A stretch of DNA of 64,000 nt, from assembly GCA_016647705.1 (NCBI GenBank), contig CM028338.1, positions 9,857,240-9,921,239 on the forward strand, read 5' to 3'. The first letter of the stretch is position 1. Every line of letters starts with the position of its first letter. The notes under the pieces were generated by a model. That model was given only the letters and a program-made list of their open reading frames with translations, was not told where the DNA came from and made no database searches. A program made the translations under genes and the position numbers. This document shows, one piece after another, positions 1 to 64,000 of the stretch. This DNA comes from Eucommia ulmoides. Lineage: Eukaryota; Streptophyta; Magnoliopsida; Garryales; Eucommiaceae.

Positions 1-304
1 CAATCCCTGTTACGCAGGTGATCCGGGGTGATCCCCAGCAACGACGCCAAAAACTTGACGGCAGAATATTACGTCACCACTTTCACCGCAAGTGTACGGG
101 TCAAGTTTTATAGAGTAGTAAATGAGTAGGGTTGTCGTATTCACAGGGATTTGATTAGATCGTCGCTAAGTACCACGATTGTCATAACCGGATTTTATTT
201 AGGCGATTGAATTTTGGGTTTTTGTTTTAAGAATACAAACTAAACTAATACCTAAATAATTTATTCCCCTAAACGTCATCATTAGTATTATAATTACAAA
301 AACT
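1..304 (-). mobile_element. Athila-type LTR retrotransposon fragment (E0): primer-binding site and start of LTR
   Basis: Bases 33-49 read, on the minus strand, as a primer-binding site complementary to the 3' end of tRNA-Asp, as used by Athila/Tat elements. From 56 rightward the sequence has the same layout as the other Athila LTRs here: TG just after 'caaaaact', then a stretch with 'cgcaagtgtacgggtcaagtt', which is close to E1 and E2. It is therefore the 5' LTR end of a minus-strand element whose body lies left of the window. The LTR is cut off at 304, where the E1 LTR begins. It is a fragment only. Confidence 0.6.
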
Positions 305-1663
305 TGGACGCATTTCTTTCTTCACGTCTTAATTTACTCGCAAGTGCACGAGTTCAAGTTTTAATATAGTGGACCTTTCGATCGGATATCATCCTCTGGG
401 AAATGTGTTTGATTAATTGAATGCCGTAATTTGCATAGTCTTATATAATCTCGACAGTTCAAGAAATGTTTGAGTTTGAATAATTAAAAACTATTGGGTT
501 AATTCTAATTAAATGGATTACCTAGGGATTGATTTCATTCACTTAATACATGTTTGACTTCGATTAGTTAACAATAACAGTGTTTATCCTATTCAACAAT
601 CTCGGTATCTTAAACTCGCTCACTACCTCTCTCGAGTATAAAATGAGTGAATATGTGACTTCACATCAAATCTGAAGTCCCCCTCAACGTCTATACGACC
701 CTTAGTCACATGAGTCTTGACCCAACCTCATGGATTGCACACTTTCTAACGCCCTCCCGGGTCGTTAGATCGTCGTGATGTGTTTAACCCTAGTTTAAAT
801 TCGTGGTTACCTCTCTCGAGTGTCAAATCCCGTATTATCAAAACTAACCCTAATACCTTAACAAGCATATTAAAATTGTAATAAAACAGTAAACACAATC
901 GAATTTGGACAAACAACCGTTAAAGTAACATATATTCAATCAAACATGTATTTACATGAATTACAACAATCTCCCTAGATAATATTTATCTAGCCTACCA
1001 TGATCTTAGTCATACAAATATTAAAACAAAAAGGATTCATCATCATTTGATATGAAAAGTTAAGTTACAAAGATAGAAACAAAGGAAGAACAATCAAATC
1101 TTAAAGTGGAGTGGTCCACTGTCGCCAAAGATCGGTCCTGAAATGCTTTATCTTCTCCAAATGTTAAATCTCCTCTTTGACCTCAAGAAATGCTTAAGAT
1201 CAAGTGTCTAATGTTAGGAACGTCTTTGACAAATGGGGGAACAAGGGGCTTAAATACAAGACTTCAAAAAATCTAGAAAATAGATATTTTCTGTACAGAG
1301 TGACCGCCGCGGCGGTGATTCACCGCTGTGGTAGTGAATGACCGCTGCGCGCGGTGAACCAAACCTTAAGCTCTCTGGACTTTCACTGCCGTGGTGATGA
1401 ATGACCGCTATGGTGGTAAGACTTCTACAATTCTCCCTACATCTCCACCGCCTCGGCGGTGGCCTAACCACCACGACAGTGGGTTTGTTGTCCTGAAACC
1501 TTGTTTCTTTCATCGTTTCTTCACAATTTTGCTTGTTTATCACTCGATTACGTCCCTAAACTTGATTTACATAAAAACAAGCAAAAATGCAATAAAATAT
1601 TACTAAAACACTCGAAAACTACCAAATTCGACTTAAAAGTAGATAGGTATTTTCAACCTATCA
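305..1663 (-). repeat. E1 3' LTR
   Basis: This LTR starts with TGGACGC and ends with ACCTATCA on the plus strand, matching the right LTR at 20821-22828 nearly throughout (for example 'ttaatatagtggac' and the block after 'tagattgatttcattc'). It contains a GC-rich cluster of CCGCCGCGGCGG-like motifs at about 1301-1480. Its left flank 'caaaaact' equals the flank of the right LTR beside the primer-binding site, which is unexpected for an outer edge. Confidence 0.85.
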
Positions 1664-2321
1664 AATACCCCCAAACTTGAAATTTTGCTAGTTCTCGAGC
1701 AAAACAGCCTAACACTAAAATAGACTAACTATACTAATTAACTAACTATTAAACTAAAAATGAATAAACATTGACAAATAAGAAGTAAACGCGTGCAAGT
1801 GCCAAGTTCAATCGAACAAACCAACTTGTTCTTCCCTCAACAGCCCCTGATAAGACCAAGCTCAGAAATAAAATACACCACGTGGTGTTCTAGAATTTCA
1901 ACACTCAATATCAATAAAAACCATTCTAGATTTATTTAAAGTGTGTGTGTGAGAACTCAAATATGTAACTATCCAAACACCGGATTGGATTATTCAATAA
2001 CTAAGCTCATGACTTAAACCGTTAAGGATTAGAAAAACCATATGCTTGACAGGGCTCGACTATCCACTAATGTAGGTTCGAAAATTCATAGAGATCAATA
2101 GGGCTTCGATCGGCATTAGAGAATAGCCAAGAGTATGTCAGGAATAAAAAATAAAAAATCGTTATAATTACAATAATTCAATGATACCCAAGGTATAAAT
2201 GCTTGTCGCTATATCTCTCTCGTAACCCCAAATATTTAAAACACAACCCTGAACAAGAATTTAAGAACTTTGTATTAACTTGTCGAAAGAACAAAAATAA
2301 AAACTATATTCACATAGTTTT
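1664..2321 (-). mobile_element. E1 polypurine tract and 3' non-coding segment
   Basis: On the minus strand a purine tract (revcomp of 'aaatacccccaaacttg', about 1664-1680) lies directly before the LTR start TGATAGG. The rest has no coding potential. It parallels 8089-8735 in E2 ('ctagttctcgagc', 'accggattggatta'), which shows it is shared Athila 3' sequence. It stops at 2321, where the SIRE block starts; the same sequence resumes at 12155. Confidence 0.75.
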
Positions 2322-3908
2322 TGTTGATCCTAAGATTTTGATGGACAATTAAAGATTGATGTTTTTGGTGGAACTAACAATTTGATTAAGTGTTTTAGTA
2401 TATTAGTTCCAAATGATGAAGATATGATAATAAAGATGATGAAGGATTAAAAAGTTGAAGAATTTGAAGAACCTAGAGAAAACAACTCAAGTTAAATTTT
2501 AACTCTTAATATCCCAATTAGGATCACACACGACACAAAAAGATTTTTAAATGATTTTTATAAATATGTGTGTTTTTAATAGGATCCTAATTAGCTAAAT
2601 TATTTACTCCTATGTGTAATTGATTTTTTTTTTTTTTTTTTTTTATAATTGATTAGAATTGAATTTAAGTATTTAGTGGAGTTAACCAAGAAAAGAAATT
2701 GGTTAAAGGGATGAAAACGTCAATGAAAATGAATTAAAAATGAATTTAGAAGAGGTTCCAGTATCCATAAGTTGACAGGTAATTCGACCAGAACAAAGAA
2801 GAAAAACTCTTTGTATCTCTCGGTCGACAGGTAGGTTAACCTGTGCTTAAATATGAACATCCTATATCTATAAATCGATATAGCAGTCGACCTGTGAAGA
2901 AAAATTGAACTCTCTGAATCTCTAAGTCGACAAATAGGTTGACCGACGGGCATAGAATCTTTGGCTTGGCTACATCCTGAATCGAGCGGTCGACTGCTGA
3001 TCTTGGTCAGTCGACTTATGGGTCTGTTTCAGGATATTATAGAATTTTGGATTTTATTCTGAAAGTAACCGTTACTAGTCCTTTTTTTTGTTAGTATTCA
3101 TGAGAGATTTTAGGGATCAAATTGTTGCATATCTCAAATAATATTAAATCTCTAAAATCTCCCATGAATCCTAACCAAAAAATGGTTAGTAACATCTACT
3201 TTCAAAATAAAATTCGGAATTCCATAACATCTTGAAATAGACCCATAAGTCGACCAACCAAGATCAGCAGTCGATTGCTCGATTCAGGATATAGCAAAGC
3301 CAAAGATTATGTGCCTATAGGTCGACCTATCTATCGACTTAGAGATTTAGAGAGTTCTATTTCTCTTCACAGGTCGATCGCTCTATCGACTTATAGATAC
3401 AGAGAGTTCATTTTTAAGCACAGGTCGACCTACCTGTCGACCAAGAGATACAAAGAGTTTTCCTTCTTTGTTCCGGTTGACTTACCTGTCGACTTATCGA
3501 TGTTGGAACCTCTTCTAAATTTATTTTTAATTCATTCTCATTGATGTTTTCGCCACTTTAACCAATTTCTTTTCTTGTTTAGCTCCAGTAAATACTTAAA
3601 TTCAATTTTAATCAATTATAAATATTTCTTTTTCAATTACACATAGGAGCAAATAATTTAGCTAATTAAGATCTTATTAAAAACACACATATTTATAAAA
3701 ATAATTTAAAAATCTTTTTGTGTCGTGTGTGATCCTAATTGGGATATTAAGAGTTGAAATTTAACCTGAGCTGTTTTCTCTAGGTTCTTCAAATTCTTCA
3801 ACCTCTTAATCCTTCATCATCTTTATCATCATATCTTCATCATTTGGAACTAATAAACTGAAACACTTAATCAAACTGTTAGTTCCACCAAAAACATCCA
3901 CCTTTTTT
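2322..3908. repeat. Head-to-head inverted SIRE LTR halves (large palindrome)
   Basis: The left arm (2322 to about 3113, plus orientation) and right arm (about 3150-3908, minus orientation) are inverted copies, very similar by eye, around a spacer of some 36 bases near 3131. Each arm is the 5' part of a SIRE LTR: 'tgtttttggtggaactaac', then a block ending with the 'cacacgacac' stretch, then a GTCGACC-rich minisatellite. The right arm abuts the pol side as a 3' LTR should. The mirrored open frames in the two arms are by-products of the repeat and not genes. Confidence 0.85.
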
Positions 3909-6463
3909 ATGATGACAATTAACTTTGATATTTTCTTCAAATAATAATATAACCACACTCCCCTGGAATCCGAGGACGGATTTTATAACTCATTTAAGCA
4001 TAAGAATGAAAATATTAAAAAAAAAATCAACAAAGCACAAATATAAAAATAAACTCCCCTGAAGATATTAAAAAAATAAAAAAAAATCAACTAATTCTCT
4101 CCCTTTGTCATCTGAAAAAAAAAAAAAAAAAATTAGGGAGGGGGGAACACAAAAACTCTACTCTAGGCAGATAACATTATGCTTAGCCATACCCAAACTG
4201 CAAATGATTTTTACAAACTAATCTTCTGCTAATGGTTTGATAAAAACATCAGCAAGTTGGTTGGAGGTATCAATATACTCAATAACAATGTCTCTTTTCT
4301 GAATGTGATCACGAATAAAGTGATGTCTAATCTCTATGTGCTTAGTTCGTGAGTGTATTGTAAGATTCTTACTTAGACAAATAATACTCTTATTATCAAA
4401 AAATATCGAGACCTCCTCCATGCAAATTCCAAAGTCATTTAATTGTTGCTTAATATATAAGATTTGAGCACAACAATTACCAGCTGCCATATATTCAACA
4501 TCAGTAGTAGATAAGGCTATCGAATTCTATTTCTTGCTTGACCGAGAAACTAAAGCATGTCCTAACAAATGACATGACCCACTTATGCTTTTTTGCTCAA
4601 CTTTGCAACTGGCAAAATCAGCGTCGGAGTAACTTACCAATTTAAAATCACTCCCCCTAGGATACCATAATCCTAGATCAGTCGTCCCCTTTAAGTATCG
4701 AAAAAGTTCAACCGCAGTCAAGTGCGATTCTTTAGGACAAAATTGAAATCTAGCACAAAGACAAACACTATACATAATGTCAGGTCTACTAGGAGTTAAA
4801 TATAACAGACTACTAGTCATACCTCGATACATTTTTTCATTAACACTTTTACCCGTATCGTCTTTGTTTATCTTCGTAACTGTTATCATGGGAGTTTTGT
4901 ACTCTTTAGTACCTTCCAAGCCATATTTATTTAACAACTCCTTGGTATATTTAGCTTAGTTTATAAATATTCCTTCTTTGGTTTGTTTAATTTACAATCT
5001 AAGAAAGAAATTCAACTCTCCTATCATGCTTATTTCAAATTCAACCTGCATTATCTTAGCAAACTCTTAGCAAAGATCCTCATTAGTAGACCCAAAAAAA
5101 ATATCATCAACATATACTTGTACTAATACGATATCATAATCAGTTTGCTTCACAAATAGTGTTATATCACAAATACCCATTCGAAAGTTGTTTTCGATCA
5201 AATATCAGCTAAGTCTCTCATACCAAGCTCTAGGATCTTGTTTGAGCCCATACAAAATCTTGCGAAGTTTAAATACGTGATCGATAATTTATCACTTTCA
5301 AATCCCGGGGGTTGTTCCACATAAACTTCTTCTACTAGAAATCCATTTAGAAATGCACTCTTTACATCCATTTGATTTAACTTAAAAGTACATGAACATG
5401 TAAAAGTGAGTAATATTCTAATTGCTTCTAGTCTAGGAACAGGAGTATAGGTTTCATCATAATCAATTCGCTCCTCTTGATTATAGCCATGTACTACTAA
5501 TCTTACTTTGTTTCTAATTACCATACCAGATTTATCCTTTTTATTTCTAAAAACCCATTTAGTACCAATAACTAGATGAAAATTCGGTCTTGGAACAAAA
5601 CACTATACTTTGTTCTGCTCAAATTAAACTAACTCATCTTGCATTGCGGAAATCCAAGATTCATCAGTTAACGCCTCATCTATATTTTTAGGCTCAATTT
5701 GAGATAAGAAAGCAAGATTGATTATACCCCTAAGAGAAGAAGTACTTATACCTCTTTCGAAATTACCGATGATTTCTTTTATCGAATGTCCCAGTATTGT
5801 CTTTATAGTTCTTGGTAAAGTCGAATCATTTTCCTTAGATTCTTCCTCTTGTTGAGACTCCTCAGGTACATTATCACCTTGGTTTTGATTATTTGAAATA
5901 CCTACATCATCATCATCCAAAACCTTTCTCGACAAGAATTGATCAACTTCCTTAAAAATAACATGCATAATTTCTTCTTCTACTAACGTACGTTTATTAT
6001 AAACTCTATAAGTCTTACTGTTAGTAGCATATCCAAGGAAAATCCCATAATCTGATTTAGCATCAAATTTTCCAAGATTATCCTTGTTATTCAAAATAAA
6101 ACACTTATATCTAAATACTTTAAAATAGAAAATATTAGGAGTCTTACCATTCTAGATTTCATATGGGGTTTTGTTAAACCCTCTATGAATCGATACTCGA
6201 TTCACTATGTGGCAAGTTGTACTTACTACTTTGGCCCAAAATTAGGTTGGTAAGTGATTTTAACCAAGCATCGTTCTGGCCATCTCTTGAAGTGTTCTGT
6301 TCTTCCTTTCTACTACACCATTTTGTTGCGGTAATCTTGGTGCAGAAAAGTTATGAGCATAACCATGCTCATCACAGTAACTTACTATATCATCATTCTT
6401 AAACTCTCTTCCTCTGTCACTTTGAATGTTAATAATGGAACATTGCTTCTCATTTTGAACACG
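3909..6463 (-). mobile_element. SIRE-type copia pol fragment (integrase end, reverse transcriptase, RNase H)
   Basis: Minus-strand frames spell, in order, the integrase C-terminal core with SDRGREF and QQNGVVERKNRTLQEM (6260-6463), the post-integrase region with 'GIFLGYATNSKTYRVYN' (about 6000-6094), the reverse transcriptase start with 'NQMDVKSAFLNGFLVEEVY' (5198-5524), the connection with 'SLLYLTPSRPDIMYSVCL' and RNase H (4218-4937) with TKHIEIRHHFIRD and QLADVFIKPL. These match the SIRE/Maximus lineage. The purine-rich stretch just before the right LTR arm fits a polypurine tract. Gag, protease and the front of integrase are missing because E2 inserted at 6464. Several breaks. Confidence 0.85.
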
Positions 6464-8088
6464 TGGTGGGGTGTGAAATACGCCGCTACTTACACTCACA
6501 AGTATACGAGGTATAAGTTTTAGTATATTGTGATTGTTAAGATCGGGTTATCGTATCCACAAGGATTGGTGTCATTACTATCGAATACCGCGTTTGTCGT
6601 GACCTGACTTTATCTAGGCAAAAAATAAATGTATTTAATTAATTAAACTAATACTAATATATCCTAAATTAACTACACTAATATACTCATATGTTTTAGT
6701 CTGAAGAATTTTCTAGAGATTAACGTGTTTACAAATACGTGTTCGATCTCGATTTACTCACGTTTATGGTGTTCGACCTATTTGACAATCTCGGTACGTA
6801 AACTCCACCGCCACCTCTTCCGAGTGTAAGAAGGGGGAATACATGACTTCGAGTCAATGAAGAAATTCCCCTCAATGTCTTAATGACCCTAGGTCACGTG
6901 AGTCTCGCCCAGTGTCATTGATTGCACATAATCCAACTCCCGATCGGGTTATTGGATCGTGCGTTGTATTTACCCTATCAACAATCTCCGTTCTAAAACC
7001 ACTTTGCTACCTCTCTCGAGTGTAAGACAGGGGATATAATGCAACTTTGAGTCAACGAAGAAGACCCCCTCAACGTCTTAACGACCCTAGGTTGCGTGAG
7101 TCTTGCCCCAACGTCATCGATTGTCCACAATTTAAACCTGACCAAGTCATAAAATCGTGGCGTTTATTTAGCCTAATCCGAATCCGAAGTTTGTAAAAAA
7201 ACCCCGTATTATCCATTTATCATTCTAAGCATAATAAACAAACAATACGATAAACACAATCAAACTATGAAGAACAATCACAAACGAAACACCGAAATCA
7301 TCCAAACAACGTATTTATAAATTATATGTTAATCCTTATACAATCCATGTTTAGCTAAGGCCATAGCTGCATTTACAATGAAATAATAAGCTAAACATGA
7401 TCATATGATCCTAAGTTAAAGAAATAAGAAAAAACAATCGAAGAATTTAGCCTCGTTCGAAGATAAAATACTAAGAACGATCAGCAATCGATTTGTCGTC
7501 TTCTCCACTTAAGGATGTGAGCTCCACCTCTAAAACTCCTAAACCCTAGCCTAAACATAGCTTAAGGTATCCAAATGGCCCGGGGGAGGGGGGTCAAGAG
7601 GAGGGGAGAGAAATGGGTATTTATAGACAAAATATCTCAAAATATCTAATAAAATATCTAGACTGTGCAAAGGGTCACCGCCGCGGCCGTGGGATTTATC
7701 GCTACGGCGGTGGTAGGTCGGTTTGGCTGATTGTTGCGGCGATGAAGACAGTGGTGGCTTAGGAAATGTTTCTGCTGGATTTTCGCCTAGGCAGTGGGCT
7801 GTCAGTAGCCTTTTGTATTTCTCAGCTTTTTCACCGCCGTGGCGGTGGTTTGACACCGCGGCTATGGGCTTATTTCACAATTTTGCCTCCGAGCTTGTTT
7901 TTCCACCGTTCTTTGATCACTTTTGGTTCGATATCATCGTTTTTGCTCCAGTTTCCTATCCTTTTGCCCCACATACCTGATTTGATACAAAAAGATAAAA
8001 ACTAATTAAAATGTAATAAAATACTATATAAACGCTTGAAAACTAACTTAATTTGGTTTGAAAATATGTAGATAGATCACACCTATCA
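6464..8088 (-). repeat. E2 3' LTR (complete)
   Basis: Begins TGGTGGGG and ends ACCTATCA on the plus strand. It shares with the right copy 'atacgccgctacttacactc', 'cgtgttcgatctcgatttac' and the block with 'cacgtgagtct'. It holds an internal duplication: two blocks each with an 'acaatctc' start and a 'cctaggt' motif (about 6780-6960 and 6980-7150). A GC-rich 'ccgccgcggc' cluster lies at 7675-7865. Confidence 0.8.
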
Positions 8089-10070
8089 AATATCCCCAAA
8101 CTTGGAATTTGACTAGTTCTCGAGCGAAACACACACACGAAAATGAAAAACAAAATTGAATTAAATAACAAACAATCTAAAACAATCTAAACATAACAAC
8201 ATGCGAGTTTTAAATTCTTCTAACGGCCAAGTTAGTGTTGTCCCTCAACAACTGCCAGTTATATCGAGTTCAGGCAGTAACACACATCATGTGGTTCTTG
8301 AATTTTGACATGCAATAATGGTGAACACTATTTTAGATCCTGTAAATGTGTTAGTGCATGACTCAATAATATAACTATACAATAACCGGATTGGATTATG
8401 CCCCAACAAAATTCATGACGTAAACCATATAGGACTAGGATTTCTATAGGCCTGATTGGGGTCCACTCTCCACTAATATAGGTTTAGTAGTTCAAAGAGA
8501 TCAGAAAGACTTGGTTCGGTTTAAGAATATTTGGCCAAGGGTATTTCGAAATAGAAAATGAGTTAACGTTGTTAACATAATGTTACCCAAGGCTCAACGC
8601 TTGGCACATTCACTCTCGAACCCCCATACTTAAATTGGAAACAATCCTGAACATGCATTTAAGACCGACGTACTCACTTATCAAAAGAAATAGAAAAAAT
8701 TGTATTTACATTTGATTCTTTTTTTCTTTTCTATTTTTTTTTCAACGAACACACCCCCAAACTTATTTGATTGTTACAATTGTAGGGGTGTGTAAAATAC
8801 AAACGAAAAATGACAAGTGAGTACTCAAATACCGAAACCAATTAGAAGTTCGCCCTAAACCCAACCACTCACATCAAGTAGCATTTACAATTGCTAACTT
8901 GATTCACTCAAATGTACCTTTAAATTCAGCGATTTAGGTTTGGAAAAAGATCCACTGGCCAGGGTATTAGTTTATGTGTTCTGAATTGAATTAGCATTTA
9001 GGTTTCGACAGGGTAACGAAGGATAATGATATTGCATGGTAGGCTTCAAAAAGCTCAAGCGACAAATAGAATGCCTAAATTACGTCTCCTGAACTACCTC
9101 GCTTAGGATTTCGCCTCAAGCTTCCCCTCAATCAAGTTCTAGAGTCCTAAATGTGTCATGAGTTTGCCTAATCGATAATCGTTGTCAAATCAATTGAATA
9201 GAAATACATTGAGTCTATGTGCTCGTGCACATTAGGATCTACAATAATTTTGACCAAAACGCGTAGTCAAGCACACACAATCACATATGCATATGTATTA
9301 CCCTTGACTTCGAAAACAACCAGGGGTAATTATCATTATTGGGTAATGACCCAAATGAACACAAAACTCAGCATGCAAACAACAATACAAATAAACACAA
9401 ACTAATCTAAACACAAATGCACTACAAGAAAAATAGTAACACATAAACTAACATACTATACTACACATCACCGCTAAACTCAAAATGGACAATGTCCTCA
9501 ACAATCCCAATCATCAATCTCAACATATAGGAAATTAAAGCATGCTGACGAAGAGTGTTTAGAACACGTACCTGGGAGGCGAGAGGATCTCGCCTCCGTT
9601 TCAATTCAACGGAGATGGATTTAACTTATTTGACCTTGCATTGCCTCCTAAGACGCACGTGGTTTAATGTCCTCGACCCGATATTTTCAGAACACCCTCA
9701 AGCTTGGCGAGGTTTTGCTTTGGATGACTCAATCTTTCAACGAAATGCCTCACCGGATTATGTGCATGGCCTCGTACCATAAAACGGTTTGGAATCCCAT
9801 CGAAAGGGATGCATCAATACTCGTCGATTTAACATCACCAAGTACCCTGCATAAGAAACAAAAACAAAACTATAAACAAAAATTATATATAAAAAAGAAA
9901 TGCCTAAAGTAAAATTAAGTCATTTACTCACAATATCAACAACAACTACAAAAGATAATCCCGGTAATATGATACACTTGCTTCTCCTATCTAAAACTTA
10001 AGTCTTGAGCTGTTACCGTGTTTCTCAGGCAATAACATCAAAACAATCCCCAGCAGCGGTGCCAAAAACT
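8089..10070 (-). mobile_element. E2 internal region, non-coding, with PPT and PBS
   Basis: Starts with the revcomp of a purine tract and ends with the revcomp of a tRNA-Asp-type primer-binding site. It lacks recognisable gag or pol. The stretch 8700-9650 resembles 12155-13250 of E1 ('cacacccccaaactta', 'gaactacctcgcttaggatttcgcctcaag', given here as two shared landmarks), so it is Athila 3' sequence from downstream of pol. Short frames here carry no family signature. Confidence 0.7.
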
Positions 10071-10838
10071 TGGCAGGGGCGTAAAAATACGCCGCTACTT
10101 ACACTCGCAAGTATACGAGGTCTAAGTTTTAGTATAGTGTGATAATTAAGATTGGGTTATCATATCTACAGGGATTGGTATTGTTACTATCGAATACCGC
10201 ATTTGTCGTGAACTAACTTTATCTAGGCAAAAAACAAATGTTTTTAATTAATTAAAATAATACTAATATATCCTAAATTAACTACGCTAATATACTAATA
10301 TGTTTTAGGGTGAAGAATTGCCTAGAGATTAACGTGTTTACAAATACGTGTTCGATCTCGATTTACTCACATTTACAGTGTTCGACCTATTTGACAATCT
10401 CGGTACATAAACTCCACTGCCACTTCTCCCGAGTATAAGACGGGGGAATACATGACTTCGAGTCAACAAAGAAGTCCCCCTCAATGTCTTAATGACCCTA
10501 GGTCACGTGAGTCTCGCCCAACGTCATTGATTGCACACAATCCAACTCCTGACTGGGTCATTGGATCGTGCATTATATTTACCCTACTGACAATCTCCGT
10601 TCTAAAATTCCCTTGCCACCTCTCTCGAGTGTAAGATGGGGGATATAACACAACTTTGAGTCAACGAAGAAGTCCCCCTCAACGTCTTAACGACCCTAAG
10701 TCACGTGAGTCTTGCCCCAACGTCATCGATTGTCTACAATTCAAACCCTGACCGAGTTATAGAATCGTGGCGTTTGTTTACCCTAATTCGAATCCGAGGG
10801 TTTGTCAAAACCCCATATTATCTATTTATCATTCTAAG
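10071..10838 (-). repeat. E2 5' LTR, truncated
   Basis: Starts TGGCAGGGGCG next to the primer-binding site and follows the left copy closely up to 'tatcattctaag' at 10838, about half its expected length. Beyond that, SIRE LTR sequence begins abruptly, so the rest of this LTR and whatever SIRE body lay beyond it are gone. Confidence 0.8.
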
Positions 10839-12154
10839 GGGGAACTTAATTGAGTAATTTAAAAGCCATAATTAAGTGATTTGAACCAGGATGAAGTCTT
10901 AATGATATAAGAGGTCTATAAGAGTAATTAAATGTCATAATAAGTGGGAACTAGCCGTTGGAGAACTTATTTTATTCTCTTTTAAATAGACCTACATTTT
11001 TCACTTCAAATTGTGATGAGATATTAATTATTCTGAGCTATTCAGCTCTCGTTCTTTCTAAAAGTTATCATACTGAGAGTCTTGTGAGAATTGTCTTGAA
11101 AATCATTCTTGAGATATTGAAGAAAATTATTGTTGATCACCGATTTGAAGTTGCATTGCTAATAATTATTTATTCTATGGAATCTTGGTGAGATCATTCC
11201 AAATTACTTGTTATTAATTGTTGCTTGATTCTATTCTTTATTATTTGGAATTTGATTTATGAAATTGTTTTTTGGATTTTTTATCGAAAAATATTTTTGA
11301 AACAATTTCTTGAGAAATCTGATTACGTGCTACCTAATTTTTGTTTAAAATCAAATTTTGAACATCTCACTTTTCTATCACTAGTGTTGAGATATTAATT
11401 GAGTTCTAATTTATCTGATGTAGTAGAAGCTCCGAGTGGGAAAATTGCTTATCAATTATTTATAATTGATGAGTTGAGTGTCGGATTAAATACTACTGGG
11501 AGTGTTTAATCAATGGTAACTGGTTTCAATCTCTTCTGGTAAAAAGATTGAGGTTTTGATCTTTGCCTAAGGTATAAAAAGATTAGGTAGTAATTCTTCC
11601 TTAATTGAATTTGTGAGTGTTTTTGTAAAGGTTCCATCTTTACTTGAAAAAATGATAGTTGGAGTGTTTTTGTGAGGTTTGGATTCTTGAGCCTAAGGTA
11701 TAAAAAGAATTAGGTCGTGATTATCCCTGTAATAGAATTAGGTTATTCTTGAGTCTGTAAAAAGTAGAGGTTATTTTTGAGCCTAGAAAAATGAATTTGT
11801 AAATGTTGATTTTGAGACTGCGAAAAGAATCATTGTGAGGGTTTGGTTTGTACTTGTAAAGGAATCTTGAGTTTAGTGGGTGTGAATTTTCGTAGAGCTC
11901 GGAGGATTAGATTAATCAAGAGTAGCTTGGTGAATTAGGATATATCAGTGCGTACTGCATTGTTTATTTCTTTTATTTTATCTTGTGTTGTTTGGGTGTG
12001 CACCTAGAGCTTATTACACTTATCCATTGCTATAAAGATAATAATGAATTTTAGGATAAAATTAATTATTTGATTTTTGAAGTGTTATTATTTCTCTATT
12101 AATTTTTAATACTACCCAATTCACCTCCCTCTTGGGTAGCTCACTAGGCCAACA
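10839..12154 (+). repeat. 3' part of a SIRE LTR, plus orientation
   Basis: Read in reverse it parallels 25937 to about 27420, the 3' half of the SIRE solo LTR: the end 'agctcactaggccaaca', the 'caattcacctccctcttggg' stretch before it, and 'gtgttgtttgggtgtgcacc'. The segment ends in CCAACA and is followed directly by E1 sequence. It lacks the 5' part of the LTR, which is found instead at 2322-3113. No coding potential. Confidence 0.75.
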
Positions 12155-13400
12155 ATATTTTTTTTTACAACATAACACACCCCCAAACTTATTCAAATTT
12201 GTATAATTTTAGAGGCGTGAAAATAGAATTAAAAGAATGATAAGTGGATACACTAGTATCGAACCAATAAAAATTCGTCCGAAACCCGATCGCTCACTTG
12301 AAGTAACATAAAATAATGCTAACTTGATTTCACTCAATTTGTGCGTTTAACTTAGCGACAATGGTTTGGAAATTTTTTAATTGGCTAGGGTATTGATATA
12401 TGTTCATAATTGAAAAGGTTATCAGCTTCGACAAGGTAACGAGGGATAAAATTTTCAAGGTTAGCTTCAAAGGTTCAAGCGATAAAAATGAAGGCCTAAA
12501 TCGTGCCTCTTGAACTACCTCACCTAGGATTTCGCCTCAAGTTTTCCCCCGTCAAGTTCTAGATTCCTCAAATTTGTCATGAACTTATTACTGAATAATT
12601 GGTGTCAAATCGTTCGAATAATTATACAGTAAGTCTAAGCTATCGTGCGATTTTAGGATCAAAATAATTTTTACCTAATCGACATGCCAAGCGCACAAAA
12701 CACACATGAATGACATCACCCCCAACCTCAATATACAACTAGGGGATAATTTTCATTATCGGGAAATGGCCCAAACGAACTCAACAACTCAAACACGCAA
12801 ATACTACTTCATACATAAACATCTCTACACTAAATTTAAACACTAACATACATACACTAAATTAAGCATTACACATGCACAAACACAAAAATTAAAATAA
12901 AACTTAACTATATGTTAAAGTCCACAATATACATCAAAGTTTCAACAAAGTATAACTAAGCATACATAAAACATCCAATATAATACATCAAAATTTTGTT
13001 CATCATTTTCTAACAAAAACAAAATTGGATGAACATCCTCCCAAACTTAAAATAGGCAGTGTCCACACTGACTGAGCAGCGAACCCAATAGTATCACGAG
13101 AAAAATTGGGGTTTGAACACATACCTAGGAGATGAGACGTAGAAGTCTCACCTCCTATCGTCCACCTGGAGAAATGTCATCTCCACTACCATCTTATCTG
13201 AAAGGATTGTGTGGCGGTTATAAGAGGTATGGCGACAATTTCAGCATTGGCGGATAAGCGCTCATGTCGATTCTGAGCTACGTGCCAAAGAGCCGTTGGA
13301 CTTGATCTTGCTGGCATGTATATTGATCTAGGAACATCCGAAGCTCGGCATTTTGGAGATCCTAATTATACTGCCCTTGGCGAAGAACAACGTTGTCCAA
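12155..13400 (-). mobile_element. E1 downstream non-coding segment (resumed)
   Basis: Continues E1 after the SIRE block. It parallels E2 8730-9600, including the 'cacacccccaaactta' landmark and a block near 13110-13160 where E1 reads 'acatacctaggagatgag' and E2 reads 'acgtacctgggaggcgag'. No coding potential recognised; Athila elements commonly have a long non-coding stretch between the last ORF and the 3' LTR. Confidence 0.65.
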
Positions 13401-13429
13401 CTGGATCGTCTAGAGCACCTAGTGCAAGT

Positions 13430-14230
13430 TGTCCAATGTGATCGAGGGGCAGCCGGGTGCTTCTGGAATTGGGGCCTCAAATGACCCTGCATCTTCCTCT
13501 TCTTCGGGCCCTTCCTCTTCTTCTGCTTCTAGCTCTCCCGGCCCTTGCACTCTGCCTTTCCATATTCAAGTAATCATGGCTAGATTGAGCGGAGCAATAG
13601 GAGGACAAGGGCTATCCCCGGCCATTGATACACCTGCCTGTCTGAATAGGTCAGTCAATAGCGATGAAAATGGAAGGCTGACCTTTATTGTTTGGACAAC
13701 ATGAAGAATGGAAGAGTAGATCAAGAACCCGACATTTAGCGGCTTGCTCATCTGAATGGAATATAGTGTCATAGCCCATTCTTTGGAGACATCCAATAAG
13801 TGAGACGTTGGGAGAAGGCTTCCACAAACAAAATGATGCCAGATTTTAAGGATCGGATTCAAGAACTTGGCTCGGAAAGTGGTTAGACCCTGCCCTGTGT
13901 GAGTCCATTAAACATTGCCTGATGTTAGGGCACGGATCACGATTTCCATGTTTGGATCTCTACCCCCATACGGTTTGTCAGTTGGCCCCGGCGCAGCCAA
14001 TTCCTAAATTTCATTAATTCACTTGGGATTGAATAGGATGGGGTGAGTTCGGACCCCATGTCTGGTTGTCATTGGCTTCGGTGATGTTAGCATAGAATTC
14101 CCGAACTAAAGCCACCTCGCCTAGGGGCAGTGATTGGCAAAATCCTTCACAACCGCGGCTTCGTATGACATCCTTAAATTCTGTCAAGAGACTTTCCAAT
14201 TTCCCAAAACCTTATTGTCGAATGCATGTC
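13430..14230 (-). mobile_element. E1 env-like / plant 'transposon protein' domain region, broken
   Basis: Minus-strand frames give VREFYANITEAND (around 14090-14130) and, further on, 'WHHFVCGSLLPTSHLLDVSK' and 'NVGFLIYSSILHVV' (around 13690-13840). These are signature blocks of the putative plant transposon domain found in the ORF downstream of pol in Athila-type elements, sometimes called env-like. Its function is not established. The serine-rich frame on the opposite strand at 13429-13704 is a shadow. Broken. Confidence 0.6.
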
Positions 14231-15362
14231 CGCTTATGTTCGAAACGATTAAAATGCTTCTCGACCTATTTTGAAATAAACCGGGCAAAATCATAGTCGG
14301 AGGCGGGACCCCCTGCTTGAGAACCCAAACCTTCTCCTCTCGGTCATTTCGATGCGGCCCATTTAGTCATGGTTCCTATCAATCACAATCACAAAACACG
14401 ACAGCCCAATCACATATGAACAATGCAAAACAATCCCCCGAATCAACACCGTCAAAAACACGACACAATCGCAATACGCACACACCAATTACAATGGTTT
14501 CAATAAAATTTCAATACTGTAGTATGTAATTTTGTATCACACAATGTAACAATCCATAGAAATCATGTTCATCACCAAAAATCAAACCGAAATCCCAAAG
14601 TGATAAAGAAAATCGAGAAAATGAGGTTCAAGGGTTTAGGGAACAATCCAAATTCAACCATTCTTGATATATATAGGAAAATAAACCAAAGATTTCAACA
14701 TATATATGAAATAAAGGAGCAAAAGTACTTGCTTGTCAAAACAATTTGGTCTAACCAATTAAAAATTGGAGAAATCGCCCCTTTTGTTCCTCAAACCTTA
14801 GAATTCGAAAATGGGGTTGAAAATTGATTTTTGGTGGACGATTTGTGGTGGAAATCTCAAATTTGGAATATGGAAGGATGAATTTGAGGGTTGGAAACGG
14901 TTTGAAAGGATGCAAATGGAGAGATTTGGGGTTTTAGGGGTGGTTGTGGCGGTTTAAATGAACAATTTCCTTTTTATTCGAATAGAGGCTTCATTGCTGC
15001 AGAGATGGAGTTCCTTTTTTAAAACCTCACATCCTGAAGTTTTACCATCGCGGCGGTGGAGCGTTTTGGTTTGAATATTGTCTTCCAGTAATTTCACTGC
15101 CGCGGCGGTGAACTGCCTGTTGGATTTTCATGTTTTCACAATAAGGCTCCACACCACATGCTTCCACTTAGCAAGTTTAATGATTTTAAGTACGAAACAT
15201 ACCCCCAAGTATCCACACTCAATTCACCTCCAAACACGCTCCGAGACCATTCTGGCCTCCAAAAAGTAAGTAATAGCAAACGTTGGGTAAGATCATACCC
15301 TTGGTTTCATATCAAAAAGTGCTTGATTTACTGTCCCTAACTGGACTTAGCGAATTCCAAGA
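14231..15362 (-). mobile_element. E1 segment between pol and env-like region, with GC-rich motif pair
   Basis: AT-rich, no convincing coding frame. Two GC-rich motifs resembling those of the LTRs lie at about 15047-15062 ('catcgcggcggtggagc') and 15095-15113 ('cactgccgcggcggtgaac'). Otherwise nothing recognised. Confidence 0.5.
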
Positions 15363-18300
15363 TCAGTCGTCAACGATGGAGATACTCTCCACAACTCGCT
15401 CTTCGTTTCCAAAGTAATGTTTGATCTGCTCCCCATTGACTCGGAAAATTCGTCCCTCATCGCCTTCCAATTCGATGGAGTCGAATGGAAATACATGTTT
15501 GATCCAGAATGATCCGGACCACCAGGACTTCAATTTTTCGAGAAAGAGCCTCAACCGTGAATTGAACAATAGAACTTGTTGACTCGAGCTAAACTCTCTC
15601 CTCACTATCTTCTTGTCATGCCAACTCTTCGTTTTTTCTTTGTAGAGCTTGACATTTTCGTACGCTTTGTTTCAGAATTCCTTCATTTCATTGAGTTGGA
15701 GGATACGTTATTCACCTTCAGGTTTTAGATCGAAGTTCAATTTCTCTATAGCCCAAAAGTCATGGTGCTCCAACTCGACTGGCAAGTGACACGCTTTTCC
15801 AAATACCAACCGATACGGAGACATACCAATCGGTGTCTTAAAATCCGTGCAATATGCCCACAGTGCATCATCCAACTTCATTGCCCAATCCTTGCGATTA
15901 GAATGAATTGTTTTCTCCAAAATTTGTTTGTTCTCCCTGTTTGACATTTCGGCTTGGCCGTTTGTCTATGGATGGTACAGCAGAGCCACCTTATGCCTCA
16001 CCTTATACTTTGTCGGCAAAGTATTGAACATTCCGTTACAAAAGTGGGTTCCTTCATCACTAATTATGACCCGAGGTGTCCCAAACCACGTCATGATGTT
16101 TCTTTGAAGGAACTTAAGAACCACTTTGGAATCATTGGAAGATGTCGCCATAGCCTAGACCCACTTAGACACGTAGTCCACCACCAGAAAAATATACTCC
16201 TGACCGAATGATGACAGAAACGGTCCCATGAAGTCTATACCCCAAACATCAAACAACTCTAATTCAAGAATAGACGCCAACGGCAATTCATGCCTTCTTG
16301 AAATGTTACCCACCCGTTGGCATCGATCGCAAGTTTTCACAAAAGTATAAGTATCTCTAAACAATGATGGCTAGTAAAAACCTAATTGAAGAACTTTTGC
16401 AACCGTCCAAGTTGCTCCAAAGTGACCACCACAAGGTGATGAATGTCAATGATAAAGAATACTCGCCATCTCTTCCTCCGGAACACATCGCCGGATCACC
16501 TGATCAGCACACTTCTTGAATAGCAATGGCTTGTCCCACATACAGTGTCTCAAATTGAACTGGAATTTCTTCCTTTGGGCACTTGTAAGATCCGGTGGTA
16601 ACACTTTGCAGGCTAGAAAATTGATGATATCTGCAAACCACGGAAGTGTAGTGTCAATTTTGAACAACTGCTCATCAGGGAACACCTCCGTAATACAAGA
16701 CTCATCACCGACGTCCTCTTGCACCAGCCGTGACAAATGATCAGCAACAACATTTTCGCTCTCTTTTTTGTCTCTTATTTCTGCATCAAACTCTTGAAAT
16801 GTGATATTCCACTTGATTGGACGTGGTTTGGCGTCTTTCTTGGCGAATACGTACCAGATGGCGGCATGATCCGTATAGACGATCACTTTGGATCCTATAA
16901 TGTAGGATCGAAACTTGTCGCATGCAAAAACGATCGCCAGCATCTCTTTCTCAGTTGTAGTGTAATTCTCCTATGCATCGTTCAAAGTCTTTCTTGCATA
17001 ATAAATAGATTAGAAGATCTTCTCATTGCGTTGGCCTAAATAGCTCCAACCGCATAGTCGCTAGCATCGCACATTATTTCAAATGGCTCGTTCCAATCTG
17101 GAGTAACTATTATAGGATCCGTGATCAATTTTTCCTTCATTGTATTAAAAGATTTCAAGCAAGCTTTGTCAAATTCAAATGGGCTTCCTTCTCGAGTAAG
17201 TGACATAACGGCTTCACCGTCTTTGAAAAACCTTTGATAAAGCACCGGTAGAAGCCGACATGTCCCAAGAAACTATGGACTCCCTTCACATTTATCGGAG
17301 ATGGAAGTTTTCAATTGTTTCGATCTTGGCTCGGTCTACCTCGAGCCTCTTTGAAGAGACTCGATGACCTAAGACTATTCATTCTTTAACCATAAAACAC
17401 ACTTATCCCAGTTGAGAACCAATTGTTTCTTTTCACAACGATCAAGAACAAGCGCTAAGTTATACAAGCAATTATCAAAGGACGAACCAAAAACTGAAAA
17501 GTCATCCATGAAAACCTCCATAATGTCTTCCACCATATCCGAGAATATCGCCATCATACACCGTTGGCATGTGGCCGGTTGATTGAATAGACCAAACGGC
17601 ATACGTCGATAGACAAACGTCCCATACGCACATGTAAAGGTAGTCTTCTCCTGGTCTTCTAATGCTATGGCTAATTGATTATACCCCAAGTAGCCATCAA
17701 GAAAGAAATAATGATCATAGCTGGCAAGACGATCAAACATTTGATCAATGAATGGAAGCAAAAAATGATATTTCCTTGTTGTTTTGTTCAATCTTCAACA
17801 GTCAACACACACTTTCCATCCAGTGATGGTTCATGTCGGAATAAGATTATTCTTCTCATTTTTCACAACAGTCATGCCACCTTTTTTTGGCACCACCTGC
17901 ACCGGACTAACCCACTCGCTATCGGATATAGCATAAATAATCCCAACATTCAAGAGCTTCAACACCTCTGCTCTAACGACTTCTTTCATTACCGGATTTA
18001 GCCTATGTTGATGCTCAATGGAAGGTTTGAACGAATCCTCCATTAAGATCTTGCGCATGCATATTGTTGGGCTAATTCCTTTAATGTCGAAAATAGACCA
18101 CGCAAAGGCGGATCTATGTCGTTTCAGAATTTTCAGCAACTTGTAATCTTTCTCTTTCGTCGAGGATGATGAGATTATCACCGAATTGGTTAAATTCTCC
18201 CCTAAAAAGGCATACTGAAAGTGATTCGGTAATTGCTTGAGTATTAATCCACCGTGAGGCGGATTAGATAGTTCGGGAGAACTAACTTCTTCTTTAATCA

Positions 18301-18760
18301 TAGCCACATGAATCAGATCCTCTACATCATAGTTTTGAAAATGTTGAACTTTATCTCATCTTCGTTTACTCGCAACGTCAAATTACCATTATGGACATTA
18401 ATTAAAGCCTTTCTCGTTGCAAGAAATGACCTTCCAAGGATGATTGGAATCTGCCTATCCTCCTCCATTTCTAACATAACAAAGTCCACCTGGAAGATGA
18501 ACTTGTCCACCTTTACCAAGACATCCTCAATAATTCCTTTCGGATAAGTCAACGATTGGTTTGTCATTTGAAGGAAAATTGTGGTTGGCTTTGTATTACC
18601 GAGTCCCAACTTTCGGTAGATGGAAGATGGCATCAGGTTGATACTAGCACCAAGATCACATAGTGCTTTGTCAAAATAAGATTTCCTGATAGTACACTGA
18701 ATTGTGAAATTACTGGGATCCTTCAGCTTTTCAGGCAATTTCCTTTGCATATAGAACTAC
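15363..18760 (-). mobile_element. E1 pol region: protease, reverse transcriptase, RNase H, integrase (broken)
   Basis: On the minus strand, in order: retropepsin-like block LCDLGASINLMPSSIYRKLG (18322-18750); reverse transcriptase with VQVVPKKGG, 'CAYGTFVYRRMPFGLFNQPA' and the active-site block FMDDFSVFGSSFDNCL (17375-18307); RNase H with FEIMCDASDYAVGA and '[12 protein letters not shown]' (16446-17245); integrase with a zinc-finger part CDRCQRVGNI, then FDVWGIDFMGPF and the [16 protein letters not shown] block (15708-16364); and a C-terminal tail with GRIFRVNGEQIKHY (15363-15605). The FMDDFSVFG type and absence of a chromodomain point to Athila. Broken in several places. Confidence 0.85.
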
Positions 18761-20572
18761 ATTCCTCTATCATTTTTACCGTCTCGTATTCCTCCAACTT
18801 ATTTTTCTTCGTCAGTATGTCTTTCAAAAACTTGTCATAGTTGGGCATTTGTTCTAACGCATCTGCAAAAGGTATGTTGATTTGTATTTTCTTCAAGATG
18901 TCAAGAAACTTTGCAAATTAATGGTCCAACTTCTTCTTTTGGAATCATTGCGGATAAGGCAAAGGTGTGGTTAGGATTGGTAGATTGTTTGGGAATGTAA
19001 TTCTCCTCGGAATCACCCTTTGATATGCCATCTTCTCTTCAACTTTCACTTTTTTTTTTTTTTTTTTTTTTTCACATTTTTCTCCTCTATCTTGTCTTTA
19101 TTCTTCTCCTCATTTCTCTCATCAACTTCTTTATCAACTTCCTCCTCCATATGTCTCTTTGGTTCATTATGGTCAATATCATGACTTACCCCCGACTCTT
19201 CTTCCATCGGCTTACTTGATTCAACCTCTTTTCCGCTTCTCAATGTAATAGCCTTGCATTCCCTCGAGTTAGTTTCCATGTTGCTAGGAGACGTTTCTTT
19301 GGTCTGCTCTTGGATCGCACTTGCAAGTTGCCTGATCTGAGTTTCTAAGGATTTCACAGTAGCATTTGTGTTTGTATATGTGGTCTCAATCGAGTCAAGC
19401 CATGTCTCGTGCTTGTTAAGCCTGTTGTACGTCTCACGCAATATTGTTTACGTTTTCTTTGTGAAAGAACCTATTATTTCTTCCAAGTTCGGCTTTTGAT
19501 TTTGAATAGGAAGTTGTTGCATTTGGTGATTTTGTTGCATGGACTGATAACATTGAGCTTGTGATCCATAACTGGGAGATGGCCACAACGTGTTCTGATT
19601 GTCCGCATATGAAACATTTTCATGATTGCAGAGTCCCGGATGATAGTGAGTCAGAATATTGGCATTCTTCGAATTCACTATCCACTCTGGGTTGAGAACT
19701 GTTTGCAACGTTCTCTGCTTCATGACTGGATAAAGCATCCTTAGTAGAAAAGACAATCAATTGTTCTTAGAGTTTTGAGACTTGGGTTGATAAGGTAGCA
19801 ATATGATCAGCTTTATGAATTGAAGCTACCTTTCGTCCCGTGTTCCTCTCATTTGGCCATTGGTAATTATTAGCTGCCATTTCCTCCAGTAATGCATTTG
19901 CTTCGACAGGTATTTTTTGACAACAATGATCCTCCTGAGGCGGCATCAACTATGGTTCTTGTTTGTCCATCTAACCCATTGTAGAAGAGTTGAGTTTGAA
20001 ATCAATCTTGATACCCGTGTTGGGGGCACCGACGCAATAGATCCTTAAACCTTTCCCACGCTTCAAACAGTGGCTCGAAGTCCCTCTGGCGAAATTGCGC
20101 TATTTCACCTCTGAGTTGAGAAGTCTTCGAAGGCGGAAAAAATTTAGTAAGAAACCTTTGAACAAGGTCCTCTCAAGTGTTGATACTCCCCGGTTGGATC
20201 GATTGGAACCAACCCCGTGCTTGGTCATGAAGTGAGAATGGAAATAACCTCAATCGTATTACATTCTCAGCAACACCATTGATTTTAATTGTATCACATA
20301 TATCTAGAAATATAGCCAGATGGACATTGGGGTCCTCGTGCAGATTCCCGCCATATTAGTTTTCTTGCACCATATTGATTAGGGCGGGCGGGCTTTAATT
20401 CGAAATTGTTGGGTTGAATCGGCTGCCTCCGAATTCTTGAGTAGTTATCGAACATAACTGGCCGATAGTAGTCCCTAAGGACCCTTTGTGGAGCTTCAGG
20501 TTCCGAAGGCTATTGCGGTACCGGCTGTTGTTGAGGCATGTTTGGCATATAGTCTTCTCTACCATCGGCCAT
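18761..20572 (-). mobile_element. E1 gag region (broken)
   Basis: Minus-strand reading starts with MADGREDYMPNMPQQQ near 20572 and leads through capsid-like sequence between about 20450 and 20000, a glutamine-rich linker (19448-19756) and a charged tail with ITLRSGKEVESSKP (19046-19441), the last a common Athila gag landmark. A poly-lysine stretch corresponds to a long T run at 19050-19071. Broken. Confidence 0.7.
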
Positions 20573-20820
20573 AGTTTGAGCTTGGCTTCTTCTCTTTCTC
20601 CTTATCCTTCTCAAGAAACGCTCGATCTCAGGATCAAGAGTAAAGAATTCTAAGCTTCTACTACGTCACATGCACTACTTGATCACAACGAATGAAACAA
20701 ATAAAAAATAATGAATTGAAAGAAAATAAAACAAAAGAATTGTTTGGATTAATATTCAACTACTTGGTCACAATATCAACCAAATCAAAACACTGGTCCC
20801 TGGCAACGGCGCCAAAAACT
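20573..20820 (-). mobile_element. E1 leader and primer-binding site
   Basis: Bases 20797-20814 are, on the minus strand, TGGCGCCGTTGCCAGGGA, complementary to the acceptor end of tRNA-Asp apart from small changes. It lies six bases from the LTR end at 20821. The rest is untranslated leader. Confidence 0.8.
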
Positions 20821-22828
20821 TGGACGCCTTTATTTATTCATATCTTAATTTACTCACAAGTGTAGGAGGTCAAGTTTTAATATAGTGGACGTTTCGATCA
20901 GATATCTTCCTCTGAGAAACGTGTTTGATTAATTGAATACTGTAATTTGTACAATCTTATATTATCTCAACGATTCAAGACAATGTTTGAGCTTAAATAA
21001 TTAAAAACTAAGTTAAACTAAAAATTATTGGGTCAATTATAATTAAATGGATTACCTAGGGATTGATTTCATTCACTTAATACATGTTTGACTTCGGTTA
21101 GTTAACACTAACAGTGTTTATCCTATCTGACAATCTCGGTTAGGGTTGGTCATGGGTCGGGCTGGGCCAGGCTCGGGTCGAGCTCTAGGTAGGGTATTAC
21201 AAAAATATACCACAACCTAGCCTGTCCCGACCTTAAGATCGGGCCATATTTTTATTCCCAAGCCCGACCCTATCAAAATAATTAGGGCCCAAGCTCGACC
21301 CTATAATTTTCTTTTTAAATTTAAAAATTAAATATAAACAAAAATACCAGGCCATTCATTTCTACAAAAAAAAAATGATTCCCTATCGCCGAACAAGTGT
21401 AGATATCAGTGGAAGAGATTTAAATAACAAATGAGGACCTAAATGAAGGTGGTTAAATGACGCATGAGGACACATATTAGGAAAAACTACAAAATTTCCA
21501 TCAAACTTATCTTTTATAATCTCAAGATATATATATATATATATATATATAAAATAAAAAATAAAAAAAAATAATACTCGGGTCGGGCTCGGACTGGCTC
21601 TATAAATTTTGGCCTAGTCCATGCCCAACCCTAGATTCAGTCGGGCCTCAAAACGTAAGCCCAAACCTTGTCCATGGGCTCAAAATTTGAGCCCAAGCCC
21701 TAAAAATATAGGGCCAAGCTGAGCGGGCTTAGCGGGCCCCCAAGCCCATGACCATCCCTAATCTCGGTATCTTAAACTCGCTCACTACCTCTCCCGAGTG
21801 TAAAGTGAGAGAATATGTGACTTCACGTCAACGTCGAAATCCCTCTCAATGTCTATACGACCCTGAGTCACATGATTCTTGACCCAACCTCATGGATTGC
21901 ACACTTTCTAATACCCTTCTGGGTTATTAGATCGTCGTGATGTGTTTAACCCTAGTCCGAATCCACAGTTATCTTTCTCGAGTGTCAAACCCCGTATTCT
22001 CAAAATTAACCCTAATACCTTAACAAGTATGTTAAAATTGTAATAAAATAGTAAACACAATCGGATTTGGACAAACAACCGTTAAAGTAACATATATTCA
22101 ATCAAACATGTATTTACATGAATTACAACAATCCCTAGATAATATTTATCTAGCCTACCATGATCTTAGCCATAGAAATATTAAAACAAGAAGGATTCAT
22201 CATCATTTGATATGAAAAGTTAAGTTACAAATATAGAAACAAATGAAGAACTATCAAATCTTAGAGTGGAGTGGTCCACTGTCGCCAAAAATTGGTCCTG
22301 AAATACTTCCTCTTCTCCAAATGTTGAATCTCCTCTTTGAGCTCTTAATAAATGCTTAAGATCAAGTGTCTAATGTTAGGAATGTCTTTGACAAATGGGG
22401 GAACAAGGGGCTTAAATACAAGACTTCAAAATATCTAGAAAATAGACATTTTCTACACAGAATGACTGCCGCAGCGGTGAGTATGTTGGTTAATTTCACC
22501 GCTGCGGCAATGAATGACCACTGTAGATGGTGAACCAGACCCTAAGCTCTTTAGACTTTTACCGCCGCGGCAGTGAGACTTCTACAATTCTCCCTACATC
22601 TCCACCGCCTTGGCGGTGGCCTGACCGCCACGACGGTGGGTTTGCTATCCTGAAACCTTATTTCTTTTATTGTTTCTTCATCGTTTTCCCATCATTTCGC
22701 TTGTTTATCACTAGATTACGTCCCTAAACCTGATTTACATTAAAAAAAAAAACACAATAAAATATTACTAAAACACTCGAAAACTACCAAATTCTACTTA
22801 GAAGTAGATAGGTAGTTTCAACCTATCA
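20821..22828 (-). repeat. E1 5' LTR, with a hAT MITE inside
   Basis: Begins TGGACGCC beside the primer-binding site and ends ACCTATCA. It matches the left LTR at 305-1663 once the inserted 620-bp MITE (21141-21760) and its 8-bp duplication are set aside, leaving about 1380 bp. The GC-rich 'ccgccgcggc' cluster lies at 22465-22640. Confidence 0.85.
21141..21760. mobile_element. Non-autonomous hAT-type element (MITE) with perfect 8-bp duplication
   Basis: Left end TAGGGTTGGTCATGGG and right end, reversed, TAGGGATGGTCATGGG are terminal inverted repeats. Both are followed by GC-rich subterminal GGGC/CGGG repeats. The flanks are ATCTCGGT at 21133-21140 and ATCTCGGT at 21761-21768, an exact 8-bp target duplication as made by hAT transposases. 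The missing insertion in the left LTR at the same point confirms it. It carries no transposase; the centre is AT-rich with a TA run at 21532-21551. Confidence 0.93.
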
Positions 22829-24110
22829 CCGGTCAGGTTTCTACTTCACATCTTTCTATTCCTGAAACGTATTTGATTCTGAAACTCACCTTAATTCTCT
22901 TATCTGTTGGGCAAATTTGTGAATTGGGATTTGAAGTCATTTTCTAATAGTGGTTGTCGTATGTAGGATCCTCGGATAGGAAAAACTTGTGGGACTGGTC
23001 GTAAAATTGGACGTCTATTTAAACTCAACAATTTGCACTTTCCATCTCAAACCTCTACCACCACCACAACCCCATTCCCTTCATCAACCTGCGTAACCTC
23101 ACTACCACCAAAACCACAATTCTCCTCATCCTCATCATCACATCCTTATTTCCACCGCCACCATTTCCTCTATCACTATCCTATATTTGGCATTCTCGAT
23201 TAGGTTACACTTCATCCAGTCGACCTAAATCGTTTATCCGTAGCGGTCAGTTAGGTTAAAGTTTAGTATGAATCCTTCAAATGTATCCATTTCCAACTTT
23301 CAAAATAACCAGCCCTACCTTTCAATGAGAGTCAATCTATTTCTCTTGCACCCTTTCATCTAATTCATTTTGATGTTTGAGGGTCCTCTCTTCATACCAC
23401 AATGGGTGTTTCTCGTTACTTTGTTATCTTTGTGGATGACTACTCTCGATATACATAGTTGTTTCTTATGAAAAATTAATTCGAACTGTTCCAAATATAT
23501 TATGAGTTTTCTTTTATGGTTCAAACCCAATTTTCTAGAAATATCAAAGTTTTTCGCTCAGATAATGCAATGGAATACAAGGATCGTTCTTTTCTCAACC
23601 TGCTTCGCAAAAATATCACGTTCCCACTGCTCGTGTCCTCGAATGTCCCAACAAAATAGATGAGATGAACACAAACATAGACACATTATTAACATAGTTT
23701 GTGCTCTTCTCATTTCTTCCTCCTACCCTGAGCGCTTTTGGGGTGAGGCTGCCCTAACCGTAATATACACCATAAACTATGTCCCCTTCGCAAAAATTCC
23801 CCATCAGTCTCCATTGGAGCGTCTTTTTGGTAAACCTCCCAATTACTCTGAACTCAAAGTTTTTGGTTGCGCTTATTTTGTTCTTTTCAAACCACATGAA
23901 CACAACAATCCAGAACCAAGGGCCTACCTATATTGCTTTCTAGGATATGGCATTGAACATAAAAGGGTATTGGTGTTGGGATCCCATCTCTAAAACTCTT
24001 CGTGTCTCTCGTCACGTCATTTTTTTAAACCAACACATGTTTTCTTCCTTCCGGTCCTTTTATGCACTTCATCCACCTGATAAACACCCGACCTAACCAC
24101 TATACTATTG
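22829..24110 (+). mobile_element. Ty1/copia integrase fragment, plus strand, heavily decayed
   Basis: Plus-strand frames show a pre-integrase block (GTGRKIGRLFKLNNLHFPS, about 22998-23054), then QPALPFNES and HLIHFDV (about 23300-23375), YFVIFVDDYSRYTW-like integrase core (about 23415-23465), and 'KIPHQSPLERLFGKPPNYSE', LKVFGCAYFVLFKPHEHNN (about 23790-23915). No LTR, gag or reverse transcriptase is visible. The lineage is uncertain; the GTGRK pre-integrase form recalls Ale/Retrofit. Many breaks, old. Confidence 0.75.
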
Positions 24111-24565
24111 TAATATATAATAGGTTTTCTCATTTTAGGGTTCAATGTTCACCATCACAACTTCCCTGCCTTATCACTCATCAGACTCCTCATCTTCCTC
24201 TCTTTTAAAACTTAAAACCTTTAATTCCATAATTTCCATTAATTAATTCCAGCCTCCAAAATCCATCAACACTTCTATTTGCACATCACATTTGGTTGAA
24301 ATCTTTAATTCCATTCGTTGATGTATTTTCTTCACTTCGCGAATTGCAATCGTAACTCTTATTTGCAGCCGGCTTTCCAATTCCATATTCTTCTTCGATT
24401 AAATCCTTCCAATCCCACAATGGCTATAAATAATCATTGTTCATTCCAAGATCATCTTCTAGCCTTCTTGTCTGATTCAAATCCATACTCTAAAACGAAA
24501 CACTCAATCTGTGACGGTGAGACTCGTGAGAGACAGAATCAACTGTTGAAATCAGGCCCAAAATA

Positions 24566-25522
24566 GTGAGTTCTTTACTTCTTCTATTTGTTCTTTAATT
24601 TTGATTCTGTACTGTATGGATTAGGGTTTAGTATTTTGTTTCCAAGTTCAATTAGTGTTCAGTTAATTGTTCTTCAAATTTGTTCTTCGATTAGGATTTA
24701 ATTAGTGTTTAATGTTTAGTGTTTCGTTTTAATTAATTGTTCTTTGAATTTATTCTTCAATTTTGATTCTTTATTGTATGGATTAGGGTTTAGTATTTTG
24801 TTTTCAATTTCAATTAGTGTTCAATTAATTGTTCTTCGATTAGGATTCAATTAGTGTTCAATAAATTGTTTTGTTTTTGTTTGAACTTTAGCCTTGTTTC
24901 TGTTTCTGTTTGAAGTTCAAATAGAAACAGGTTCAAACTTCAAACACCTGTTTGTTGAGAAATATCCTCATAATTTGCTGTTAACTCAATTTTTTTCTGT
25001 TTACACCTCTATGTTTGAGCTTGTCTCTATTTCTGTTTCTGCTTTAAAACATAATTCAAGCACTTGTGTTGTGTGCATTTCTCTGTTTCTGTTTTTGTTT
25101 CTACTTTAAAAATTAAAACATGATTCAAACTTGTTTCTGCTTCTATTTCTGTATTTCTCTGTTTTTTATTTTGTTTCTGTTTATGCTTTAAAAATTAAAA
25201 CATCATTAAAACCTATTTTAGTTTCTGTGTCTGCATTTCTCTGTTTCTGTTTTTGTTTCTGCTTTAAAAATTAAAACATGATTCAAACCTATTTCTGTTT
25301 TTGTTTCTACATTTCTTTGTTTCTATTTTTTCTTTAAAAATTAAAACATGATTCAAACCTATTTCTATCTTTGTGTCTGCATTTCTCTGTTTCTGTTTCT
25401 GTTTCTATTTCTGCTTTAAAAATTAAAACACGATTCAAGCTTGTTTCTGTTTTTGCATTTTTCTGTTTCTGTTTAAATTGACACTTGTGTGAATGCTGAA
25501 AATTATTCCTCTCATTTTTCAG
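24566..25522 (+). repeat. Probable 5' intron of the hAT gene, filled with a degenerate tandem repeat
   Basis: A GTGAGT donor at 24566 and a pyrimidine-rich tract ending in CAG at 25522 frame this stretch, just upstream of the transposase start codon at 25577. From about 24880 to 25470 it is a tandem array of roughly 60-80-bp units, each combining 'tttctgtttctg'-like pyrimidine tracts with 'aaaaattaaaacatgattca'. The first part (24600-24860) repeats 'attagggtttagtattttgtt'. Splicing here is inferred from the sites only. Confidence 0.55.
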
Positions 25523-25576
25523 GGAGTATTTTATTGCTAGTTCCTTCTGTCCACGTGCTCGACCTCTTTTGTTGTT

Positions 25577-25924
25577 ATGGAAAATACTAATGCTGATGGT
25601 TCTTCTACACCCCTTGAAGGTAACCCTTATTTTCCTGCCCCTGCTCCCCGTACTACTGAAAAATAGTCATTGCCTAAAAATGTGAAGAAACGTAGTAAAA
25701 CTAGTAAGAACGTTTCTGAGGGTTGCAGTCATTTTAAAAACTTTGATGATGAAGATGGAAATAAAATGGCATCTTATAATTATTATGGGAAAGTGTATCA
25801 CGTAGATGCAAAAACTCATGGGACTATTAATTTAAAGGTTCACCTTCACGTTTGTAATGATTATCCGCATAGGGAGTTGGCTAAGGGACAAACCCAATTA
25901 GTTAGTCAAGTTAAAAGAGATTGA
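25577..25924 (+). pseudogene. hAT transposase N-terminal exon with degenerate BED zinc finger
   Basis: An ATG at 25577 opens a frame MENTNADGSSTPLEG that meets a TAG at 25664 (codon 30) and continues in the same frame to a TGA at 25922. The segment FKNFDDEDGNKMASYNYYGK followed by HGTINLKVHLHVC matches the BED finger of plant hAT transposases. The two cysteines usual in the CxxC part (CNYCGK) are both tyrosine here, so the finger cannot bind zinc normally. QTQLV at the end is the usual linker motif before the core. The gene is interrupted 12 bases later by the SIRE LTR. Confidence 0.8.
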
Positions 25925-25936
25925 CAAGATAGTATT

Positions 25937-28536
25937 TGTTGGCCTAGTGAGCTACCCAAGAGGAGGGGGTGAATTGGTAGATAAAAATTATTTCAAATAA
26001 AATACTTCAAAAATCAAATAATTAATTCTTACCCTAAATTAATTATTATTTATATAGCAGTGGAAATTAAGTATCAACTAGATGCACACCAAACAACACA
26101 AAAATAAATAAATAAAAGAATGCAACACACTAGAAATTTATACTAGTTCATCAAGATATTCTTGGCTAATCCAGGCCCCTGAGCTCCGTGGAGAGTCACA
26201 CCCATTAATCACTATGATCCCTTTAACCAAGTAGAAATTAAACCCTTACAAAACGATTCTTTTCGCAAGCTTATAATCAATCTTTACAATTCCTTTTCAC
26301 AGGCTCAGGAACAACCTCTTCTTTTTCCCAGGCTCAAGAATTACCTTATCTTTTCACAGAGTAAAGATTAACCTAATTCTATTACAGGGAGAATCACGAC
26401 CTAATTCTTTTTATACCTTAGGCTTAAGAATTAAACCTCATCAAAAACACTCCAACTATCTTTTTCCTAGGTAAGGATGGAACCTTTACAAATCACTCAC
26501 AATTTGATTCTAATTATGAAGAATCACACCTAAGCTCTTTTCAACGGGAAAAAAATAACCTAACCTTTTTGTACTTAGGTAAAGATCAAATCTCAATCTC
26601 TTTACCGGAAAAGATTGAAACCCAAAGTTACCCATAATTAGATACTCCCAATAGTATCTAATCCGACACACAACTTACCAATTACAATAAATTGATAAGT
26701 TCTTCCCACTCGGAGCTTCTACTACCTCAAATCAATTTAAACTCAATTAATGTCCCGATATTTACTAGTGATAGAATTAAGTGAGAAAAATAAAAATCTG
26801 ATTATAAAATTAATGCGGGTAGCACAAAATCGAGCACGTAATCAAATTATCACACAACTCATTTTAAAAAGAATTTTTTATGCTTTTAAAGTTCAAAAAT
26901 AATTTTTCATACAATCAATTAACCAAGCAAGTGACAATAACAATAAACTCAATTAAAAATATGCTTGGGATGATCTCAACAAAAAAAACATAAAAATATG
27001 ATTATGATAGATATGAGTAGTACACAAATAAGTACATAATCATATTTTTACCAAAATTCTTTTAAAATATTTTTATGCAATTTAAAGTTCAGAAAACTAT
27101 TTCACAATATATAAAAAATCAATGCAAGCAAAATAATATTTAATCATAAAAAGGAATTAAAACTTGGAACAATCTCACCAGAATATCACCGAAAAAATTA
27201 AGATTGAATCGTGACAAAACTTAGATCGGTGACGCTAAAATTCACAACACTTTTTCTCAAGAAAAAATCTCACAATTAATTGCTCAATAACATCTCAGAA
27301 GGATGACTCTCAGAAAGCTCATGAACTCAAGGTTCTTGATAGAATGATAACTCAGAATGGCTCACGAACACTTAATTCTTGATATCTTATCTATCTATTA
27401 TGTGAAATCCGCAGGTATATATAAAGCCACTTGAAACAAGCCCCATAACAGCTAGTTTTCACAAGATATGTCATTTAAAATCACCTAAAGACTCAATCTA
27501 TTGATTCCTTTCAATCCTAATTTGACTTTATTATATCTTTCAAAACATTCAATTTAATCCCTCAAAGAATTTTCAAACACAAATCGATAAGATAGGAAAT
27601 ATTAAAAGGACCGATTTGAGAAACACTTTAATTTAATATACCAAATCTATATGTATATTCAAATAGGAGTATCATATCTTAAATATATCCATATCCCAAA
27701 GATCTCTCAATCAAGTAAACAAATAACGGCTAGTTAACAGCTAGTTTTTGAAAAAAATCCCAAAATTCCACAAAACATGAAACAGCATAGTCGGTTGACC
27801 GATTGCTCCCTGTCGGTCGACCGATCGATGCAGGATACTAGCCAAGCCAAAACTTCTCACGCATAAGTTGACCGCTACTTATCCATTTGTTAACCGGACG
27901 ATTCAGAAAGTTTCACAAGTCAATTAAGCTGTCAACCGAGAAATTCAGAGAGTTTGTCTTACTTTCATAAGTCGACCTACCTGTCGATCGAACAATTCAA
28001 AGACTTCTTCCCAGCTCAATTCCATCGGTTGACCGATCCATGTTGATCAGTTGACCGACCCTACTGGAACACCTCTTCTTAATTGATTTTATACTAAATT
28101 TCTTTGATGTGTTTGCCTCTTTAACCGATTTTTTTTCTTGGTTAACTCTACTAAATCCTTAAATTCAATTTTATCTTTCTTAAATTAATATTTTTTCTTC
28201 AATTACACATAGGAGCAAATATGTTAGCTAATTATGTTCCTATTAAAAACACACATAATCATAAAATTATTTTTGTGTCGTGTGTTATCCTAATCGGGAT
28301 ACATTAAGAGTAAAAATAGATTAAAGTTATTTTCACCTAGATTCTTTGGAATCTTCAATGTCTTAGTATTAATCTCTGTATCCTTCACAATTTCTTCATG
28401 ATGTTATCGTCTCTGTATCATTTATAATTACTTCATGATACTGTCTGGAACTCTTTAAATTGAAACACTCAATAAACACGTTAGGTTTACCAAAAACATC
28501 AACATTTAATTGTTCATCAAAAGCTTAGGATGAACA
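25937..28536 (-). mobile_element. SIRE-type solo LTR inserted in the hAT gene
   Basis: Read on the minus strand it starts TGTTCATCCTAAGC at 28536 and ends CACTAGGCCAACA at 25937, about 2.6 kb. It is the only whole LTR of this family here and matches 2322-3113 (5' part) and 10839-12154 (3' part). Flanks are GTATT (25932-25936) and GTCTT (28537-28541), a target duplication with one difference. A GTCGACC-rich minisatellite lies at 27790-28060. No internal region remains, so it is a solo LTR left by LTR-LTR recombination. Confidence 0.85.
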
Positions 28537-28554
28537 GTCTTGTATTAACTAGTT

Positions 28555-30430
28555 TTTTTGTGGATAAGGCTAAAAGAGGTCTAGCGAAAATGGTTATTTT
28601 GGATGAATTGCCATTTAGATTTGTTGAAAAATAATGGCTTTAAAAAGATTTGTTATGCTTTGCAGCCAAAATTTAAAAATATTCCATGTCGTACTACGGT
28701 AGCTAGAGATATTGTGAAGATATATCATGAGGAAAGAGAGAATTTAAAGAAAGTTTTGCAGGATTGTAGAATATGTTTAACCATGGACACTTGGACTTCC
28801 ATACAGAATTTGAATTATATGTATCTTATGTGTTATGTTATTGATGATGATTGGGTTTTGCATAAAAAAATATTAAGTTTTTGTCTTGTTGAAGATTATA
28901 AGAGGGAAACTATTGGGAAAAAAATTGAATCGTGTTTGCGTAAATGGAATATTAATAGTCACTTCACCTTAACAGTTAATAATGCTAGTTCTAATAGTAC
29001 TACTATTAGATTCTTGCAAAAAGTAATTAAAGACTGGAATTGTACAGTGTTAGGTCATGAATTCTTACACATGCGTTGGTGTGCTCATATTTTCAATCTG
29101 ATTGTATGTGATGGATTGAAAGAACTGCACGAGTCAATAGTTAAGGTTCGGGAAGCGGTTAGATATGTTAAGGGTTCTCCGAATAGATTTCAGACTTTTA
29201 AAAAATGTGTTGATCTGCTTAAAATTGAATTGAAGAGTCTCTTGTGTCTTGATCTTCCAATTCGTTAGAATTCCACATATAAGACGCTAGAGAGTGTTGA
29301 AAATTTTGAAAAAGCTTTTGGCAGATTGGAGATTGAGGATGGAAAATATCGTGATCACTTTTTTTATAACGATATTGGTGAGAGTGGTAGAGGTCCACCA
29401 AGTAGTCTAAACTGGAAAAATATTCGTTGTTTTGTGATGTTTTTGTGGTTATTTTATTTGACTTCAAATTGATTTTCAGGTACTTTGTTTGTTACTTCAA
29501 ATACATTTTTTTTATGAGATAGTAATAATCCATGGAAAAATAAATGAGTTAATTCAAAGTGAAGATCATTTGCTATCGAAAATGGCTTTTAATATGAAAG
29601 CGAAGTTTGATAAAAATTGGGGGGTTGGAGATAAGATAAATATTCTTCTATATGTTGTTGTAGTTTTGGATCCAAGAAAAAAATTATCTTATCTTCAATT
29701 TTGTTTATGCAATATGTATGATGAAGTGTATGCAAATGAGTTAATTAGGAAAGTAAAAGATGTTTTGAATCGGTTATTTGATTATTATGTTTCTTTTGAA
29801 TTGCCAATTGTTGAGAATGTTTCCGGTGGTAGTACTAATGGCGTTAGTAGAATTTCAAAGAACTCGGTCGATTTGGATGTAGATGATCCCCATAGATTAA
29901 TTGCTTCTCGTTTTTAAAATTTTTTAGCGAGGATACAATCGTGGGGGTGTAAAAATGAGGTAGAAAAATATTTGACCGAAAATCTCAAAGGTGCAAGTGA
30001 TGAGAATTTTGACATCTTAAGTTGGTGGAAGAGTAGCAATAGTAAGTTTTGAGTATTGTCTCGATTGGCGAGGGATGTGTTGGCTGTACCGGTTTCAACT
30101 GTTGCTTCGTAATCAACATTTAATACTGGGAGGCATGTGTTTGATCCGTTTCGTAGCTTTTTATCTCCATTGATGGTAAAAACCCTTATTTGTTGTCAAA
30201 ATTGGCTTTAAACCTCTGTGCCGATTTTACTTCGAAAGGGGTGGGATGATATTGAGAAGTTTCAATGAGATTAAGGTAATTTAAATTATATTATTTTTTC
30301 ATTATTATTTTATGTAAATATTTCATAAGACTATAAGAGTAATATTAGACTGATTTGTTCTTTGATTTTTGTAGGGGATTTGAATTTGGAGATATCAAAT
30401 CATTCGCAAGGCTCATCTTTAACTCAGGTT
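28555..30430 (+). pseudogene. hAT transposase core and C-terminal dimerisation region, degenerate
   Basis: The reading resumes with KAKRGLAKMVILDELPFRFV (28567 on), then shifts frame by one base near 28626. The long frame 28603-29268 contains IPCRTTVARDIVKIYHEE, the catalytic-Asp block CLTMDTWTS and RWCAHIFNLIVCDGLKEL. It ends at a TAG where the family has Trp (RWNSTY). The frame carries on to about 29460; a second open stretch (29489-29917) has HGKINELIQSEDHLLSKMAF and LDPRKKLSYLQFCL. The hATC block follows to about 30270 with LTENLKGASDENFDILSWW and SRLARDVLAVPVSTVAS, again with in-frame stops. A final exon near 30375 is inferred from a TAG acceptor. Not functional. Confidence 0.85.
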
Positions 30431-30779
30431 ATTTATTTAATATTTTTTTCTCTTATTTTTATATTATTTTAATTATATTAGGGAATTTCTTGAAGTTCCA
30501 TCTACAATGTGAATGGGGGAAAATCGAAAGACATATTGCCTCATGGGTTTTATTTGTGTTGACTGTTGAATCTGTTGAATTTGAAAATTTTTATTTTTAT
30601 TTTTTATTTTATTTAAGAGTTAGGAATGATTATTATTTTAGATGGGGCTATATTGGTAATTTGGTAGTTACTGTAATATTGGGTTTGGATTTTTTTTAAG
30701 TAGTGATTTTTATTTTTTTGAATGGTTTGTTGAGATATTGTTGAATTTTGATTAATTTTCCCTTGTTGAAAGTTGAAAT

Positions 30780-31040
30780 AGATAATTGGGCTAGTCTAAT
30801 AAATATTTTTACATCCCGAGCCCAACCCAATCACAACCCGGAGCCCAACCTGATCTCAAACTGACACATTTCCCAACCCAATACCCCTTCGAATCTGCCC
30901 GACACTCAACGAACCCGAACAATTTCGGATTACCCATACTGTACGGTCAATAGTGGTTTCATGTTTTCTCACCCAACATACTTTGGGTTGGGTGGCAGGT
31001 CAGCCCAATTTTTGGCATACTCGACCTTTGCAGACCCCTA
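30780..31040 (+). repeat. hAT 3' subterminal repeats and terminal inverted-repeat end
   Basis: Clustered 'cccgagcccaaccc' and 'cccggagcccaacc' motifs and a 'gggttgggtggcagg' inverse copy precede the terminus 'ctttgcagacccCTA'. Repeated short motifs near the ends are where hAT transposases bind. The following 8 bases (tttatagt, 31041-31048) would be one target-duplication copy; the partner was not found. The sequence just after it belongs to the tandem unit described next, so the hAT landed inside that unit. Confidence 0.6.
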
Positions 31041-31471
31041 TTTATAGTGCTGGTGAGTAAGGGTGTTTTAATTGAAGAAAAAATATATTTGCGATATTGA
31101 TTGGCGTTAAGATGTAGTGTCATATATATAATTAGATATACACTACTATTTTAGGAAGCTAATGCATCCAATAATTTTATTTTTTTTTATCGTTTTGGAA
31201 CTTAAATGTGTACTTATATTTTTATTTAGAATTTTATATTAATTAGATTTGATATACAATATATTAGGATTTCGCTTCAATAAATTCAAGTAATTTTAGT
31301 GTATTTTAATGTATTGATACATTCAAATACATTCAAACAATTCTAACCATTGATATCCAATCAAAGGGCCAAATGACACCATCAACACCATCCATGTCCC
31401 ATAATGTACTTTTTAAAAATAAAATTCTAAATTCCTAGGTGGCTTTGTGTTATAAGGTAATTAGCAGTTAG

Positions 31472-33046
31472 CAGATCATCAGAACAAGTTGCAAGATTTT
31501 TGTGAAAAACTAGGACTTTGAATGACCAAGTTATAAGTTTGGATGAGCAAGTTACAAGTTACTTTTACAAGAATTTTTAAAAAAAATTGAGTTAGTATAA
31601 CAAATTGGCAAATTCATTCTAAAGAAGTTGTAAGTTTAAATGACAAGTTACAAGTTGTTTTTACAAGAATGTTGGGACAAATTGCAAATTTGTTCCAAAT
31701 AAATTACATGTTTAAATAAACTTGCAACATCTTTGGAATTACCTAGAAAATTTGTCAAACAAACTGGCAATTTGATATGACAAATTTGCAAATTCATTCT
31801 AAAGAAATTGCAAGTTTGGATGATAAATTATAAGTTACATTTACAAGAATAATGTAACACATTGCTAGTCCAGTCTAAAGAAAATTCTAGTTTAGATGAA
31901 CTTGTAACTTATTTAGAATGAACTCGCAAATTTATCAAATTAAGTTGCCTCAAATTTGTCAAACCAACTTGTAATTTAGTTTGACAAATCTGCAAGTTTG
32001 TTATAAAGAAATTGTAAATTTGGATGACAAGTTACAAGTTAATTTTAAAAGAATGATATAACAGATTGCAAGTCCGTTCTAAAGAAGTTGCAAGTTTAGA
32101 TGAACTTAAAATGTTTCTGAAATGAACTCGCAAATATATCAAATCAAGTTGCCGTAAATTTGTCAAACCAACTTGTAATTCAATTTGACAAATTTACAAG
32201 TTTATTCTGAAGTAACTGAAGAATGATGTGACACATTGCAAGTTCATTCTAAAGAAGTTATAAGATTAGATGAACTTGCAAGTTGTTTAGAATAAACTCG
32301 CAAATTTGTCAATTTAAGTTGCTGCAAATTTGTTAAACCGACTTGCAATTTTGTTTCGCTAATTTGCAAGTTAATTCTAAAGAAGTTTCAATTTGGATGA
32401 TAAGTTAAAAGTTAATTTTACAAGAATGATGTGACACATTTCAATTCCATTCTAAAGAAGTTGCAAGTTTAGATTAACTTGCAACTTGTTTGAATGGACT
32501 CGCAAATTTATCAAACCAAGTTGTCGCATATTTGTCAAACTAACTTACAAATTTGCAAGTTCATTCTGAAGAAATTGCAAGTTTGAATGACAAGTTACAA
32601 GTTACTTTTGTAAAAATGAAATGATATATTGCAAGTTCATTCTATAGAAATTCCTAGTTTAAATAAACTTGCAACTTGTTTTGAATGAACTCACAAGTTC
32701 GTTAAATTAAGTTGCTGCAAATTTGTTAAACCAACTTTCAATTTAGTTTGACAAATTTGTAAGTTCATTCTGAAGAAGTTGCAAGTTTAAATGATATGTT
32801 AAAAGTTAATTTTACATGAATGATGTGATACATTGCAATTCTGTTCTAAAGAAGTTGCAAGTTTAAATAAACTGACAAATTGTTTAAAATGAATTTGCAA
32901 ATTTGTTAAAGTAACTTGCAATTTACTTTGACAAATTTGTAAATTCATTCTAAAGAAATTACAAGTTTGGATGAAAAGTTACAAGTTACTTTTACAAGAA
33001 TGAAGAGACAAATTGCAAGTTCATTCTAAAGAAGTTGCAAGTTTAG
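31472..33046 (+). repeat. Satellite array, unit 1
   Basis: Tandem degenerate units of about 160-210 bp, measured from successive 'tagatgaactt' landmarks (31892, 32099, 32257, 32470 and so on). Each contains the dyad GCAAATTTGTCAAAC ... GTTTGACAAATTTGC around a short loop with CAACTTGCAATTTA, and repeated CAAGTT / AACTTG. No coding potential. Confidence 0.85.
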
Positions 33047-33775
33047 ATGGATCCTAGGACGTTCAAAGAATTCTACCTCCGACCTCCAAACTAGGGACAT
33101 ATAACCACCACCTCAGTCAAAAAAAAATTACGTGGATTCTGACTGAATCAACTCAATATGTTTAATTATTTTAGACACTAAGAATGATAAAAAAAAATTC
33201 TTTTGTTTTGTAATACGTAAGATTAAAATAGTAAATTAATTAATTGCATAATTTTTATTTTTATTTTTCTTTCTTTACTAAAGATAAAATATTATATTTT
33301 AGTTTATAATATATAAAGGTAAAATAGTAATTAAATCAATATACTTTTTTTTGTCTTTCTTTACCACACATACAATATTATATTTATCTTTTTCCCTCCC
33401 TCCTGCCAAACAACCTTAATGAAAATAATGTTTCTTTTACAAAGGATAAATAAAATTTCTTTTTATTTCTCTTTTTCTTTTCCTTTTTCATCATTCCAAA
33501 CAAACGTACGCTAAAAACTAAAAAGACAAACAGTTATACGGACATGAAAAATGGATGTGTACTTTTGAGAAATATATTGTACTTTTACTTTTGTAAGAGG
33601 AGGTGATAAGTGACAAATAATGAGATATTTTTGAATGAGTTCTCGGGGCTATAAGTTTAATTTATTCAACTTACCTCCAAAAAACTCCTCTATCTTTTTT
33701 TCTCAACATTTCGCATATGTTTCTAAGGTATCATTAATTAAGTATCATTAATTAAGCAATTTTGTAGTTATAAAA
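33047..33775 (+). repeat. Unit 1 tail (unique-looking spacer between satellite and HSF fragment)
   Basis: Starts 'cctaggacgttcaaagaat'; contains AT-rich sequence with 'aataatattatattt'-like runs and poly-T; the same order occurs after each array (36976, 39760, 42601). The part just before the HSF fragment has 'tttctaaggtatcattaa'. Nothing coding. Confidence 0.7.
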
Positions 33776-34022
33776 ATGGTGGCTCCTCCTCCTCCAAACC
33801 ATTGAATTGTAATATGGAATCCGAACCATGATTAGTAGATCAGGTTTGGCTACATTCGCAGAGAAACTACATAACGTGGTGGATGACTTGAGAATCGACC
33901 CGATTATATCATGGAGCTCATATTGGAACTGTCACATTATTTGAGATCAAGAAAAATTGTGTGATGATGTTTTCTTCAAATATTTTATATATCGTAATTT
34001 CTCTAACTTTGACCTTAATTTG
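33776..34022 (+). pseudogene. Heat-shock transcription factor DNA-binding-domain fragment, copy A
   Basis: After an ATG (33776, frame MVAPPPPNH then a stop) the segment from 33840 reads SGLATFAEKLHNVVDDLRID, then PIISWSSYWN, and KLCDDVFFKYFIYRNFSNFD. This follows the plant HSF DNA-binding domain (…KTYEMVDD…DxIISWS…NSFIVWD…LLPKYFKHNNFSSF…) from helix 1 to the start of the recognition helix region, where it stops. One in-frame stop replaces Trp before DQEKL. It lacks the recognition helix and all later domains, so it cannot make an HSF. It is a captured fragment carried in the tandem unit. Confidence 0.8.
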
Positions 34023-34178
34023 GCAATGTTGTTTTTTATTTTATTTTATCATTATATTTTCTATTATTATTATTAAATATTTTTTAAAGTTAGTTTTGAT
34101 GCATGAACGTTGAAAAAAAAAATATATTTACGGTGCTAGCGAGTAGGGATATTTTAATTGAAGAAAAAATATATTTGT

Positions 34179-35146
34179 TGTAACGACCCGATTTTTCAAG
34201 ACCACCACTTGATTTCTCCCTTTATTACGAAGAAGTAAATATAAAATATTAATTAATCTAACCCTACTTATTTACTGATCATTATTGTTACAACATTTAG
34301 AAATATTACAAAAGTGACACTATTCACAAAATCACTATTCGTACGTATAATACTATTCACATGTACGGTGTATGGTACTATTTACAATATACTATACACA
34401 GTATTATTTATATTTTCATAATAATTTTTATAACTATACCAATAATAAATATAATTTTATAGAAATAAATCTAAATTTAAATATAATTATTACCGATCCA
34501 GCTCCTTTTATGTGATTCCTACAATAAATACTGTTGGGGGGATGAATTAATGCTCAGTAGAATTTTAACCCATTCCATCTAAGTATCTAATCAAAGCTAA
34601 CAAATAGCACATATGCTAATTGCCACATAGTACATGTTTATAAATAATCCATAGAAATCAACTGTAATAATTAAACAACGACAATAACATGAATCACACA
34701 AGTATAGAGATTAAATACATATATTAAACGAGTTAAAAATTTTACCTTAAATCCACAATTGATAATTAGCAAATTGGCATGATTTTATTTCTTATCTATC
34801 TTCTTCCTATATATTCTTATATTCTCGTTGCAAACCCATATCAACCAACAAAACCATCTCTTCTTTCATTCTCTTAACAAAAACACACATTATATAAGTA
34901 AGGAGTGAGACCACCACTATAAAATCTTCATATTTTCTTTTTCTCATTCCTTCTTTTCTTCTTTCCTTTTTTTTTGTGGGTGATTATTGTCTCTTCCCTT
35001 TCTCTAATTCCCCAACTCTTATCAATGTAATATAAATATATAAAAATTATTAATAATTATTTATATTATTTTTTCTTTCTTTCCACAATGCACGCAACGA
35101 TTTTCATCACACACACATACACACTCATCCACCACCTTCTATCACT

Positions 35147-35182
<36 letters not shown>

Positions 35183-35396
35183 ATTGATCATTTACTATTC
35201 AATATTTTATATAAATTACACCAACACTCCCTTATATTATATAATATTAATATTAAATTTAAAAATTATACCTATAACCCCAAAAGTTATCAAATATATA
35301 TTTACACCATAAATTTTTATAATATACAAAATAACTCAAAAATATTAAACTTATATAAAATAATATTTTTAAAATATAAATTTTCGGGATATTACA
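34179..35396 (+). mobile_element. Ty3/gypsy-type solo LTR (TGTAACGACCC family) in unit 2
   Basis: Begins TGTAACGACCCGATTTTTC and ends TTTTCGGGATATTACA, the paired termini of a very widespread plant gypsy LTR class. It lies exactly where the unit's leader is interrupted: 'aagaaaaaatatatttg' before and 'tttacggtattgggtagc' after correspond to the continuous leader at 31070-31110. Flanking 5-mers tttgt and tttac match in three positions, so the insertion is old. About 1.2 kb, no internal domain. A TA run lies at 35152-35179. Confidence 0.8.
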
Positions 35397-35774
35397 TTTA
35401 CGGTATTGGGTAGCATTAATATGTAGTATCACATATATAATTAGATATATACTAATATTTTAGGAGGGTAATTCATCTGAATTTTTTTTAATCATTTGAG
35501 AACTGAAATATGTACTTATTTTTCTATTTAGAATTTTATATTAATTAGATTTGATATACAATATGTCAGGATTTTACTTCAATAAATTCAAGTGGTTTGG
35601 GTGTATTTGAATGTATTGATATATTCAAATACATTCAAGTAATTCTAATAATTGATATCCAATCAAATGGCCAAATGACACCATCTACACTATCGATGTC
35701 CCATCCATGTACTTTTTGAAAATAAAATTCCAAACTCCTAGGTGGTTTTGTTGTAGAAGGTACCGAGCAATTAG

Positions 35775-36970
35775 TCGGTCATCGGAACAAGTTGCAAGGT
35801 TTTTTGTGAAAAATTACGAGTTTGAATGACCAAGTTATAAGCTTGGATGAGCAAGTTTGAAGTTACTTTTATAAGAATTTTTGAAAAATTGTAAGTTAGT
35901 ATAACAAATTGGCAAATTCATTATAAAGAAATTGCAAGTTTGGATGACAAGTTGCAAGTTACTTTTGCAAAAATGATGAGACATATTGTAAGTTTGTTTT
36001 AAGTAATATTCATGTTTAGATGAACTTACAACTTGTTTGGAATGAACCGACAAATTTGTCAAACCAACTGACAATTTAGTTTGACAAATTTACAAATTCA
36101 TTTTAAAGAAATTGTAATTTTGAATGACAAGCTACAAGTTATATTTACAAGGGTAATGTGACACATTGCAAGCATGTTTTAACGAATTTGCAAGTTTAGA
36201 TGAACTTGCAACTTGTTTGCAATGAACTCACAAATTTGTCAAACCAATATACAATTTAGTTTGACAAATATACAAGTTCATTCTTAAGAAATTGTTAGTT
36301 TGGATGACAAGTTCTAAGTTAATTTTACAAGAATGATGTGATACACTACAGATGATCCATTATAAAGAAGTTGCAAGTTTCGATGAACTTGCAATTTGTT
36401 TGAAATGAACTCGCAAATTTATCCAACCAACTTGCAATTTAGTTTGACAAATTTGTAAGTTCATTTTGAAGAAGTTGCAAATTTAAATGACAAGTTACAA
36501 GTTAATTTTAAAAGAATGAAGTGACATATTCAAGTCCGTTTTAAAGAAGTTGCAAGTTTAGATGAACTTACAATTTATTTGGAATGAACTCACAAATTTA
36601 TCAAACCAAGTAGTCGTAAATTTGTCAAACCAACTTGTAATTTGGTTTGACAAATTTGCAAGTTCATTCTAAAAAAGTTGCAAGTTTGGATGACAAGTTA
36701 AAAATTAATTTTACAAGAATAATGTGGCACATTGCAATTCTGTTTTAAAGAAGTTGCAAATTTAGATTAACTTGCAACTTATTTAAATGAACTCGCAAAT
36801 TAATCAAACCAAGTTACCACATATTTTTGAAACCAACATGCAATTTAGTTTGACAAATTTGTAAATTCATTTCGAAGAAATTGAAAGTTAGGATGAAAAA
36901 GTTACAAGTTACTTTTGCAAGAATGATGAGACAAATTACAAGTTCGTTCTAAATAAATTACAGGTTTAGA
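35775..36970 (+). repeat. Satellite array, unit 2
   Basis: Same satellite as unit 1, starting after 'catcggaacaagttgcaag' and ending before 'cctaggacattcaaagaat'. Shorter than the others. The minus-strand open frame at 35835-36074 is a by-product of the repeat. Confidence 0.8.
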
Positions 36971-37478
36971 TTAATCCTAGGACATTCAAAGAATCTGACC
37001 TCTCACCTTTGAACTCATGACACATAACCACCACCTTAGCAAGAAAAATCTATGTAGACTCTGACCGGATCAACTCGAGGTGCTTACCAATTTTGGACAC
37101 TAACAATGATAATTTTTTTATTTTGTTTTGTAATATGTAAGGTTAAAATAGTAAATTAATTAAGTGCATATTTTTTTTTCTTTGCTAAAGATAAAAAATT
37201 ATATTTTATTTTATAATATGTAAGAGTAAAATTGTTAAATGAGTATATTTGTTTTTCCTTTCTTTACTACACATATAATATTATATTTTTCTCTTTTTCC
37301 ATCCCTCTAACCAAACAACCTTAAGGATAATAATTTTTTTTCTACAAAAGATAAATAAAATTTCTTTTCATTTTTCTTTTCCGTCTTTCCACCCAAACGT
37401 ACCCTAAAAACTAAAAAGACAAAGACAAACTATTACATAGGACGAACATGAAAAATGAATGTGAATTTTTTAGGAATA
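36971..37478 (+). repeat. Unit 2 tail, ends without HSF fragment
   Basis: Follows the unit 1 tail ('cctaggacattcaaag', poly-T, 'acccaaacgtaccctaaaaac', 'gaacatgaaaaatgaatgtg') but after about 37470 it jumps straight to the next leader ('ttaggatgctaatgcaccc'). The interval holding the HSF fragment in the other units is missing. Confidence 0.7.
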
Positions 37479-37799
37479 TATATTAGGATGCTAATGCACC
37501 CAACATTTTATTTATCTTTTTGGAACTGAAATGTGTACTTGTTTTTCTATTTAAAATTTAATATTAGTTTGATTTTATATATAATATGTTAGGATTTTGC
37601 TTCAATAAATTCAAAGTGGTTTGGGTGTATTTGAATGTATTGATACATTCCAATACATTCAAGCAATCCTTATAATTGATATCCAATCAGAAAACCAAAT
37701 GACACCATTTGCACCATCCATGTCCCATCTATTTACTTTTTGAAAGCAAAATTTCACATTCCTAGGTAGTTTTGTGGTAGAAGGTAGCTAGCAGTTAAC

Positions 37800-39757
37800 A
37801 GATCATCAGAACAAGTTGCAAGATTTTTATGAAACATTATGAGTTTGAATGACCAAGTTACAAATTTGGATGAACAATTTACAAGTTACATTTATAAGAA
37901 ATTTTAAAAAATTTGCAAGTTTGTTCTAAATAATTTTCATGTTTAGATGAACGAGCAACTTATTTGAAATGAACTCGCAAATTTTTCAAACCAACTTGCA
38001 ATTTAATTTAGGGCAAAATATATTTTAAACCCTCTAACTATTGATATATTTCTAAGTAATCCTTCTAAATTTATGCGTTTCATTTTAAACCCTCCACGTA
38101 TGAACACAATTTTAAAAAGTCATTCTGTTAGATTTTTCATCAAATCTAATAGACTTGAGGAGGAAAATAGTCTTTTACTATTTTTTTATTTTTCTTATTT
38201 TCTTTGTTTTTTTTTTTTTCTTCTTCACTTCTGTCTCTTCCTCTCCCTCATTCCTTCCCTCTCCTTCTCCCCGCCAGCACCCTCTGTTATGGGGTTGAGG
38301 ACCCCTTGTTAAGGGGTGGTTCCACCCCCGAAACAGAGGGTCCTCACCATTATAACATGGGGTGAACTACCCTTGTAATAGGGGGTGGTTTCCGGTGGGG
38401 AATGGGAGAGGGAAGGAGAAAGGAGGGAAGAGAGAGAGAAGTGAAGAAGAAAAAGAAAAAAGAAAAAAAAAAAAAGCAAAGAAAAAAATAGTAAAAAACC
38501 ATTTTGCCCCCTCAAGTTTATTAGATTTGATGGAAGATCTAACATAAATGCCTTTTAAAACCGTGTTCATATGTGGAAGGTTTAAAATGAAACACATAAA
38601 TTTAAGAGAACTACTTAGAAATGTATCAATAGTTAAAACGTTTAAAATGTATTTTGTGCTTTAATTTAACGAATTTACAAGTTCATTCCAAAGATGTTGT
38701 AAATTTAGATAACAAGTTACACGTTACTTTTACAAGAATAATGTGACACATTACAAGTACGTTCTAAAGAAGTTGCAAATTTAGATGAACTTACAACTTG
38801 TTTGAAATGAACTCGCAAATTTGTCAAACCAAGTTACAATTTAGTTTGACAAATTTGGAAACTCATTCTGATGAAGTTGCAGGTTTGGATAACAAGCTAC
38901 AAGTTAATTTTACAAGAATGATGTGACACACTATAAGTCCATTATAAAAAAGTTATAAGTTTAGATGAAGTTGCAATTTGTTTGGAATGAACTTGCAAAT
39001 TTATCAAATCAAATTACCGTAAATTTGTTGAACCAACTTACAATTTAGTTTAACAAATTTGCAAGTTCATTATGAAGAAGTTCCAAATTTGGATAACAAG
39101 TTATAAGTTAATTTTAAATGAATAATGTGAAACATTGCAAGTCCGTTCTAAAGAAATTGCAAGTTTAGATGAACTTGCAACTTGTTTGAAATGAACTCAC
39201 AAATTTATCAACTAAAATTGTTGGAAATTTATCAAATCAATTTGCAATTTAGTTTGACAAATTTGCAAGTTCATTTTGAAAAAATTACAAGTTTGAATAA
39301 CAAGTTACAAGTTAGTTTTGTAAGAATGATGTGACACATTTCAAGTTAATTCTAAAGAAGTTGCAAATTTAGATGAACTTGCAACTTGTTTAAAATGAAC
39401 TCACAAATTTGTCAAATCAAGTTGCCGAAAATTAGTCCAACCATCTTGCAATTTAGTTTAACAAATTTTCAAATTCATTCTGAAGAAGTTGCAAGTTTGG
39501 ATGACAAGTTAAAAGTTAATTCTACAAGAATAATATGGCACATTGCAAGTTCGTTCCAAAGAATTAGTAATTTTATATCAACTTGCAACTTGTTTGAAAT
39601 TAACTCGCAAATTTGTCAAACCAACTTACAATTTAGTTTGACAAATTTGCAAGTTCATTCAAAAAAAGTTCTGAGTTTGGATGAAAAGTTACAAGCTACT
39701 TTTACAATAATGATGAGATAAATTACAAATTTGTTATAAAGAAATTGCAAGTTTAGA
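37800..39757 (+). repeat. Satellite array, unit 3, interrupted by a MITE
   Basis: Same satellite, split by the MULE-type MITE at 38011-38659. The array resumes exactly across the duplication: 'cttgcaa' before and 'acgaatttacaagttcatt' after rebuild the normal unit spacing. Confidence 0.8.
38011..38659. mobile_element. Mutator-type MITE with long inverted repeats and exact 9-bp duplication
   Basis: Left end GGGCAAAATATATTTTAAAC and right end, reversed, GCACAAAATACATTTTAAAC start inverted repeats of roughly 200-250 bp on each side ('tattgatatatttctaagta', 'tcattttaaacc', 'tctaatagacttga' recur reversed). Flanks are TTTAATTTA at 38002-38010 and TTTAATTTA at 38660-38668. The 9-bp length is typical of Mutator-like transposases. 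The middle (38281-38400) is GC-rich with further short foldbacks around 'accccttgttaaggggtgg'. Open frames on both strands are mirror by-products. No transposase. Confidence 0.92.
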
Positions 39758-40583
39758 TGGACCCTAGGACGTTCAAAGAATCCGACCTCCAAACTTAAGA
39801 CCAATAACCACCACCTTAGAGATAAAAATCTACATGGACTCTGATCAGATCAACTCGAGGTGTTTACCAATTTTAGACACCAACAATAGTAAATTTTTTA
39901 TTTTGTTCTGGAATATGTAAGGGTGAAATAGTAAATTAATCAAGTTCATAATTTTTCTTTTTATTTTTCATTCTTTACTAAAGATAAAATATTTTATTTT
40001 ATTTTATAATATATAAGAGTAAAATAGTAAATTAAATGAGTATATTTTTTTTCAATTTATTTTTCTTTCTACTACACATATAATATTATATATATGTATA
40101 TATATTTTTTCTATCCTTCTAACCAAATAACCTTAAAAAAAAAAAAAAAAAAAAAATAAATCGTCTATAAAGGATAAAAAAAAAAAAAAAAAAAAAAAAA
40201 TCTTTTCATTTCACTTTTATTTTTCTTTTCCATCCTTTCAACCAAACTTATCTTAAAAACTGAAAAGAAAAACTACTTCATAGGACGAACATGAAAAATG
40301 GATGTGTACTTTGGAGGAATCTAATGTACTTTTACTTTTATAAGTGGGGGTGATAAGTTACAAATAGGGAGATATTATTGAATGAGTTGTGGGGGCTATG
40401 AGTGTAATTTATCCAACTTTACCTCCATAAAACTCCTATCTCTCTCTCTCTACATTTCACGCATGCTCTTTCTCTCTCTACATTTCATGTATGTTTCTAA
40501 GGTATCATTAATGAAGCAACTTGTGGTTATGAAAATTGTGGCTCTTCTTCCTAACCATTGAATTGGAATATAGAATCCAAACC
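39758..40583 (+). repeat. Unit 3 tail
   Basis: Follows the same order as in unit 1: 'cctaggacgttcaaagaat', T/A-rich stretch with two long A runs at 40136-40156 and 40168-40200, 'taccttaaaaac'-like step, then CT-rich sequence at 40438-40490 and 'ggtatcattaatgaagcaac' just before the HSF fragment. No coding potential. Confidence 0.7.
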
Positions 40584-40781
40584 ATGATTAGCGGGTCAGG
40601 TTTGCCTACATTCACGGAAAACCTATATGAGATGGTGGATGACTTGAGAATTGACCAAATTATATCATGGAACCCATCTCGGAACAGTCTCATTATTTGG
40701 GATCAAGAAAAATTGTGTTATGATGTTTTCCCCAAATATTTCTTGCATCGTAATTTCTCCAGTTTTGACTTTAATTTATAA
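40584..40781 (+). pseudogene. Heat-shock transcription factor DNA-binding-domain fragment, copy B (open)
   Basis: From the ATG at 40584 a frame of 65 codons stays open: MISGSGLPTFTENLYEMVDD, then LRIDQIISWNPSRNSLIIWD, then QEKLCYDVFPKYFLHRNFSS and FDFNL before TAA. This is the best preserved of the three copies and matches helix 1, the first beta strands and helix 2 of a plant class-A-like HSF domain. The sequence is lost where VRQLNTYGFRK would follow, so the DNA-reading helix is absent. There is no promoter evidence. It might still be transcribed as a short open frame, but a working HSF is excluded. Confidence 0.82.
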
Positions 40782-40803
40782 ATATTATTGTTTTATCATT
40801 TTT

Positions 40804-40805
<2 letters not shown>

Positions 40806-40851
<46 letters not shown>

Positions 40852-40880
40852 ATGTATATATATGTATGTATATGTATATA
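40806..40880. repeat. (TA)n / TATG microsatellite between units 3 and 4
   Basis: Pure TA to about 40842, then TATGTATGTATATGTATA-like variants. It replaces the 'ggtgctagcgagtaggg' joint seen between units 1 and 2. Confidence 0.9.
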
Positions 40881-41249
40881 TTAATTAGATATATACTAGT
40901 ATTTTAGGACGCTAATTCATCTAACATTTTGTTTATTTTTTTATTTTTTATTTTTTAGCTTTTTGGAATTGAAATGTGTACTTATTTTCTTTATTTAGAA
41001 TTTTATATTGGTTTGATTTGATATATAATATATTAGGATTTTACTTTAATAAATTCAAGTGGTTCAGGTGTATTTGAAGGTATTGATATATTCAAATATA
41101 TTCAAACAATCTTATCCATTGATATTCAATCATTGAGCCAAATGCCACCATCTACACCATCCTTGTCCCACCCATGTACTTTTTGAAAATAAAATTCCAA
41201 ATTTCTCTATGATTTTATGGTAGAAGATATCTAGTAGTTAGCAGATCAT

Positions 41250-42598
41250 CAGAACAAGTTGCAATGAATTTTGTGAAAAATTACGAGTTTGAATGATTAA
41301 GTTACAAGTCACTTTTACAAGACTTTTTGAAAAATTGTAACTTAGTTTAATAAATTTGCAAGTTCACTCTAAAAAGCTTTCAAGTTTGAAAGACAATTTA
41401 CAAGTTACTTTTACAAAAATGATGAGACAAATTACAAGTTCGTTCTAAATAACTTGAATGTTTAGATGAACTTGCAATTTTTTTTGGAATAAACTCGCAA
41501 ATTTGTCAAACCAACTTGCTATTTAGTTTGACAAATTTGTAAGTTCATTCTGAAGAAGTGGCACGTTTGGATGCCAAGTTATAAGTTACATTTACAAGAA
41601 TGATGTGACACATTGTAAGTCCGTTATAAAGAAGTTGCTAGTTTAGATACATTTGCAACTTGTTCGGAATGAACTCACAAATTTGTCAAATCAACTTGCA
41701 ATTTAATTTGACAAATTTACAAGTTCATTCTGATGAAGTTGCAAGTTTGGATGACAAATTACAAGTTAATTTTACAAAAATGATGTGACACATTGCAAGT
41801 CTATTCTAAAGAAATTGCAAGTTTAGATGAACTTGCAATATGTTTGGAACAAACTCACAAATTTATCAAATCAAGTTACCGCAAATTTGTCAAACCAACT
41901 TGCAATTTGGTTTGACAAATTTTTAAGTTCATTTTGAAGAAGTTATAGATTTGGATGACAAGTTACAAGTTAATTTTAAAAGAATGATGTGACACATTGC
42001 AAGTATATTCTAAAGAAATTACAACTTGTTTGGAATGAACTTGCAAATGTATCAAATGAAGTTGCCGCAAATTTGTCAAACCAACTTACAATTTAGTTTG
42101 ACAAATTTGCAAGTTCATTCTAAAGATGTTGCAAATTTGGATTACAAGTTACAAGTTACTTTTGCAAGAATGATGTGATAGATTGCAAGTTCATTTTAAA
42201 GAAGTTGCAAATTTAGATGAACTTGCAACTTTTAAAATGAACTCACAAATTTGTCAAACTAAGTTGTTGCAAATTTGTCAAACCAACCTGCAATTCAGTT
42301 TGAAAAATTTACAAGTTTATTTTGAAGAAGTTGTAAGTTTAGATAACAAGTTAAAATTTTTTACAAGAATGATGTGACAAAATGCAAGTCCATTCTAAAG
42401 AAGTTGCAAATTTAGATGAACTTGTAATTTATTTGGGATGAACTCGTAAATTTATCAAACCGAATTGAAATTTAATTTGAAAAATTTACAAGTTCATTCT
42501 AAAGAAGTTGCAAGTTTGGATGAAAAGTCACGAATTACTTTTACAAGAATAATGAAACAAATTATAAGTCAGTTCTAAAAAAGTTGCAAGTTTAGATA
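41250..42598 (+). repeat. Satellite array, unit 4
   Basis: Same satellite as in units 1-3, from 'gatcatcagaacaagttgc' to just before 'caggacattcaaaaagtccg'. Dyad motifs are clearest at 41504-41540, 41880-41925 and 42070-42115. Confidence 0.82.
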
Positions 42599-43328
42599 GA
42601 CCCCAGGACATTCAAAAAGTCCGACTTCCAACCTTCGAACTCAGGACATATAACCATCACTTCAGCAAGAAAAATCTACGTGAACTATGATCAAATCAAC
42701 TTGAGGTGTTTACCAATTTTAGATACCAAGAATGGTAAATTTTTTATTTTATTTTATAATATGTAAGGGTAAAATAGTGAATTAATTAAGTGTATAATTT
42801 TTTCTTTTTCTTTTTCTTTCTTTACTAAAGATAAAATATTATATTTAATTTTATAATATGTAAGGATAAAATAGTAAATTAAATGATTATATTTTTTTTC
42901 CTTTTACTTTTCTTTCTTTGCTGCTCATATAATATTATATTTTTCTCTTTTTTCATCCCTCCAACCAAACAACCTTAAGCAAAATGATTTTTTTCTACAA
43001 AAGATGAAAAATAATTTCTTTTTATTTCTCTTTTTCTTTTCCTTTTCCATCCTTCCAACCAAATATACCCTAAAAATTGAGAAGACAAATTGCTACATAG
43101 GATGAACATAAAAAATGGATGTGTACATTGGGAGGAATATAGTGTACTTTTACTTTTGAAGAAGGGGTGATAAGTGACATATAGGGAGATATTATTGAAT
43201 AAGTTATAGGGGCTATAAGTGTAATTTACCCAACTTAATAAAACTCATCTCTCTCTCTCTCTCTCTCTCTCTCTACATTTCATACATGTGTCTCTCTCAC
43301 CATTGAATTGGAATATGGAATCTAAAAC
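42599..43328 (+). repeat. Unit 4 tail, with CT microsatellite
   Basis: Follows the unit tail order and ends with a CT run at 43247-43274 and 'caccattgaattggaatatgg', which in copies A and B also precedes the HSF fragment. Confidence 0.7.
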
Positions 43329-43526
43329 ATGATTAGCGGGTCAAGTTTGACTATATTCACAAAGAAACTGTATGAGATAATAGATGACTCGAGAATTGAC
43401 CCAATTATATTATGGAGCCCATCTTGTAACAGTCTCATTATTTGGGATCAATAAAAATTGTGTTATGATGTTTTCTCCAAATATTTCACGCATCACAATT
43501 TTTCCAGTTTTGACCTTAATTTATAA
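43329..43526 (+). pseudogene. Heat-shock transcription factor DNA-binding-domain fragment, copy C
   Basis: From the ATG at 43329: MISGSSLTIFTKKLYEIIDD, SRIDPIILWSPSCNSLIIWD, then a TAA where copy B has Glu (DQEK), then KLCYDVFSKYFTHHNFSSFD. Same extent as copies A and B, with the C-terminal cut at the same place (FDLNL). The shared endpoint in all three copies shows that the fragment was cut once, before the unit multiplied. A T38 run and ATT repeats follow at 43533-43590. Confidence 0.8.
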
Positions 43527-43529
43527 ATG

Positions 43530-43532
<3 letters not shown>

Positions 43533-43572
<40 letters not shown>

Positions 43573-43590
43573 TATTATTATTATTATATA
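43533..43590. repeat. Poly-T and ATT repeat closing the tandem block
   Basis: A run of about 38 T residues followed by ATT repeats. Beyond it none of the unit landmarks is seen. Confidence 0.9.
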
Positions 43591-43599
43591 CAATTTGAG

Positions 43600-44350
43600 A
43601 ATTTTTCCTCTTTCTCGTAGATATAAGAGCCTCTTATATGCTAGAACATTGGCTTGCCTTTTTTTTTTCTATTTATTAGAATGATGTTTATTATTTTTAT
43701 CTTTTATTCTGCATCGGCAATTTCTCACACTAAATCAAAAAATAAGGTTAAAACCAGAATAAAACACCAACATCACTACCATACTCAAATCTCGCGTACA
43801 TTTTCAGAAATCAAGGAAAATATATTCAATTAAACACCAGAACGTCTATCAATGTCAAACACAGTATGAACAGAACTATAGAGCAAAAAGTCAACTGCAA
43901 AGACATAACCCTATTTTAGAAAAGCTAAGACCATTTGAGCTTTAACTATTCGAAAGTCCAAATACAAATATACCACAATCTTGAAGCAAAACCCAAGTCT
44001 ACACGCCCTAAATTAAAACTTGGAAGTTAATGTAGAAACTCTCAAAAGAAACCTTGAGATATAAGGATTTCCCTACACTTTATATAGCTTAGGATCAGAT
44101 AATACAAGCGATGTGGGGTTCAACAGTTATAAAAGACACACCAGGAGGGAAGAGGGAGTCAAAGTCATCAACAAGATTAGACACACAATGCTTATACCCA
44201 ATGATAAATGCAAGAAAATAGACTCTAACCCACAAAGACTTGAGGATTACAAAGGCAATACCTAAACACCCTAGGTGTTGAAATATGCTGCCAGACACAA
44301 CTCTCAATATTACAACTTCTTACTGAGGAAGAGGAGGTCGCAAACCCGAA
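43600..44350. other. Intergenic stretch, nothing recognised
   Basis: AT-rich single-copy-looking DNA. Short frames (for example on the minus strand at 44095-44307) show no family signature. Its right edge is the target site of the copia element E4, and the same locus continues at 56156. Confidence 0.6.
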
Positions 44351-44355
44351 GAGAA

Positions 44356-44719
44356 TGTAATTGATCTGTTTCAAGAAATGGTAATATTAAATATGGTCCA
44401 TTCAATGCCTTTAAGATTAAAAAATGTTTCAACCGTTACTCTGATGAAATGGTAACTCAAAATCCATTTGCTTTGATGAGGAGCTTCACTATATAAAGGG
44501 GTTTTGATCCCTCGGCTCAAACACACAATAAACAACAAATACACCATCTAATCTGAGTGTGTTAAGAGCTTCGAAGTGTCAAAACAGTGAGGAAATAGAG
44601 AGAGAAAAATAAGGTACAATGGTAGGGGTATGTTCAAATTTTGGGTTTTCTTTAGTTATTGATATAATTATCTCATTGTTTAGTTTCTGTTTGAATATTG
44701 GATCATTAAGTTTCCTATA
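44356..44719 (+). repeat. E4 5' LTR
   Basis: Contains a TATA box (TATATAAAGG, about 44490) followed by a transcribed-leader-like stretch, as in an LTR promoter. Ends directly before the primer-binding site. Confidence 0.9.
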
Positions 44720-46385
44720 GTTGGTATCAGAGCCAAGATATTTCTACCTTTGCCAGTTTTGTTTTGGTCGTGATGAAATTTTATAAAATAAGGTTATTAA
44801 ACATACAGAACTAGGGTTTGTACGGTGGTATAAACAATAATCAAACTAGTTTATCACCTAAAATCCATCGCGAAGGCGATCAATGACGAGAAATAGATAC
44901 CATAACATATGGTGAAGAACAACGCAGCGAAGAGGACAGCTTTGCCGATCGGGAGATTCAGAACCCACTTGTGGTTGCTCTGTCCTTGTCTCCGACGGAA
45001 TCGATTGCTGCCGAGGCTCTGTATCGCCATAAGCAGTTGTTTTAACTTCTCCCATTTATCTCTCTTTCTAGTCTCTCTCTGTCATTGGAAATTAGGTCTT
45101 GGTAAAGACAAATAACTTGTTTGATAAAGTGGATGAATTGAATTGAAGAAGGAAATGAAATCTGCCTAAAGATAAATGAATGGGGTATTCTTTTCCAAAT
45201 AGTCGACATGTGTCAAAAATAATTATTTTGCACTATTTAATTAATAATATATATGGAAAAAAAAAAAGTTTCATTGCCTTGTCTTTTATATCACGTGAAT
45301 TACAATTTTGAGGAAATGAAATTTTGAAAAAGGCAAATCATTGAAATGGTTATACAATTTACAGAAATACCATCAACTATATAAATTAAGAAATTTTCAT
45401 GTTTGCTATCTTAATTACTGAAATGTTATTACTGCTATGATATTGAACTCAATTTTGTAAATTGTTCATTTTTATGCATAGTCAAAATTTTGTTTTTTAT
45501 ACACAAAATTAAGACTTGTTTTGCAACAAAAAAAAAAAATTTAATTATTAGGCATCTATTTGATTAATGTTTTTTTTCTTCTTTTTGCATACGTTATTTA
45601 ATAATAATAATAATAATAACAATAATAATAATATATGTAATATAAGGATGAATTAAATTATCTGTAGAACTTAAATTTATTTTACTCATATTATGCATGA
45701 ATATTATGTTATCAATTTATGCTTCTAGAATGAGTTCTATTTGTGCATAAAATTAAATTAATTGTAAAATATTATGTATAATTATGCAATTTATGTTTTA
45801 TTATGAGAATTATATTTACATATGATAACATATTATTTGGTTTTAGATATTGTTGGATTATGTAAAATTAAGGTTATTCTCATAAAACTTAATTTTATAA
45901 ATTTTTTGAAATGTCTAATGATTCATATTATATTCATTAATTAAAAGTTAGTCACAACATCTTTAATTAATTAATATATATATATTAAGTTATAATAAGG
46001 ATCACATAGAATTAGACATAATATTGTGATTAATTATATTTAATATAATAAATTTTATTCTACGAGAACTTTTATTATATTTATATAATTAATTAGGATA
46101 AAATATTATATTATTTTCATAATTACCCACATAAATTATGAATCGGTACATAATTTTATAGTTCTATCATAAAGTTAAAATTCAGGATAGAAAATTAAAT
46201 TATTTTTATTATGTACCTATAAAATATGAAATTAAGTACATAATTTGATAATTCTATCACTGCGATCATTTGAATCTACTTATATTAAAAAATATGTTAT
46301 GAGATTTATTTTTGCGTGTTTTACATTGGTACAACATACAATTTAGACTATTGGGTCTCATTTTTAATAAACAATTTAGATTTAT
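44720..46385 (+). mobile_element. E4 leader with primer-binding site; long AT-rich untranslated stretch
   Basis: TTGGTATCAGAGCC at the start pairs with initiator tRNA-Met. A more GC-rich patch at 44870-45060 has weak coding look on both strands but no family signature. 45130-46300 is very AT-rich with an (ATA)n stretch at 45600-45635. It is unusually long for a copia leader, so a further unrecognised insertion is possible. Confidence 0.6.
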
Positions 46386-47350
46386 GTAGCTTTTCAATAT
46401 GCCAATTTTTCTGATATCTAATGTGATATTCCTGAACTTAGTGGTGATAATTATAAGATATGGGAGATGATTCTTCTCCATCTAGGGTGTGTCGATATTG
46501 ATTATGTTATTAAGAAGGAAAAACCACATGCAATCACTGATTTCAGCACTCCAGCTGAGGTCGCACTATATGAGCGATGAGAGCGATCCAATCGGCTCAG
46601 CGTAATGTTTATTAAGACCAAAATAACTGTTGGAATACGTGGTTCTGTTAACCAGCATAATAATGTCAAAGACTTGCTACACGCTATTGACGAACAGTTC
46701 GTTACTTCAGAAAAGACACTAGCTGGCACCCTAATAATAAAGTTTTCATCTTTGAGACTTACAAGCATGAAAGGTGTGCGCAAGCACATAATACAAATGC
46801 GAGACATTGCAGCTCAACTTAAAAAACTTGAGGTTGATATATCAGAATCGTTCCTAGTGAACTACATTCTGAACACCTTTCCACAAGAGTGTGGGCCTTT
46901 TAAGATCTCATACAACACACATAAAGACAAATAGTCAATCAACGAATTAATGACCGTGTGTGTTCAAGAAGAAGAGAGGCTTATGATGGAACACGGTGGG
47001 AGTGCATTGTTGGTAATCAACTGCGGGAGGAATAAAGCGACAAAACTTATGCCAAACATAAAGCTAATCAGAAGGGGAAAGGTAAAATACCACCTCAAGC
47101 TGATATCAAGAAAGAAGCAAAGTGTTTCCTCTGTAAAAAAAAAGGGACACATGAAGAAGGAATGTGATAAATTCAAACAGTGGCTTGAGAATAAAGGTAA
47201 ACCAACTTCGTTTGTTTGTTATGAATCTAATATGGCTAATGTTAATGTTAACACCTGGTGGATTGATTCTGGATATACAATCCATGTTGCAAACTCTTTG
47301 CAGGGTATGCAAAACCTAAGGAAGCTAGTGGGAATTGAGCAAAGCATCTA
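46386..47350 (+). mobile_element. E4 gag region
   Basis: Frames show the SGDNYKIWEM-type start (about 46440-46475), MKGVRKHIIQMRDIAAQLKK (about 46768) and a zinc knuckle of CxxCKKKGHMKKEC form near 47130-47165, then a protease-like WWIDSGYTIHVANS (about 47255). These are typical copia gag and protease landmarks. Broken. Confidence 0.8.
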
Positions 47351-47487
47351 ATCAGACAACAAGATGAGCTCACATATGGAAGCAATTTGAACTTTTGTTT
47401 TAACTTTAAGTAGTGGTTTTCTTTTAAAATTGAAAAGGACCTTTGATGTACTAAGTTTCTCACGAAACTTAATTTCTATTTCAAGAC

Positions 47488-49507
47488 TTGTACCGCTTGG
47501 ATATTCCTTTAATTTTTAAAACACATCATTCAGTTTATTATATAAATTTGATTGTGTTGGGAATGGTATTTTGTCTGATGGTCTTTATCGCATTTTCTTA
47601 CAAAACGATACTACTTATAGGTCAATGCATGTTCACGCTGGCACTAAAAGGTGTAAAATTAACGAGGACTCCTCCATGTTTTGGCACCGAAGATTAGGAC
47701 ATAACTCCATAGAAAGAATTAAGAGATTAGTGAATGACGGGGTACTTAATACTTTGGATTACACTGATTTTGAGACTTGTGTAAACTGGATTAAGGGAAA
47801 GCAAACTAACAAGTCTAAGAAAGGTGCTAATAGGAGTTCGGACATATCAGAGATCATTCCACTGATATACGTTGTCCAGATATGGATGCACATGGTCAGA
47901 AATACTTCACCTCTTTTATTGATGATTACTCACGATATATGTATACCTATTTGCTTCATGACAAAAATGAAGAATTGGATGCCTTCAAAATATTTAAGGC
48001 CGAAGTTGAAAACCAATGCGGTAAGCAAATCCATATTGTGAGATCAGATAGAGGTGAAAAATATTATGGTAGATACACGGAGAATGGACAAACACCTGGT
48101 CCATTTGCCAAATTTCTTCAACAACATGGGATCGTTGCCCAATATACCATGCCTGGTTCTCTGGACCAGAATGGTGTTGCAGAAAGAAGAAACCGGACAT
48201 TACTAGACATGGTGCGAAGTATGCTTAGAAACTCTAATCTTCCTAAATCCTTGTGAGCTGAAGCACTAAAGACGGTTGTGTATATATTAAACCGAGTTCT
48301 AACCAAGGCTGTTCCGAAGACACCATTTGAATTATGGAAAGGTTGAAAATCGAGTTTGAGACATATGCACGTTTGGGGATGTCTGTCTGAGGTGAGGATA
48401 TATAACCCACAAGAGAAGAAACTAGACCTGAGGACCATTAGTGGGTATTTTATTGGATATGCTAAAAGATCCAAAGGTTATAGATTTTATTGTCCTTCTC
48501 ACACTACTAGAATTGTGGAATCAAGAAATGCTAGGTTTCTTGAGAATGACTTGATCAGTGGGAGCGATTGGTTTAAGAACATAGTTCATGTACATGATCA
48601 GACAAAATTTCAACCTTCCACATCAAGTGACAGATTGGTTATAGTTCATAGCACCCTTCCAGTTCAAACTGGTGTTGAGCAATCAATCATTGAGGTTCCA
48701 TAAGCTGCTGACAATCTTCTAAGAGATTAAGCAATTCAGGAATTTCCACAAGCTTCTGAACAACAAGTTGAACCACAAGTTCCTCAGGAAAATATTGGTA
48801 CAACATTGAGAATATCTACTAGAGATAAGAGATCAACAATTTTTAATAATTATATTGTGTATCTTCAAGAATCTGACTATAATATTGGAGCAAAAAATGA
48901 TCCTAAAACCTTTTCACAAGCCATGAGTTGCAAAGAGTCAGATTTATGGTATGAGGCCATGAAGGATTAGATGAATTCCATGAAAAGTAATGGAATATGG
49001 GATCTTGTAAAGTTGCCTAATGGGGGGCGAAGGCCATTGGTTGTAAATGGATTTTTAAGATCAAGAAAGACTCATTAGGCAATATTGAGAGATACAAGAT
49101 AAGACTAGTTGCCAAGGGATTTACTCAAAAAGAATGAACTAATTATACGGAGACTTTTTCTCCTGTATCTAAGAAAGTTTCTCTTCGTATCATGTTAGCT
49201 TTCGTTGCTCATTTTGACCTTGAGTTGCAACAAATGGATGTAAAAACGGTATTTCTTAATGGAGATCTAGAGGAAGAGATTTATATGAAACAACCTGAAG
49301 GTTTCTCATTTAGTGGTGGTAAACAATTGGTTTATAAGCTTAAGGAATATATATACGGTCTAAAACAAGCTTCCCGTCAGTGGTATTTTAAATATCATGG
49401 AGTAATTTCTTCTTTCGGATTTGTTGAAAATCCCATAGCTTAATATATATACCAAAAGGTTAGTAGGAGTAAGATTTGTTTTCTTATTTTATATGCGAAT
49501 GATATTT
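47488..49507 (+). mobile_element. E4 pol, first part: pre-integrase, integrase, start of reverse transcriptase
   Basis: FWHRRLGHNSIERIKRLV (about 47675-47730) is the pre-integrase block. Integrase core: SFIDDYSRYMYTYLLHDKNE, IHIVRSDRGEKYYG, DQNGVAERRNRTLLDMVRSM (about 47900-48225). Then 'LRHMHVWGCLSEVRIYNPQE' and ISGYFIGYAKRSKGYRFYC. Reverse transcriptase begins near 49030 and includes QQMDVKTVFLNGDLEEEIYM. It is interrupted at 49507 by E5. Broken. Confidence 0.85.
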
Positions 49508-49950
49508 TGTTGGGAAATAAAGAGTAATTTACCTATAACCATATTAACGAGAATACAAAATAAGAGCGGAATAATAACACACACGATTGATAACAGAGTT
49601 CGGCCAATTATGCCTACGTCTCTGGAGTTGCTGCAGATCTTTCTTCAAAATAAGAGAAATTACAAAGTGTTTACAAGTACTCACAAACTCACAAATCACA
49701 ACCCAATTATACCCAAGAATTTTCTCACAAAAATTCTCACACAAGTTTTTCTTTTTAAGCTTTCTCTCAAACCTTTCTAACTTGGTTTCTTTTTTTGATT
49801 AATCGATTACAAAAGCATGGAGATTAATGGGGTTTATATAGGCTTCAAAATGAAATATGGGGTTGGTGGAATTAGGCACCTCGGTTTGACAATTGGAGTT
49901 AGGTACCTCCATTTGACAATTGGAGTTAGGCACCCACTAATTAACCAACA
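49508..49950 (-). repeat. E5 3' LTR
   Basis: 443 bp, similar to the other LTR with roughly one difference per ten bases by eye and a few small indels, including a 'caaactcacaaatcacaac' stretch that is shorter in the partner. Contains a short repeat 'ggtacctccatttgacaatt' / 'aggcacctcggtttgac'. Confidence 0.9.
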
Positions 49951-52900
49951 ATTTCTCACTTGAAGACTGATTTCAATCGGTCTTCACACATTGATCAATG
50001 CAACAACTCTTCCACGGTCTTATCATTATTGCAAGCCAACTGAAGCTGAGCACAGCTTCACTTTGTCAGTAGTCACCATCTTTGTCAACATGTCTGCCAG
50101 ATTTTGAGCTCTACTAATCTTCTCAAGTTTTAAAATCCTATCTTCCAGAAGTGACCGGATAAAATGATATTGGAGCTGTATGTGCTTCGTTCTGGAATGA
50201 AAAGACGGATTATTTGCTAGATGAATAACACTCTGACTGTCGCAATACAGGATATTGTTTTCTTATTTCTTGTCTAATTCCTCCAAGAAACTCTGAAGCT
50301 AAATCATTTTCTTGTTGGCTTCCGTAAACAGTGACATATTATGTTTCAGTTGTGGAGAGAGCAACTATCTTCTGTAGTTGGGAAACCCAACACACTGATG
50401 TACTTTCTAGAGTATAGACATACCCTATAGTACTCCTTCTGACATCAATATTTTTGGCTAAATTAGCATCCACATAGCCTGTTAGTGTCGTATCTCCACC
50501 TTTGAAACAAAGTGACTTGTCTATGGTACCCCGCAGATATCTGAGAATCCATTTGACTACTTTACAGTATAGCTTGCTCGAATTATTCATGTACCTGCTG
50601 AGAACTCCCACTGCTTGAGTAATATCTAGTTTGGTACAAACCATAGCATACATCGGACTTCCAATTGTTGAGGCATATGGAACCTTTGCCATGTGTGCAC
50701 GTTCTTCCTTCGTCTGAGGTGACTGCTATTTGGAGAATCTGAAATGAACACCCAAATATGTACCCATTGGTCTAGCATTTTGCATGTTAAACCTGAAGAG
50801 TACTTTGTTAATGTACTCAGCTTGTGATAACATCAAAATCCCCGACTTCGTGTCTCTCTTGATTCTCATTCCAAGAATTTGCTTTACAGTGCCTAGATCT
50901 TTCATTACGAAGTGCTTCGACAATTCCCACTTCAAATTGATGATTACTTGTATGTCTGATCCTACAACGAGCATTTCATTTACGTACAACAATAGAATGA
51001 TGAAGCTATTGTCGATTTTTTTTGATATAGCAACAATGATCTCTTGGCATCTTGTGAAACTGCTGTTGCTCATGAAGCTATCAAACTTCTTGTACTATTA
51101 TCTGGGAGCTTGTTTTAAACCATATAAGCTCTTTTTCAACTTGCATACCAAGTTTTTCTTACCTGCCTTTATGAATCCTTCTGGTTGCCTCATATAAATC
51201 TCTTCCTCCAAATCACTATAAAGGAAATTTGCCTTTACATTTAATTGCTCAAGATATAAATTCTCTGCAGCTACAATTTTCAATACCAGTCTAATATTAG
51301 TCAGCTTTACGACTGGAGAGAAAATTTCATTGTAGTCAACACATTCTTTTTGTAGAAATCTTTTGACAACCAATCTCGCTTTGTAGCACTTGGTTCCATT
51401 GTGCTCTTCTTTGATCCTAAAAGCTCACTTGTTATGGAGAGCTTTCTTGCCTGATGGCAGTTCAGCAAATTCTCATGTCTGATTTGACATAAGTGAGTCC
51501 ATCTCATCTTTCATGGCAGACTCCCACTTGACTGAATCCTCCACCTGCATTGCTTCATCATAACACTCTGGTTCTCCACTATCAGTCAATAATAAGTGGT
51601 GTAAAGAAGGTGAATACCGTTGGATTGGTTTAGGAATTTTGGAGGAACTTCTCAATTCTGGTATGACTGGTTATTCTTGAACTGCTTTAAGACTAGTTTA
51701 GACATCGTTTCCAGAAATCTCCTCCAACTCAACAAATTCCTTTGTTTCAGCTTCAATACTAGAGTTAGTTGATTCTGCGGTTGACTTGTCTTTATACATC
51801 ACATTCTCATTGAATATAACATCCCGACTTCTGATGATCTTTCAATTTTTGTAGTCCCAAAATTAGTAACTGAACTCATCACCACCATATACGACAAAAA
51901 TACATTTCTTAAACTTTGGGTCTAATTTACTTCTTTTAACAGAATCAATATGCACATAAGAGATACAACCAAACACCTTTAAGTGTGAAAGGTTTACCTT
52001 TTTTTCACTCCAAACTTCCTCTGGTATTCCACCATCCAAAGGAACTGAGGGCTCATGATTGATTAGGTAGGTTGCGGTGTTGATGGCTTCAGCCCAAAAC
52101 ATCTAGGGTAAGCCGACATGTATCCTCATGCTTTTGGCATGTTTATTCAGACTTCTGTTCATGCATTGTGTTACACCATTCTGTTGCGGTGTTATGGGAA
52201 CAGTTTTCTCCATCTTCATCCCGTTGTTTGCGCAAAATTCTCTGAATCCACTATTTTTGTATTCTCCTCCATTGTCAGACCTCAACCGCTGGACTTTCAA
52301 ACCAGTTTTATTTTCTACTATAGCTTTCTATTTTCTAAAGGTATCAAAGACTTCTGATTTCTTCTTCAGAAAATAGACCCACACCTTCGTTGTAGAATCA
52401 TTGATGAAGGTAACGTAATACAATGAGCCCACAAGAGATGGAACCGGAGATAGTCCCCATACATTAGTTTGAACCAACTTTAACTTTTCTGCCTTGAGTG
52501 TCTCATTCTTTGCAAAACTAACTTTATTCTATTTACCAAAGATGTAGTCCTCACATAGGCCAATATCACATTCTTCAGATCGGGCAACTTCCATTTTGAC
52601 AGAAGTGTCTTCATCCCTTTCTCGCTTATATGGCTAAGCCGTTGGTGCCGTAGGTTTTATTTTCCATCAGCATCTACTACTGCAATGATATTCCCTATGT
52701 TTGAAGTTACATAGAGAGTACCAATCTTATTACCATGAGCAATGACGAGTGCTCCTTTAGTAATCTTTCATTCACAACCTGAGAAGGTTGTACAGTAACC
52801 CTCTCTGTCAAGTTGTCCTACAGAGATCAAATTCCTTTTAAGGCCAGAAATATGTCTCACTCCTTGTAGCTTCCAAGTGGTCTGGTTTGGCAGTTTTAGT

Positions 52901-53260
52901 CGGATGTCTCCTTTTCCGACGATCTTCAAGGTTTCATCATCGACTGGATGAACCTTCCCGAAATCACTACTGACATAATTCTCCATGATTTCTTTTCATG
53001 GGGTAGTGTGGAATGATACCCTTGAGTCCAAAATGCATGATTCAATCAGACTGTTGATGCTTAGAATCATAGCATCACCTATTTCCTCGGTTACATTGGC
53101 AGATTCCTGTGCGCCGATATTTTTTTTCGGTGCTCGGCAATCCCTCTTGAGTTACCCTTCTTGCCTCAATTTCTTCCGGATTTAGATTTACCCCGTCTAT
53201 ATTTCGATCTGCTACAATTTGAGTTTCTTTTTGAAGTTTTCCCTCTAGATTCTGTGTGCA
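49951..53260 (-). mobile_element. E5 pol: integrase, reverse transcriptase, RNase H (broken)
   Basis: Minus-strand landmarks: pre-integrase GVRHISGLKRNLISVGQLD (about 52800-52870); integrase 'VQRLRSDNGGEYKNSGF' and TPQQNGVTQCMNRSL (about 52130-52300); 'NLSHLKVFGCISYVH' (about 51950); reverse transcriptase start VKANFLYSDLEEEIYMRQPE (about 51190-51240), then LLLYVNEMLVVGSD (about 50960-51000) and MKDLGTVKQILGMRIKRD; connection and RNase H 'VPYASTIGSPMYAMVC' and GYVDANLAKNIDVRRSTIGY (50339-50692). Confidence 0.85.
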
Positions 53261-53264
53261 AGGC

Positions 53265-53864
53265 TTATGAGTTTAATGTTTCACCCAATTCTTTCCGCCG
53301 AATTTCATCATTCAATACCAGATCTTGAACATCGTCGAATTTTAATTTATTGTTTCCTGTTGAGTTGTTGACTGGTGTGACAGTAGCATTCCAACTATCT
53401 GGTAGATATGACAAAAGAATCAAAACTTGAATTTCATCATCAAATTCAATTTTTACTGAACTCAACTGGGTTTTGATTGTGTTAAATTCATTCAGATGTT
53501 GAGCCACCGATGCATCTTCCGCCATCCACAAATTGAATAGCCGCCTCATCAAGTGAACCTTGTTTGAGGCCGATGGCTTCTCATACATATTGGAGAAAGT
53601 CTCCATAAGACGCACCGTGGTATTTTCCGTTGCTATGTTGAAAGCAACATTGCGGGATAACGATAATCGGATAACTCCGAGAGATTGTCTGTCGAGAAAA
53701 GCCCAATCTTCATCCTTCATGCTCTCTGGCTTCTTTCTTGAGAGAGGTTGATACAGCTTTTTCTGGTACAAATAATCTTCAATCTGCATCTTCCAAAAGC
53801 CGAAGTCCGCACCATCAAACTTTTCAATTTTCACCTTCCTTTCGTCTGCGGCCATCGCTCCCAC
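53265..53864 (-). mobile_element. E5 gag (UBN2-type)
   Basis: Open minus-strand frame of about 199 codons: VKIEKFDGADFGFWKMQIED, KLYQPLSRKKPESMKDEDW, NKVHLMRRLFNLWMAEDAS, VAQHLNEFNTIKTQLSSVKI. This is the typical Tork/Tnt1-like gag. The retroelement as a whole is broken, so this is a fossil. Confidence 0.88.
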
Positions 53865-54059
53865 TCGAATCTGGCTTCTTTTGGATCATTTCTAACTATT
53901 CCAACAAACCACCGTGTGTCAGAATATTGTTGTCGAAGAACTTGGCCGACAAAATTTCACTGTTCAAGAAGTCACTATTCACAAAATTCACTATTCACAT
54001 GAATAGTAACCTCGAGAAAAATACCGTCAAAAATCACAACCAGAGCTCCTGATACCAGT

Positions 54060-54483
54060 TGTTGGGAAATAAAGAGTAATTTCCCTATAACTAGATTAAC
54101 GAGAATACAAAATAAGAGCGGAATAATAACACACACGGTTGATAACAGAGTTCGGCCATATGCCTACGTCTCCGAAACTACTGCAAATCTTTCTTCAAAA
54201 GAAGGAAAATTACAAAGTGTTTACAAGTACTCACAACCTAATTATACCCAAGAATTTTCTCACAAAAATTCTCACACCAACTTTTCTTTTTAAACTCTCT
54301 CTAACCTTTCTAACTTGGTTTCTTTCTTTGATGGATTGATTACAAAAGCATGGAGATTGATGGGGTTTATATAGACTTCAAAAGGAAATATGGGGTTAGT
54401 GTAATTAGGCACCTCCATTTGATAATTAGAGTTAGACACCTCCATTTGACAATTAGAGTTAGGCACCCACTAATTAACCAACA
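54060..54483 (-). repeat. E5 5' LTR
   Basis: 424 bp, beginning TGTTGGGAAATAAAG at 54060 and ending AACCAACA at 54483; the primer-binding site follows on the minus strand at 54059 and below. Confidence 0.9.
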
Positions 54484-54488
54484 TATTT

Positions 54489-55758
54489 TGCTTGCAACCA
54501 ACGATAAGGGTTTACTGCATGAGGTGAAACAATTTCTTTCCAAAATTTTTGACATAAAGGATATGGGTGAGGCATCTTATGTCATTGGCAAAAATCCATA
54601 GAGATAGACTTTGAGGCGTCTTAGGTCTATCACAAGAAACTTATATCAATAAAGTTTTGGAGAGATTTCGGATGAAGGATTGTTCACCAAGTGTTGCTCC
54701 CATTGTGAAGGGTTATTGGTTCAATTTGAACCAATGTCCGAAGAATGACTTTGAGAGGGAATCAATGAAAAACATCCCATATGCTTCTACTGTCAGAAGC
54801 CTTATGTATGGTTAGGTTTGTACTAGACCTAACATTACATTCGTTGTGGGGATGCTAAGGCGATATCAGAGTAATCCAGGTATGTACCACTGGAGAACTG
54901 CAAAGAAAGTTTTGAGGTATCTTCAAGAAATCAAAAATTACATGCTTATGTATAGACAGACGGACAATTTGGATGTGATTAGCTACTCAGATTCAGACTT
55001 TGCCAGTAGTGTTGATTCTCGCAAATCAACATCAGGGTACATTTTTATGATGGCTGGTGGAGCTGTTTCTTGGAGGAGTGTCAAACAGATCTTAACTGCT
55101 ACTTCTACTATGGAAGCCGAGTTTGTTTCTTGTTTTGAGGCCACTTCGCATGGTGTATGGCTTAAAAGTTTAATTTATGGGCTTAGAGTTATGGATTCTA
55201 TTTCTAGGCCATTGAGAATTTTCTGCGACAATTCAACGGCTAATTTTATGGCCAAAAACAATAAAAGTAGGAGTCAAAGTAAACACATCGACATTACGTA
55301 TTTATCCATAAGAGAACGTGTAAAAGAAAAGAAAGTGGTCATTGAGCACATTAGCACTGAGTTGATGATCGCTAATTATTTGATTAAGGGCATGCCACCA
55401 CAGAAATTCAAAAATCATGTAGAAAAAATGGGACTTGTTGGTTTCCCTTTGTAATTGTATACATACGGTTTATTAATGAAACTCTTATATATTGTGATAT
55501 TTTCTCATTTATATGTGCACCTTAATTTACTTGAGAAAATATTTGTAATAGACCAGAATAAACATAGGGTTTATTCATTGAGTATAGTTACCATATTAAG
55601 AAGTTTACTTGAGGAACTAAATACAACGTAATACATGGAAGATAATACTTGTTGTAAAAGAACTTTATCGTCATGATTCATATGTTTATTTCTTAAGATA
55701 AATAATTAATGAGATTAAATTGAGACATCAGGTTGAATGTATGGACCAAGTAGGAGAA
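54489..55758 (+). mobile_element. E4 pol, second part: end of reverse transcriptase and RNase H; 3' untranslated part
   Basis: Resumes after E5 with LLATNDKGLLHEVKQFLSKI and DIKDMGEASYVIG (about 54487-54595), then 'RSLMYG' (about 54800) and an open frame 54846-55454 with VLRYLQEIKNYMLMYR, VISYSDSDFASSVDSRKSTS, TMEAEFVSCFEATSHGVWL and IRIFCDN-like RNase H landmarks. Non-coding sequence follows to the purine tract before the LTR. Confidence 0.85.
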
Positions 55759-56150
55759 TGTAACTGATCCGTTTCAAGAAACGGTATTCTTAAATATGAT
55801 CCATTCAATGTCATTAAGATTAAAAAAACGTTTCAATCGTTACTCTGATGAAATGGTAACTCAAAAGCCATTTGTTTTGATGGGGAGTTTAGCTATATAA
55901 AGGGGTTTTGGTCCTTAAGCTCAAACACACAATATAGTCCTTAGGCTCAAACACACAATAAACAACAAATATACCATCTAATTTGAGTGTGTTGAGAGCT
56001 TAGAAGTGCCAAAACAGTGAGGAAATAGAGAGAAGAAAAGAAGGTGCAATGGAAGGAGGTATGTTTAAATTTTGGGTTTTCTTTAGTTATTGATCCAATT
56101 ATCTTATTGTTTAGTTTCTGTTTGAATATTGGATCATTAAGTTTCTTACA
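55759..56150 (+). repeat. E4 3' LTR with an internal short duplication
   Basis: Matches the 5' LTR but is 28 bp longer because 'ggctcaaacacacaata' and the following few bases occur twice (about 55917-55962). The TATA box is at about 55894. Confidence 0.9.
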
Positions 56151-56155
56151 GAGAA

Positions 56156-57607
56156 GACCCACAACATCACTCCCATGTATTGAAACACTCTCACCCGAGA
56201 AAACACCCCACACCTAGAAGCCGTAGCAAATTATATCCGTGTGTGGGTGTGTGAAACACCAGAACTCAAGTAAGAGCAACACATGGAAAACTCATTTATA
56301 AGAAAATGCAATGCTGGAATTCAACGAAACGAAATACTAACAAATTAGCAAATCCAGACAAAGACTAATAGTTCCAGACAAATATCGTCACTGTAAGAAC
56401 CTCCAACACCACACATCAGATCGAAGCATATTTGGCAACACAGCTTCAGATCCTTTCAAGTTCCTGATTCCATCACCATCTTGCATACCTATCCTTTATT
56501 TAGACAAATATACGAGGAGTTAGTGGACAATGGTGAAAGATGCCGGAGATAGATGGAAAATGGATAAATAACTGCCAGAAAACAACTTTGAAAATGGCCA
56601 GACTTATTTACCAAGAAACTGCTTCTCTATGTAGACTACTTGAATTTCCAATATGATTAAGTAATGAAACATCTTAAGAAGGGAAATTATTTGCCTTTTC
56701 TTAAACAAATTCGGAAAAACAATCTTCTACGAAAGAGGTTTAAAGCACGCGCATAAAATTAGAGGTGTCCTCACCAAAATCACCCTTTTTTGTTCTCGTA
56801 TTCATCTTTCTGTTCCAAATTTTTTTAGAACAAACACACCATTTTTTCCATTCTCATCCCTCAAAATTATATAGAGCTTGTAAGATTGACTATAAATTGA
56901 AGCTCTGCCACACCAGGATTATCCTCCAAAAAATGTACCGATTTTTGGAATTTCATAAATAATTAAAAGTTCTACATTAAGAAAATAAATAAAAATTCCA
57001 ATTTATATTTTCTAATTTCAAATTCTTTTAGGAAACTTGAATCAAGAGGCTTTTTTTTTTTTTTTGAGTGATTGAGGATAGAGAATGTAGTCAGACTCGG
57101 GATTCAAAATAGATTGGTGTTGGTATATTCCTTCGACTTAATTAGAATCTAGGTTCCCATGTTTTAACATGAGCTTGACACGAAACTACAGGACAATGAA
57201 TGGACTCCTTCTTTTGCCCTGTTTGCCGTTTTGGCGGTACATATTAGTTCTATCTCTTGTCTTTTTATGGGAGGAACAGATTCGATCAAGTCAATGGGAC
57301 CAATTGACAACAAAAGTAACTATAGGGAGATTTTGCAAAAATTAAAAGAGAGGGGGGTAAAGTGAAACTGGAAACAAACTTGAAGGGTCCAAATGTAATT
57401 TACCCTGAAATCAATGTTAAAAAAAACAAAAAAAAACCTTCAATGAAGCACATTAGAGAAGAAAACACTGAATAATCCAAGGCTTATAACCTAATGGTTA
57501 TATATTGTGCCTCCACCACCACCAAAAAAAAAATAAAAAATAAAAAAATAAAAAGAAAGAAACTGAACAAAATCGTACATAGAAACAGAACTTTACCTCG
57601 CGAAACT
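56156..57607. other. Intergenic region downstream of the ARF gene
   Basis: No coding signature. Contains a GT-rich patch (56240-56255), a T run at 57051-57065 and A-rich sequence at 57420-57560. The part nearest the ARF stop codon (57300-57607) must hold the 3' UTR of the minus-strand gene; no clear canonical polyadenylation signal was picked out by eye. Confidence 0.55.
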
Positions 57608-60252
57608 CTAGCTGCTAGAAGCCAGTATAAGCGTCAGTCTTTTCGCAGTTTTCATGAACTCGCTGCAATACATTTAGAAAGTATAAGCATTTCTTATAAC
57701 AAAAATTCAAAACGAGACTATCGAATTATATCCAAAAATAGCATAAGACGAATCCTACCTGTATGGTTCATTCCCAGTTTCGCTCATGATACCCATAGCA
57801 TCTTGGTACAGCACGCGGCTCAGCATTTCTGATCTTTCCAATCCAAACATGGCTGCCAGCCTTTGGTGCAGCTCTTCGTAAGATCTAGTAGCTGATAGAT
57901 CCAGGGTTTTTCCCACATTGTCCGAGTCCAAGAATGCTTGACAGTGACCAGTATCATCTCCATGTTCATCAGGGGGAAAGTTTAGATTCCACACATTTCC
58001 AGAGCTGAAAATACTTCTCTGGTTAACTTCAATTTTTTCTGTCTCTACTGGATTGCCATCTGATTTATCGGTCTGAACTACGTCCGACAACGCATCACTG
58101 GAACAGCCTTGAGAATTTTCCTGCCCAGTCTGTATTTCAGGCTCAATATATATTTGCTGACCGAAGAGTTTAAAAGAGGGTTTCTTAATATCAGCCATTT
58201 TCTCCAACTCTTTTGAAGAATTATCCAAACGAAGATCAAGATCAAGCCTCTGAAAAATGGGTTGAAACCCTCTAAACTGAAGATCATTGGTAAGATGGAG
58301 ACCCGAAAAGGGTAATTCAAATAGAGGATGCCTGGCTCCCTGAATGCTTGAAGGGATTTGAATGCCTAAAGGGATGTTGTCATATAGACAACAGGTAAGA
58401 GGACCGTTTGGCCCAAAGGAGTTGTTGTTGACTTGAACGAACGGCATTTGAAATTGGTCGTCTAGTGGAAATTGTGGGTGATGAGACAATTTGAGCTTCT
58501 TTCTAGGTGGTGAGAACTGTGGAATCTGAATGATGGGCATGTTTGATACCAAATCGAGTAGCCAAGGGCTGACACGCTTCACATTTTGTAGCTGATCTGG
58601 TTCATCCCATGTCACCTATAATAAAATGGTGTAAAACGTTAACAACGATAACAGCAAAAGGTGTGCGCTTCAACGTTTTACGCTAAGGTATTGTTTAAGT
58701 GTACGCAATATATGAAAGCATGTTCGGAATTGTTGGAGAACGTAAAAGACAGATATGATTCAGAAAATGAGGTAGCATTTGGTTAGTGTTTCTGTTTTTT
58801 CTGTTTCTACTTCCAATAAACTAGGAAGGGATGGGATGAGATAGGAATTTTGTTTCCGTTTTGGAATATTCCGAAAATAGAAACACATTTGTTAACAGCC
58901 ACTATCATGAAATTGTTTCTTTTAATTTATGAGAACAAAAACAAGAAACATTATCATTACAACATTTGTTTTTTTTTCTTTAAATGTATGATGGTCGGCG
59001 ACCGGTGGTAGTGGGCGGGATGGTAGTTGGAGTAGTTTACCAAACATGTTTCAATACATTAATTCCAAAATTTTGGGAGCGGGAACAGAAACAGTAACCA
59101 AACGGGGCCTGAATGTCAGAAAAACATGATGCAATAATATGAACGTATATAAAGACTTTCAAGCCAAGTATAGATAGACAATTGAACGCACATGAAGATA
59201 AACTCAAAATTATACTCTTCATCAAGAAGATAATCATCATTTAATGGAGTTGTGATCGTTACCTGAAGACACTGCCATGGAGAATCAGGCCAGTGCGCAG
59301 GATCGGTAGCCTGGACAGCAGCTATAGTTCCTATGGACCAGCTAATCCGAGAAGAATCCTCGGTTTCAAAGGCCATCCTAAACCTCATCCCAGGATGCCA
59401 TGCAATCCTCATAGCATCAGACACTGAAGAAGCCTTCACACAGAACTCCGGTGTGCCGGAACGTGGATAGTAAACAACCTCAAACGGCTTACCTTTTGCA
59501 GCAAGTGAAACTGCTTCCATAAATGAATCAGCACTATCCCCAGACGAAGATTTATCACCTTCCTTCCCAGCAGTAGACTTCCACCTGGACAGAGAGGGAG
59601 GGCCTCCAAATCCACCTCTCTGGTACCGACGAATTCCGACAGAAAGATCTCCATTCTCTCCCTTCATAAACACGACGGAGTCACCCCCAATCAGCTGTTT
59701 CTTGTTCACAAAAACACTCCACCCGGTGGTGAATAAATGTCTTTTCGGCGATCCCCTGAATATATGCTTGAAGTTCCAAGTTTTACCTTGAATATCCTTC
59801 ATAGCTAGGGTTTGAAGCGGTGTATCAGACGCGTAATCCAAAGGAGGAAATAAGGTTTCCGCACAGTATCGAGGAACTGAAAATCCCCCACCATTATTGG
59901 AATCTGATTGAGTCAGTATTTTAGCCAAGGAAGAGAACCTTGGAGACGAATCATTGGTTTCCCAAGCCTCAAGATCGTCGTCGCCGTCGTCTTCATCCCT
60001 TATTGGAACCAACTTCATCTTGGCGTAAACTTCATCGCTTTGAAGATGTGCGAGGAATTTGACGGAAGAAACTCGGCAGAGGATTACTGGCGGAACCTTA
60101 GGCAACACCCCGTAATCAACGTCAATGAGGGTATGCTCAGCATGGCCCTGAGGAAAATAGAAGACTTTTGAGTTCACCGGAGGTATTCGAGCCATGCTTC
60201 CGGCGCAGGCCTGCCATAGGTTGAAGTCCAAAACCTTCTCTGCCTCATTCAT
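57608..60252 (-). CDS. Auxin response factor, ARF10/16/17 class, three exons, 633 residues
   Basis: Exons (minus strand): 60252-59263, 58615-57759, 57662-57608, with GT-AG introns of 647 and 96 bp and phases that join cleanly (990+857+55 nt). The start is the ATG at 60252 (MNEAEKVLDFNLWQACAG), because the frame upstream has only a TTG. ARFs bind auxin response elements in the nucleus. Seen: N-terminal dimerisation part with LWQACAGSMARIPP and YFPQGHAEH (res 12-41); B3 DNA-binding domain about 106-210 (FSVPRYCAETLFPPLDY, HLFTTGWSVFVNKKQLIGGD); auxin_resp region about 250-335 (PFEVVYYPRSGTPEFCV, WCL-type end PWQCLQ); repressor-type middle region with LDLDLRL (454-460) and KLFG (479-482); C-terminal PB1-like part about 563-625 (GKTLDLSATRSYEELHQRLA, EPYSEFMKTAKRLTLIL). 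The miR160 site and IQGARH place it in the ARF10/16/17 repressor clade. It appears intact. Exact orthology (10, 16 or 18) cannot be decided here. Confidence 0.95.
58329..58349 (-). promoter_or_regulatory. miR160 target site in the ARF coding sequence
   Basis: The plus strand here reads TGCCTGGCTCCCTGAATGCTT, which equals plant miR160 (TGCCTGGCTCCCTGTATGCCA) except at positions 15, 20 and 21. The transcript would therefore pair with miR160 perfectly over positions 1-14, including the cleavage point between 10 and 11. It encodes SIQGARH (residues 420-426), the same place as in known ARF10/16/17 targets. Cleavage is expected from the family and not shown here. Confidence 0.92.
58616..59262 (-). 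other. ARF intron 1
   Basis: Donor CAG|GTAACG at 59262 and acceptor TATAG|GTGACA at 58616. It lies after the residue pair LQ|VTWDE, a usual ARF intron position. It contains a putative MITE (58771-59110). Confidence 0.85.
58771..59110. mobile_element. Putative MITE in ARF intron 1
   Basis: Left end 'gcatttggttagtgtttctg' and right end, reversed, 'ccgtttggttactgtttctg' form an imperfect inverted repeat of some 26 bases about 340 bp apart. 'GGCCccgTTTGGTTA' recalls common plant MITE ends of PIF/Harbinger or hAT type. No convincing target duplication was found, so family and limits are uncertain. Confidence 0.5.
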
Positions 60253-60355
60253 TCTTAGACGCAATCAACACTGAAAGAAAACGGATCTTGATGTCACCAG
60301 AAGATTGCTCACTCAATCTGAACAGTCGACAACGCTGAATGATGGAATCTGGCAT
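60245..60355 (-). promoter_or_regulatory. Upstream ORF overlapping the ARF start codon
   Basis: The only ATG seen between the presumed transcription start and the ARF start opens at 60355 and runs 36 codons (MPDSIIQRCRLFRLSEQSSG...IASKNE) to a TGA at 60245-60247, overlapping the ARF ATG (60250-60252) in another frame. Overlapping uORFs usually lower translation of the main frame. It applies only if transcription starts upstream of 60355, which the TATA box suggests. Confidence 0.6.
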
Positions 60356-60610
60356 TACAGGAAAGGGAGAATTGTAGATGATCAACTCCCCGCCCTGCAA
60401 TGTTTTGGTTTCTTTCGCTCGCTCTCGCTCTCGCTCTTTAAAGAGAAAGCAACACGATATCCGGCAACAAAATGGCAACGGCAAATATTTTGCAACAAAA
60501 TGGCTATGGCAACGGCAACAAAATGAACGAGGAAGAAGCGGACAACCACTTGAGAACTGGTCTCGCGGAAAGTGAGAGTTCAAACTTTTCATATATATAT
60601 ATATAAAATA
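60253..60610 (-). promoter_or_regulatory. ARF 5' UTR and TATA-like promoter core
   Basis: A TATA-rich stretch (about 60591-60609; minus strand ...TTTTATATATATATATATG) lies about 340 bases upstream of the ATG and would place the transcription start near 60560-60575. The leader is GA-rich on the minus strand ('gagcgagagcgagagcgag', about 60416-60436), typical of plant 5' UTRs, and carries a short repeat of TTGCCGTTGCCATTTTG-like units (about 60462-60530). A TGTCTC auxin-response-like hexamer at 60668-60673 (plus strand) lies upstream; single hexamers occur by chance. Confidence 0.5.
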
Positions 60611-61458
60611 AAAAAATAACATCAATACAACAAACTCAATACCCAAATTATTTGGTTTTTTTTTTTTTGTCTCATATGTCGCACAACCACTTATCTCTGC
60701 CACAACATTGTAGTCCATTTTCTGCCTACTTCGCTTGCTGTAGTTGTCGTCACCAATGCCCCATCCACTTATTTCCATCATTGACGCCCATCTAATTGTC
60801 GCCTCATTCGCTCGTACTCGTCGCGGTCTGCTTCTTCCTCTTCCTTTGTTATCACTATCTTCGTCTATTTTTTATTTTTCACCGCCACCATCTTAGTCGA
60901 ACTTGTTATTAAAATTATAAATATTAAATAAGGACAAACGTTGAAAAGATATTTTGTTTTATACTTTTGAAATTAGTAAAATTTGGATAGTCATATAATT
61001 TTGATTAATTATAATTATAAAGATTATTTTGATATCATATTTTTAGAAATTACCTAAATGAACACTGGTTAGAAGACCCCTCAACTTACCGTTGTGAAAT
61101 TAGAAAAATTATTTGGGGTTTTGACAGTTTGTGCCCCAAAGGTTGACCAAAATCTCACTTTGGGCCCCATGATTTCAATTTGAACATATAACACCTTAAC
61201 GCTTTTTAATCATTACACTTTTAGATTGATAACAATCACCTACCACTCACCTGAATGATTTTAAAGGGTATTTTATTGGCAATTTCAACCATATACATAT
61301 TAAAAATATATATAGGGCATTTGATAGAAAATTTGTAAGGCAAAAAGAATAGAAATGTTCAAAAAGTTCTCCAAAAATAATTGGGTGCACGACTGTTTGT
61401 CATCCAAAAATTTAATCTAATTGTTAATTTGGATAGAAATGAAATGATTATGAAATTT

Positions 61459-61641
61459 TAGGATGGGTGTTCAAATTGCACCAGCCGGTTCGATGCCAAT
61501 GGTTTCTTATCCGCTTAACTACTCAAATCCGTTTTGCCTTTAGAATCGTTGAACTAGCCAGTTCGAACCGGTTCAACTGCTGAATCAGTGAACTGGATTG
61601 GTCCTTGTGGAACCGGCCAGTTTTTCCCATTGGAAGCCCTA
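61459..61641. mobile_element. Possible short hAT-type MITE remnant
   Basis: Left 'TAGGATGGGTGTTCAAATTG' with CCAGCCGGTTC, right reversed 'TAGGGCTTCCAATGG' with CTGGCCGGTTCC; inside is the dyad GAACCGGTTC. The ends are only loosely similar and no 8-bp duplication is visible. Confidence 0.3.
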
Positions 61642-62059
61642 TCCAACAGTAACATGTTGTATTATCCTCCTCCTTTATCGGGGCAATGTCCTTTTCAATC
61701 ACATTGAAACACACATCTTTATAATATATTTGTTTACTGTTTCATGGGACAATGACTGTCCTTCAAGACAATCAATATGAAAACAATGGCAGACGATCCA
61801 TCAAGTACCACAAGGGACAGAATTGGGTGTCGATGTTTGAATGAGCAATTTGTCCTCCTCAAAGACCACATGGCACTTTTTTGTCGGGACCTAATATAAG
61901 TTGGGTTCAAGGGGAAAAAAACCCAATTTCCTAATTTTAGAGTCTTGATTGAAAAAAGTACTAAGTAAAAATGGTTGGGAAGGCCAATTAAATTATATAA
62001 CGTATAAATTACTAAATAAGTTAATTTTAAAACAAGTTTTGGCCATTGAACCACCAAAC

Positions 62060-62110
62060 TAGGAGTATTCATGACCGGGCCGGGCCGGGCCCAACCTCTA
62101 TTTGGTTTTG
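62060..62110. mobile_element. Isolated hAT-like terminus
   Basis: TAGGAGTATTCATGACCGGG followed by repeated CCGGG resembles the end of the MITE at 21141 (TAGGGTTGGTCATGGGTCGG). No partner end was found to the right, so it may be a truncated copy. Confidence 0.3.
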
Positions 62111-62976
62111 ACCCCATCACCCGCCACCACCTGATCACCTGAGCACTACCATCGGTCACCGTGTCACCAGACTATGGTTGTCGGTTGATGGACATTTGTC
62201 AGGGTTCATCGAATCTCTATCGTTGGTCGTCGAACTGCCTCCGACAACTACGGATTGCCACCGTTGCATTATCACGCATGCGTTCAAATAGAAAAATGTA
62301 ATAAGGGCATTTTAAGTATTACAAAATATAATTGTAAGACTAAATTTCACTATTTACCCTCGAAGTTTGGAAGCAGTCTCAATCGTTCTAATTTATACAA
62401 TGTACACCTTGGTGTTTCATTTTCATCTCTAATTGGTTCAAATTACAAATTTTGGTCATTTTTTGTTTCTGAAGGCACAAGGCATGCGTAACACATGAGA
62501 AAAAATTTTGGAAAAAAATTATCCGCCAATATTTAAAAATGTAAAATGGCGTGATCTTTCAGGAGCTCTCTTTAATTATTAAGAAAAGAAAGAGAAAAAT
62601 AACATAATCCATTGGTTGTTTTATTTGTACTTCTCCAAAGTCAAGACCATGCCCACATCATCAAACCACCACCACCGGCCTCCATAGCCATGTGCCTAAA
62701 AAGTCATATGGATATCGCTTCCGATGACCTCCATGGTCGTGCAATGTCCTGTCGGGATTGAAATGGTCCAAAGACAACTCTGTAAGCTTGTGGACCTGGG
62801 GATTTACGGAGATGATCAAATTCACGAGATTGTCGATACCACATGAAGGTTTGTATGGTTGATGTTATTTTATTCCTTTTATAGAGACGTTAATACTAAG
62901 CAGTCGTTAGAGACTCTTTAATTTGCAATCTCAAAGCTCTTGCCTAAATCTTTTGGAATAGTTTCGTATTTAGAGT

Positions 62977-63799
62977 TGTTGGCGTTGGAAAATTGCTAAC
63001 ACTCATAGTTGATCCAGTTAGAGAAGTATGGGGTGAATTTTGTTGATGCGGAGTCTAGCATGTCCTGTCCACTGAGTTGTCTGAAGTCCAAGTTGTAATC
63101 TGCACAAAGATCCACTAAAGTGTGCCAAGTGCCTTCAACATGAGAGTAAGAGCTCGAGATAAACTTTAAGAGTTCAAGTGTATTACAAATTTATTACCTT
63201 GTGCATCGAATGCTGCACTATTTATAGTCATAAGGTTCGCATTAACCACCCCTTCCCCAATAAAATTAGGGCTTAAGCCCCTATAATCCTCATGAACGAG
63301 TGTGTGATTTGATTAGGTCAATGGGTCTTGTCCCATGCCCCAATTGAAGTAGCCTATGGGCCCTAGAGAGATGGAGAGCATGCTACCCATCCCATTGGGT
63401 GGATAGATTCCCTGGGGAACGTCAAAGACCTGGCAGAAAATTGCAGGTCGGAGATAGTATAGTTGTAGTGGAGAAATCGGCTTTAGGTCCTTTGCCTTGT
63501 CACCTCAGAGATCGCTCCCATAAGAATAAATGGAGGATATCTTGGAGCTCGGTGAAGTTTGGTCGGTATATGGTATCCTAGAGCAAGGTGGCAGTTCTTG
63601 GCCATTAAAAAAAATTCCCGTATCAAGAACAAAACTCTAGGTTATAAATGAATATGAATGTGATTAATTTCATTGTATTTTTCCAATGGAGGGATTAAGT
63701 TTCAATTATGAGTCTTCATAACATTTTTTTTTTTTTACTCACAATTCGTTGGTATTTAGCACTATTTGTATGTTGTCCATGGATAGTACTACCATAACA
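62977..63799 (-). mobile_element. Candidate solo LTR (minus strand)
   Basis: Plus-strand ends TGTTGG (62977) and ATAACA (63799) with flanks AGAGT (62972-62976) and AGTGT (63800-63804), four of five matching. On the minus strand a TATA box (CTATAAATAG, about 63218-63227) is followed by an AATAAA (about 63190), the promoter-plus-polyadenylation layout of an LTR. A purine-rich 'tttgggggc' just outside (63806-63817, minus strand) could alternatively be a polypurine tract. No internal domain is seen in the window. Confidence 0.35.
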
Positions 63800-64000
63800 A
63801 GTGTTAGCCCCCAAACAATGTTGGAATTCCAAATGACACTGACTTGTACATTTTATAGTTGTATTTGGTACTTGTGGCAAGCACCAAGGCAGCAGTACTA
63901 AAATGTATGAAATTTACTCAAGTAGGTGCAAGTATTGAACGAGGGAACCATCTAGTTAGCAAAATGTTAAGACAAAGATGAAGATTGTTGTCAAGAGTAT
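63800..64000. other. End of window, nothing recognised
   Basis: No coding or repeat signature seen in the last 200 bases. Confidence 0.5.

Follow-up and report, generated by a model that had tools for sequence, protein, structure and literature searches.

How pieces of a heat-shock factor (HSF) gene came to lie inside a satellite-bearing tandem array, and whether they still do anything there, is the question raised by this locus of Eucommia ulmoides, which was analysed within a window comprising the whole 64,000-nucleotide stretch of DNA. An earlier note, made from the sequence alone, had described four units with HSF fragments in three of them and proposed a macrosatellite seeded by a transcription-factor piece. 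On the analysis presented here the locus is an ordinary, old tandem duplication that carries a pseudogene fragment.

Organisation of the tandem array

The head-to-tail succession of four units, each ordered leader, satellite and tail, was borne out by gapped self-BLAST and by alignments in which the tails (alignment A1) and likewise the leaders (alignment A2) align across all four units (Table 1). The self-BLAST pairs, output only where at least one end lay outside 31500-42600, match 31084-32667 with 35393-36974 (79% identity), 31123-32872 with 40875-42601 (76%) and 31147-31584 with 37479-37911 (84%). Unit 2 lacks the HSF part, as had been noted before, and its tail passes into the unit 3 leader near 37480 (A1); in the three HSF-bearing units the tail 5' of the ATG is colinear with the HSF part, gaps aside (A1). 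The satellite itself is a 180/204-bp array, represented by 28 monomers in the four units.

A kilobase-scale unit in head-to-tail arrangement, as in a macrosatellite, is present, and we take the human D4Z4 macrosatellite, a kilobase-scale tandem unit with coding-derived sequence, to be comparable in this respect. Unlike D4Z4-type macrosatellites, the array consists of four units in the window, with an identity of 80-87% over leader and tail columns and with no intact gene, and units at this level of identity have not been homogenised. Because four such units in one place amount to a low-copy tandem duplication, the term macrosatellite proposed earlier is not supported, nor is the idea that the array was seeded by the HSF piece, since nothing points to that piece as the cause of the amplification.

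Table 1. Coordinates of the array units, HSF fragments and inserted elements in the window.
Feature	Position	Strand	Remarks
Putative hAT end, TAGGGGTCTGCAAAGG	31025-31040	minus	
Unit 1 leader, left end cut	31041..31591	+	Alignment A2; cut apparently by hAT element end
Unit 1 satellite	31592..33050	+	8 anchors, spacing 170-204 bp
Unit 1 tail	33051..33827	+	Alignment A1
HSF fragment copy A	33828..34022	+	PF00447 E 2.9e-7, profile 1-53 of 100; stop where B and C have Trp
Unit 2 leader, first part	34100..34179 (left limit approximate)	+	GTGCTRGYGAG at 31047 and 34133
Solo-LTR-like insertion in unit 2 leader	about 34180..35395	+	Ends TGTAACGACCC...GGGATATTACA
Unit 2 leader, continuation	35396..35890	+	Alignment A2
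Unit 2 satellite	35891..36970	+	6 anchors
Unit 2 tail, truncated	36971..37480	+	Alignment A1; without HSF part
Unit 3 leader, 5' end missing	37481..37911	+	84% to 31147-31584
Unit 3 satellite, MITE-interrupted	37912..39755	+	7 anchors in unit 3, of which the first lies at the leader edge (37890)
MITE-like insertion in unit 3 satellite	38011..38659	+	Long terminal inverted repeats and target repeat
Unit 3 tail	39756..40583	+	Alignment A1
HSF fragment copy B	40584..40781	+	PF00447 E 5.8e-13, profile 1-52 of 100; 65 open codons and stop
Unit 4 leader	40882..41330	+	Alignment A2; AT microsatellite ahead of it
Unit 4 satellite	41331..42595	+	7 anchors
Unit 4 tail	42596..43328	+	Alignment A1
HSF fragment copy C	43329..43526	+	PF00447 E 6e-12, profile 1-53 of 100; one internal stop (TAA)

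Identity and endpoint of the HSF fragment

The assignment of the fragments to the HSF DNA-binding domain stands: all three copies exceed the gathering score (22 bits) of the Pfam profile HSF_DNA-bind (PF00447), with 31.4, 49.7 and 46.4 bits for A, B and C, respectively (E 2.9e-7 to 5.8e-13; A and C were entered with X in place of stops). Like plant heat stress transcription factors, the copies match this profile from its first position, but only to position 52 or 53 of 100, so that the match in each covers the first half of the domain only. Copy B also matches at least 17 distinct sequences of solved HSF domains (best listed E 5.1e-11) and is 60% identical over 55 residues to an HSF-domain protein of Tetracentron sinense. 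Two protein searches, one with copy B alone (no candidate, only proteins of about 36-113 residues being admitted) and one with a longer query (3 candidates), say little about the nearest donor because of this length limit and because so few candidates came from a database holding thousands of HSF-type proteins. Copy A is present as reported earlier, although its ATG lies at 33828 rather than at 33840.

Of 120 comparisons with HSFs for each copy, 118 lose similarity at FSSF (FSNF in A) and the other two retain it to the fragment end. The common endpoint FDxNL described in the earlier note is therefore correct as regards a shared stop of similarity, but its closing residues, DLNL or DFNL in all copies, are not HSF-like, HSFs having VRQL or close variants at this point. 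In fact, the 21 bases past FSSF fit V/I/M-R-Q-L-N-T/I/M-Y no better than 13-26% of 11212 background positions, and decayed HSF coding beyond FSSF was rejected on this ground. A second half of the domain, sought across the window with a second-half query, was not found (best E 1.6), and the full domain expected of a functional HSF, including helix 3 and the wing, is accordingly missing. The RQL absent from the copies presumably belongs to helix 3.

Joint duplication of fragment and satellite

Divergence between units is similar for the leader, tail and HSF parts (K2P overall 0.13-0.25), with ranges of 0.148-0.205 for the leader, 0.188-0.233 for the tail, 0.125-0.197 for the stretch preceding the HSF part and 0.153-0.250 for the HSF part itself. 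First and last satellite monomers cluster by position across units in a tree of untrimmed windows (FastTree support 0.986 and 0.996, respectively), values that are inflated by some leader and tail bases falling within the windows at the edges of the arrays (the U3.2 window also holds about 37 MITE bases). With trimmed monomers (27 of 28, U3.1 being left out since leader makes up its 5' half), the first-monomer clade is retained at 0.797 in FastTree and 84.4/86 in IQ-TREE; the last-monomer clade is not recovered by FastTree and receives 75.6/72 in IQ-TREE. The similar divergence of the parts, together with the tendency of edge monomers to group by position, indicates that the fragment was duplicated jointly with the array, as a single block. 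These observations, with the common endpoint and common derived residues, argue for one ancestral fragment, and so support the earlier proposal that an HSF-derived fragment was part of the ancestral unit and was multiplied along with the satellite. That the fragment was captured a single time is suggested by the endpoint and the derived residues that the copies have in common.

Decay of the fragment

Nothing in the HSF fragment points to function. Between copies, 35 amino-acid changes are seen, against 35.1 simulated under neutrality, and stops in two of three copies (A and C) are the commonest simulated neutral outcome (477 of 1000). The dN/dS values fall below 1 (0.47, 0.43 and 0.72), but values as low occur in 205, 168 and 546 of 1000 neutral simulations, respectively, and purifying selection on the frame was not detected. 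Unlike plant HSFs, the copies lack the second half of the domain in the window, two carry stops, and 7 of 28 near-invariant columns (each conserved across 95% or more of 117 HSFs) are altered in all three; the majority ancestor deviates at 8 of these columns, at one of which copy B retains the HSF residue, compared with 0-2 in the panel HSFs. The panel was drawn from the best 120 of 3937 relatives of one protein, and the conserved columns are consequently biased toward one kind of HSF.

The earlier suggestion that a peptide from copy B could touch HSF genes is not supported. This copy has 7 nonsynonymous and 2 synonymous private changes, and its rate, though lower than in the flanks, does not differ significantly from theirs (Fisher p 0.11 and 0.20). 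An open frame survives nine neutral changes with P about 0.59, such that the reading frame of copy B is expected by chance. This is also a warning for annotation, as 65 open codons could pass as an HSF-domain gene although the changes equal the neutral expectation.

The satellites show no enrichment of HSF binding sites (paired sites number 2 versus 4.08 expected, and triple sites are absent), and an association of the HSF piece with HSF-binding elements was rejected. One 204-base monomer folds better as DNA than 200 of 200 shuffles (z -3.59), but a conserved satellite hairpin was likewise rejected, there being no covariation support (19 of 28 monomers aligned; term +0.37; 3 of 19 pairs with two-sided change). 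Viral contigs searched with a satellite motif and with copy B yielded no relatives.

Origin of the array and alternative explanations

We consider it likely that the locus is a pseudogene fragment in a low-copy tandem duplication, produced by capture, tandem multiplication and unconstrained decay. The source would be the first coding exon of a single plant HSF gene, of which a piece reaching from the beginning of the DNA-binding domain to FSSF may have been brought beside the leader and the 180/204-bp satellite array by a rearrangement at the DNA level. A block of about 2.5-3.5 kb would then have been multiplied head to tail to at least four units, most likely via unequal crossing-over. Later decay, without visible constraint, would account for the stops in A and C, the loss of the HSF end of unit 2 and the monomers gained or lost in the middle of the satellites; over the same time an LTR-like piece, a MITE and, probably, a hAT element would have inserted. 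A typical retrocopy is 5'-truncated; the fragment, unlike such a copy, retains the 5' part of the gene. An active gene behind the array is presumably absent.

That the unit is instead a non-autonomous transposon of Helitron, Pack-MULE or Pack-CACTA type, carrying the HSF piece and repeated by side-by-side insertion, is unlikely. The array does hold transposon debris and resembles such captures in having a host exon fragment within repeated DNA; plant transposons capture exons, and tandem, close-set insertions have been proposed for Pack-CACTA (PMC13317346). Yet, unlike those elements, the unit has no terminal inverted repeats that could be found: inverted matches between unit starts and ends (BLAST E up to 0.1) reach 13 bases at most among the four units compared, unit 2 being represented by its short first leader piece only. 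Furthermore, when six unit pieces were compared with the rest of the window, all matches were short (18 to 65 bases) and most were of low complexity.

The array could also be what decay has left of the 5' end of a genuine HSF locus, the gene's own promoter having been duplicated in place along with the satellite-bearing DNA upstream and the first exon, and the remainder of the gene having been lost later or lying outside the window. The presence of the gene's 5' part alone, and the colinearity of the tail with the HSF part in all three units, would agree with this. On such an account, however, the last unit should continue into the intron and second exon, whereas no second half of the domain occurs in the window and the ancestor was already degenerate. 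In addition, the conserved intron of the HSF domain sits between helix 3 and the wing (PMC12582567), and the shared end precedes it. Taken together, this chain of events appears quite improbable.

A regulatory role, in which HSF genes would be targeted by copy B or by small RNAs derived from the array, in the manner of short HSFs made by intron retention, is very improbable. The 65 open codons of copy B, and the description of Arabidopsis short HSFs with a truncated domain as regulators, would be in its favour; S-HsfA2, S-HsfA4c and S-HsfB1 share with the copies the possession of only an N-terminal part of the domain, but they stem from a live gene through intron retention and still have helix 3 (PMC12582567; for helix 3 also PMC9861123). 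The copies' match ends at FSSF, before VRQL, and thus without RQL, and neither the changes in copy B nor the satellite binding sites described above fit such a role. The broader conjecture that many such loci exist in this genome, and that heat-regulated RNA produced by the satellite-linked HSF fragments of the array silences or decoys the donor HSF gene, would make satellite copy number a tuner of the heat response, but is scarcely credible.

The likely course of capture, tandem multiplication and decay makes the locus a small and clear-cut example of a gene fragment travelling with a short satellite array by tandem duplication. Plant satellites can begin as tandem repeats inside retrotransposons, and the confinement of a short tandem array in a larger repeated unit is a point of likeness with the cases described in PMC7004042; unlike these, no retrotransposon part was recognised by eye in leader or tail. 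Among the titles and abstract starts of the literature matches listed, none describes an HSF fragment inside a satellite unit.

Later insertions in the array

The array also contains later insertions, which the earlier note had not set apart, namely a hAT-like end, a solo-LTR-like piece and a MITE. We take the sequence adjoining the cut left edge of the unit 1 leader to be the end of a hAT element; a second such end was looked for within the window and not found. The insertion in the unit 2 leader has no clean target repeat and is probably of solo-LTR-like type, judging from its sequence. The MITE in the unit 3 satellite has inverted repeat arms of 206 nt (80%) and is flanked by a 9-base target repeat, TTTAATTTA.

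Units and identity of the HSF fragment

Four diverged units, each consisting of a leader, a satellite array and a tail, lie head to tail from 31041 to about 43590 of the window, and units 1, 3 and 4 terminate in a fragment of a heat-shock factor (HSF) DNA-binding domain (copies A, B and C, respectively). Unit 2 ends within its tail near 37480 and is followed directly by the unit 3 leader; the HSF end of unit 2 and the first part of the unit 3 leader are missing, which is best read as their loss in one deletion. Satellite monomers, counted by 28 anchors (8, 6, 7 and 7 in units 1 to 4), are spaced at 170-204 bp, most commonly 180 or 204. Many short dyads, e.g. GCAAATTTGTCAAAC...GTTTGACAAATTTGC, are visible by eye in the monomers, and one 204-base monomer folds as DNA better than 200 of 200 shuffles (z -3.59), with no covariation support for the fold across 19 aligned monomers.

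The units, the HSF fragments and their common endpoint, as observed in the earlier note, are real and the domain was named correctly, PF00447 (HSF_DNA-bind) matching copies A, B and C (E-values 2.9e-7, 5.8e-13 and 6e-12). In each case the match covers only the first 52 or 53 of the 100 profile positions. Copy B also matches at least 17 distinct sequences of solved HSF domains (best E 5.1e-11). A padded consensus query led to one HSF-domain protein, from Tetracentron sinense, among only three candidates (60% identity to copy B over 55 residues), and this protein served as the query for a comparison panel, the best 120 of 3937 proteins retrieved. Against 118 of these best 120, the likeness of each copy stops at FSSF (FSNF in copy A), and it reaches the end of the fragment for the other 2. 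Beyond FSSF, VRQLNTY or a near relative of it follows in HSFs (the searched motif is carried by 117 of the best 120), and DLNL or DFNL in the copies; read as V/I/M-R-Q-L-N-T/I/M-Y, the 21 bases past FSSF fit no better than 13-26% of 11212 background positions.

PMC12582567 places the conserved HSF intron between helix 3 and the wing. A search of the window with a query for the second half of the HSF domain gave no hit better than E 1.6. With VRQL assigned to helix 3, the shared end falls within that helix, ahead of the intron, rather than at an exon boundary. Upstream of the copy A ATG, a second ATG opens a short frame, MVAPPPPNH, followed by a stop, which might be the decayed N-terminus of the donor HSF.

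Joint duplication of fragment and array

Divergence (K2P) is similar in all parts of the unit: 0.148-0.205 in the leader and 0.188-0.233 in the tail (six pairs each), 0.125-0.197 from tail to HSF and 0.153-0.250 in the HSF part (three pairs each, the latter including about 35 columns before the ATG). In the untrimmed monomer tree, all four units contribute their first monomer to a single clade (support 0.986) and their last monomer to a second one (0.996), part of this support deriving from leader and tail bases within the windows, while middle monomers intermingle across units. With trimmed windows, the grouping is kept by IQ-TREE (first 84.4/86, last 75.6/72), and FastTree recovers the first-monomer clade only (0.797). 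On a plain reading, the whole unit was duplicated with its array, and middle monomers were then gained and lost independently; the HSF fragment, probably captured once, was multiplied together with the array. The branching order of the four units has a bootstrap of only 66. At general plant rates of 6.5e-9 to 1.3e-8 substitutions per site and year, divergence near 0.2 corresponds, as a rough figure, to about 8 to 15 million years.

Retrocopies usually retain the 3' part of a gene, whereas nothing but a 5' part is left in the HSF fragment, so that it was more probably moved by a DNA-level event. The unit fails the inverted-match test for transposon ends, the longest such match between its ends being 13 bases, and six unit pieces give only short, mostly low-complexity matches in the remaining window; a carrier transposon is thus at most a candidate.

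Decay of the fragment

The copies show 35 amino-acid changes, against a mean of 35.1 in 1000 neutral simulations that placed private changes randomly according to the spectrum of the same copies. The dN/dS values between copies (0.47, 0.43 and 0.72) were reached in 205, 168 and 546 of these runs, and stop codons in two of three copies, as found in A and C, were the commonest neutral outcome (477/1000). Copy B has nine private changes (7 nonsynonymous, 2 synonymous), its rate is lower, though not significantly, than that of its flanks (Fisher p 0.11 and 0.20), and the probability of its frame being open after nine neutral changes is 0.59.

Furthermore, 28 columns reach 95% conservation or more among 117 panel proteins (the other three of the best 120 lacked the motif used for lining up). 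The majority ancestor of the copies departs from HSFs at 8 of these columns, in comparison with 0, 1 or 2 own departures in 100, 15 and 2 of the HSFs, respectively. All three copies differ at 7 of these 8 columns, copy B being HSF-like at the eighth. Although the panel is biased toward relatives of one HSF, the direction is clear, and relaxation of the fragment preceded its multiplication. Judged from sequence, its history is one of decay, not function.

Of the seeded macrosatellite proposed in the earlier note, the tandemly multiplied HSF fragment stands; the remainder is reduced to what appears to be an old, neutral, low-copy tandem duplication with a truncated HSF pseudogene fragment. The array is akin to captured plant gene fragments and, as regards layout only, to macrosatellites; with short HSFs, the fragment shares solely a truncated domain.

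Insertions and surroundings

The right end of a decayed hAT element seems to cut into the unit 1 leader; a left end was looked for across the window without success. As the hAT-like right end, at 31040, coincides with the start of the first leader, the array probably once extended further left. The auxin response factor gene and plant snoR71 identify the window as plant DNA. Reading frames between the two direct repeats are retroelement-like by eye, and the stretch 44351-56151 probably represents an old LTR retrotransposon that carries additional insertions.

Features of the array and its surroundings (window positions).
Feature	Position	Strand	Details
HSF copy A	33828-34022		ends unit 1
HSF copy B	40584-40781		ends unit 3
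HSF copy C	43329-43526		ends unit 4
Short frame upstream of copy A	33776-33827
Satellite monomers	31592-42595
Decayed hAT element	28585-31040	+	hAT-like RNase-H PF14372 at 29462-29914, E 6.5e-22
TG...CA piece	in unit 2 leader		about 1.2 kb, LTR-like ends; later insertion
MITE	in unit 3 satellite		about 650 bp, nine-base target repeat TTTAATTTA; later insertion
Direct repeats	44351-44720 and 55754-56151		about 400 bp, 85% identical
Auxin response factor gene	57755-60264	minus	B3 and ARF_AD domains
Plant snoRNA snoR71	20012-20118		41.3 bits, gathering score 40
Large palindrome	2351-3905		87% match to own reverse complement, 1566 aligned columns
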